From Acidobacteriota bacterium (GTDB lineage: Bacteria > Acidobacteriota > JAAYUB01), in contig JAAYUB010000035.1 in the NCBI GenBank assembly GCA_012517875.1, positions 1-38,420 on the forward strand: a stretch of DNA of 38,420 bases. Reading direction: 5' to 3'. How positions within the stretch are numbered: the stretch's first letter is position 1; every line of letters starts with the position of its first letter. Below are positions 1 through 38,420 of the stretch, piece after piece. Position numbers and translations under genes: made by a program. The notes under the pieces are model-generated. The model ran no database searches and was not told the DNA's origin. It saw only the letters and a list, made by a program, of their open reading frames with translations.

Positions 1-926
1 TCGTTCGTCTTTTCGGCGCTGGCCACGGCCTCCTCGAGGCAAACCATCGACCGCTCCAGCAGCCGCATGATCAGCCCCTCATACTGCGCCCGGGTGATGG
101 GCAGGAGCGGGCTCAGCGGCTGGCCGTTTATCATTGTCAGGTAGGGCACGTTGAGCTCGGTGGCCTGCATCAGCACCAGGCGCTTTTTCACGTCTTCCGC
201 CTCCACCTTCAGGCGCCGTCGCACCGCTTCGTCGCCGGCCAGGTCCACGTTGTGCTTCGCCTTGATCTGCCGCAGCGCCCACTTCATCATCTCCTCGTCC
301 ATGTCCAGGCCGCCCAGGCGCGGGTCGCCGCCCGTCCCGACCACCTTGATGTCGTCCGCGGTGATATTGATGATGGACACGTCGAACGTTCCGCCGCCCA
401 GGTCGTACACCGCGTACACCTTGTTCTCGCCGGGCTGCAGGCCGCTCTTGACGCCGTAGGCGATGGCCGCCGCCGTGGGCTCGTTGATCACCCGGTGTAC
501 GTTCAGGCCGGCGATGCACCCCGCGTCGTGGGTGGCCGTGTGCTGGACCGAATCGAAGTACGCCGGCACCGTGATCACCGCGTCGTGAACCGGCTCGCCC
601 AGGTAGTTCTCCGCACACAGTTTCAGGTAGCGCAGGATGAACGCCGAGATGGTCTGGGGATTGTACGTCTTGCCCCCCATGGTCACCTTGAAGTCCCGTC
701 CCATCTCCCGCTTGATCTGGGAGATGGTGTTGTCCGGATTGCGCAGGAAATTCTGTTTGGCGTCCTCGCCGGCAATCACTTCACCCGCGTCGTTCAAGCT
801 CACAATGGACGGTGTCGTGTACGCCCCCAGCAGGTTCGGGATGATTACGGCTTGCTGCCGCTTCTCGTCCCAGACCGATACCGCCGAGTACGTCGTCCCC
901 AGGTCGATCCCCACGATCTTGGCCAT
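1..926 (-). CDS. dnaK: Hsp70-family chaperone (DnaK-like), 3' end beyond window
   Basis: This is an ATP-driven protein-folding chaperone of the Hsp70 family, expected in the cytoplasm. About 308 residues are visible and cover most of the actin-like ATPase domain. The start MAKIVGIDLGTTYSAV carries the phosphate-1 loop (DLGTT). Downstream come VYDLGGGTFDVS (phosphate 2), an INEPTAAAIAYG segment and a GGDPRLGG loop, all Hsp70 hallmarks. The frame stays open to base 1, so the substrate-binding domain lies outside the window. The ATG complement is at 924-926, with an AGGAGAG-type ribosome site just upstream. It is the last visible gene of a minus-strand operon with GrpE and a J-like protein, so it is probably a dedicated Hsp70 for that module. 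The genome may have another, housekeeping dnaK. The family call is firm; the specialised role is inferred. Confidence 0.95.
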   Translation of the reverse strand, partial: MAKIVGIDLGTTYSAVSVWDEKRQQAVIIPNLLGAYTTPSIVSLNDAGEVIAGEDAKQNFLRNPDNTISQIKREMGRDFKVTMGGKTYNPQTISAFILRYLKLCAENYLGEPVHDAVITVPAYFDSVQHTATHDAGCIAGLNVHRVINEPTAAAIAYGVKSGLQPGENKVYAVYDLGGGTFDVSIINITADDIKVVGTGGDPRLGGLDMDEEMMKWALRQIKAKHNVDLAGDEAVRRRLKVEAEDVKKRLVLMQATELNVPYLTMINGQPLSPLLPITRAQYEGLIMRLLERSMVCLEEAVASAEKTN

Positions 927-961
927 ACCGTCTCTCCTTTATCTGATCTCGGATGAATCCA

Positions 962-1645
962 TCACAGCTTCACGATCACCTGCGGCGCCCGGAACACCCG
1001 GCCCTGGAAGCGATAGCCCGGCCGGCGCAGCAGCAGGATGGTGTTCCGGGGCACGTCCAGATCCGGAATCGCCTCCGGCGGCAGATCCGCGGCCGTGTGC
1101 TGGTGCAGCGCCGGATCGAAGACGGTCACGCCCGGTTCCACGACGATCTCCTCGAGGCCGATGGCGCGCAGGCCGTCCATCAGTTTCTGACGCACCATGA
1201 CCAGCGCTTCGAGCACGCTCCCGGCGGGCACCGCGCCGCCGGCGGCCTGCCGCTCGTGGGCGATGACCAGTTCCAGGTCATCCAGGGCCGGGAAGACCGC
1301 CTGGAGGGCACCCCGCTGGATCTGCCACTGCATCTCCTCGCGGACGCGGGCCTCCAGTTCCCGCAGGGCGCCGGCGAAATGCTTCTCCGCGTTCTGGACA
1401 CCCGCCTGGCCCTCCTGGACCGCACGGTGGGCGGACTGCGCCATGCCCTTCACGCTCAAATCCAGATCCTCAAGCCGGCCGCGCACCGCGGCCAATGCGG
1501 CCTGCAGCTCCATGTTATCGCGGCTCACTCCGCGGACCAGCCGTTCCAGCCGGTCCAGCTTGTCGGCCGCGCCGCCGTTTTCGGTGCCGGTTCCTGCCGC
1601 CACCGGCGCGTCCGCCGGCGGCAGATTGGCATCCTGGTTCGTCAT
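962..1645 (-). CDS. grpE: GrpE-like nucleotide exchange factor
   Basis: GrpE catalyses ADP/ATP exchange on Hsp70 and acts as a cytoplasmic dimer. The protein is about 227 residues: a short disordered N terminus, a long helical coiled-coil region (DKLDRLERLV through MVRQKL), then a C-terminal beta domain. The end contains VFDPALHQH, matching the family F-dP-xxHeA signature, and a final GYRFQGRVFRAPQVIV strand pair. The start at 1645 was chosen for its AGGAG about six bases upstream. An in-frame ATG at 1732 also has a GAGG-type site and would add 29 charged residues, leaving only 16 bp after the J-like gene. It lies between the J-like gene and dnaK on the same strand, so all three Hsp70-cycle components are co-transcribed. 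The sequence is divergent from textbook GrpE, consistent with a specialised partner. Confidence 0.88.
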   Translation of the reverse strand: MTNQDANLPPADAPVAAGTGTENGGAADKLDRLERLVRGVSRDNMELQAALAAVRGRLEDLDLSVKGMAQSAHRAVQEGQAGVQNAEKHFAGALRELEARVREEMQWQIQRGALQAVFPALDDLELVIAHERQAAGGAVPAGSVLEALVMVRQKLMDGLRAIGLEEIVVEPGVTVFDPALHQHTAADLPPEAIPDLDVPRNTILLLRRPGYRFQGRVFRAPQVIVKL

Positions 1646-1748
1646 GCTGCTCTCCTGATGGTTCGGTGAATCCGCCGGCGTATCGGCTGGCCGACACCGG
1701 GACCGGTTTTTCTGTTTGTGCTTCCCGCTCATTTGCCGTCCTCGCGCC

Positions 1749-2144
1749 TCAAGCTCCCCAGATCGGCCGGACCAGACCGGCCGAGCGCATCAGCGCCTCG
1801 ATGACCCGCAAGCGGGCCTGTCGCTCCCGGTAGACGGGCGGGGCGACGGGCCGGGTGCGCAACACCTCGAGGGTCGCCCCCTTGCCGCTGTCCAGTTCCT
1901 TGTTGTAATCCTCCCGTTTCTTTTCGTCCTTCAGGATGGCCGCGGCCTCGTTGACCCGGCTCTCTTTCTCCTCGGCTTCCTTGTCGCCGCGCTGGGCCTG
2001 GGTGTGGTACAGGGTGCAGGCTTTCGTCGCGGCGTCGCTGATCAGCCGCTTGGGTTTGGCGGCCTTGGCCACCTGCTCCCGCGTGAGTCCCAACAGCTCG
2101 TAAAAGGAGCTGCCCGATTCTTCCGTTACGTCCAGCCGGATCAT
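1749..2144 (-). CDS. J-domain-like protein with HPD replaced by HTQ
   Basis: This 131-residue protein resembles the J domain of Hsp70 co-chaperones. Residues 13-20 (SFYELLGL) match helix I. Residues 51-82 (GDKEAEEK, then VNEAAAILKDEKKREDY) match helices III and IV almost word for word. The HPD tripeptide between helices II and III, needed to stimulate Hsp70 ATPase, reads HTQ at residues 47-49. It is therefore a J-like protein that probably cannot activate Hsp70 in the usual way; it might bind, inhibit or scaffold it. The rest is a basic tail of about 45 residues with no recognised domain. The ATG at 2144 has a perfect GGAGG seven bases upstream; an in-frame ATG at 2159 is less well placed. 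It sits between the TPR/CBM48 gene and grpE in the same operon. Confidence 0.8.
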   Translation of the reverse strand: MIRLDVTEESGSSFYELLGLTREQVAKAAKPKRLISDAATKACTLYHTQAQRGDKEAEEKESRVNEAAAILKDEKKREDYNKELDSGKGATLEVLRTRPVAPPVYRERQARLRVIEALMRSAGLVRPIWGA

Positions 2145-2184
2145 GCCGCACCTCCGCAAACGCTCCGCCCGCGTAAGAGTGTCA

Positions 2185-5100
2185 TCATCCCACCAGCTTT
2201 TCCAGCATCTCGATCTGCTTCTTCAGATCCTTGTCCAGGAATAAAGACAACTTGGCGTCGGCCAGCAGCTCTCGGATCTTCGACTTGGTGGCATAGTCCA
2301 TGTAGCCGCCGCTCCGGCGGAACAGGCACACCGCCAGGTAGAACTTGGCCGCGTCGTTGAACGGCTCGTCGCTGATGATCTTCTCCAGGATCCCCGCGGC
2401 CATGTTCCAGTCCTCCCGGTTCATAAACCCCACGGCCAGGTTCATCTCCCGCTGTTTCTCGGCCTGCTCCACCACCGCGATCACCTGGTTGAGCTGTTTG
2501 CGGATCTCCTCATTGGCCTTTCCCTTGGCATGGGTCAATCCCTCGCGGGCGATTCGCCGGGCCTCATCGTGTTCATCCTGGTTCAGTTTGCACACCGCCC
2601 GATAGAAGTAAACGATCGCGGCGTTGGGCGCCTTGGTCCGGGCGCTGTCCAGGAACCCTAAGGCCGCTTGCCAGTTCTTCTTCTCCATCTGCTTCTGGGC
2701 GTTTTGCACGTCCTCGCCGATGAGCATCACCGGAATCTGCTCGATGAATGCCTCGATCTCGCCCTTCAACTCATCATCTTCACCCTTGCGGCACTGCTTC
2801 ATGGCTTTGCGGGCTTGAGCTTCCGCTTCGGAAATGTCACCGGAGCGTCCCAGGCAGACGGCGTGGTAGAAGGTGACCTGAGCGCTGGGTGGGTTCAGCC
2901 CGGCGCCCTTGGCCAGGATCTGAGCCGCCGGCTTCCATTTTTCGTCCTTCATCAGGGGAACGGCCTTGGTCAGCAGCATCTGCGGGGCGTACTCGTCGAT
3001 CTGCGAATCGAAACCGGCGATGGTCTGGCCGAGTTCGCTATCCGGCTTCGCGGCCGTGGCGGCGCGCCGGAGCGCGTCTCTGGCTTCATCGAAATCCGTG
3101 TTGGACAGGTAGGCCTGCGCCAGCGTGAAGAGCACGAACGGATGTCCGGGGTAGTCGTCGAGCGTCTCCAGGGCCGTCAGGACAGCCTCCTCCGACTTCT
3201 GCTCCTTGAGGAATCGCTGGGCCGCCTCCAGCCGCTGCTGCACCCGGGCCACATCCATCTGCTCCGCGAAATCAGCCAGCATGGCATAATGCTCGTCATC
3301 CGGGTTACAGAGGGCCAGCGCCTGCCGCGCGGCTCTACAGGCATCGTCCCACTGCTTTTGCATGGCCATGCACTGAGCCAGCTGAAACACAGCCGGCATG
3401 AACGCAGGGGCCAGCTCGCAGGCGGTCTGGTAGCACTGGCCGGCCGCCTCGGGGCGCTGCTGTTCCATCAGTTCACGGCCTTTCGTCAACCAGGGAAACA
3501 GGGCGACCGCATACGCTTCCGCGGCCATGTCGATATTCGGATCGAAGTCGGCGATGAGCTGCATCGCCCCGGCTTTCATGAGCTCGTGGGGGAAGGCCAG
3601 CACGCCGCGGGCGACGGTGCGGTAGCGCGCCAATTCCGCCTCTGCCAGCGTTTCCTCTTGCTCCTGCAGTTGCTTGATCAGCAGCTTCAGCACATGCATC
3701 AGCATCAGATATTGATGGACCGTCTGGTCCCGGTGCAGCTTGAAGGCGTCCCGCTCGTCGTTGTAGTGGCGGCGGCTGTCGGGACCGGCCGCCGCGGCCG
3801 ACTGCCGAGCCTGGTCCAAGCGGATGCGCCGCGCCTGAACCAGTTCGGAGCGGTCGGCCGGCAGCCCGGACCATTCGGCGGCCAGCTCCAGCCACTGCCG
3901 GGTGGCGGTGACGGCGGCAGTGAGCGCCCGTTCCCGCTCGGCCTGGTTCCGGTAGTCGTCTCGCCAGATTCCGCAGCGGAACATCGGATTACGGAATTCG
4001 AGCTGACGCAGCGCCAGCAGCGGCACCGCCTCCCGCACCCAGTCCTCCGCCAGCTCCAGAAGATCCCGCCAGCGGTTCGCCGTGGGCAGCGCCTTTTGGG
4101 CCGCTTCGACGAACGCCTGATGTTTCTGGGCCAGCAGCCGGCTGAAACCATCGGCCTCAGGCGCCATTTCGCAATACAGGTTCAACACCCGGGTGAAGCG
4201 GTCCCAGTAGTGGCGCTGGCCGTCCTCGTTGTTCTGCCGAGTGTACACCAGGGCCAGGTTCTGCAGCACGGCCGGATTGTACGGATCGATCCGCTCGGCT
4301 TCGTTCCAGAGCAGTCCTGCCAGCTGAAATTTCTTGCCTTTGTAAGCCTCTTCCGCCCACCGGTCAAGTTGGACGAGATAAGCATCCTTGAGCTCCGGCC
4401 AAGCGTCGCCCTGCCGCTCCACCAGCCGCTGCCAGATGCCGACGAACTTCACCCGGTCCCCGTCGTCGCCGGCGGGAACCGTTTGCGCCAGCCGGTACGC
4501 CTTGAGCAGGTTCTCAAGCCGGTCGACGTCCCCGGCGGGCGGCTCGCCGTTGCTTTCAGACCGCTGTAGCGGGAGCTGAGCCGCGTTGTCCAGCAGCGAT
4601 TGGGGCTCGAACATGGCCACCTGCTCCAGCAACCGGTAAGCCGGATGCCCCGCCAGGGGGGCGCCGAGTTTGCGGTGGGCCAGTCCGAGGAGATCCACCG
4701 TGCGATCTGGATCGTTCGCCTCGACCGCGATCTTCAGGCATTTTTCACAGAACAGTCCCACGCTGTCCACGTCCACTTCGAGCTTGGCCAGCTCGTCCTG
4801 AACCTTGTCCCAGTCCGCGCCGCCCTTGGCCAGGCGCAAGGCCGCTTCCACCCGCTCGAATGCGGCCTGCCGCCCCAAGGCACCGTCGGCAGGCACCTTG
4901 GCCAGGTGTTCCAGCGCTTCGTTGGGTCGGCCGTCCGCGAGCAGCGCCTGCCCCAAGAGCAGACAGGCCGCCGGGGCGCCCGGCCACAGCGCGAGCGCGC
5001 GCTGGATGACCTCCGCCGCCGCCTTGGGTTGGCCACTCTCAGTCAGCGTGGCGCCCTGGGCCAGCCGGTACTCCAGCTCGAACGGATCCAGCTCGACGGC

Positions 5101-5622
5101 GCGGCCGAGCAACCGCACGCGCTCGTAAGGCGAATCGACTTGTCGAGCCCGTCGGCAGAGCTCCGTCGCCAGTTGCAGCCGCCGCTCCGGATCGGCCGTG
5201 GCCGCGTGCACCTCCGCCTCCAGCCGCGATGCGCCCGCCGCACATCTGGCGCCATGGCCGGACTTGCGGGTGCGCCGCGGCGTCGGCACACCGGCCGCGT
5301 CGTGATCCGGCAGCGCCGTATCCAGCAGCGAGAGCGGCTCACCGCATGGCCCCGGTACGCGGCGCGTCACGTCCGGATCGGGGATGCGTCGAGCGCCGTC
5401 CAGCTCGTAACAGAACTGGAAGATCTTGTTCCGGGGCAACTCGAGACTGGTGGCCCACGTGCGGCTGTCGCCGCGGGCCGCGTGCTGTTCCAGCGGATGC
5501 GCCGCAGGATCCCATCCGTTGAAGTCACCCAGCAGGTGGACCGTGCACACGTCATCCGGCAGCTTCAATCGGAAGTCCACCACGACCTGATCACTCGCTG
5601 ATGCGGCACCCATCTCGATCAT
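2185..5622 (-). CDS. Large TPR protein with N-terminal CBM48/AMPK-type glycogen-binding domain
   Basis: This 1145-residue protein has no signal peptide and is probably cytoplasmic. Residues about 12-105 look like the E-set glycogen-binding domain of AMPK-beta and branching enzymes: VHLLGDFNGWD, then a W followed by LELPRNKIFQFCYELDG and a DPD turn. Conserved aromatic positions suggest carbohydrate or an equivalent ligand may bind. Residues about 125-1145 are helical TPR-type repeats, including AAEVIQRALALWPGAPAACL, VFQLAQCMAMQKQWDDACRA and several GFLDSARTKAPNAAIVYFYR-like units. Such arrays are protein-binding scaffolds. It sits between the NHL gene (35 bp upstream) and the J-like gene (40 bp downstream), suggesting it recruits clients or partners for the Hsp70 set. 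An in-frame ATG at 5613 is an alternative start; neither has a strong ribosome site. The domain call is good; the role is unknown. Confidence 0.88.
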   Translation of the reverse strand: MIEMGAASASDQVVVDFRLKLPDDVCTVHLLGDFNGWDPAAHPLEQHAARGDSRTWATSLELPRNKIFQFCYELDGARRIPDPDVTRRVPGPCGEPLSLLDTALPDHDAAGVPTPRRTRKSGHGARCAAGASRLEAEVHAATADPERRLQLATELCRRARQVDSPYERVRLLGRAVELDPFELEYRLAQGATLTESGQPKAAAEVIQRALALWPGAPAACLLLGQALLADGRPNEALEHLAKVPADGALGRQAAFERVEAALRLAKGGADWDKVQDELAKLEVDVDSVGLFCEKCLKIAVEANDPDRTVDLLGLAHRKLGAPLAGHPAYRLLEQVAMFEPQSLLDNAAQLPLQRSESNGEPPAGDVDRLENLLKAYRLAQTVPAGDDGDRVKFVGIWQRLVERQGDAWPELKDAYLVQLDRWAEEAYKGKKFQLAGLLWNEAERIDPYNPAVLQNLALVYTRQNNEDGQRHYWDRFTRVLNLYCEMAPEADGFSRLLAQKHQAFVEAAQKALPTANRWRDLLELAEDWVREAVPLLALRQLEFRNPMFRCGIWRDDYRNQAERERALTAAVTATRQWLELAAEWSGLPADRSELVQARRIRLDQARQSAAAAGPDSRRHYNDERDAFKLHRDQTVHQYLMLMHVLKLLIKQLQEQEETLAEAELARYRTVARGVLAFPHELMKAGAMQLIADFDPNIDMAAEAYAVALFPWLTKGRELMEQQRPEAAGQCYQTACELAPAFMPAVFQLAQCMAMQKQWDDACRAARQALALCNPDDEHYAMLADFAEQMDVARVQQRLEAAQRFLKEQKSEEAVLTALETLDDYPGHPFVLFTLAQAYLSNTDFDEARDALRRAATAAKPDSELGQTIAGFDSQIDEYAPQMLLTKAVPLMKDEKWKPAAQILAKGAGLNPPSAQVTFYHAVCLGRSGDISEAEAQARKAMKQCRKGEDDELKGEIEAFIEQIPVMLIGEDVQNAQKQMEKKNWQAALGFLDSARTKAPNAAIVYFYRAVCKLNQDEHDEARRIAREGLTHAKGKANEEIRKQLNQVIAVVEQAEKQREMNLAVGFMNREDWNMAAGILEKIISDEPFNDAAKFYLAVCLFRRSGGYMDYATKSKIRELLADAKLSLFLDKDLKKQIEMLEKLVG

Positions 5623-5657
5623 GCGTCACCCCGCTGCCTCTCCATTGGCTGAACCGC

Positions 5658-6806
5658 TCACCGCACTTCGAACTTCAGCACCAGATTGGCGCTCCGCAGC
5701 GCCACCAGCAGGCGGCCGGCGTCGTCCACGGCGAAATCCTCCACCAGCCCCGCGTCGGCAGGCATCACCACCTGATAAACGAACTGGCCGTCGGCGTTGA
5801 ATTTCTGGACTCGGCCATGCTTGGAATCCGCGACGAAGATGTCACCGGCGGCGTCCACGCGCACCACCCGCGGATAATACAGCTGGCCGGCGTCCGCTCC
5901 TTCCTCGCCGAACACGAGCGCCACCGAGCCGTCGTGGCCGAATTTCTGAATCCGGTGGTTGTTGGTGTCGGCGACATAGATATTCCCCAACGCGTCGGCG
6001 CAGGCGCCCTTGGGGGCATCCAGCTCGCCGGGTTCCTCACCGGCCTGCAGCCCGCCTAAGTCGGGATCGGGCCGGTTGATTCCCAGCACGAGCAGGCAGC
6101 GTCCCTGCGGATCCCACCGCAGCACTCGGTTGTTCCCGGAGTCGGCGACGATCAGGTCGCCGTTCGGCGCTATGGCGATGCCCTGCGGATGATCCAACTG
6201 CTGGTCGGCGGTCCCGGGTCCGCCCAGCACCGCAAGACAACGGCCATCGGGCGAAAATCGCTTGAGCCGGCTGGCGCCCATATCCACGATCCAGCAGGCT
6301 CCTTCCCGGTCCGCCACCACGCCGGCCGGGGCGTCCAGCGCATGGTCGCCGGCGCCCGTCTCGAACGGTCCGGCGCTGCCGGCCGGCTCGCCGGCGGCGG
6401 TGAACCGGAGCAGCTGCGCCCGGCCGCCCGCGTCGTAGAAATGGATCAGCCAGAATCCGCCGTCGGGCAGCGGCGCCAGGCCGAACGGCATCCGCAGCGT
6501 CGCCTTCCCCTCGCCCGGCTGGCCGATCGCGAAGAGCGGCTGGTAGGGCCGGCCGCTCCGCGCCGCACCGGCGGTGAAGTCCAGCTTGCCGCCCAGTTCG
6601 AGCTTGCCCACATCCAGCAGCGTGCCCAGGTCGCGCCCGGACAGCCCGCCGCCGAACGTCGGCACGCCCGGCAGGGGCATCTTCAGCTCGGGCAGCTTGA
6701 AGGCGGGCACGCCCGGATCGCCACCGGCCACCGCGCCGCAGTTGGCGCAGGTCAGCTTGCCGCCCAGGGGGTGTCCGCACTTGAGACATACCGGTTCAGC
6801 GCCCAT
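5658..6806 (-). CDS. Zinc-ribbon plus NHL-repeat beta-propeller protein
   Basis: This 382-residue protein has no signal peptide. The N terminus holds two CxxC knuckles (CLKCG at about 8-12 and CANCG at about 20-24), a small zinc ribbon. A linker of about 60 residues follows. From about residue 90 there are at least five NHL repeats, each with the pattern GIAIAPNGDLIVADSGNNRV, ACADALGNIYVADTNNHRIQ or VDAAGDIFVADSKHGRVQ. NHL propellers usually bind proteins or RNA and have no catalytic activity. GGAGG lies about eight bases upstream of the ATG. The gene is 56 bp after the TIR gene and 35 bp before the TPR gene. It is likely an adaptor or sensor in this module, and the second beta-propeller protein of the operon. 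Confidence 0.88.
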   Translation of the reverse strand: MGAEPVCLKCGHPLGGKLTCANCGAVAGGDPGVPAFKLPELKMPLPGVPTFGGGLSGRDLGTLLDVGKLELGGKLDFTAGAARSGRPYQPLFAIGQPGEGKATLRMPFGLAPLPDGGFWLIHFYDAGGRAQLLRFTAAGEPAGSAGPFETGAGDHALDAPAGVVADREGACWIVDMGASRLKRFSPDGRCLAVLGGPGTADQQLDHPQGIAIAPNGDLIVADSGNNRVLRWDPQGRCLLVLGINRPDPDLGGLQAGEEPGELDAPKGACADALGNIYVADTNNHRIQKFGHDGSVALVFGEEGADAGQLYYPRVVRVDAAGDIFVADSKHGRVQKFNADGQFVYQVVMPADAGLVEDFAVDDAGRLLVALRSANLVLKFEVR

Positions 6807-6862
6807 GTCCTCCGCCTCCCGCCATATCGTTTGCCGCTTCCTCCGCCGGCGCCGTGTCCGGC

Positions 6863-9800
6863 CTACTCACCCGCGTCGAGCAGCAGCCGGGAGCCGTCTT
6901 CGTATTCAAGATCCAGCGTGTCCTGATAGCGCACCCGCACGGTCACGGGCAGGGCGCCCGACGCCCGTGGCTCCAGTGACACGGCGGCGGTGGCCCCCGT
7001 CCCGCCGGCCGGCAATTCCTTTGGCACGCCGTCCAGGCGGACATCCACCGGGCCGTCCACATCGAGCCGGATGGCGCGGGCCTCGCGGCTCCCTTCGTTG
7101 GCGAGCCGCAGCTCCGCCCGGGTGAAGGTGCCCTTCCGCAAGGCCCCCAGGGGCTTGAGCGATACGCTCAGCCGCGGCCGGGCCAGCCGGCCCAGCGTCA
7201 GGGCACGTTCGCAACCGCAGATCACCGCCCGGCTGTCCGGGAACGCGGCCAGCGCGTGGATGGGCCCCGCGGCCGGATCGCCGCCGGTGAACGAAATTCG
7301 GTTGGCCTGGTTGTCCACGAAACAGAGCCTCCCGTCTGATGCGGCGACCAGCAGAAAGCGTCCGTCGGGATTCATGAGCAGTCCCGCGGTGGCAGCCAGG
7401 GCGCCCAGCGCGTGGTCCCGCCGCAGAGTCATCTTGTCGGCCAGCGCGTAGACCAGCACATGTCCGTCGCCGGTGGCGATCGCCAGCCGCCGGCCGTCGC
7501 CGGACAGGCTCATGGCCGGCAGCGCCTGCTCGAAGGTCATTTCTTCCAGCACCCGTTGGTCGTCGATCCGGAGCCGTGTCAGCGTCCGATCGCGCCGCAG
7601 CAACAGCAGTTCGTCACCGGCCGCCGCAAACTGCACGGCGGTGACTGCGGCCGGCAGCTCCCGCAACCAGACGACCTGGCCGGCGAGATCCACCAGCGCC
7701 AGGTGGCCGGAGTAGGTGGCCGCCGCGACGTGCCCTTCGGATGCGGCCACGCAGGCGATGCCGTCGGCCAGACGCTGGCTCCACCGTGTTCGACCGGTCC
7801 GATCCACGCTGCGCAGCAGGCCCTCCCACGTCCCGGCGAACAGCTGTTCGCCGGAAGGCACCGCCGCCAGGGCGGCGATGGGGCTGTCGAGATGGACCTG
7901 CCAGATCAGCTCCTTTTCGGTGAAGGCGGCAAGCTGGCCGTCCCACCCGGCCAGCAGGGCCAGCCCGCGCGCGCCCAGCACCCGGTAGGGTCGGCCACCC
8001 AGCTGCTCCGAATAGATCAACCGGCCGTCCGCGTCATGGACCTGCGCCTCGCCGTCCGGCCCGGCGCTGAGCACCCGGATTGGATCGCCGAACACCGCCA
8101 CTCCGGTCACGGGCGACGCCGTCTCTTTCCGCCAGACCACCTCGGTCGGACTTGCGGCCTCTTCGGCGGCGGGGGGCGGTGGAATATCGTGCGTCTCGCT
8201 GATCTGTTGGCGGCTTTCCAACTCCTGACACACCCCGGCCTCCAGCCGACCGGTCTGCTCGGGACTCAGGTCCAGTTCCGCCGCCAGCGCGTCGAGTCCG
8301 GCCCGCCCGGCTGGAATTCCACCCGCGGCAGTCGCGGCCTCCCGAACCGCATCGGCATAGCGCTCCGTGAGCCGGCGCACCCGGGCTTCGAGCGCCGCCA
8401 GCCGTTCGGCGGATGGTTGCAGGGCGTCCGGAATCTCCCGCAGGGCGGCGCGCTGCTCGGCGGTGAGCTCGTGCGTCTGGCTGAGCAGCTCGCGGAGACG
8501 GGACAAGATGGGTCGTTCCAACTCGTCCCGCACCTGCTGCTCCATCTCCGCGGCGCACTCCGCCGGCAGCTTCAGCATCTTGGCCAGAAACTCCAGCTTC
8601 TCACGCTCGGCCGCGGAAATCTCCCCATCGGCCAGCACCTCACGGAGCGCCGCAAGGTAAGGGGCGATGCCCGGCGACGGAGGCGCTTCCTCGCGATTGG
8701 CGATGAAATGCTCCAGCGACCGCCGCTCATCAGCCGACAGCTCGTCGCTGTGCCCGCAGGCCGGGCTCCCCCACACGACCGCTGTTCTTCCGCCGCCGTC
8801 CAAGACGTCCACCGTGGGTCGGTCGCAGGCACGGCACCGGCGCACCGTCATCAGCGGGAACAGGTCCAGCCAGGGCTCCGGCCCCCCGGAACCGGGTCGG
8901 CACAGATAGACGTGGTTGGCCGTCAGTGCCTTGCCGGTCCGGATCGTCTCTGTGGCCGGAGCGATCTCTCGGCCCATCGCCCCCAGTGCGACAATCCGGT
9001 CGGCGCCCCGCCCCGCACCGCTCTCCGGCGCCACGCCGAGGAGCGGAAACTGCAGGAGGCACTCCAGCTCGGCGAGCGCCGCATCGAGCGCTTCCGCCAG
9101 CACCGTCCCCCGCTGCCGGTATTCCTCGACCGGGAGCACGGCGCCGTCGGTACCCCAGCCTTGGGGGTGGACGCGGTATTTGGCCAGCAGCTCGAACAGG
9201 TCGCCGCCTGAAAACGGGGGCAGCTTCAAACCCGCCGGGCCGAGCCAACCCTGCAGCTTGCCGGCGGCGCGGCCCATGGCGTCATCCCGGTGTTTCCGGT
9301 CGAAGAAGAATGCGTAGAGCGACTGGATGCAGGCGTCATCAGAATCCGGATAGAGGCCCAACGCAGTGTGGGCCAGCGCCACCCACGTGTCGGGCTGCGG
9401 CCGGGCCAGCTGGCTGATCGCTCCCTCGGTGAACGTGTCCGGCGCCGTGCCCATTCGGCAGCGTGCCCGGTAGTGCGCCGCCGCCACCACCGCCACATAG
9501 CGGATCACGGCGGCGCCGATGTCGCGCAGCCCCTCATGGAGTTGGAAAGCCTGCCCCAGTTCCGCCCCGGCGATCATGCGGCGGGCGTACACAGCCGCCA
9601 GAGGGAAAGGGTAATGGTCGGCGATGCGGCTGAAGGTCTCGCGAGCCTTGGGGAGCAGTCCGTTGGCGCTCATCCCCTCCACCAGGCGCGGGACGAGTTG
9701 CGGCACCGTCGCCGGCGTGGCCGGCACGCCCACCGCCCCGCCCATGGCCAGCGCCCATTCCGGTTGCAGCCGCTTGAACTCGTCCCAGCGGATGTTGTTG

Positions 9801-10072
9801 AGCAGAATGGGGATGAACTGCTTGCGCGACTCGAGGCCGCGGACCACCTCGATGTTCACCTGGTTCGACTTCTTCACCGATTCCGGCGAGATGAGCAGCA
9901 GGATGGCCTGCGCCTGTTCGATGGCCTTCAGCACCTGGGTCAGGTAGGGGATGGCGGGCAGGCTGTTGCGGGTGTAGCACCAGGTGGTGTACCCGGCCTG
10001 CTCCAGGCCGGCGGCGATGTCTACGGCCACCTGAGCGTCTTCCTCGACATAGCTGACAAATACGTCACTCAT
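6863..10072 (-). CDS. TIR domain / TerB-like / beta-propeller multidomain protein
   Basis: This 1069-residue protein opens with a TIR domain (about residues 1-135). Box 1 is DVFVSYVEED, and SPESVKKSNQVNIEVV places a glutamate at residue 75, where NAD-cleaving TIRs carry their catalytic Glu. Residues about 150-450 form an unrecognised domain beginning YPFPLAAVYARR and ending in a possible metal site (CRAC at 413-416, another Cys at 439). Residues about 465-520 (LADGEISAAEREKLEFLA) look TerB-like, and 573-620 look like a second such helical unit. Residues about 645-960 form a WD40/PQQ-like propeller, and the last 100 residues an Ig-like beta sandwich. ATG at 10072 starts exactly at the TIR domain; a TTG at 10102 is a weaker alternative. 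It is promoter-proximal in its operon, diverging from the AAA-RyR gene. It is probably an effector or sensor; NADase activity is inferred. Confidence 0.9.
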   Translation of the reverse strand: MSDVFVSYVEEDAQVAVDIAAGLEQAGYTTWCYTRNSLPAIPYLTQVLKAIEQAQAILLLISPESVKKSNQVNIEVVRGLESRKQFIPILLNNIRWDEFKRLQPEWALAMGGAVGVPATPATVPQLVPRLVEGMSANGLLPKARETFSRIADHYPFPLAAVYARRMIAGAELGQAFQLHEGLRDIGAAVIRYVAVVAAAHYRARCRMGTAPDTFTEGAISQLARPQPDTWVALAHTALGLYPDSDDACIQSLYAFFFDRKHRDDAMGRAAGKLQGWLGPAGLKLPPFSGGDLFELLAKYRVHPQGWGTDGAVLPVEEYRQRGTVLAEALDAALAELECLLQFPLLGVAPESGAGRGADRIVALGAMGREIAPATETIRTGKALTANHVYLCRPGSGGPEPWLDLFPLMTVRRCRACDRPTVDVLDGGGRTAVVWGSPACGHSDELSADERRSLEHFIANREEAPPSPGIAPYLAALREVLADGEISAAEREKLEFLAKMLKLPAECAAEMEQQVRDELERPILSRLRELLSQTHELTAEQRAALREIPDALQPSAERLAALEARVRRLTERYADAVREAATAAGGIPAGRAGLDALAAELDLSPEQTGRLEAGVCQELESRQQISETHDIPPPPAAEEAASPTEVVWRKETASPVTGVAVFGDPIRVLSAGPDGEAQVHDADGRLIYSEQLGGRPYRVLGARGLALLAGWDGQLAAFTEKELIWQVHLDSPIAALAAVPSGEQLFAGTWEGLLRSVDRTGRTRWSQRLADGIACVAASEGHVAAATYSGHLALVDLAGQVVWLRELPAAVTAVQFAAAGDELLLLRRDRTLTRLRIDDQRVLEEMTFEQALPAMSLSGDGRRLAIATGDGHVLVYALADKMTLRRDHALGALAATAGLLMNPDGRFLLVAASDGRLCFVDNQANRISFTGGDPAAGPIHALAAFPDSRAVICGCERALTLGRLARPRLSVSLKPLGALRKGTFTRAELRLANEGSREARAIRLDVDGPVDVRLDGVPKELPAGGTGATAAVSLEPRASGALPVTVRVRYQDTLDLEYEDGSRLLLDAGE

Positions 10073-10342
10073 GGCGCATGCCGTTCCTGTGCAAAATGCC
10101 AAATTCTGCTGGAAAACCGAATTTCCCTATTCTAAGCCCGGATTCCCCCAGTTCAAGCCTTTTTTGGTTTTGTTTGGCCTGCCGTCTCCGGATTTCATAC
10201 GGAAGCAAAAAATCTGCAAATCGTTCGGCTGGATTTTTACGACGGCTTGTTCTAGATTAGATTCGATTGTTCCATCCGACCCGCAACCGGAAATCCCGCA
10301 CTGACCGCGCGGATGCGGACCGCCGACCGAGGAGGACAGCCC
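10073..10342. promoter_or_regulatory. Divergent intergenic control region
   Basis: This 270-bp spacer separates the two divergent transcription units and is clearly more AT-rich than the flanking genes, especially 10115-10275. It should hold promoters for both directions. The segment around 10247-10275 contains overlapping TAGATT-like hexamers usable as a plus-strand -10 box, but no convincing -35 match. A short inverted repeat (GGAAA, six-base gap, TTTCC) lies near 10110-10127. The plus-strand gene has a strong GGAGG site at about 10331-10335. No exact promoter can be fixed by eye. Confidence 0.5.
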
Positions 10343-13042
10343 ATGCCGAAGACCGTCGTGATCGCCGGAGACGTGATGTGGGATCACAACCTGGTGCTCC
10401 ACCCCACCGCGCCGCGGCGCTTCGCCGAGGGACTGCCGCACACCACCATGAAGCGGTGGCGCGGCGGGGCCTGGTACCTGCAGGAACTCGTCCAGATGGC
10501 CTGCGCCGACCTGAACCCCGCGGTCACCGGCATGCCCAAAACAGACAAGGCCCTGCAGAGCTTCACCATTTGGTCGCTGCACCCCGAGGTGGAGAAGAGC
10601 CGGAAGCAGGTCTGGCGGATCCGCCAGCTCCTGGGCTGCCAGATGCCCGAGGAGGGGCCGGAAATCCAACTGCCGCCGAACACCCCGGCGGATCCGGACC
10701 TGGTGGTGCTGGACGATCTCGGCCTGGGCTTCCGGAATGCCGAGGACCGATGGCCGGCGGCCATCCGGGAGGGCGGCGCCCCGCGGTCCATCATCCTGAA
10801 GACCGGCACGCCCCTGGCGCAGGGGTCCCTCTGGAACCACCTGATCGCGCACCACGCCGACCGGCTGACGGTGGTGCTGAGCGTCGGCGCTTTGCGGGCG
10901 CGCCGGGCCATGATCCCGCAGGCCCTGTCCTGGGACCGCTCCATCGAGGCGATGGTCCAGGAGTTCGAGAACGGCCCGTCGGCGTTCGATCTGGCCCGCT
11001 GCCGACGGGTAGTGGTGCATTTCGACGCCGAAGGCGCAGCCTGTTTCACGCGCCTGCCGCTGCATCACCGCCCCCACGAACCGGGCAAACCAGCACGGGC
11101 TCTTCTCCCTCAGGCCCGACTGGAGCGGTTCCTCTACCATCCCGAGCACCTCGAGGGCGCCTGGGAGGCGAAACACCCGGGCCTGATTTTCGGCAACGCT
11201 TCGATTCTGTCCGCCGCCCTGGCCCGCCACGAGCTCGACCCGGATACGTATCCGCTCTTCATCGCCGTGGGACGCGCGTTGGCAGCCATCATGGTCAGCC
11301 ACGAATGCGGCTTCGGCCCGAAGGACAAATTCGGTCCCGAAACGGCGAACAAGCGGTTGCGGGATGTGCTCCACCCCGCGGTGGACAAGAGCGAGCCGGC
11401 CGACGCCTATTTCAGCACCATCGACCACTGTCTGCTGGACGGCGTGGCAACCAGCGGCCGAGCCGATTCGCGCAGCAAACCTAACGCGGCCACCCCCTCC
11501 GCCTATCGTTCCGATCTCCTTCAGGATCTGACAGGACCCAGCCTGGAGTACATCGCGGCCAAGGCGGTGGAAGTGGTGCGGCGCGGCCCGGCGGCCGCGC
11601 TCCAGGCCGCTCCCAAGGCCGTCTATGGCAAGTTCTTCACCGTGGACCGGCAGGAGATCGAGCGGATCAATGCCGTGCGCAACCTGATCGTGGCCTACCA
11701 GAACAACGCCGAAGACCGGCGCCCGCTGTCGCTGGCCGTATTCGGGCCGCCGGGATCGGGCAAATCGTTCGCCATCAAGCAGCTCGTGGCCGAGCTGTTC
11801 GGTGACGACAAGGGGAGTTACGAGTTCAACCTGTCCCAGATGGAGCAGCCGCGGGGGTTGCATCTGGCGCTGCAGCAGGTGCGCGACGCGGCCATCCGCG
11901 GCCGGATCCCCCTGGTGTTCTGGGATGAGTTCGACACGGGTGAACTCCGCTGGCTGAAGGATTTTCTCGCCCCCATGCAGGACACCCAGTTCACTGCCGA
12001 TGGCGTGATTTATCCCTTGGGCAAAGCCATCTTCGTCTTTGCCGGCGGCACCTGCCCCTGCTTCGAGGTGTTCGATCGGACCCGCGCCGGAGGCGTGGTC
12101 GAGGAGGCGTTCCGCGCCGTCAAGGGACCCGATTTCGTCAGCCGGTTGCGCGGCTTCGTGAACATCAAGGGCCCCAATCCCATCTCGGCGGATTGCCAGA
12201 CCGCCGGCGGCCGCGCGGAGTTCAGGCCGGAGGACGATCCCGCCTTCCTGATCCGCCGGGCCATCATCCTGCGTTCCACCCTGGACCGCTTCTATCCGCA
12301 GCTCATCGATCCCGACACGAAGGAGGCGGCCATCAGCGGCAGCGTGCTGCGGGCGTTCCTCACTACGAAGGAGTTCCTGCACGGCGCCCGCTCCCTCGAA
12401 TCGGTGGTCCACATGAGCAACCTCAACGGCGCCCGGTTTTTCGGCGTGGCGGAGTTGCCGCCGCCTGACCTGCTGAATTTGCACGTGACGAAAGATTTCC
12501 AGGAGATCGTGGCCCGTGCCCAGCTCGAGGCGCCCATTTTCGAGGCCCACGCCGAAGCGTGCCATCAAGCCTGGTTCAAGATGAAGGCCGCCGAGGGTTG
12601 GTGCTTCGGCTCGTCGAGGAACGACCGCGCAAAGCTCCATCCCTGGCTGGTGCCGTATGACCAGTTGCCCGAAGCCGTCAAGGAAATGAACCGGGGCACC
12701 GCCCGACTGACCCTGGCCAAGCTCGCGGATCTGGGATATGTCATCCGCCGTCTGCGCCCGGCGGACGCGGCGGCCGTTACCCCCTACACATTCAGCGCGG
12801 ACGAGAAGAAAATGCTCGTCTGCCTGGAGCATGACATCTGGCTGCGCGACAAGATGCTGCGCGGCTACGCCTGGGCGCCCGAGACCTGCGAGCCGCTGCG
12901 GCTCCACCGCGACATCGCCGCGTTCCAGGACGTCCCGGCCGCAGACCAGGAACTCGACTGGGTCATCACCGAGACGATCCCGGTCGTGCTTCACAAGCAC
13001 GGATTCATTCTCGAGCGGAAGACCGGGGAGCCGCCGCAATGA
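10343..13042 (+). CDS. AAA-type ATPase with tandem C-terminal RyR repeats
   Basis: This 899-residue protein has three parts. Residues 1-240 resemble a Rossmann or ribokinase-like fold (VVIAGDVMWDHN at the start, VVLDDLGLGF near 121-130, RRVVVHFDAEGA near 221-232); this is inferred from pattern only. A central P-loop ATPase has Walker A GPPGSGKS (468-475) and Walker B LVFWDEFD (524-531). Residues 734-803 are a clear ryanodine-receptor (RyR) repeat, with HQAWFKMKAAEGW, a KLHPWLVPYDQLPEAVKEMN core and LADLGYVIR. Residues about 826-890 look like a second, more divergent RyR copy (EHDIWLRDKMLRGYAW, then a LHRDIAAFQDVP core). Bacterial RyR domains are associated with nucleotide-signalling and conflict systems. 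GGAGG precedes the ATG at 10343. It overlaps the next gene by four bases, so the two are translationally coupled. Confidence 0.9.
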   Translation: MPKTVVIAGDVMWDHNLVLHPTAPRRFAEGLPHTTMKRWRGGAWYLQELVQMACADLNPAVTGMPKTDKALQSFTIWSLHPEVEKSRKQVWRIRQLLGCQMPEEGPEIQLPPNTPADPDLVVLDDLGLGFRNAEDRWPAAIREGGAPRSIILKTGTPLAQGSLWNHLIAHHADRLTVVLSVGALRARRAMIPQALSWDRSIEAMVQEFENGPSAFDLARCRRVVVHFDAEGAACFTRLPLHHRPHEPGKPARALLPQARLERFLYHPEHLEGAWEAKHPGLIFGNASILSAALARHELDPDTYPLFIAVGRALAAIMVSHECGFGPKDKFGPETANKRLRDVLHPAVDKSEPADAYFSTIDHCLLDGVATSGRADSRSKPNAATPSAYRSDLLQDLTGPSLEYIAAKAVEVVRRGPAAALQAAPKAVYGKFFTVDRQEIERINAVRNLIVAYQNNAEDRRPLSLAVFGPPGSGKSFAIKQLVAELFGDDKGSYEFNLSQMEQPRGLHLALQQVRDAAIRGRIPLVFWDEFDTGELRWLKDFLAPMQDTQFTADGVIYPLGKAIFVFAGGTCPCFEVFDRTRAGGVVEEAFRAVKGPDFVSRLRGFVNIKGPNPISADCQTAGGRAEFRPEDDPAFLIRRAIILRSTLDRFYPQLIDPDTKEAAISGSVLRAFLTTKEFLHGARSLESVVHMSNLNGARFFGVAELPPPDLLNLHVTKDFQEIVARAQLEAPIFEAHAEACHQAWFKMKAAEGWCFGSSRNDRAKLHPWLVPYDQLPEAVKEMNRGTARLTLAKLADLGYVIRRLRPADAAAVTPYTFSADEKKMLVCLEHDIWLRDKMLRGYAWAPETCEPLRLHRDIAAFQDVPAADQELDWVITETIPVVLHKHGFILERKTGEPPQ

Positions 13043-14052
13043 CGCCTCCCTCCGGCTCACCGGCCGCTGCGCCTGCGCTCCGCATCGGTGTCACGGGCCA
13101 CCGGCGGCTCGCCGATCCAGGCGCGGTGGCCGCGGTCGTTCGGAGCGCCCTTCATCGCGAGATCCCCCGGGCGGCCGGTTTATCGGCCTTGCCGGCCGTC
13201 CGGATTCTGTCCTGTCTGGCTGAAGGGGCCGACCGGCTGGTGGCGCAGGTGATGCTGGAGGCGCCGACAGCGACACTCAGCGTCGTGCTGCCGCTGGCGC
13301 CCGCAGAATATTCGGCCGCGTTCGAAGGGCCGTCCTCGCGGCAGGAGTTCGACGAGTTGCTCCGCCAGGATCCGGATCCAGTCTGTCTGCACCCGCGCCC
13401 GCTGGCCGAGGAGTTCCCCGGGCTCGACGCGGCGTCGGCCCGCCAGATCGCCTACCGCAACGCCGGCCGCCACGTGGTCGACCGGTGCGATGTGCTCATC
13501 GCCGTCTGGGACGGCAAGCCGGCCCGCGGCCCAGGCGGCACGGCCGAGATCGTGACCTACGCGCTGGAGCGGGGGCGGCCCGTCGTTCACATCCGCCCCG
13601 ACGCGCCGGGAGCCGTCACCGTGCTCGCCGGCCGCCTGGCCGAAACGTCCGCCGCGGCCACATCCGCACCGCCCGCCGGAGCCGCGGTCACCGGCGGCGC
13701 CCACCCCGTCCCGCGGCGGGTACTGTTCCTGTGCAGCCAGAACAAGCTGCGCAGCCCCACCGCCGAGCGAGTCTTCCGCGGCACACCGGGTCTGGATGTC
13801 CGCTCGGCGGGACTCGACGCCGACGCCGTGGTGCCGCTCACGCGGGAACTTCTCGAGTGGGCCGACCTGGTGCTGGTTATGGAAAAACGCCACCGCAACC
13901 TCATCCAGAAGCGGTTCAAGGACCTATACCGGACCCGGCGGATCGTCTGCCTCCACATCCCCGACGAGTTCGAATTCATGGACGAGGGCCTCGTCCGGCT
14001 GCTGCGCGAACGCGCCGGCCCGCTCATCAACCCGCCGCCCGGCCACTTCTAG
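13039..14052 (+). CDS. SLOG-like domain fused to low-molecular-weight protein tyrosine phosphatase domain
   Basis: This 337-residue fusion starts with ATG overlapping the previous TGA. Residues about 14-188 form a Rossmannoid domain of the SLOG/LOG type: IGVTGHRRL at 16-24, LAEGADRLVAQ at 60-70, VVDRCDVLIAVWDGKPA at 146-162, and GGTAEIVTYALERGRPV at 166-182. SLOG domains bind or process nucleotides and nucleotide-derived signals. After a Pro/Ala-rich linker (about 190-225), residues 226-330 form an LMW-PTP-like domain with the C-x5-R loop CSQNKLRS (C232, R238) and an aspartate-rich IPDEFEFMDEG end (306-317). The catalytic Cys and Arg are present, so phosphatase or related activity is plausible. 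The coupling to the RyR-ATPase gene suggests one complex or pathway. The substrate is unknown. Confidence 0.88.
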   Translation: MTPPSGSPAAAPALRIGVTGHRRLADPGAVAAVVRSALHREIPRAAGLSALPAVRILSCLAEGADRLVAQVMLEAPTATLSVVLPLAPAEYSAAFEGPSSRQEFDELLRQDPDPVCLHPRPLAEEFPGLDAASARQIAYRNAGRHVVDRCDVLIAVWDGKPARGPGGTAEIVTYALERGRPVVHIRPDAPGAVTVLAGRLAETSAAATSAPPAGAAVTGGAHPVPRRVLFLCSQNKLRSPTAERVFRGTPGLDVRSAGLDADAVVPLTRELLEWADLVLVMEKRHRNLIQKRFKDLYRTRRIVCLHIPDEFEFMDEGLVRLLRERAGPLINPPPGHF

Positions 14053-14224
14053 CACTTTCCGTCACCGATTCGCAATATCGCCGGCGAACGGAAACCGGCA
14101 ACTCGGCAGCATCCGAAACAATGGTGATGAATCTGAGAATGAGTCCGTCTATCGGCATAGAGCGCACGGTGACAAATGGCAATAAATCTGCATCTATGAG
14201 TGTTTCACAATTTAGGAGGGCACC

Positions 14225-15247
14225 ATGATTCAGTTCACGCGCGTCACGCTGGTTGTGTTGGTTTGTCTGTTGACCGGTACGGCGGCCTGGGCGGAAGTCC
14301 AGGGCGACTGGACGACCTCGGCCACCCGATTGCGGGGCAAGAACGGCCAGCGGTTCACCTTCGTCTTTCCGGCCGGCGGTACGCTGGGCAGCGTCTGGGG
14401 CACCGATCTGTACACCGACGACTCGTCCATCGCCACCGCGGCGGTTCATGCCGGCCTGATCACCGCGGCCAAGGGCGGCACGGTGACCATCGAGATCCGC
14501 CCCGGCGCCGCCACCTACGCGGGGAGCACTCGGAACGGCGTCACCAGTTCCGGCTTCGGCTCCTTCGGCGGCAGCTTCGTCTTCGTCACCGGCGCGGCCG
14601 GCGGAAAGGCAAAGAGCACATTGGGGGACTGGCACACCTCCGCCACCTCGCTGCGGGGCATGAACGGACAGCGCTTCACGTATTTCTTCCCCGCCAACGG
14701 CACTCTCGGCAGTGTCTGGGGCACCGACCTGTACACCGACGACTCGTCCATCGCCACCGCGGCGGTCCATGCGGGATTGATCACCGCCGAAAAGGGCGGC
14801 ACAGTGACATTCGAGATCCGCGCCGGCGCCTCCGCCTACAAGGGGAGCACCCGGAACGGCGTGACCAGCTCCGACTACGGCGCCTATGACGGCAGCTTTG
14901 CCTTCGTGTCCGGTTCGGCCCAGGAGAGCAAGGAGCTGATCAGTGACTGGAAGACCAGCGCCAGCGCACTGCGGGGCAAGCACGGCCAGCGCTACACGTT
15001 CGTATTTCCTGCCGGCGGCACGCTGGGCAGCGTCTGGGGCACCGACTTGTACACCGACGACTCGTCCATCGCCACGGCCGCCGTCCACGCCGGCCTGATC
15101 ACCGCCGCCAAGGGCGGCACGGTGACCATCGAGATTCGCCCCGGCGCCGCCTCCTACACCGGCAGCACCCGAAACGGCGTGAAGAGCTCCAACTACGGCT
15201 CCTTCGGCGGCAGCTTCGTCTTCATCGTGCCGCCCCCCAAAAAGTAG
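14225..15247 (+). CDS. Exported protein of three tandem LCCL domains
   Basis: This 340-residue protein has a clear Sec signal peptide (hydrophobic VTLVVLVCLLTGTAAWA, cleavage near residue 23). Mature residues 27-121, 134-228 and 240-334 are three copies of an LCCL-like domain. Each contains GSVWGTDLYTDDSSIATAAV, HAGLITA, a GGTVT strand, a GSTRNGV turn, and an SFVF or SFAF strand. LCCL domains are extracellular modules thought to bind lipid or polysaccharide. The usual cysteines are missing: the typical SSICTAAVHAG reads SSIATAAVHAG, and there is no Cys in the mature protein. An ideal GGAGG lies about five bases before the ATG. It is downstream of the SLOG gene but 172 bp away, so it is probably an independent unit. 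Confidence 0.9.
   Translation: MIQFTRVTLVVLVCLLTGTAAWAEVQGDWTTSATRLRGKNGQRFTFVFPAGGTLGSVWGTDLYTDDSSIATAAVHAGLITAAKGGTVTIEIRPGAATYAGSTRNGVTSSGFGSFGGSFVFVTGAAGGKAKSTLGDWHTSATSLRGMNGQRFTYFFPANGTLGSVWGTDLYTDDSSIATAAVHAGLITAEKGGTVTFEIRAGASAYKGSTRNGVTSSDYGAYDGSFAFVSGSAQESKELISDWKTSASALRGKHGQRYTFVFPAGGTLGSVWGTDLYTDDSSIATAAVHAGLITAAKGGTVTIEIRPGAASYTGSTRNGVKSSNYGSFGGSFVFIVPPPKK
14303..15226 (+). repeat. Three tandem in-gene repeats encoding the LCCL units
   Basis: The three LCCL units repeat with periods of about 321 and 318 bp. The segment encoding GSVWGTDLYTDDSSIATAAV is nearly identical in DNA in all three copies, with mostly third-position differences. Linkers between units diverge. This suggests fairly recent internal duplication or gene conversion. 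Confidence 0.85.
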
Positions 15248-15891
15248 TTCCGACCCCGTAGGCCGCATTCACCGAACGCGGCCTACGGCAGGATTCTTCA
15301 ATACCTCGCGGCCTGGCGGTCGAACCGCGCATTCGATGAACGCGCGCCCGTTAAATTCGTCCGACCTTGCGGCCTCCGGCCGCGAGTGGCCGCGGCAGGA
15401 TTCTGCCGCGCAAGCAGCGGAGGAGCGCAGTCCGGACCGGCAGGTCCGGGTGCGCGAAGTATCCGGAATATCCGTCAGCTCCGCAGGAGCGGGAGAAAGT
15501 GAGGTCCCAGCAGTCCCATAGCTGAATGTTCTTTGCTTGCCACATATTGAATCCATTGCCACGATCCCGTCACCGCTGCGCGGCCCCGCCCGCAACTCCA
15601 TAATCCAAACGCCCGGGCCTGACGGCCCGGGCAATTTGCTGCGGCCATTGGCGCAGCCGGGCCGCGGGATCAACCAACAATCCCATGGATCTTGCGGAGT
15701 CATCGGGCCGCGTCCGGCGGACGCCACCGACGTCTGCCCGGCGAACTAACCGTTGACACGCTGCTCCCCTCCCTCGAAAATGGATCCGCTGCGGCTACCG
15801 GTACGCCCGCCAGAACCCAGCCCATCGCCGCCGCCACCTGAGGGTGGGGCCACCGGTCAGCGGCCGAATTTCATCCGTTGAGGATTGTGCC
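15248..15891. other. 644-bp intergenic region rich in perfect hairpins
   Basis: I find no convincing gene between the LCCL gene and mobB. The stretch contains several perfect stem-loops: 15256-15288 (11-bp arms); 15369-15383 (6-bp, 3-base loop); 15391-15410 (8-bp arms CGCGGCAG/CTGCCGCG, loop GATT); 15432-15449 (7-bp arms CCGGACC/GGTCCGG, loop GGCA); and the palindrome GCCCGGGC repeated as an inverted pair at 15611-15618 and 15625-15632. The words GGCAGGATTCT and GCATTC-NNN-GAACGCG each occur twice. This resembles a REP-type intergenic repeat or a structured RNA. The small ORFs here lack ribosome sites and look like chance. Confidence 0.55.
15256..15288. terminator. Perfect 11-bp hairpin after the LCCL gene
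   Basis: CCGTAGGCCGC (15256-15266) pairs perfectly with GCGGCCTACGG (15278-15288) around an 11-base loop, nine bases after the stop codon. It is a plausible transcription-ending or 3'-stabilising hairpin. There is no strong T-run, only a weak ATTCTTC, so intrinsic termination is uncertain. It may instead belong to the hairpin family of the spacer that follows. Confidence 0.5.
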
Positions 15892-16557
15892 ATGATCCCC
15901 ATTCTCTCCGTAGTCGGCAAGTCCGACTCAGGCAAGACCACCCTGCTTGAAAAGCTCATTCCGGAACTCACCCGGCGCGGCTGGCGCGTGGCAACGGTGA
16001 AGCACGATTCCCACGGCTTCGAAGTGGACCACCCGGGCAAGGACAGCTACCGGCACAAGCAAGCCGGCGCCCACACCGCCATCATTGCCTCGCCGTGGCG
16101 GCTGGCGCTGATCCGGGACGTGGAGCGGGATCTGACGCTGGACGAGATCCGCGACCGGTTCATCCAGGACGTGGACCTGGTCCTGTCCGAAGGATACAAG
16201 AGCGACCGCCAGCCCAAGATCGAGGTGTTCCGGCCCGAGCAGCATGGTGAGCCCATCTGCAAGCGGAGCGACGGCCTGGTGGCCCTGGTCAGCGACACCG
16301 ACGTCGACCTCGGCGTCCCCCGTTTCGGACTCGACGACGCCGCCGGACTGGCCGGGTTCATCGAGACGCGTTTCCTGGAGCAGCCGCGGCCCGGCCACGT
16401 CAGCGTGCGTGTGGACGGGCGGGCGGTGCCCATGAAATCATTCGTCCGTGATTTCATCGCCGGCGCTGTCCGCGGAATGCTGGGCGCACTGAAGGATTGC
16501 AACTCGAAGGGGACCATCGACGTGCATGTGGAGCGGGAGAAGGAGGAGGGTGAATAG
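15892..16557 (+). CDS. mobB: Molybdopterin-guanine dinucleotide biosynthesis adaptor MobB
   Basis: MobB is a GTP-binding accessory protein that helps attach GMP to molybdopterin when the bis-MGD cofactor of DMSO-reductase-family enzymes is made. The 221-residue protein starts MIPILSVVGKSDSGKTTLLE, giving P-loop GKSDSGKTT. VATVKHDSHGFEVDHPGKDS, the family signature, follows. VDLVLSEGYKSDRQPKIEVF is the MobB Walker B-region motif. A C-terminal extension of about 45 residues (VRVDGRAVPMKSFVRDFIAG onward) is seen in some anaerobe MobB proteins. The ATG at 15892 is preceded by TTGAGG; a GTG at 15844 is less likely. The stop codon lies inside an 8-bp tandem repeat. The molybdoenzyme genes start 345 bp downstream, a strong functional link. 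Confidence 0.93.
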   Translation: MIPILSVVGKSDSGKTTLLEKLIPELTRRGWRVATVKHDSHGFEVDHPGKDSYRHKQAGAHTAIIASPWRLALIRDVERDLTLDEIRDRFIQDVDLVLSEGYKSDRQPKIEVFRPEQHGEPICKRSDGLVALVSDTDVDLGVPRFGLDDAAGLAGFIETRFLEQPRPGHVSVRVDGRAVPMKSFVRDFIAGAVRGMLGALKDCNSKGTIDVHVEREKEEGE

Positions 16558-16605
16558 GTGAATAGGTGAATAGGTGAATAGGTGAATAGGTGAATAGGTG
16601 AATAG
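16550..16605 (+). repeat. Seven perfect copies of the 8-bp repeat GTGAATAG
   Basis: GTGAATAG is repeated seven times head to tail without mismatch (16550-16605), followed by a partial GTGAG. The first copy supplies the mobB stop codon TAG (16555-16557). The unit is not a multiple of three, and it carries a stop in some frames, so it cannot extend the protein much. It is a microsatellite-like tract prone to slippage. Confidence 0.95.
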
Positions 16606-16902
16606 GTGAGTGGGAATGAGGTGGATTTCATTGATCATTTTTTATTGATCAATGGTCATTGGGCGTTTCGGATTGTCGTGTCTGTTGGTTATTTATCGTT
16701 GCATATCTTTCATTGGCTATTTGGAAGCGATAAAAATTTGCCCGGGATGGGGGATCTGGAACTTCTGGGAGCCGGAGGCTGGGACTCAGCACACAGAACC
16801 AAGAACCGAGGTCCCAAGTCCGAATTCCGAGGTCCGATGATCGGTAACGAGCCTCGAGTCTCGATGACGATTACGAGTACGATCACGAGCACGAGCTGAA
16901 AG
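16606..16902. other. AT-rich, low-complexity spacer before the molybdoenzyme operon
   Basis: There is no convincing gene. Bases 16606-16740 are strikingly AT-rich for this genome and contain a perfect hairpin: CATTGATCA (16629-16637) pairs with TGATCAATG (16646-16654) around an eight-base T-rich loop. Bases 16790-16895 are low-complexity, with repeated words such as GAGGTCC, TCCGA and a run of degenerate GAYNACGA-type units. Promoters for the downstream operon probably lie here, but no clear -35/-10 pair stands out. Confidence 0.5.
16629..16654. other. Perfect 9-bp hairpin with T-rich loop
   Basis: The arms CATTGATCA and TGATCAATG flank TTTTTTAT. It lies 72 bp after the mobB stop. It could be an operator (the arm core TGATCA is itself palindromic) or a weak terminator; the T-run is in the loop rather than after the stem, which argues against classic intrinsic termination. 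Confidence 0.45.
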
Positions 16903-18954
16903 ATGGCGATTTACACGACGGCGTGCCCGCGGAACTGCTACAGCACCTGCAGCCTAAGGGTGGAGGTGCTGGATGGGCGCATCCGCCGCATCGAGCCCCA
17001 CCCCGGCAACCGGGCCACCGCTGACGGCGTCTGCCTCAAGGGGCTGAGCTACCTGGAGCGGGTGTACTCGCCGGACCGCATTCTGACGCCGCTGCGCCGC
17101 ACCGCCACCGGCGCCTTCGTGCCCATCCCGTGGGACGACGCGCTGGATCTCATCACGGACAAGCTGCAGCGTCTCCACGATGACCCCGGCCCCCAGAGCG
17201 TCCTCTACTACACCGGCAGCGGCACCAAGGGCCTGCTCAACGGCGTCGGCATGAGCTTCTGGCGTCGCTGGGGCGGCTGCACCACCACCTACGGCGATCT
17301 GTGCTGGCCCGCTGGTCTCGAGGCGACGCGGCTCACCCTGGGCGAGGTGAAGCACAATGCGCCGTGGGACCTGGCCAACGCGCGCCTCATCGTCATGTGG
17401 GGGAAGAACACCGCCGAGACCAACGTCCACCAGATGGCCCATGTGGACGCGGCGCTGGTCGCCGGCGCGCGCCTCGTGGTCATCGACCCCCGCCGCACCG
17501 AGACCGCCGAGCGGGCCGAGCTGCTCATCCAGCCGCGCCCCGGCACCGACGGGGCCCTGGCCCTGGGGGTCGCCCACCTGCTCATCCGCAACGGCTGGAT
17601 CGACCGCCCCTTCATCGACGCCCACGTGCTCGGCTTCGACGCCTTCGCCGAGCGGGCCGCCCTGTGGCCGCCCGAGCGTGCGGCCGCGACGGCCGAGGTG
17701 CCCGTGGCCGCCGTCCACCGCCTGGCGGAGCTCATGGGCACGGTCCGTCCCGTGACGGTGTCGCCGGGCTTCGGCATGCAGCGCTACACCAACAGCGGCC
17801 AGACCATGCGGGCCATGCTGGCGCTGCTGGCCATCACCGGCCAGATCGGCCGCCCCGGCGCCGGCTGGATGTACGCCAACCTGCAGACCCAGATCTTCAG
17901 CCCGGTGAAGGATCCGCTCGACTTCTATCCCCCCGAGCAGCCCGACGGCGTGGTGCGGGTGAGCGTATCCACAGCACGTCTGGGCCCGGACATGCTGGCC
18001 CAGAACGATCCGCCGCTCCGGATGGCCTGGGTGGAACGCGGCAATCCCATCCCCCAGAACCCCGAGACCCACTCGGTGCTGAAGGCGTTCCGGGCCCTGG
18101 AGTTCCGGGTGGTGGTGGAGGAGTTTCTCACCGACACCGCCCGCGAGGCCGACCTGGTGCTGCCGGCCAAGACGCTGTTCGAGCAAACCGACGTCATCGG
18201 CGCCTACTGGCATCCGTACATTCAGCTCCGCCAGAAGCTCATCGAACCGCCGGGCGAGGTGAAGCCGGAGACGGAAGTTTATCGCCTGCTCGCCCATCGC
18301 CTCGGCTTCCCCGCCGAGGCGATCGCGGCGGAGATCCCCGGCCCCGCCGACGCCGACATCGAGCGATGGCTGGCGGGGCGTCTGGCGCCCTTCCCGGGGC
18401 TGACCCTGGAACGGCTGCGCGAGGGGCCGGTGCCGGCGCCCGGCACCGAAGAGGTGGCCTATGCCGATGGCCGTTTCGCGACGCCGTCGGGGCGGATCGA
18501 GCTTTACTCCGAGGAGGCACGCACCCGCTGGGGGCTGGATCCGCTCCCCGACCACACCGAGCCGGCGGAGTCGCCCCGGCGCGCCGGATCCGAGCGGTCG
18601 CGCTATCCGCTCCAGTTCCTCACGCCCAACACCAAAAACCGAATTCACTCCCAGTTCAACAACCTGAACGTGATCCGTCAGTTCGGCGACCGGCCTCAGG
18701 CGTGGCTCAACCCCGCGGACGCCCGCGTCCGCGGCGTGGCCGACGGCGACCGGGTGCGCATCTTCAACGACCGCGGCGAGCTGCGGATCGAGGCCCGGCT
18801 CGACTTCAGCCTCCGTGCCGGCTGCGTGGTGGTGACCAACGGCTGGTGGCTGTCCCAGGGGGGCGCGGTGAATCTCACCTCCCGCGCCCGCGAGACAGAC
18901 ATGGGCTTCGGCGCCGCCTTCCACGACAACCTGGTGGAGGTGGAGCGGGCATGA
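16903..18954 (+). CDS. DMSO-reductase-family molybdopterin oxidoreductase, catalytic subunit
   Basis: This 683-residue bis-MGD enzyme subunit carries an N-terminal [4Fe-4S] site (C8, C12, C16, C44, in CPRNCYSTCSL and DGVCLKG). The likely molybdenum ligand is C134 in YGDLCWPAGLEA. Cofactor-domain motifs follow: LIVMWGKNTAETNVHQM, VVIDPRRTETAERAEL, and a C-terminal TPNTKNRIHSQFNN and LNPADARVRGVADGDRVRIF domain. The family reduces S- or N-oxides, polysulfide, thiosulfate or similar compounds, or oxidises formate; the substrate cannot be read from the sequence. It begins straight at the Fe-S motif with no twin-arginine signal, so the subunit should face the cytoplasm. Its stop overlaps the start of the fused DmsBC-like subunit (ATGA). 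The ribosome site is weak. mobB upstream makes the required cofactor form. Confidence 0.93.
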   Translation: MAIYTTACPRNCYSTCSLRVEVLDGRIRRIEPHPGNRATADGVCLKGLSYLERVYSPDRILTPLRRTATGAFVPIPWDDALDLITDKLQRLHDDPGPQSVLYYTGSGTKGLLNGVGMSFWRRWGGCTTTYGDLCWPAGLEATRLTLGEVKHNAPWDLANARLIVMWGKNTAETNVHQMAHVDAALVAGARLVVIDPRRTETAERAELLIQPRPGTDGALALGVAHLLIRNGWIDRPFIDAHVLGFDAFAERAALWPPERAAATAEVPVAAVHRLAELMGTVRPVTVSPGFGMQRYTNSGQTMRAMLALLAITGQIGRPGAGWMYANLQTQIFSPVKDPLDFYPPEQPDGVVRVSVSTARLGPDMLAQNDPPLRMAWVERGNPIPQNPETHSVLKAFRALEFRVVVEEFLTDTAREADLVLPAKTLFEQTDVIGAYWHPYIQLRQKLIEPPGEVKPETEVYRLLAHRLGFPAEAIAAEIPGPADADIERWLAGRLAPFPGLTLERLREGPVPAPGTEEVAYADGRFATPSGRIELYSEEARTRWGLDPLPDHTEPAESPRRAGSERSRYPLQFLTPNTKNRIHSQFNNLNVIRQFGDRPQAWLNPADARVRGVADGDRVRIFNDRGELRIEARLDFSLRAGCVVVTNGWWLSQGGAVNLTSRARETDMGFGAAFHDNLVEVERA

Positions 18955-20336
18955 CGGAGCAGCGCGCCTTCCACGTAGACCTCAACCGCTGCACCGGCTG
19001 CGGCGCCTGCGTCATCGCCTGCGGCAACGAGAACGAGCTCCCGGCGGGCCGCGCCTGGCGGCAGGTGCACACCTTCAACGAGGCTCGCCACCCGGCGCTG
19101 CCGGTGGTGCACCTGTCGCTGGCGTGCAACCAGTGCGCCGACCCGGCCTGCCTGCGGCACTGCCCCGCGGCGGCCTACCGGAAGGATCCGGCCACCGGCG
19201 TGGTCACCATCGACGAGGCGCGCTGCATCGGCTGCACCTACTGCGCCTGGGCGTGCCCCTACGACGCGCCGCGTTACAACCCCGAGAAGCGCCTCATGGA
19301 GAAGTGCACCTTCTGCGCCGAGCGGCTGGCCGAAGGCCGGGAGCCGGCCTGCGTCGCCTGCTGTCCCACCGGCGCCCTGCAGCTGGACACCCTGACGCCC
19401 GCCGGCGACCCGGCTGCGCCCGGGTTCACCGCGGCCGGCCTGGGCCCGGCTATCCGCTTCACCCTGCCCCGCCGCAAATCGCCGCCCGAGCTCACCGCCC
19501 CGCCCGACCCGGCGGCGGTGGCCGCACTTTACCCGGGCGCGCTGCGCTGGCCCGCCGCGAAAATCACCCTGCGGAGCGAATGGCCGCTGGCGCTCTTCAC
19601 CTGGACCGCCGTGGTGCTGGCGGCGCTTGCCGCCGCGTCGGCGGGCGACGCGCTGGCCGTGCCGCCGCTGCCGTTCCTGGCCGCCGGAGCGGCGGCCCTT
19701 CTCCTGAGTGCGTTCCACCTGGGACGCAAGGCGAGGGCCTGGCGGGCGGCGGCGAACTGGCGCACCTCGTGGCTGAGCCGCGAGATCGTCCTCTTCCCCC
19801 TGTTCCTGGCGCTGGCCGGCGCGCATCTCCTGCGGCCGGACCGGCCGCACCTCGGCTGGATCGCCGCCGTGGCGGGCTTCGCGGCGCTCATCGCCATCGA
19901 CCGCGTCTACCAGGTGGCCATGCAGGTTGGGCCGCTGAATTTCTTGAGCGACCAGGCGCTGCTGACCGGGTTTTTCCTCACCGGCGTGCTGTACCGCGAT
20001 CCGTGGCTCTATGTGCCCGCCGGAGGGCTGAAGCTGGCGCTGTACGCCTACCGGAAACTGCGACGGTGGGACGGATTCCGCCTCGGCTCGGCGGCGATGT
20101 CGGCGTTGCGTGTCGCCGTGGGCTTCGGGCTGCCGCTACCGGGGCTGTTGATGGGCGGCCCCGCAGGTTCGTTCCTCGCCACGGTGGCGGTGATCGCGGG
20201 GGAGTTCATCGACCGGTGCGAGTTCTACGGGGAGCTCGAGGTGATCACGCCGCGCCGCCAGCTCCGACTGGATCTCGACGCTGCGCTCGCAAACACCGAA
20301 GGTTCGTCTCGTCAAGACGTCAAGACGCAAAGATAA
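18951..20336 (+). CDS. Fused DmsB-type ferredoxin and DmsC-type membrane anchor
   Basis: This 461-residue protein joins two subunits that are usually separate. Residues about 5-200 are a four-cluster ferredoxin with 16 cysteines in the DmsB pattern: CTGCGACVIAC, CNQCADPACLRHC, CIGCTYCAWAC, CTFCAERL and CVACC. Residues about 200-440 contain about eight hydrophobic segments like DmsC, the quinol-oxidising anchor; examples are ALFTWTAVVLAALAAAS, FLAAGAAALLLSAFHLG, IAAVAGFAALIAIDRVY and SFLATVAVIAGEFIDRCEFY. Electrons would pass from menaquinol in the membrane through the clusters to the catalytic subunit. It begins by ATGA overlap with the catalytic gene and has GGAG five bases upstream. The continuous frame across the junction, without a stop, makes a true fusion likely. 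Confidence 0.92.
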   Translation: MTEQRAFHVDLNRCTGCGACVIACGNENELPAGRAWRQVHTFNEARHPALPVVHLSLACNQCADPACLRHCPAAAYRKDPATGVVTIDEARCIGCTYCAWACPYDAPRYNPEKRLMEKCTFCAERLAEGREPACVACCPTGALQLDTLTPAGDPAAPGFTAAGLGPAIRFTLPRRKSPPELTAPPDPAAVAALYPGALRWPAAKITLRSEWPLALFTWTAVVLAALAAASAGDALAVPPLPFLAAGAAALLLSAFHLGRKARAWRAAANWRTSWLSREIVLFPLFLALAGAHLLRPDRPHLGWIAAVAGFAALIAIDRVYQVAMQVGPLNFLSDQALLTGFFLTGVLYRDPWLYVPAGGLKLALYAYRKLRRWDGFRLGSAAMSALRVAVGFGLPLPGLLMGGPAGSFLATVAVIAGEFIDRCEFYGELEVITPRRQLRLDLDAALANTEGSSRQDVKTQR

Positions 20337-20524
20337 CTCCATTGTGTTGCTTCTCCAGCCGTCCATGCCTGGCGGGCAGAAGCCGACGTGCGGATCCCTG
20401 TGTCCCCTGCTTGCGGCTTCGTCATTGTAATAGTCCGTTTTGTCCCTGAAAAGGCCCGCTCCGTGAGAAATCGAGCCCATCTCCTCGTAGAAGCGGTTAC
20501 GAGCAGCCCATCAGGAGGAGACGC

Positions 20525-21838
20525 ATGGACCGCCTGCCGCCATTCCGGAGCATCGCGCTGCTGATCGCACTGTCCGTGGCTGCCGTTCCCCTTCTGCGCG
20601 CAAACGCTCCGGGGCACCCGGCAGACAACACCGTAGCGCCGGCCGCACTGGCCGTCGCCACGTATGCCGGCTCCGAAGAGCAGGTCCGTTCGGTCCGGGC
20701 GCTGGTGCGCAGCCTCCGCGAGCGCGGCGGGGCGTATCGCGACAGCGTGGTGCATGTCGTCTTGACCGACCCGGACCGCGTCCCGGGTGACGCACTGCGG
20801 GGCGCCGGCGTGGAACTCGTGCCGCTGGCCCTGGAGCCGGCGGTGCTCGACTACCCCCTCGCCCTGAAGGCCTTCGCCGCGGCGGAGGTGGAACGGCGCG
20901 TCCGGGGAAAGGCGGCCACCCTCGCCTGGCTGGACCCCGGCGTGCTTATCCTGCAGCCTCCGGCGGCGCTGGACCTCGGCAACGCGGTCGATGCCACGGT
21001 ACGGCCGGTGTCACTGGCGAACACCGTGGGCATCCCGCCGGGCGCACCACCGGACGCCTACTGGGCGCCCATTTACGCGGCCACCCACCTCGACTTCCGC
21101 GCGCTGCCGGCAGTCGAGACGGTGGTGGACGCGGTTCCGGTCCAGCCATACTACAACTGCGAAGTCTACGCCCTCAATCCAGAACTCGGGATCTGCGAAG
21201 AGTGGGGGCGAATATTAGCGGGTCTGTTGAACGACCCGACGTACCAGCAAGCTGCCTGCACCACTTTCCTCAAGCGGCTCTTCCTGCACCAGGCGGTGCT
21301 CAGCGCCGTGCTCCAGTCCCGGGTCGCCCCGGACCGCCTCCGGCCGCTCCCCCTGACCGCAGGTTACCCGTTCAACCAGCACGCGCAGCTCGCGCCCGAG
21401 CGGCGGGCGGCGTCTCTCGACGCCATTGCCGCAGTAATCTTTGACACCGCCTGGCAGCAGAAGCCGGACTGGCTGGGCACCATCCCTGTAAGCGAGCTGC
21501 TCCGCACGTGGCTGTCCGACATCTACATCGAGTACCTGGGGCTGGCCGACGGCGTCTACCGGATCGAGGGCTCATGCAACGCCTATCTCGTCACCACGGC
21601 GGACGGCAGCCTCCTCATCGACCCGGCGGGCGCGGACGTGGCACCGGAGTACTTCCGGAGACTCCTGGCGCGACATCCGCTTCAGGCGATGCTGCTCACC
21701 CACGCCCACGAGGATCATGCGGCTAACGCCACGCGCCGCCGGGCACTCGAGGGGTTGAAGGCGGGCACGCACAACTACATCGAGCGTATCTGGCTCGACT
21801 ACGGCATCCGCACCGTAAAGGAGAACGGCGGTGAATGA
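20525..21838 (+). CDS. Exported glycosyltransferase-like protein with truncated metallo-beta-lactamase tail
   Basis: This 437-residue protein has a signal peptide (SIALLIALSVAAVPLLRANA). Residues about 40-320 look like a nucleotide-sugar-transferase-type fold (LAVATYAGSEEQVRSVRALV, then AATLAWLDPGVLILQPPAAL, where such enzymes carry a DxD-like site), but no catalytic motif is certain. Residues about 345-437 match the start of an MBL domain: VYRIEGSCNAYLVTTADGSL, LLIDPAG, and LLTHAHEDHAANA, with HxHxDH at 393-398. Only 39 residues follow, far too few for the second half of an MBL with its remaining metal ligands. The tail is therefore truncated and probably inactive. A GGAGGAG site precedes the ATG. 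It overlaps the next small ORF by eight bases. Confidence 0.75.
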   Translation: MDRLPPFRSIALLIALSVAAVPLLRANAPGHPADNTVAPAALAVATYAGSEEQVRSVRALVRSLRERGGAYRDSVVHVVLTDPDRVPGDALRGAGVELVPLALEPAVLDYPLALKAFAAAEVERRVRGKAATLAWLDPGVLILQPPAALDLGNAVDATVRPVSLANTVGIPPGAPPDAYWAPIYAATHLDFRALPAVETVVDAVPVQPYYNCEVYALNPELGICEEWGRILAGLLNDPTYQQAACTTFLKRLFLHQAVLSAVLQSRVAPDRLRPLPLTAGYPFNQHAQLAPERRAASLDAIAAVIFDTAWQQKPDWLGTIPVSELLRTWLSDIYIEYLGLADGVYRIEGSCNAYLVTTADGSLLIDPAGADVAPEYFRRLLARHPLQAMLLTHAHEDHAANATRRRALEGLKAGTHNYIERIWLDYGIRTVKENGGE

Positions 21839-22094
21839 CACGGAGCAATTTCGACACTACGGTCCCGTGACCGTGCTCTGTACGGCTCGAACCTACGGTC
21901 CCGCCCTCACTCTTCTGCGGCACTTGCACGCGGCGGGAGCGGTGGTCGTCGGGTCGCCGGCCGGGCGGACGGGCGGCGGCCCCGAACCCCTGCGGCGGTT
22001 CGAGGTGGACCATATCGAACCGTCCACCGACCGTCTGCATGCCCTGACGCCCGTCGACCGGGGTATGCAACCCTTTGCATTCAGCCTGCAGTGA
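21831..22094 (+). pseudogene. Small S41-peptidase-like fragment
   Basis: This 87-residue reading frame starts with GTG inside the end of the preceding gene. VTVLCTARTYGPALTLLRHL followed by GAVVVGSPAGRTGGG resembles the catalytic segment of S41 (C-terminal processing) peptidases, where VLT-xxTFSA carries the nucleophile Ser; here that position reads YGP, without Ser. There is no start of such a domain and no lysine motif. It is best read as a gene remnant, perhaps coupled to the upstream gene. Alternatively it is a short real protein of unknown role. Confidence 0.45.
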
Positions 22095-22175
22095 GGCGCG
22101 CAATGCCCCGCTGAGGCGTCGAGACGCCATGAGACACGGTCGGCCTTTGGGGATGACACTGCCTGGAGGGAAAAT

Positions 22176-22808
22176 ATGCAACGACTCCTGCTGGCGAGCC
22201 TGATCCTGCTTGCCGCCGCGCGACCTTCCGCCGGCCAAACAGCGGCGCCCACCAACCGACCGGCGAAGACCATCACCGTCCTCGTCCTCTTGGGTGAGTG
22301 GTTCGGCGACACCTACTTCCCGCTGCGGGACGAGATCGCCCGGCGCGGCTGGACCATGCGGCGGGTGGGCGTCGATGCCGAGTACCGCGGCTGCTACCAG
22401 AAAGCGCGCGACGTCGTGCTCACGAGCGATATCCTCATCCCCGACCTGAAAGACTTCTCCGGCTATGACTGCCTCATCATCCCCAGCGGCCCGCAATTCC
22501 GGAAATTCAACACCAATCCGACCGTCCTCCAGTTCGTCCGCGATGCCTACGCAGCGGGGGTGCTCATCGCCGCGTTCTGCACCGGCAACCGGGTGGTCCA
22601 GGCCGCCGGGCTGCTGGACGGAGCCGATGTCACGGCGATTCACCCGGCCGTCGTCACCCGCTTCCGGCCGGGCATCATCCTCGGACCCCGCGGCGGCGGC
22701 CCGCCGCCCGGCGACGGCTTTGAGAGCGCCCCGGTGAAGGAGGTCCTCGACGCCGTCGCCCGGGAATTGGCGACAGCGGAAGCGACGGCAACCGGGAGCA
22801 AACCATGA
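22176..22808 (+). CDS. Exported DJ-1/PfpI-family protein
   Basis: This 210-residue protein has a signal peptide (LLLASLILLAAARPSAG, cleavage near 20). The DJ-1/PfpI fold is shown by ITVLVLLGEWFGDTYFPLRD (partner acid probably E41), YDCLIIPSGPQF (98-108), and the nucleophile elbow LIAAFCTGNRVVQAAGLLDG with C135. GIILGPRGGGPPPGDGFESA is the usual C-terminal strand and helix. Family members include glyoxalases, proteases, amidotransferase-like and redox proteins; which activity applies here cannot be told. Secretion is unusual for the family. GGAGG precedes the ATG, and the stop overlaps the methyltransferase start (ATGA). Confidence 0.87.
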   Translation: MQRLLLASLILLAAARPSAGQTAAPTNRPAKTITVLVLLGEWFGDTYFPLRDEIARRGWTMRRVGVDAEYRGCYQKARDVVLTSDILIPDLKDFSGYDCLIIPSGPQFRKFNTNPTVLQFVRDAYAAGVLIAAFCTGNRVVQAAGLLDGADVTAIHPAVVTRFRPGIILGPRGGGPPPGDGFESAPVKEVLDAVARELATAEATATGSKP

Positions 22809-23983
22809 ATCGAATAGTCAGGAACTGCTTGTGGTGCTGGTTGCTGCTGACGGTCGTCCCGGCGGATTTCTCCCATCTCCACGCCGGCAAGAATTCCGGC
22901 GGAGGCCTTCAGGCCGCTTCGAATACCGACACATTGACGGAGCATCGGGAACAGATGGCCAACGAGTTCCAGCCGCCGGGACTGGTGATGGACCTCCTGG
23001 GCGTCCGGCCCGGGCTGGTCATCGGCGAGGTGGGCGCCGGCCGCGGCCGGGTCACGGTCCACCCGGCGGACCGGGTGGGCGACAAGGGAAAAGTTTACGC
23101 CAACGACATCAACGCCGCTTCACTCGAATACCTGCAGGCGCGTTGCCGGCGACTGGGCCTGGACAACGTGGAAACCATCCTCAGCCGGACCGACGATGCC
23201 TGCTTCCCCAAGGAAGGCCGGACGCTGACCCGCGAGTCCGTGGGCCGGGAGGCCCGGGAAGCCGGCTTCGTCCTGGACGCGGTGATCGAGGACAAGCTCA
23301 AAGAGGACAACATCTTCATTCTCCGCCCCGCCGTACCCGACGTCCCTGCGTCGAACGACTCCGCCAAGGTCCACTCCCTCGCCCCCGGCGCGCTGGAGCC
23401 CGAAAACGAGAACGAGGCCCGGCTCAACCGACTGCAGCCCCCGGACCGGGTGCTGGACGCCGTGGGCGTGGCGCCGGGCCAGGTGGTTGCCGAGATCGGC
23501 GCGGGGCGCGGGCGGTACGCGGTCCAGCTCGCCGCCCGGGTGGGCGTCGAGGGCCGCGTGTACGCCGAGGACATCGATTCCGATGCGCTCAAGTATCTGC
23601 GCTCCCGGTGCGAACGCTGGAACATCCGGAATGTCGAGACCGTCCTGGGCGAAGTGAACAACCCGAAACTCCCCCCGGATTCGCTGGATCTTATTTTCAT
23701 CATTTCATCCTTCCATCACTTCGACGATCCCGTCCCCCTCATACGCAACGCCCGCAAGGCGTTGAAGCATTCGGGGAAATTGGCCCTCGTGGAGTGGGCG
23801 CCGCGTCCGGACCGCGAGTACCTGACCCCCGAGCAGATGGCCGCAACGATGAAGCGGGCCGGCTTTGCGCTGGTGCGCACCGAGACGTTCCTGCTGTCCA
23901 ACGGGCTGTACATCTACCTGTTCCGCCCGGACGGCGGCGATCACGACCCGGGACAGAAACCAACCCTGGAGAATGCCCGATGA
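22805..23983 (+). CDS. Duplicated SAM-methyltransferase-like protein with export signal
   Basis: This 392-residue protein begins with a hydrophobic leader (CLWCWLLLTVVPADFSHLHA). Two class I methyltransferase units follow. The second (about 205-375) is complete: motif I VVAEIGAGRGRYAVQLA, acidic EDIDSDALK, SLDLIFIISSFHHFDDP, and a LALVEWAPRP strand. The first (about 50-175) has motif I VIGEVGAGRGRV and NDINAASLEYLQARC, but then jumps from about residue 137 directly to the C-terminal helix and strand. It lacks about 45 residues equal to 291-336 of the second copy, so it is probably non-catalytic. It is coupled by ATGA overlap on both sides. A secreted SAM enzyme is odd because SAM is cytoplasmic, so the leader may be a membrane anchor. 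Confidence 0.83.
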   Translation: MNRIVRNCLWCWLLLTVVPADFSHLHAGKNSGGGLQAASNTDTLTEHREQMANEFQPPGLVMDLLGVRPGLVIGEVGAGRGRVTVHPADRVGDKGKVYANDINAASLEYLQARCRRLGLDNVETILSRTDDACFPKEGRTLTRESVGREAREAGFVLDAVIEDKLKEDNIFILRPAVPDVPASNDSAKVHSLAPGALEPENENEARLNRLQPPDRVLDAVGVAPGQVVAEIGAGRGRYAVQLAARVGVEGRVYAEDIDSDALKYLRSRCERWNIRNVETVLGEVNNPKLPPDSLDLIFIISSFHHFDDPVPLIRNARKALKHSGKLALVEWAPRPDREYLTPEQMAATMKRAGFALVRTETFLLSNGLYIYLFRPDGGDHDPGQKPTLENAR

Positions 23984-25641
23984 GATTCGTCTTCGTTACC
24001 GTGCTGTCGCTCGGGATCGTGATGCTCGGCCTCGCTCAGGATCCGGACATCTTCGGGCTGGTCCGGGACGGACAGTTGGACCAGGTCGCGGCGCTGCTGG
24101 ACGCGCACCCGCTGCTGGTCAACGCCACCGACCGCGCCGGCCGCACGCCGCTGTTCGCCGCCGTCTCGGCCGGCAACCGGGAGATGGCGCGCCTGCTCCT
24201 GGAGCGGGGCGCGCCGGTTCGGGCGGGCGACCACAACCTGCGCGCGCCGATCCATGCCGCCAACTGGCGCGGCGACCCGGCGATGGTCGACCTGCTGCTG
24301 GACCACGGCGCCGTGGTGGACACGCGGGCCATCGGCGCCGCCACGCCCCTGATCCATGCCTCCCTGAGCGACAATTTCGCGATGTGCCGCCACCTCATCG
24401 ATCGCGGAGCCGACATAAACACACAATGCAATTCCCTGACCACGCCCCTGTATTTCGCCGTGCTCAACAACAACCGGGAGTATTGCGACTATCTCCTCCA
24501 GGCCGGGGCCGAGGTCGACGTGCCGGATTTTCTCGACCGGACGCCCCTGGCGATCGCCGTCCGGGACGGCAACTCCGCGCTCGTGCAATCCCTGATCGAG
24601 AACGGCTCGAATCCCTTCCGCAAGGACCGGCATCTCGGCCGGTCGTTGCTCCATCTTGCCGCCGTCGAAGGACATGCGGACGTCATCGAAATCCTGGTGC
24701 GGGCCGGTTTGAAGCCCGAAGCGAAAGACGACAGCGGCGCGACGGCCCTCGATTACGCCCGCCGCTACGGGCACGCCTCGGCTGCCCGGCTGCTTAGGGG
24801 ACAGGAAGCGGACAGCAGCAGCCCTTCCAGCCGCGACGCCGACAGCGCCATCTCGCTGGCGGAACTTAAAGCGCGGGAAGCGGAGGTCATCAAGCTGCAG
24901 AACGGGAGCTGGGCGGTGAGCACCCGCAGCGCCCTTCTGGTCTTCGGCTACTCGGAAACCGGCGCCGCCCCTCCGGAACAATCCCTGGCCAATGGCCACC
25001 TGACGGCCGAATTCCTTGCCGCTATCGCCGGTCGGGGCCGCTGCGTCATCTACGTCGACAGGGACATCCATCCACCCGGACGTCCATTCTCCCTGGAAGG
25101 AACCAATCCGTTCTTTTCCTTCCAAAAAGACAACCCCGGGATCGCCTTCATCCTCAATCCGGCCCATGACCGCTTCTATGCCCGGTTTGAGCTGAAGCAG
25201 GCGTATTTCCCCCGGGCGGACGAATCATTGACCCTCAACGGGCTCACGGTCACGGTCCTCCCCTCTTACGGCGCTCATTCCGCCGCGGTGCTGGAAATCG
25301 ACGGCTTGACGATCGTCTGGCTGACCGGCATCTGCGACAACTATCTTGTCCAGCGCCGCGACGCCGGCGTCATCGACCGATTGAAGGCCCGGGGCGTCCG
25401 GCCCGACATCCTGCTCCTCGGAACCCCTTCCGGCATCGGCCCGGAGTTCGCCCACGGCATTCGGGAAGCTTACCGGGAGACAGTCCGGTTCCAACCGAAA
25501 GCCGTTTTCGCCTTCGGCCACGAACCGCTGGAGCGGAAAGTCCGCCTCCAGCTTTCCCGGAAGCAGGCGGATCTCTCCGCCCTGCGCACGGCCGGCAACC
25601 CCGGCGACCGGTTCATCGTCCGCAATGAGGAGGCGCGCTGA
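23980..25641 (+). CDS. Exported ankyrin-repeat protein with MBL-like C-terminal domain
   Basis: This 553-residue protein starts at an ATGA overlap (ATG 23980). It has a signal peptide (VFVTVLSLGIVMLGLAQ). Residues about 22-275 hold seven ankyrin repeats, for example GRTPLFAAVSAGNREMARLL, ATPLIHASLSDNFAMCRHLI, LTTPLYFAVLNNNREYCDYL and GRSLLHLAAVEGHADVIEIL. After a Ser-rich linker (about 275-292), residues 300-553 look like a degenerate MBL fold of the UlaG type: LTVTVLPSYGAHSAAVLEID, LTIVWLTGICDNYL, RPDILLLGTPSG, AVFAFGHEPLE. A full set of metal ligands is not evident. It is coupled to the metallopeptidase gene by a one-base overlap. The MBL assignment is moderate; the ankyrin assignment is firm. 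Confidence 0.85.
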   Translation: MRFVFVTVLSLGIVMLGLAQDPDIFGLVRDGQLDQVAALLDAHPLLVNATDRAGRTPLFAAVSAGNREMARLLLERGAPVRAGDHNLRAPIHAANWRGDPAMVDLLLDHGAVVDTRAIGAATPLIHASLSDNFAMCRHLIDRGADINTQCNSLTTPLYFAVLNNNREYCDYLLQAGAEVDVPDFLDRTPLAIAVRDGNSALVQSLIENGSNPFRKDRHLGRSLLHLAAVEGHADVIEILVRAGLKPEAKDDSGATALDYARRYGHASAARLLRGQEADSSSPSSRDADSAISLAELKAREAEVIKLQNGSWAVSTRSALLVFGYSETGAAPPEQSLANGHLTAEFLAAIAGRGRCVIYVDRDIHPPGRPFSLEGTNPFFSFQKDNPGIAFILNPAHDRFYARFELKQAYFPRADESLTLNGLTVTVLPSYGAHSAAVLEIDGLTIVWLTGICDNYLVQRRDAGVIDRLKARGVRPDILLLGTPSGIGPEFAHGIREAYRETVRFQPKAVFAFGHEPLERKVRLQLSRKQADLSALRTAGNPGDRFIVRNEEAR

Positions 25642-26999
25642 TGACGGCAAGATGGCCGCTCGCTTGTGTTGTCGTTCTCCTCTCGGCGGGCATGGTGGCC
25701 GGGAGCGCGCCGGATCGGGACGTTCCCGTCGCCGACGTCTTCCAGGTGATGGCGCTGGCGGACGACGGCCGGATGGACGCCCTCTGGCCGGGCTTCCGGA
25801 CGCGGGACATCCCCGTGCTCGTCTTTGACGGGCGGGACACCTACCTGTTCCACGCCCCGAGCGCCCCCGAGGGGTTCGCTCCGGCGGCGCCGGACTCGGG
25901 CGTGTTCATCCACCCGGGCCGGCATCCGCTGGCGCGGGGGAATTCCGTGGCCCGGCTGGGCGAGGGCTGGGTGGCGACGAGCGTCCTCGCCGCCTCCTCG
26001 AAACGGACGGGCGAGACGTACGCGTTGAAGGACATGGCCGGCATCATCGTGCACGAGCAGTTCCACGTGTTCCAGCGGACGCGCCACCCGCGTTGGCGGC
26101 CCAACGACGGGGTGCTGCTCCGCTACCCGGCCGAGACGGCCGAGGCGCTGGCGCTGCGGCGCCTGGAGAAGGAGGCCTTCCGGCGGGCGGTAACCGCGGC
26201 GGAGCCGGCGGCCATGGCCGGGTGGACGCGGCAGGCGCTGCATCTCCGGCAGGAGCGGCTCGGCCCGCTCCCCGAGCCGTTCGTCACGTACGAACAGGAG
26301 CTGCAGCGCACCGAAGGGCTGTCGGACTACGTCGAGCGGATGGCCCGCCGGGTCGATCCGCTCGACGCGTCGAACATCACCGACGGCATCGCGCCGGCGG
26401 GCGTCCGCGATCTCGGCTACTGGGAGGGGCGCTGGATTGCCATGATTTTGGACGCGCTGCGACCGGACTGGAAGGCGCGCCTGGAAGCGGACGACCGCCT
26501 GTACCTGGAGGATCTGCTCGTCGCCGCTCTCAGCGAGAGGCCGGAGGCGTTCCGGGCCTTCAGCCGCGACGAGCAGGAAGCGTTCCGCGCCGCGGCCCGG
26601 GCGGACCTGGCCGCGTGGCAGGCGCGCAAGACGGATGAACTCGCCCGCCACGACGCGGCGCCCGGGTACCGCATCGAGATCCGGGCCGCCGCCCGGCCGC
26701 TCGCCATCCGTCTGTTCGAGCCGCTGGCTATGGAGATCCTGGCCGACGGCGGCGTGTACCACCGGCTGGTCTTCGTCGCCGGTACCGACGGGAGCAGCCT
26801 GCGGATCATGAATCATCCCAGCCTGACCTGGTTCGATGACTCGCTCCGGGTGGTGCGGGTGTGCGTCCACGGGCTGTCGCAGCCGCCGGAGATCCGCGAG
26901 GGCGAGAGACGGTTCGTCGTGCGGCAGGGGGACGTGTCCATCGAGTTGAGCTACGCCCGGCTCACCGTCGAGGGCGACCGGTTCATCGTCGAGATGTGA
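25641..26999 (+). CDS. Exported HExxH metallopeptidase-like protein
   Basis: This 452-residue protein has a signal peptide (PLACVVVLLSAGMVAGSA). The core zinc motif is HEQFH (138-142) inside MAGIIVHEQFHVFQ. TEGLSDYVE near 224-232 supplies a likely third ligand, E225, giving a gluzincin arrangement. The final hundred residues are beta-rich. It is probably a secreted or periplasmic zinc peptidase of an unnamed family. The start is at the TGATG overlap with the ankyrin gene. Followed by a 63-bp gap with an AGGAG site for the next gene. The substrate is unknown. Confidence 0.8.
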   Translation: MTARWPLACVVVLLSAGMVAGSAPDRDVPVADVFQVMALADDGRMDALWPGFRTRDIPVLVFDGRDTYLFHAPSAPEGFAPAAPDSGVFIHPGRHPLARGNSVARLGEGWVATSVLAASSKRTGETYALKDMAGIIVHEQFHVFQRTRHPRWRPNDGVLLRYPAETAEALALRRLEKEAFRRAVTAAEPAAMAGWTRQALHLRQERLGPLPEPFVTYEQELQRTEGLSDYVERMARRVDPLDASNITDGIAPAGVRDLGYWEGRWIAMILDALRPDWKARLEADDRLYLEDLLVAALSERPEAFRAFSRDEQEAFRAAARADLAAWQARKTDELARHDAAPGYRIEIRAAARPLAIRLFEPLAMEILADGGVYHRLVFVAGTDGSSLRIMNHPSLTWFDDSLRVVRVCVHGLSQPPEIREGERRFVVRQGDVSIELSYARLTVEGDRFIVEM

Positions 27000-27062
27000 G
27001 GGCGGCCCGCCGGCGCCGGCCGGCCGCTGTTTGTTTGGAAGAACTGAGACAGGAGAAAACAG

Positions 27063-29717
27063 ATGAGAGCATGGCGGACGATTTCGATAGTGACGGCACT
27101 CTTTTTCCTGACCATGACGGCGGCGCGTCCCCAGGAAATCTTCGACGCGGTCCGCGCGGGTGACGCAGCCGCGGTCCGGGCGCTCCTTGAGCAGTCCCCC
27201 GAAGCCCTCACCGCACGCGACGGCGGCGGCAACACGCCCCTGCACATCGCCGCCGCGACGGGGGACGTGGAACTGATCCTGGTCCTGATCGAGAAGGGCG
27301 CCCCGCTGGAACTTCAGAACGCCCGGATCAAGACGCCGCTGCACCTCGCCGCGATGAACGACCGGACCGAGGCCGTGGTCGCGCTCCTCCGGAAGGGCGC
27401 CGCGATCGAAGCGCGGGACGACTACCAGCGCACGGCCCTGATTCTCTGCGCGCGGGAGCGCGGGCAGGCGGCCACCGGCCGGGTGATCATCGAGGCCGGG
27501 GCCGACGTGAACGCCGTCGACAAGTTCGGCTCGAGCGCCCTCGGACTGGCGGCCTGGCGGGGCAAGCAGGAGTTCGTGGACCTGCTCCTTGGCCATGGCG
27601 CCCGGCTGCCGGAAGCCCCGGCGGAGCGGCGGCAGTTGATCGCGGAAGCCGCCTCTCACGGACTAACCAGACTGTTTCAACGCCTGGCCGGCTGGATTCC
27701 GGAACTGAAGGATGCGGCCGATGGCGTTGTCCTCCTGAACTCCGCGGCCTCGGGCGGTTCCGCCGAAATCGTCTCCGCCCTGCTGGCCAAGGGATGCGAT
27801 CCCGCCCGGGCCGACCGCTTTGGCTGGACGCCGCTCCACTACGCCGCCCGGGACGGCCGGACCGAGGCCGCCCGGATGCTGATTCAGCGAGGCGCCCCCC
27901 TCGACGCCCGGACCCTCATGGGCCAGACGGCCTACAACGTCGCCCGCGAGCGGGAGATGGCCGCCACGGCGGCCCTGCTCGCGGAGCGGGGCGCCGACAC
28001 CGCGGCGATCCGGTTCCCGGTCCTCGAAGGCGATTTCCTGGGCCAACCGCCGCCGAAAGACCAGGCTGAATTGTTCGGCTTGGGCATGATCTCGTCGATC
28101 TGGGGCCTCCACAGCACGGCGGTGTTCTCGCCGGACGGAAACGAAGTCTACTGGGCGCCCATGATGGCGTTCCCGGGGGAGATCTATTCCCGGGGTGGCC
28201 TCCAGATGATGAAGCGGGTGGACGGCCGGTGGACGGCTCCCGCCTGGGCGTCCTTCTCGGGGCCCCGCGGCGAGGACGACGTGCCGTTCTTCTCGGCGGA
28301 CGGACGCCGGCTCTATTTCATTTCCCAGCGCCCGCTGCCGGGCGAGAGCCAGCCTGGGAGCGAGAAGATCTGGTTCACCGACCGGACCGCCGCCGGCTGG
28401 TCCGACCCCCAGCCGCTCGATCCGGCCGTCAACGCGCATCCCATGCACTGGCAGTTCTCCCTGGACTCGGCCGGGAACCTGTACTTCGCGGGACAGGGCA
28501 CCGACAGCCACGGCCTGGACGACATCTATTTGGCCCGGTTTTCCGGCGGCGCGTATGAGCCGCCGGTCAACCTGGGAGCCCCCGTCAACTCGGCGGCCGG
28601 CGAGAATTCGCCCTTCATCGCCCCGGACGGGAGCTATCTCCTGTTTTCCCGGCAGTACGACATCTGGGCGAGCTTCCGCGACGCCGCCGGGACATGGTCC
28701 GAACCCGTCCGGCTGGGCCCCGAGATCAACAGCCCGTCCATCGAACTCTGTCCCATGGTCACGGCCGACGGCAAGTACATCTTCTTCCTGAGCCAGCGCG
28801 ACGGCGCGAGCCACTCTTACTGGGTCCGCGCCGACATCATCGAAAAGGCCCGGCCGCGCCCGCCGGCGGCGGAGGCGGCCGGCGGCGATTACGCCGTGAC
28901 GTTCTATTCCGGGCGGGACGGCAACAAGGAGGTCTACATTCTCCATCCCGGACAGAAGGAGCCCGTGAATCTGACCCGCCACCCGGCCCAGGACCTTTGC
29001 CCCGCCCCGTCCCCGGACGGCCGGCGGATCGCGTTCCTCAGCGACCGGGACGGCAACATGGAGATCTACAGCATGGCCGTCGACGGCAGCGACGTCCGCC
29101 GGCTCACCACCTCCCCCGATAAACTGGGGAATCCCGAGTTCACCCCCGATGGCGACAGCATCCTGTTCGTCCGGGATTTCGGGGAGCGCACCGAGATCTG
29201 GATCATGGCCGCCGACGGCGCCAATCCGCGCCGCCTGACAAACAACGCCGCCCGGGATGAGCGGCCGTTCATGTCGCCCGACGGATCGAAGATCGTCTTC
29301 ATGTCCAACCGCGACGGCAACTACGAGATCTACACCATGGCGCCTGACGGCAGCGGCCAGACGCGCCTGACGAACACGCCGGAGTGGGAGATCTTCCCGG
29401 CCTGGTCCCCCGACGGCCGGCAGATCGCCTACTCCCAAAAGTTCCGGGCCGGCGGCCGCATGGAGGGCATGATCCGGGTGATGAACACCGACGGCTCGAA
29501 CGACCGGGCGATCACGGCCGTCGCGACCCGGGACGAGAACGCCGTGTGGTCGCCCGACGGCCGCTTCATTCTGGTCCAGAGCGTCCGCGACGGCAATTTC
29601 GAAGTGTACCGGATCGATGCCGACGGCGGGCACCCGGTCCGCCTCACGGACAATCCGGCCTGGGACGGCTGGGCCGCGTTCGTGCCTGTTCAGAAAGCGA
29701 GACAAGAATCGCATTGA
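27063..29717 (+). CDS. Exported ankyrin-repeat and PD40/TolB-type propeller protein
   Basis: This 884-residue protein has a signal peptide (ISIVTALFFLTMTAARPQ). Residues about 22-310 carry ankyrin repeats (GNTPLHIAAATGDVELILVL, IKTPLHLAAMNDRTEAVVAL, GWTPLHYAARDGRTEAARML). Residues about 340-590 contain PD40 units (VFSPDGNEVYWAP, FSADGRRLYFISQR, FIAPDGSYLLFSRQ). Residues about 610-880 form a second, TolB-like propeller (PSPDGRRIAFLSDRDGNMEI, FMSPDGSKIVFMSNRDGNYE, WSPDGRQIAYSQ). Such propellers bind protein or peptide ligands in the periplasm and may have no catalysis. AGGAG lies seven bases before the ATG. It is the first of a group of PD40 paralogues on this strand. Confidence 0.9.
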   Translation: MRAWRTISIVTALFFLTMTAARPQEIFDAVRAGDAAAVRALLEQSPEALTARDGGGNTPLHIAAATGDVELILVLIEKGAPLELQNARIKTPLHLAAMNDRTEAVVALLRKGAAIEARDDYQRTALILCARERGQAATGRVIIEAGADVNAVDKFGSSALGLAAWRGKQEFVDLLLGHGARLPEAPAERRQLIAEAASHGLTRLFQRLAGWIPELKDAADGVVLLNSAASGGSAEIVSALLAKGCDPARADRFGWTPLHYAARDGRTEAARMLIQRGAPLDARTLMGQTAYNVAREREMAATAALLAERGADTAAIRFPVLEGDFLGQPPPKDQAELFGLGMISSIWGLHSTAVFSPDGNEVYWAPMMAFPGEIYSRGGLQMMKRVDGRWTAPAWASFSGPRGEDDVPFFSADGRRLYFISQRPLPGESQPGSEKIWFTDRTAAGWSDPQPLDPAVNAHPMHWQFSLDSAGNLYFAGQGTDSHGLDDIYLARFSGGAYEPPVNLGAPVNSAAGENSPFIAPDGSYLLFSRQYDIWASFRDAAGTWSEPVRLGPEINSPSIELCPMVTADGKYIFFLSQRDGASHSYWVRADIIEKARPRPPAAEAAGGDYAVTFYSGRDGNKEVYILHPGQKEPVNLTRHPAQDLCPAPSPDGRRIAFLSDRDGNMEIYSMAVDGSDVRRLTTSPDKLGNPEFTPDGDSILFVRDFGERTEIWIMAADGANPRRLTNNAARDERPFMSPDGSKIVFMSNRDGNYEIYTMAPDGSGQTRLTNTPEWEIFPAWSPDGRQIAYSQKFRAGGRMEGMIRVMNTDGSNDRAITAVATRDENAVWSPDGRFILVQSVRDGNFEVYRIDADGGHPVRLTDNPAWDGWAAFVPVQKARQESH

Positions 29718-29732
29718 AAGCAGGGAGGACAC

Positions 29733-31088
29733 ATGAGACACCGCACCACCTGGATTGCAATTATTGTGACCGCCGTCCTCGCGGTGGGCTACCTGGCCGC
29801 CGCGGATGAACCCGCCGACCGCGCCGCGGTGCAACGCGCCATCGAGCAGTCCATCGGCTGGGCCATCGAGAAGGACTTCGATGCCATGTTCCGCCTGTGG
29901 GCCGACGACCTGTTCCACTTCTGGCTCTTCTCCGACAGCCAGGTGATCGGGCTCGACAATTTCAAGAAGCACGCGGAGCAGTGGCGCGACCCCGACTTCC
30001 GCGGCACCCGCTTCGAGTTCCGCGACCTGCGCATCGTGTTCTCGCGCTCCGGCGACGTGGCCTGGTACTCCTGCCGCCTCGACGACTGCGGCTCCTTCAA
30101 GGGGAAGGAGTTCTGCCTCAAGGACGTCTTCCAGACCGGGGTGCTGGAGAAGCGCGACGGCCGCTGGGTGCACGTCCTGATGCACGGCTCCTACCCGGTG
30201 GACAAAATTCCCGAAAACTTTGTCCGCCGGTTCTATCGCGACCTGTTCGAGAAGCCGGCGGCAACGGAAGCAAAGCCGCCCGGAGCGACACCGGAGGTGT
30301 TCGCGCCGGGCGTCGTCTCCCGGGACGGCATCCAGATGAAGCTGACCATGTCCGCCGACGGCGCCGAAATTCTCTACACTGAACGGGACCCGGCGACAAA
30401 CGCCGTGTCGTTCCTCAGCCGGCGCCGGGCAGGAGATTCGTGGGGTGAACCGGTTGCCCTCCCATACGCGCGGGAGTACATGGACATCGAGCCCAGCCTG
30501 TCCACCGACGGCCGAAAGATCCTCTTCGTCTCCAACCGGCCCGCCGGCGGCGGGGGCGAACCGGGAAAATTTCCGGATGTCTGGATGGCGGAAAAGACGG
30601 GAGATCGATGGGGCTTCCCCGTCCGGCTGGGTCCGCCGGTCAACACCGCCGACCCCGCCGACATCGAGGCTCATCCGGCCTTCGGGCCGGACGGCGGGAT
30701 CTATTTCATGCGGCAGAACGGCAACAGCCGCCGTCTCCTCCAGGCCGCGCGCCTCGGCGACGGGTTCGACGAACCGCGCTCCCTACCCCTGACGGACGAT
30801 CTGTTCGCCGGCGGGTTCAGCGGGCCGTGCCTGTCTCCCGACGGCCGGATCCTGCTGATGCACTCGCGCCGGGATGGCGGCTTCGGGAACTGGGACCTCT
30901 ACGTCGCGTTCAGGGACGAATCGGGCGGCTGGAGCAAGCTGATGAACCTCGGCCCTGTCGTCAACACCGACCAAGCCGAGTCCAGTCCCGCCTTCTCGCC
31001 GGACGGCCGGTCCATCTTCTTCACTCGGGATACGGACATCTACCGGGTTTCCGCGACAGTCATCGAAGCGCTGAGACCGAAGCAATAG
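29733..31088 (+). CDS. Exported NTF2-like plus PD40 propeller protein
   Basis: This 451-residue protein has a signal peptide (IAIIVTAVLAVGYLAAA). Residues about 28-170 form an NTF2/SnoaL-like domain (IEQSIGWAIEKDFDAMFRLW, LRIVFSRSGDVAWYSCRLDD, VLEKRDGRWVHVLMHGSYPV). It is clearly paralogous to the 33584-34069 protein, which is this domain alone. Residues about 185-450 are PD40 repeats (LSTDGRKILFVSNRP, FGPDGGIYFMRQN, LSPDGRILLMHSRRDGG, FSPDGRSIFFTRD), paralogous to the next gene (shared PEVFAPGVVS versus PEVFAPGIVS). GGAGG lies four bases before the ATG. The ligand is unknown. Confidence 0.88.
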   Translation: MRHRTTWIAIIVTAVLAVGYLAAADEPADRAAVQRAIEQSIGWAIEKDFDAMFRLWADDLFHFWLFSDSQVIGLDNFKKHAEQWRDPDFRGTRFEFRDLRIVFSRSGDVAWYSCRLDDCGSFKGKEFCLKDVFQTGVLEKRDGRWVHVLMHGSYPVDKIPENFVRRFYRDLFEKPAATEAKPPGATPEVFAPGVVSRDGIQMKLTMSADGAEILYTERDPATNAVSFLSRRRAGDSWGEPVALPYAREYMDIEPSLSTDGRKILFVSNRPAGGGGEPGKFPDVWMAEKTGDRWGFPVRLGPPVNTADPADIEAHPAFGPDGGIYFMRQNGNSRRLLQAARLGDGFDEPRSLPLTDDLFAGGFSGPCLSPDGRILLMHSRRDGGFGNWDLYVAFRDESGGWSKLMNLGPVVNTDQAESSPAFSPDGRSIFFTRDTDIYRVSATVIEALRPKQ

Positions 31089-31107
31089 CGAAAGAGATGA
31101 TTGCAAC

Positions 31108-32037
31108 ATGAAAAAATTCGCAATCATTCTGTGCTTGCAGGTGATGGCATTGAGCCTGTCGGTACAGCCAGGCGAGGACCCAGAACAGATCGGCTCCTAC
31201 CTGGGGCAGAAGCCGCCGGGAAGGACGCCGGAGGTTTTTGCGCCGGGGATTGTCTCCACCGGGGCGCACGAGTTCGCCGGCTCATTCACACCCGACGGCC
31301 GGGAGTACTACTTCACCCGCCGCGAGTCGCGGCAGAGTCCCACCCGCATCATGGTCACGCGATGCATCGACGGCACCTGGACGCCGCCCGAACCGGCCGC
31401 CTTCAACGCCACCGCGGCCGGGCCGAACGCCATGTCGTTCGAGCCCATGGTGACGCCCGACGGGAAACGGCTCTATTTCTCCTCGGACCGTCCCCTGACC
31501 GCCGGGAGCGGACCGGCGGGGCCACCTCAGTTGAATATCTGGTACGCGGAGCGCGCGGGCGACGGCTGGGCCGCGCCGCAGGACGCGGGCACGCCGTTCA
31601 ACCCCATGCAGGTCATGTACGTTTCCACGGCTCGGTCGGGGACGATCTACACCACGGACATTTCCAAGGGACCCGCCGGAGCCGCCATCGCCGTCATGAA
31701 ACCAACCGCGAGCGGCTACGGGGCCCCGCAGCGTCTGGGGCCGCCGGTCAACGGCGATACGCCGGGCATGTACCCATTCATCGCGCCCGACGAGTCGTAC
31801 CTGATCTTTTCGCGCATGCGGCCGGGAGAAGCCATCGATCAGGTCCTGTTCGTATCCTATCGAAACGCGGACGGGAGCTGGGGGGAACCCCGGGCGCTGG
31901 ACTTGGGGATGCGGGCGGGCACGCCGTGCGTGTCCCCCGACGGGAAGTACCTCTTCTTCAGCGGCGGCGAACGGGGGAAGAGTGACATTTACTGGGTCTC
32001 GGCCGAGATTCTCCGCGCGTCGGCTCAAACTCGCTGA
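31108..32037 (+). CDS. Exported PD40/TolB-like propeller protein
   Basis: This 309-residue protein has a signal peptide (IILCLQVMALSLSVQP). The body is one propeller of PD40 units: SFTPDGREYYFTRRE, MVTPDGKRLYFSSDRP, FIAPDESYLIFSRM, VSPDGKYLFFSGGERGKSDI. It is a stand-alone paralogue of the C-terminal part of the preceding gene, from which it is 19 bp away. The ribosome site (GAGATGA) is modest. Likely a periplasmic binding or scaffold protein. I cannot assign a ligand. Confidence 0.87.
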   Translation: MKKFAIILCLQVMALSLSVQPGEDPEQIGSYLGQKPPGRTPEVFAPGIVSTGAHEFAGSFTPDGREYYFTRRESRQSPTRIMVTRCIDGTWTPPEPAAFNATAAGPNAMSFEPMVTPDGKRLYFSSDRPLTAGSGPAGPPQLNIWYAERAGDGWAAPQDAGTPFNPMQVMYVSTARSGTIYTTDISKGPAGAAIAVMKPTASGYGAPQRLGPPVNGDTPGMYPFIAPDESYLIFSRMRPGEAIDQVLFVSYRNADGSWGEPRALDLGMRAGTPCVSPDGKYLFFSGGERGKSDIYWVSAEILRASAQTR

Positions 32038-32094
32038 GGACGAGCGCCGATTGGATACGTATCAATCGGATATGTCATTTATAGGAGGAAGACC

Positions 32095-33528
32095 ATGTTG
32101 CACCGACTCATTGTTGTGGCGGCCCTGCTGACGGCTCTGGCGGGCCTGGCGGGCGCGGGCGGGACCGTCGAAGGGTTGCCCCTGCACGTGAAGCAGCTCG
32201 CCCCCGGCGTCGTCCGCGTGTGGGTGGGCGACCAGATCTCGTCCACCGCCGTCTGCGCGATCGCCACCCAGAAGGGGATCGTGGTGATCGACAGCACCGA
32301 CATCCCGAAGTTCGACCAGGCGTTCCGCCAGGTCATCGCCAAGGAGCTCGGGCGCAGCGACTTCAAGTACCTCATCAACACCCACGGCCACGCCGATCAC
32401 ACCAACGGCAACGGCGTCTACGCCGACTGCCAGATCATCGCCCACGAGCGCGTCGTGGAGATGATGAAGGAGAACCAGGGCAACTTCGCCCGGCAAATCA
32501 TCTGGCGCACCGAGGACATCCAGCGGCAGAAGGATCAGATCGCCTCGGGCAAGCTGACCCCGGAGCAGAAGACGGCCGCCGAGGAGCGGATCATCATCAA
32601 CACGCTGTCCATCGAATTCCTGAAATTGAAGCCCGCACCCACCTTCCCCACCAAGACGTTCACCGACACGATGACTCTGGATTGCGGCGACGTCACCTTC
32701 GAGCTGTACCAGGCCGGCGGCACCCACACCAAGAGCGACATCTTCATTTTCGCCCGGCAGAAGGGGATCCTGTTCACCGGCGACATGATGTGCGACAAGT
32801 GGCTCACCGACACGCCCGGCTGTCTGGCCACCTTCGCCGTCCATTCGGGCGAAGTCGCGGATTACCCCGTGCTGGTTCGGAACTGGCAGGCGCTGCTCGA
32901 CCGCGGCGGCGAGATCCAGATGTACGTCCCCGGCCACTGGAACGGCGAACTCAGCGCCGCGGGCTTCCGATCCCGCTTCGACTACCTGCAGGCCCTGCTG
33001 GCCGACGTGCCCGCCATGATCCAGGCGGGCAAAACGTTCGACCAGATGGTCGCGGAGTACACGCTCCAAGCCAAGTTTCCCCAACTAGTGGGCAGCCCCG
33101 GCATCAGCCCCAACGGGCAGCGGATCTCCATCGAGCATCTCTACCTGATCCACACCGGCAAGATCTCGGTGGGCCAAGCCCTGTGGGAAATGATTCGAGA
33201 TGAGACCTTCGCCGCCGAATTCCCGCCGCTGCGCGCGAACGTTCTGAAAAACCAGAACAAATACTTCTTCTCCGAAGCCCAGCTCAACGCCATGGGATAC
33301 GTCCTGCTCAACGAGCAGAAGAAATCCGCGGACGCCCTGCAGGTCTTCGAGTTCATGCGCGAGCTGTACCCCGAGTCGTGGAACGCCTACGACAGCCTGG
33401 CCGAGGGCGTTTACGCCACGGGCAACAAGCAGAAAGCGCTGAAACTGTATCAGAAATCCGTAGAGCTGAACCCTAGGAACGAGAACGGTGTGAAGTGGAT
33501 CGCGAAGATCGAATCGGAATTGAAATAA
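32095..33528 (+). CDS. Exported metallo-beta-lactamase-fold hydrolase with C-terminal TPR
   Basis: This 477-residue protein has a signal peptide (LIVVAALLTALAGLAGAGG). The MBL fold is complete: LINTHGHADHTNGNG gives HxHxDH at 97-102, and AGGTHTKSDIFIFA gives H211. ILFTGDMMCDKW gives D230, and VPGHWNGE gives H281. The enzyme should bind two zinc ions and hydrolyse an ester, thioester, lactam or similar bond. Residues about 380-477 hold TPR-like helices (LQVFEFMRELYPESWNAYDS, KALKLYQKSVELNPRNENGV), a common pairing in exported enzymes of this kind. GGAGG is seven bases before the ATG. A 58-bp spacer separates it from the PD40 gene. Confidence 0.92.
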   Translation: MLHRLIVVAALLTALAGLAGAGGTVEGLPLHVKQLAPGVVRVWVGDQISSTAVCAIATQKGIVVIDSTDIPKFDQAFRQVIAKELGRSDFKYLINTHGHADHTNGNGVYADCQIIAHERVVEMMKENQGNFARQIIWRTEDIQRQKDQIASGKLTPEQKTAAEERIIINTLSIEFLKLKPAPTFPTKTFTDTMTLDCGDVTFELYQAGGTHTKSDIFIFARQKGILFTGDMMCDKWLTDTPGCLATFAVHSGEVADYPVLVRNWQALLDRGGEIQMYVPGHWNGELSAAGFRSRFDYLQALLADVPAMIQAGKTFDQMVAEYTLQAKFPQLVGSPGISPNGQRISIEHLYLIHTGKISVGQALWEMIRDETFAAEFPPLRANVLKNQNKYFFSEAQLNAMGYVLLNEQKKSADALQVFEFMRELYPESWNAYDSLAEGVYATGNKQKALKLYQKSVELNPRNENGVKWIAKIESELK

Positions 33529-33534
33529 GGTCCC

Positions 33535-33572
33535 AGCGACCGTCCCCGACCGTCGCTCGGGCGGGGACGGTC
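33535..33572. other. Two mutually exclusive hairpins before the NTF2-like gene
   Basis: GACCGTCCCC (33538-33547) pairs perfectly with GGGGACGGTC (33563-33572). The same left region can instead pair AGCGAC (33535-33540) with GTCGCT (33552-33557). It lies between the MBL stop and the ribosome site of the NTF2-like gene. There is no T-run, so it may be a processing or stability element rather than a terminator. Confidence 0.5.
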
Positions 33573-33583
33573 TGGAGTCAACC

Positions 33584-34069
33584 ATGGCAAAAATCATTCG
33601 GATCGCGCTGCTGGCGCTCTGCGTCACGCTACCAGCGGCCGCGACGGATCCCATCGCCGCCGACCGCGAGGCGGACCGGGCCGAGATCGCTCGGGTGATC
33701 AGTTCGGTGATCGGCTGGGCCAAGGACAAGAACCTCGAGCTGTTTTACGGCTCCATCGCCAACGACGAGGACTACATCAGCGTGACCCCGGGCCGGCGGG
33801 TGATCAAGCGGTTCGAGGACGTCAAGGCGAACGCGCCGTTCTGGCTGAGCCCCGATTTTCAGTACGTCCGCCACGAGCTGAAAGACCTGGAGATCACGTT
33901 CGCCCGTTGCGGCGAGGTGGCCTGGTTCTACTGCGTGCTTGATGACATCAACACGTACAAGGGCGAGCCGGCCTCGTGGGAGAACACCCGCTGGACCGGC
34001 GTCGTGGAGAAGCGCGACGGCCGCTGGGTGGTGGTGTCGCAACACTTCTCATTTGCCAGTGACCGGTGA
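33584..34069 (+). CDS. Exported NTF2/SnoaL-like protein
   Basis: This 161-residue protein has a signal peptide (IIRIALLALCVTLPAAAT). The mature part is one NTF2-like alpha+beta barrel: ISSVIGWAKDKNLELFYGSI, LEITFARCGEVAWFYCVLDD, VVEKRDGRWVVVSQHFSF. It is a paralogue of the N-terminal domain of the 29733-31088 protein. NTF2-like domains can be small-molecule enzymes or simple binding proteins; no catalytic residues can be named. GGAG is six bases before the ATG. The esterase gene follows after 44 bp. Confidence 0.87.
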   Translation: MAKIIRIALLALCVTLPAAATDPIAADREADRAEIARVISSVIGWAKDKNLELFYGSIANDEDYISVTPGRRVIKRFEDVKANAPFWLSPDFQYVRHELKDLEITFARCGEVAWFYCVLDDINTYKGEPASWENTRWTGVVEKRDGRWVVVSQHFSFASDR

Positions 34070-34113
34070 GACCCGCGGCCCAGTTTGACTGTCCGATAGC
34101 CAAGGAGTCCCGC

Positions 34114-34956
34114 ATGAAGCGCATCAGCATTGTGTCTATGGTGCTATGGTTGATCGCCTGGGGCGGTGCATGCTGCGGTGCCGATGTCCAGCGGTTTGAA
34201 ATGCGGTCCGAGACCGTCGGCGCCACCTACACCATCGAGGTGGTGCTCCCAGCCAGGGCGGCGGCGGGTGATGCCCGGTACCCGGTGGTGTATTGCCTGG
34301 ACTGGTATATCCTTGGTGATTACCTCCAGTCGCTGCCCAAGCTTATGGACATGGGCCGGCTGACGGAACCGTTCGTCATGGTGGGCATTAGCCAGCCGGG
34401 AGGGATGCACGAGTGGGCCACGACACGCACCCGGGATTTCACGCCCGGCCGGCCCACGGACGACTATTCGAAGCAGAATACGTATCCCAGCGCCGTCGAG
34501 CTGGCGGGCGGAATGACGCGATTCTCCACTTTCCTAAAAAACGAACTCGTTCCTCGCATTGAGGCGTCTTTTCCAGCGGATCCCTCCCGGCGCTGCCTGA
34601 TGGGATATTCGTTGGGCGGCCTGATGGGGACGTGCGTCCTGGCACAGGACCCGCAGCTTTTCCAATATTACCTGATTGGCAGCCCGTCGCTCTGGTATAA
34701 CGATTTCGGGCTGGCCGTCGAATTGGACAAGCTGACGGCGGAAAAGCTCCGCGGAGTCCGGGGCGTCTATCTCTCCGTCGGCGACGCGGAATCGTGGGAA
34801 ATGCTGAAAGGGTACGGACTGTTACGCGATGCTTTGATGAAACGAGATCTCCGTGAGCCCCAGCTGAAGGCCGAGATCATCCCGGATTCCGGGCATGTCG
34901 GCGGGATGCCCATTTCACTTTACAACGGACTCCGGTTCTTGTTCCGTCGGAAATGA
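34114..34956 (+). CDS. Exported alpha/beta-hydrolase, esterase-D-like
   Basis: This 280-residue protein has a hydrophobic leader (IVSMVLWLIAWGGACCG). The alpha/beta-hydrolase fold is shown by YPVVYCLDWYILGDYL, the nucleophile elbow CLMGYSLGGLMGT (S166), VYLSVGDAESWE (acid near D224/E227) and PDSGHVGGM (H261). It resembles the siderophore-esterase/FGH-like putative esterase family. Likely substrates are carboxyl esters such as sugar or siderophore esters. The start at 34114 follows AAGGAG; an ORF extension to 34066 overlaps the previous gene and lacks support. Confidence 0.88.
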   Translation: MKRISIVSMVLWLIAWGGACCGADVQRFEMRSETVGATYTIEVVLPARAAAGDARYPVVYCLDWYILGDYLQSLPKLMDMGRLTEPFVMVGISQPGGMHEWATTRTRDFTPGRPTDDYSKQNTYPSAVELAGGMTRFSTFLKNELVPRIEASFPADPSRRCLMGYSLGGLMGTCVLAQDPQLFQYYLIGSPSLWYNDFGLAVELDKLTAEKLRGVRGVYLSVGDAESWEMLKGYGLLRDALMKRDLREPQLKAEIIPDSGHVGGMPISLYNGLRFLFRRK

Positions 34957-35078
34957 CCGGTTCCAAAGATCCTCTTTGCACCTCAGCCCCTCAGCGCCGC
35001 GGCGGTTTTCAGGTGTTGCCGTCCCCTGATCATGAAATTCTGTCGACCGGCTGTGCCAGACCTTGTATGATTGTAACT

Positions 35079-35714
35079 ATGGAACATCGAACCTTCTGGC
35101 CCAGCGCCTTGTTCTGGGGGGCGGCGTGGGGGTTGGCGGAAGCCACCATCGGCTTCGGGCTGCACCTGGCGCCGGTGCCCGGCCTGGCCGGGGCGGTGCT
35201 TTTCCCCGTGGGCGCCTGGTGCATGGTGAGGGCGGCGCGCGGCACCGGCACACCGGCGGCCGCCCTGGCTCTCGGTCCCGTGGCCGCCGCGCTCAAGTTG
35301 ATGGATCTCGCCCTGCCTGGCGCCGACCCGTTTGCCGTCGCCAATCCGGTGGCGGCCATCCTGCTCCAGTCGCTGGCGGTGGGGGCGGTCCTGCGGCTCT
35401 GGCCGATGGCGACGGGCCGGTTGGGCGCAATGATTGGTCTTACCGCCGCCATCGGCTGGCGCGCCGGTTACACGCTTCTGCTCGCCGCTGCCGCGTCGCT
35501 GGCGCCGCTGCGCGGCGTCCTGGACCACGGCGTCGCCGGCCTGTCGCGGTTCCTCCTGCTGGAGGGCGTCGTGAACGCGCTCCTCATCGGGCTGTTCATG
35601 GAATTGGACCGGCGTCTGTCCAGCCGTTGGCCGAGGCTTGCCGCGGCGCCCCACCCGGCTGCCGCCGTCGCGCTGACCGCACTGGCCGTCGCGGCCGGCC
35701 GTTTCCTTCCCTAG
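35079..35714 (+). CDS. Integral membrane protein of unknown function
   Basis: This roughly 211-residue protein is very hydrophobic with about six membrane segments (SALFWGAAWGLAEATIGFGL, VPGLAGAVLFPVGAWCMV, AAALALGPVAAALKLMDLAL, PVAAILLQSLAVGAVLRLWP, GYTLLLAAAASLAPLRGVL, LLEGVVNALLIGLFMELD). Its layout is loosely like ECF-transporter S components or other small-molecule membrane proteins, but I see no decisive motif. ATGs at 35067 and 35079 are both possible starts, and neither has a good ribosome site; the frame also extends to 34953. It ends at a converging gene with a hairpin between. Confidence 0.65.
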   Translation: MEHRTFWPSALFWGAAWGLAEATIGFGLHLAPVPGLAGAVLFPVGAWCMVRAARGTGTPAAALALGPVAAALKLMDLALPGADPFAVANPVAAILLQSLAVGAVLRLWPMATGRLGAMIGLTAAIGWRAGYTLLLAAAASLAPLRGVLDHGVAGLSRFLLLEGVVNALLIGLFMELDRRLSSRWPRLAAAPHPAAAVALTALAVAAGRFLP

Positions 35715-35788
35715 TCACTTCTGAGAGACGGAACCGGCTCTGATCCACGGGCGATCCGGTGGGGCTCCTGGCAGCGGCTGGTGGGTGT

Positions 35789-35815
35789 TGGTCGGCCGGA
35801 TCGACCGGCCGACCA
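35789..35815. terminator. Bidirectional hairpin between convergent genes
   Basis: TGGTCGGCCGG pairs perfectly with CCGGCCGACCA around the loop ATCGA. It sits exactly between two convergently transcribed genes (stops at 35714 and 35820), the expected position for a shared terminator. T-runs are lacking, so it may act as a barrier or by Rho-aided release. Confidence 0.6.
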
Positions 35816-35819
35816 TTAG

Positions 35820-36368
35820 TCAGTTGGTCTGGGTGATCTTGGGGATGATGGAATCGATCCAACCCATGGCGGTTTCCTTGGACCCGTAGAAAGAGTGGAC
35901 ATTGACGCCCACGAGGCCGTTGGGGCCCTTGCCAGCCCAACCGATGCTCCAAGTCACCAGGTCAGGTCCGCTCCCCCCTCCGATCCAGGGGGTGATGGAT
36001 TTGCGGCATTTGAGGATGCCGCCCCGGTAGCGCTCCTTGCCGCACGGTTCGTCCCGCGTCGCCGAGCCCGGGAGTTGTCCACCCGGATCCTCAGGCTGGC
36101 TAGCGAGAATCTCCAGGATCTGATCGACCGCCGGATTGTTCTGCCACATGATCTCGAGTTGGATGCCCTGATCCAGGTGGGGCTTGGGGAAATTCTCGTT
36201 GGGCTTGGTGGCCTGGATGATCATGGTCCCACCGAGGTTTCGCTCGTCAACCAGTTTGAATCCGGCCGGCAAAACCTGCGCTGAGGGAGGCAATTGGGCC
36301 CAGGCCACGGTTGACAGCAGAGAGAACATCAGGCAATTCAGGAATAACGTCTTTCCATGGTTCTTCAT
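35820..36368 (-). CDS. Small exported hypothetical protein
   Basis: This 182-residue protein has a signal peptide (LFLNCLMFSLLSTVAWAQ, cleavage after AWA). The mature part has two Cys (in DEPCGKERY and ILKCRKS) that could form a disulfide. It has a beta-rich pattern (GFKLVDERNLGGTMIIQATK, IQLEIMWQNNP, NVHSFYGSKETAMGWIDSII). I do not recognise a family. The AAGGAG site before the ATG is strong, so the gene is likely real. It stands alone on the minus strand. Confidence 0.75.
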   Translation of the reverse strand: MKNHGKTLFLNCLMFSLLSTVAWAQLPPSAQVLPAGFKLVDERNLGGTMIIQATKPNENFPKPHLDQGIQLEIMWQNNPAVDQILEILASQPEDPGGQLPGSATRDEPCGKERYRGGILKCRKSITPWIGGGSGPDLVTWSIGWAGKGPNGLVGVNVHSFYGSKETAMGWIDSIIPKITQTN

Positions 36369-36590
36369 ACAACTCTCCTTTGGTGTCCCGTACTGATCCG
36401 GCGCTCGTAAATGACATCGGGTGGTCCGTTTATCGGTTCATCCCCGCCGCACGACTGTCAGTATGAATCTTATGGCAGGGGAGATCAAGTCCATCCGGAC
36501 ACCGTCCCGGGCGGCGAATCTTCGGGTTCAGCGGCACGGAATGGGCTCCTGCTCGAATTTGCGGAGCATCGGGAAGCACGGATCCGCTCC

Positions 36591-37079
36591 CTACACCACC
36601 GCCAGCAGGCGGAGTCGGCACGGGCCCGCCGGCAGGTCCACGGTGACCTCCGCTCCGGGTCGGCGGTCCAGGAGCGCGCGGCCCAACGGCGAGTCGGGAC
36701 TCACCAGCTGGACGGACTGTCCCCCGGTGTCCACCGACACGCCCATTCCGCCGGGCACAAGGAAGTACAGCCCGGAGGCGAGCCCGCCCTCGGCGGCGAT
36801 CTCGAGGAGCGACCCGGGCCGCGCTTTGCGCGCCGGCGACAGGTCCAGGTCGTCCAGCGCCCGCAGCAGCGCCTGGCACCGCTCCACCTGCTGCATCTGG
36901 GCCGTCACAAGGTAGGTCTGCTCGTTGAACACGGCGCGCTCGCCGCGGGTGCGGGTCCGCTCGTCTCCCACCAGCATCCCCTCGCGGGCGGTTTCGGCCG
37001 CCTGCCGCGACGTTTCAGCCATCGCGGCCAGTTCGCAGCGCAGGGTGGTGAGAATCTGTTCCTTGACGGTAATATCCAC
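36591..37079 (-). CDS. GreA/GreB-type C-domain protein (transcription factor-like)
   Basis: This 162-residue protein has a helical N-terminal part, residues about 1-75, with a coiled-coil look. The C-terminal part ends with VQLVSPDSPLGRALLDRRPG and AEVTVDLPAGPCRLRLLAV, the signature of the GreA/GreB/Rnk FKBP-like domain that docks to RNA polymerase. Canonical GreA has acidic residues at the coiled-coil tip; here the tip is not clearly matched, so it may be a Gre-like regulator rather than a cleavage factor. It is 54 bp downstream of the cysteine desulfurase gene on the same strand and probably in one operon. Confidence 0.78.
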   Translation of the reverse strand: MDITVKEQILTTLRCELAAMAETSRQAAETAREGMLVGDERTRTRGERAVFNEQTYLVTAQMQQVERCQALLRALDDLDLSPARKARPGSLLEIAAEGGLASGLYFLVPGGMGVSVDTGGQSVQLVSPDSPLGRALLDRRPGAEVTVDLPAGPCRLRLLAVV

Positions 37080-37133
37080 GGACGAACTCCCGGCCCGTCA
37101 CCGGGTCGATGCGGCGGCGGTTGATCCGGCGCA

Positions 37134-38297
37134 TCACTTGCGGCGCGAAGCGGCGATCTCGCCCACCGCCCGGACCGCGGCGTGGATGTGCGCCTCGGTG
37201 TTGAACGGCCCGATGCCGAAGCGGACGGCGCCGTGGATCTTGTCGGTGCCGATCTGCTCGTGCACCAACGGCGCGCAGTGCAGGCCGGTGCGGCAGGCGA
37301 TGCCGTAGTCCACGTCGAGCATGGTGCCGGTGTCCATGGCCTCGAGGCCGTCCACGTTGAAGATCATGACGCTGATGTGGTTCTCCAGGTTGTCGGCGCA
37401 GTACAGGGTGACGCCGGGAATGTCGCGCAGGCCGTCGCGGAGCAGCCGGGTCAGATGCATCTCCTGCTCATGGATCTTTTCCACCCCCTGCTCCAGCACC
37501 CATTTGACACCGGCGTTCAGGCCGGCCACCCCCAGGCTGTTCATGGTGCCGTACTCCAGCCGGTAGGGATACTCGTCCAGGTGCGTCTTCACGGCGGAGC
37601 GCACGCCGGTGCCACCGGCGCGGGTGTGCCGGATTTCCACTCCCTCGCGGACGCACAGTCCGCCGATGCCCGTGGGCCCCAGCAGCGACTTGTGCCCGGT
37701 GAATGCCACCAGATCGATACACTGCGCCTCCATGTTGATGGGCACCTTGCCGGCGCTCTGGGAAGCGTCGATGAGGAACAGAATTCCCGCCTCGCGGCAG
37801 CGGCGGCCGATCGCGCCGATGGGCTGGACGGTGCCGATCACGTTGGAGGCATGGTTCACCGCCACCAGACGGGTGTTCTGCTTGAACCGGCGGGCGATCT
37901 CGTCGGGATCCACAAAACCCTGTGCGTCGAAGGGCACGTAGTCGAGATCGATGATCCCGTCCTTGAAGAGGTGATACAGCGGCCGCAGCACCGAATTGTG
38001 TTCCACGTTCGTCGTGATGGCATGATCACCGGGTTCCAGCACGCCGAAGATGGCCAGATTCAGGGCGTCGGTGGAGTTGTAGGTGAAGACCAACCGGTTG
38101 GGGTCGGTGCCGTGGAAGAAGTCGGACAGGAGTTTCCGGGTATCCTCCACCATGGAGCCGGCCTCCATGCACATGTCGTATCCGGACCGTCCTGGGTTCA
38201 CACCGTAATTCCGGTAAAAGAAGTCCATGTACTGATACACCGACTCGGGCTTGGGGAACGAAGTGGCTCCGTTGTCCAAGTAGATGATCGCATCCAT
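37134..38297 (-). CDS. Cysteine desulfurase, SufS/Csd-like (class V aminotransferase)
   Basis: This 387-residue PLP enzyme removes sulfur from cysteine, giving alanine and an enzyme persulfide for Fe-S clusters or sulfur transfer. Motifs: MDAIIYLDNGATSFPKPESV at the start, NVEHNSVLRP (H100), LIDASQSAGKVP (D177, Q180), and the PLP lysine in FTGHKSLLGPTG (K203). ACRTGLHCAPL carries the persulfide Cys, most likely C341, with C335 also present. It resembles the family annotated as aminotransferase V / cysteine desulfurase-like. AGGA lies five bases before the ATG. Upstream are palindromes and AT-rich promoter DNA. A selenocysteine-lyase-like role is a less likely alternative. Confidence 0.92.
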   Translation of the reverse strand: MDAIIYLDNGATSFPKPESVYQYMDFFYRNYGVNPGRSGYDMCMEAGSMVEDTRKLLSDFFHGTDPNRLVFTYNSTDALNLAIFGVLEPGDHAITTNVEHNSVLRPLYHLFKDGIIDLDYVPFDAQGFVDPDEIARRFKQNTRLVAVNHASNVIGTVQPIGAIGRRCREAGILFLIDASQSAGKVPINMEAQCIDLVAFTGHKSLLGPTGIGGLCVREGVEIRHTRAGGTGVRSAVKTHLDEYPYRLEYGTMNSLGVAGLNAGVKWVLEQGVEKIHEQEMHLTRLLRDGLRDIPGVTLYCADNLENHISVMIFNVDGLEAMDTGTMLDVDYGIACRTGLHCAPLVHEQIGTDKIHGAVRFGIGPFNTEAHIHAAVRAVGEIAASRRK

Positions 38298-38420
38298 AAG
38301 CGTCCTGCCTTTTTTAAATATATTATAAAATTTTATAATAGTTTCATTTTTTGATCAACAAAAAAGTCGGCGAAAGCATTAAATAATATACGCGACCGAA
38401 TGATTATGCCAAGCATCAAA
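38298..38420 (-). promoter_or_regulatory. Control region of the cysteine desulfurase gene with two palindromes
   Basis: The region is very AT-rich. A perfect 20-bp palindrome with arms TATTATAAAA and TTTTATAATA occupies 38321-38340. TTGATCAA, flanked by T- and A-runs on opposite sides, lies at 38351-38358. On the minus strand, TTGTTG (complement of 38356-38361) and TTATAA (complement of 38333-38338) with 17 bp between form a plausible promoter, so the 20-bp palindrome would overlap the -10 box. This fits an operator. Confidence 0.5.

What the first reader, a model, noticed from the sequence alone, without database searches (positions are those of the whole stretch)
10343..13042. Tandem RyR repeats on a bacterial AAA ATPase
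One RyR repeat (734-803) is clear, and a second (about 826-890) follows the same pattern: H-x-W, Gly-Trp/Ala-Trp, LHxxxxxFxxxP, GF. Tandem RyR units are how the domain appears in ryanodine receptors. Joined to a P-loop ATPase and a Rossmann-like N terminus, this is an unusual architecture that may bind a nucleotide ligand.
Basis: partly seen in the sequence, partly recalled or inferred. Interest (0 to 1): 0.62.

Follow-up and report, generated by a model that had tools for sequence, protein, structure and literature searches.

The report
Bacterial ATPase with tandem RyR sensor
A bacterium carries an ATPase that ends in two copies of a small domain best known from animal calcium-release channels; the gene belongs to an operon family that also encodes NAD-cleaving enzymes and a membrane channel with the same paired domain, so it is probably part of a nucleotide-signalled defence system.

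Summary
Window 10343-13042(+) encodes 899 aa. Residues ~729-806 are an RyR domain (PF02026) and ~818-893 a second, diverged one. A model of the last 185 residues (pLDDT 88) matches human RyR3 Repeat12 along its whole length. The N terminus is not Rossmann-like; it has a ribokinase (PfkB) fold. The middle is an AAA+ ATPase with intact motifs. The protein belongs to a scattered family (67 related loci) whose C terminus is modular: tandem RyR, an SLOG-like domain, or both. Neighbouring genes recur: an SLOG-like gene (also the window's next gene), a two-TM RCK channel with its own tandem RyR, SLATT pores, and TIR or DUF4062 NADase genes. In 30 genomes carrying the ATPase, a TIR or DUF4062 gene lies within 10 kb in 19, against 0.64 expected. 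The window's TIR gene starts 271 bp away, divergently. All five genomes with the ATPase, among 60 relatives, also have the RyR channel. Repeat 2 keeps all four ligand/catalytic residues of phage RyDEP, a 2'/3'cADPR glycosidase, at identical spacing; repeat 1 has the catalytic Asp changed to Asn. Best reading: an ADP-ribose-signal receptor in a Thoeris-like conflict system, inferred from anatomy and context, untested.

The parts
10343..13042 (+). Gene for the 899-aa protein: ribokinase-fold domain, AAA+ ATPase, tandem RyR
   Evidence: same ORF in two other species of the genus at 93-94% identity
10343..11662 (+). Residues 1-440, ribokinase/PfkB-like fold; probable pseudokinase
   Evidence: AF2 pLDDT 87.6; Foldseek PfkB/ribokinase E 2.5e-8, TM-score normalised by target ~0.5; no GxGD-type Asp at the motif position in 54 of 54 members (position assigned by motif)
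11744..11767 (+). Walker A, GPPGSGKS, residues 468-475
   Evidence: near-invariant in the family
11912..11935 (+). Walker B, LVFWDEFD, residues 524-531
   Evidence: near-invariant; candidate Arg finger in PDFxSRL, R601
12527..12760 (+). RyR repeat 1, residues 729-806: H741, W744, H766, N783
   Evidence: PF02026; N783 (Asp in RyDEP) in 39/41 members
12794..13021 (+). RyR repeat 2, residues 818-893: H830, W833, H855, D872, same spacing (+3, +25, +42) as RyDEP H75, W78, H100, D117
   Evidence: H830 41/41, W833 40/41, D872 39/41, H855 33/41; PMC13232231
13039..14052 (+). Next gene, start overlaps the stop (ATGA): SLOG-like domain fused to a low-molecular-weight phosphatase-like domain
   Evidence: homologous to the SLOG-like domain that replaces RyR in other family members
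13072..13617 (+). SLOG-like domain
   Evidence: sub-threshold hits to four SLOG Pfam families among 30 members
13720..14049 (+). LMW-PTP-like domain with CSQNKLRS (C-x5-R-S) motif
   Evidence: PF01451 24.4 bits against cut-off 23.2
6863..10072 (-). Divergent gene 271 bp away: TIR domain plus WD40/PQQ beta-propeller
   Evidence: TIR_2 E 8.9e-14; Glu at the conserved TIR position in QVNIE; one of only two TIR_2 genes in the genome

Best explanation
The gene encodes a signal-responsive AAA+ ATPase in a TIR/NADase-based conflict (probably anti-phage) system. Steps: (1) A propeller-bearing TIR protein (elsewhere DUF4062) is triggered and converts NAD+ to an ADP-ribose-type messenger [inferred; enzyme family, conserved Glu and linkage shown]. 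(2) The tandem RyR unit binds that messenger, mainly through repeat 2, which keeps the full RyDEP residue set, with repeat 1 as a diverged partner [residues, spacing and fold shown; binding inferred]. SLOG-like domains in the next gene, or in place of RyR in relatives, read the same class of ligand [swap shown; ligand inferred]. (3) Binding switches the AAA+ ring, which controls the response; the two-TM RCK channel with its own tandem RyR, or a SLATT pore, is the likely membrane effector that depolarises or arrests the cell [co-occurrence shown; action inferred]. Whether repeat 2 only senses the messenger or also hydrolyses it is open.
For: RyR identity and tandem fold. RyDEP-type residues at identical spacing in repeat 2, H830 invariant: with PMC13232231. 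RyR/SLOG replacement at the same C terminus, and both together in L033 and L050. Recurrent order ATPase / SLOG / RCK-RyR channel / TIR. TIR within 10 kb in 14/30 genomes (0.49 expected, P 3e-16), DUF4062 in 9/30 (0.15 expected, P 1e-13), either in 19/30 (0.64 expected). RCK-RyR channel in all 5 of 60 genomes with the ATPase, no hit in the other 55. SLATT fused to SLOG in the partner gene of L018. AAA+ motifs intact.
Against: No ligand, activity or phage-protection data exist for any member. Animal RyR Repeat12 binds ATP/ADP, so the ligand could be an ordinary adenine nucleotide. Eleven of 30 genomes have no TIR or DUF4062 gene within 10 kb, and none was found beside the Syntrophomonas SLOG-type loci. 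In the window genome the RyR channel is on another contig. PADLOC has no model for the ATPase or channel. SLOG assignment is sub-threshold. Adjacency P-values treat the 30 genomes as independent.
Confidence: 0.5

Rival explanations
1. The tandem RyR is an ATP/ADP energy sensor, as in animal RyR Repeat12, and the ATPase and RCK channel form a housekeeping ion or stress response; TIR neighbours reflect shared defence islands rather than a common pathway.
For: Closest solved structures are RyR Repeat12 with AMP-PCP/ADP; RCK/TrkA proteins commonly sense nucleotides (established knowledge; PMC6987127 abstract); 11 of 30 genomes lack a nearby NADase.
Against: TIR and DUF4062 enrichment is about 30- to 60-fold over genome background; SLOG and RyR, both reported as cADPR-binding module types, replace each other; distribution is patchy, absent from the sister genus.
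Confidence: 0.2
2. The RyR unit is an enzyme that ends the signal: repeat 2 hydrolyses cyclic ADP-ribose isomers, so the ATPase is the off-switch while the channel (Asp to Asn in most) is the receptor.
For: ATPase repeat 2 keeps Asp in 39/41 and His in 41/41, while the channel's repeat 2 has Asn in 9/14.
Against: In PMC13232231 the eight other tested RyDEP homologues did not degrade the signals despite high conservation, so residues do not prove catalysis.
Confidence: 0.15
3. The RyR repeats are mainly protein-interaction modules that dock the ATPase to the RyR channel by pairing of like domains.
For: RyDEP dimerises through its helices; RyR domains were described as protein-protein contact sites in RyR1 (PMC4820453); the ATPase and channel share one tandem type.
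Against: The most conserved positions are ligand-pocket residues, E829-H830 above all.
Confidence: 0.1

Closest known systems
RyR domain family PF02026; Repeat12/Repeat34 of animal ryanodine receptors
   Same: Fold, tandem arrangement, ligand-site His/Trp positions
   Different: On an AAA+ ATPase, about 20% identity to animal repeats; the tree suggests an independent duplication
Phage RyDEP (PMC13232231), PF02026
   Same: Four ligand/catalytic residues at identical spacing in repeat 2
   Different: RyDEP is a phage protein acting as a homodimer against Thoeris; this is a chromosomal tandem unit next to a TIR gene
Thoeris (ThsB TIR + ThsA SIR2-SLOG or TM-macro)
   Same: TIR gene plus putative ADP-ribose-signal receptor; SLOG-like domains present
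   Different: No ThsA homologue found; the other parts are an AAA+ ATPase with an RCK channel or SLATT pore
SLOG/SLATT nucleotide-centred conflict systems predicted by Burroughs and Aravind (2015 paper not held; cited in PMC7159879, PMC9503650)
   Same: SLOG, TIR and SLATT parts in shared neighbourhoods
   Different: The RyR ATPase and RyR-RCK channel are not mentioned in the related papers that could be read; the 2015 paper may mention them
Oomycete PKDRR channels (PMC4820453)
   Same: Tandem RyR near the C terminus of an ion channel, as in the partner gene
   Different: PKD-type channel; eukaryotic

Membership tests
RyR domain (PF02026) | Score above Pfam gathering cut-off | tested here: met
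   70-77 bits vs 27.4; all 41 members scanned hit
RyR domain (PF02026) | RyR fold in both repeats | tested here: met
   AF2 and Foldseek
RyDEP-type glycosidase | H75/W78/H100/D117 equivalents | tested here: met
   Repeat 2: H830/W833/H855/D872; repeat 1 fails at Asp (N783)
RyDEP-type glycosidase | Cleaves or binds 2'/3'cADPR | not testable with these tools
   Needs purified protein
Thoeris | TIR signal-making gene adjacent | tested here: met
   TIR_2 with conserved Glu, 271 bp away
Thoeris | ThsA effector (SIR2-SLOG or TM-macro) | tested here: not met
   No SIR2 or macro hit in the genes scanned at the locus; PADLOC gives no ThsA hit
AAA+ ATPase | Walker A, Walker B, sensor/Arg-finger region | tested here: met
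   Near-invariant GPPGSGKS, LVFWDEFD, PDFxSRL; Pfam AAA models only sub-threshold
PfkB/ribokinase sugar kinase | Ribokinase fold | tested here: met
   Foldseek E 2.5e-8
PfkB/ribokinase sugar kinase | GxGD catalytic Asp | tested here: inconclusive
   Absent at the motif-matched position in 54/54, but no residue-level structural alignment could be made
SLOG superfamily (next gene and family C termini) | Significant match to a SLOG model | tested here: inconclusive
   YAcAr best E 8.9e-5, DprA, YpsA and cpYpsA hits in a minority of 30 members; no PDB profile hit
SLATT | Match above NCBIfam cut-off | tested here: met
   L018 partner: SLATT_1 50.6 bits vs 41; not present in the window

The most novel reading that the evidence does not exclude
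Bacteria use tandem RyR domains as receptors for ADP-ribose-type immune messengers, and one carrier is a membrane channel (2TM-RCK-RyR-RyR) gated by them: a prokaryotic precedent for the long-debated control of ryanodine receptors by cyclic ADP-ribose, with this AAA+ ATPase as its partner or regulator.
Probability: 0.3. Interest if true: 0.88.

Novelty: new variant of a known kind. Interest (0 to 1): 0.66.

Why it matters
Phages were reported in 2026 to use RyR domains to destroy or soak up 2'/3'cADPR (PMC13232231). The bacterial side of RyR biology is largely undescribed in the papers I could read. A family in which tandem RyR and SLOG-like domains replace each other on one ATPase, beside TIR NADases and an RyR-bearing channel, gives a concrete test of RyR as a host receptor for NAD-derived signals. 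It also bears on whether cADPR acts directly on animal ryanodine receptors.

Tried and rejected
Rossmann N terminus: rejected by model and Foldseek. PDB profile search with the N terminus gave nothing useful. Pfam on repeat 2 alone: no hit. PADLOC and NCBIfam gave no name for the ATPase. SLOG profile against PDB: no hit. Canonical K+ filter (TVGYG) in the partner channel: absent in 14/14, so K+ selectivity is not claimed. Literature: Burroughs 2015 and Yirmiya 2025, systematic TIR systems, are not held, so prior description of an RyR-bearing TIR system cannot be excluded. A first SLOG alignment failed on frame and was redone. The viral structure library gave only phage RyR-domain proteins of unknown detail.

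Full report
OBSERVATION. The ORF 10343-13042(+) has a good ribosome-binding site before ATG 10343 and gives 899 aa. Pfam finds RyR (PF02026) at E 1.8e-19. The second repeat is too diverged for Pfam by itself, but it is real. Family profiles of the two repeats align at 99.5% probability, E 6e-23. The window's own repeats align at E 2e-5, and the window's repeat 1 hits the C-terminal repeat of several homologues at E 1e-5 to 5e-8. The model of residues 715-899 has pLDDT 88 and pTM 0.77. Its best PDB matches are the Bt-hRyR12 chimera 6uhi and human RyR3 Repeat12, over 169-195 columns, TM about 0.7. A profile of the family finds all four repeats of RyR3 and RyR2.

REST OF THE PROTEIN. Residues 1-440 model well (pLDDT 87.6) and match ribokinase/PfkB kinases. 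The N-terminal GDxxxD and GG motifs are nearly invariant, but the position matching the catalytic Asp of GxGD is Ser/Thr or another residue in all 54 members, which suggests a pseudokinase sensor or scaffold. That position was matched by motif, not by structure superposition. The AAA+ core has Walker A, Walker B and PDFxSRL near-invariant, so ATP hydrolysis is expected.

LIGAND SITE. RyDEP uses H75, W78, H100 and D117. Repeat 2 has H830, W833, H855 and D872 at exactly the same offsets (+3, +25, +42). Across 41 relatives E829-H830 is invariant, W833 is kept in 40 and D872 in 39. Repeat 1 keeps H741 in 39/41, has an aromatic residue at 744 in 40, and Asn where RyDEP has Asp in 39. The partner channel's repeat 2 keeps His (14/14) and Trp or Phe (12 and 2), with Asn replacing Asp in 9 of 14. 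This asymmetry is a family trait and sets up the test between sensing and hydrolysis.

FAMILY AND MODULARITY. A scan of 84,980 species' genomes returned 67 related loci, from Acidobacteria, Planctomycetes, Chloroflexi, Syntrophomonadaceae, Actinobacteria and a methanogen, mostly metagenome-assembled. Most carry tandem RyR. Syntrophomonas-type members carry an SLOG-like domain at the same place. L033 and L050 carry both. The window's next gene holds the same SLOG-like domain fused to a phosphatase-like domain. The SLOG label rests on sub-threshold hits to four SLOG Pfam families.

NEIGHBOURHOOD. A typical order is ATPase-RyR-RyR, SLOG, 2TM-RCK-RyR-RyR, TIR (L019, L022, L035). In three loci an SLOG-SLATT protein takes the channel's place; SLATT is above the NCBIfam cut-off in L018. 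Channel identity: TrkA_N at E 3e-21 plus two RyR stretches in the window genome's copy. No canonical K+ filter is present. Among 30 genomes with the ATPase, TIR_2 lies within 10 kb in 14 (0.49 expected). DUF4062, recently reported as a TIR-like NADase (PMC13174449), lies within 10 kb in 9 (0.15 expected), and either family in 19 (0.64 expected). The P-values assume independent genomes and random placement, so the effect size is the safer statement. The window genome has two RyR genes in all, this one and a channel on contig 53 (L070), and two TIR_2 genes, one of them the divergent neighbour.

CO-OCCURRENCE. Of 60 genomes (the window's own plus relatives), five carry the ATPase and all five also carry an RyR channel-type gene, on separate contigs in the window's genus and on the same contig in two distant ones (one copy there holds a stop codon). 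For the two distant genomes the channel label rests on the RyR match and frame length only. The other 55 had no hit to this protein at all. The sister genus lacks it, so distribution is patchy.

EVOLUTION. A FastTree of single repeats (about 75 aa, moderate support) groups ATPase repeat 1 with channel repeat 1 and ATPase repeat 2 with channel repeat 2. Animal repeats group with stand-alone bacterial RyR proteins of L006 and L011. The bacterial tandem thus looks like one ancestral module shared by the ATPase and the channel. Homology of the tandem state with animals is not supported.

MECHANISM. I favour messenger reception in a TIR-based conflict system (confidence 0.5). The binding step follows from residues and fold; the ATPase action and the channel's effector role are inferred. 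It works like Thoeris in having a TIR signal maker and a separate putative ADPR-type receptor, but it is not Thoeris, since no ThsA was found.

NOVELTY LIMITS. Bacterial RyR domains and SLOG/TIR/SLATT systems are known kinds. I found no description of this ATPase or of its RyR-channel partner, but two key papers were not available, so I call it a new variant of a known kind.

Noticed in passing
L070:8178-9995 (window genome contig 53): The RyR-RCK channel gene is convergent with an operon of two AAA/MoxR-like ATPases (1498-3774, 3784-4797) and a probable vWA-type protein (4831-6951, judged by reading the sequence), resembling MoxR-vWA systems.
   Followed up: partly
L006:3083-3391, L011:2201-2602: Stand-alone ~100-aa RyR genes sit just upstream of the ATPase and are the bacterial RyR units nearest to animal RyR repeats in the tree.
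   Followed up: partly
L033:1219-6564: A 1781-aa protein with TIR, DUF4062, a STAND-type ATPase and WD40 repeats next to the RyR channel and ATPase; its layout recalls human TEP1/NWD1.
   Followed up: no
window 14225-15247 (+): Protein with three LCCL domains and a signal-peptide-like start; LCCL is mostly known as a eukaryotic extracellular domain.
   Followed up: no
L052-L069 (Syntrophomonadaceae and others): SLOG-ended form of the ATPase, conserved in several Syntrophomonas genomes with no TIR neighbour found in most (L056 has one).
   Followed up: partly
window 15844-18954 (+): MobB-like molybdenum cofactor gene followed by a molybdopterin oxidoreductase; looks like ordinary metabolism (judged by reading the sequence).
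   Followed up: no
window 13720-14049 (+): LMW phosphatase-like domain fused to the SLOG-like domain; its role in the system is unclear.
   Followed up: no
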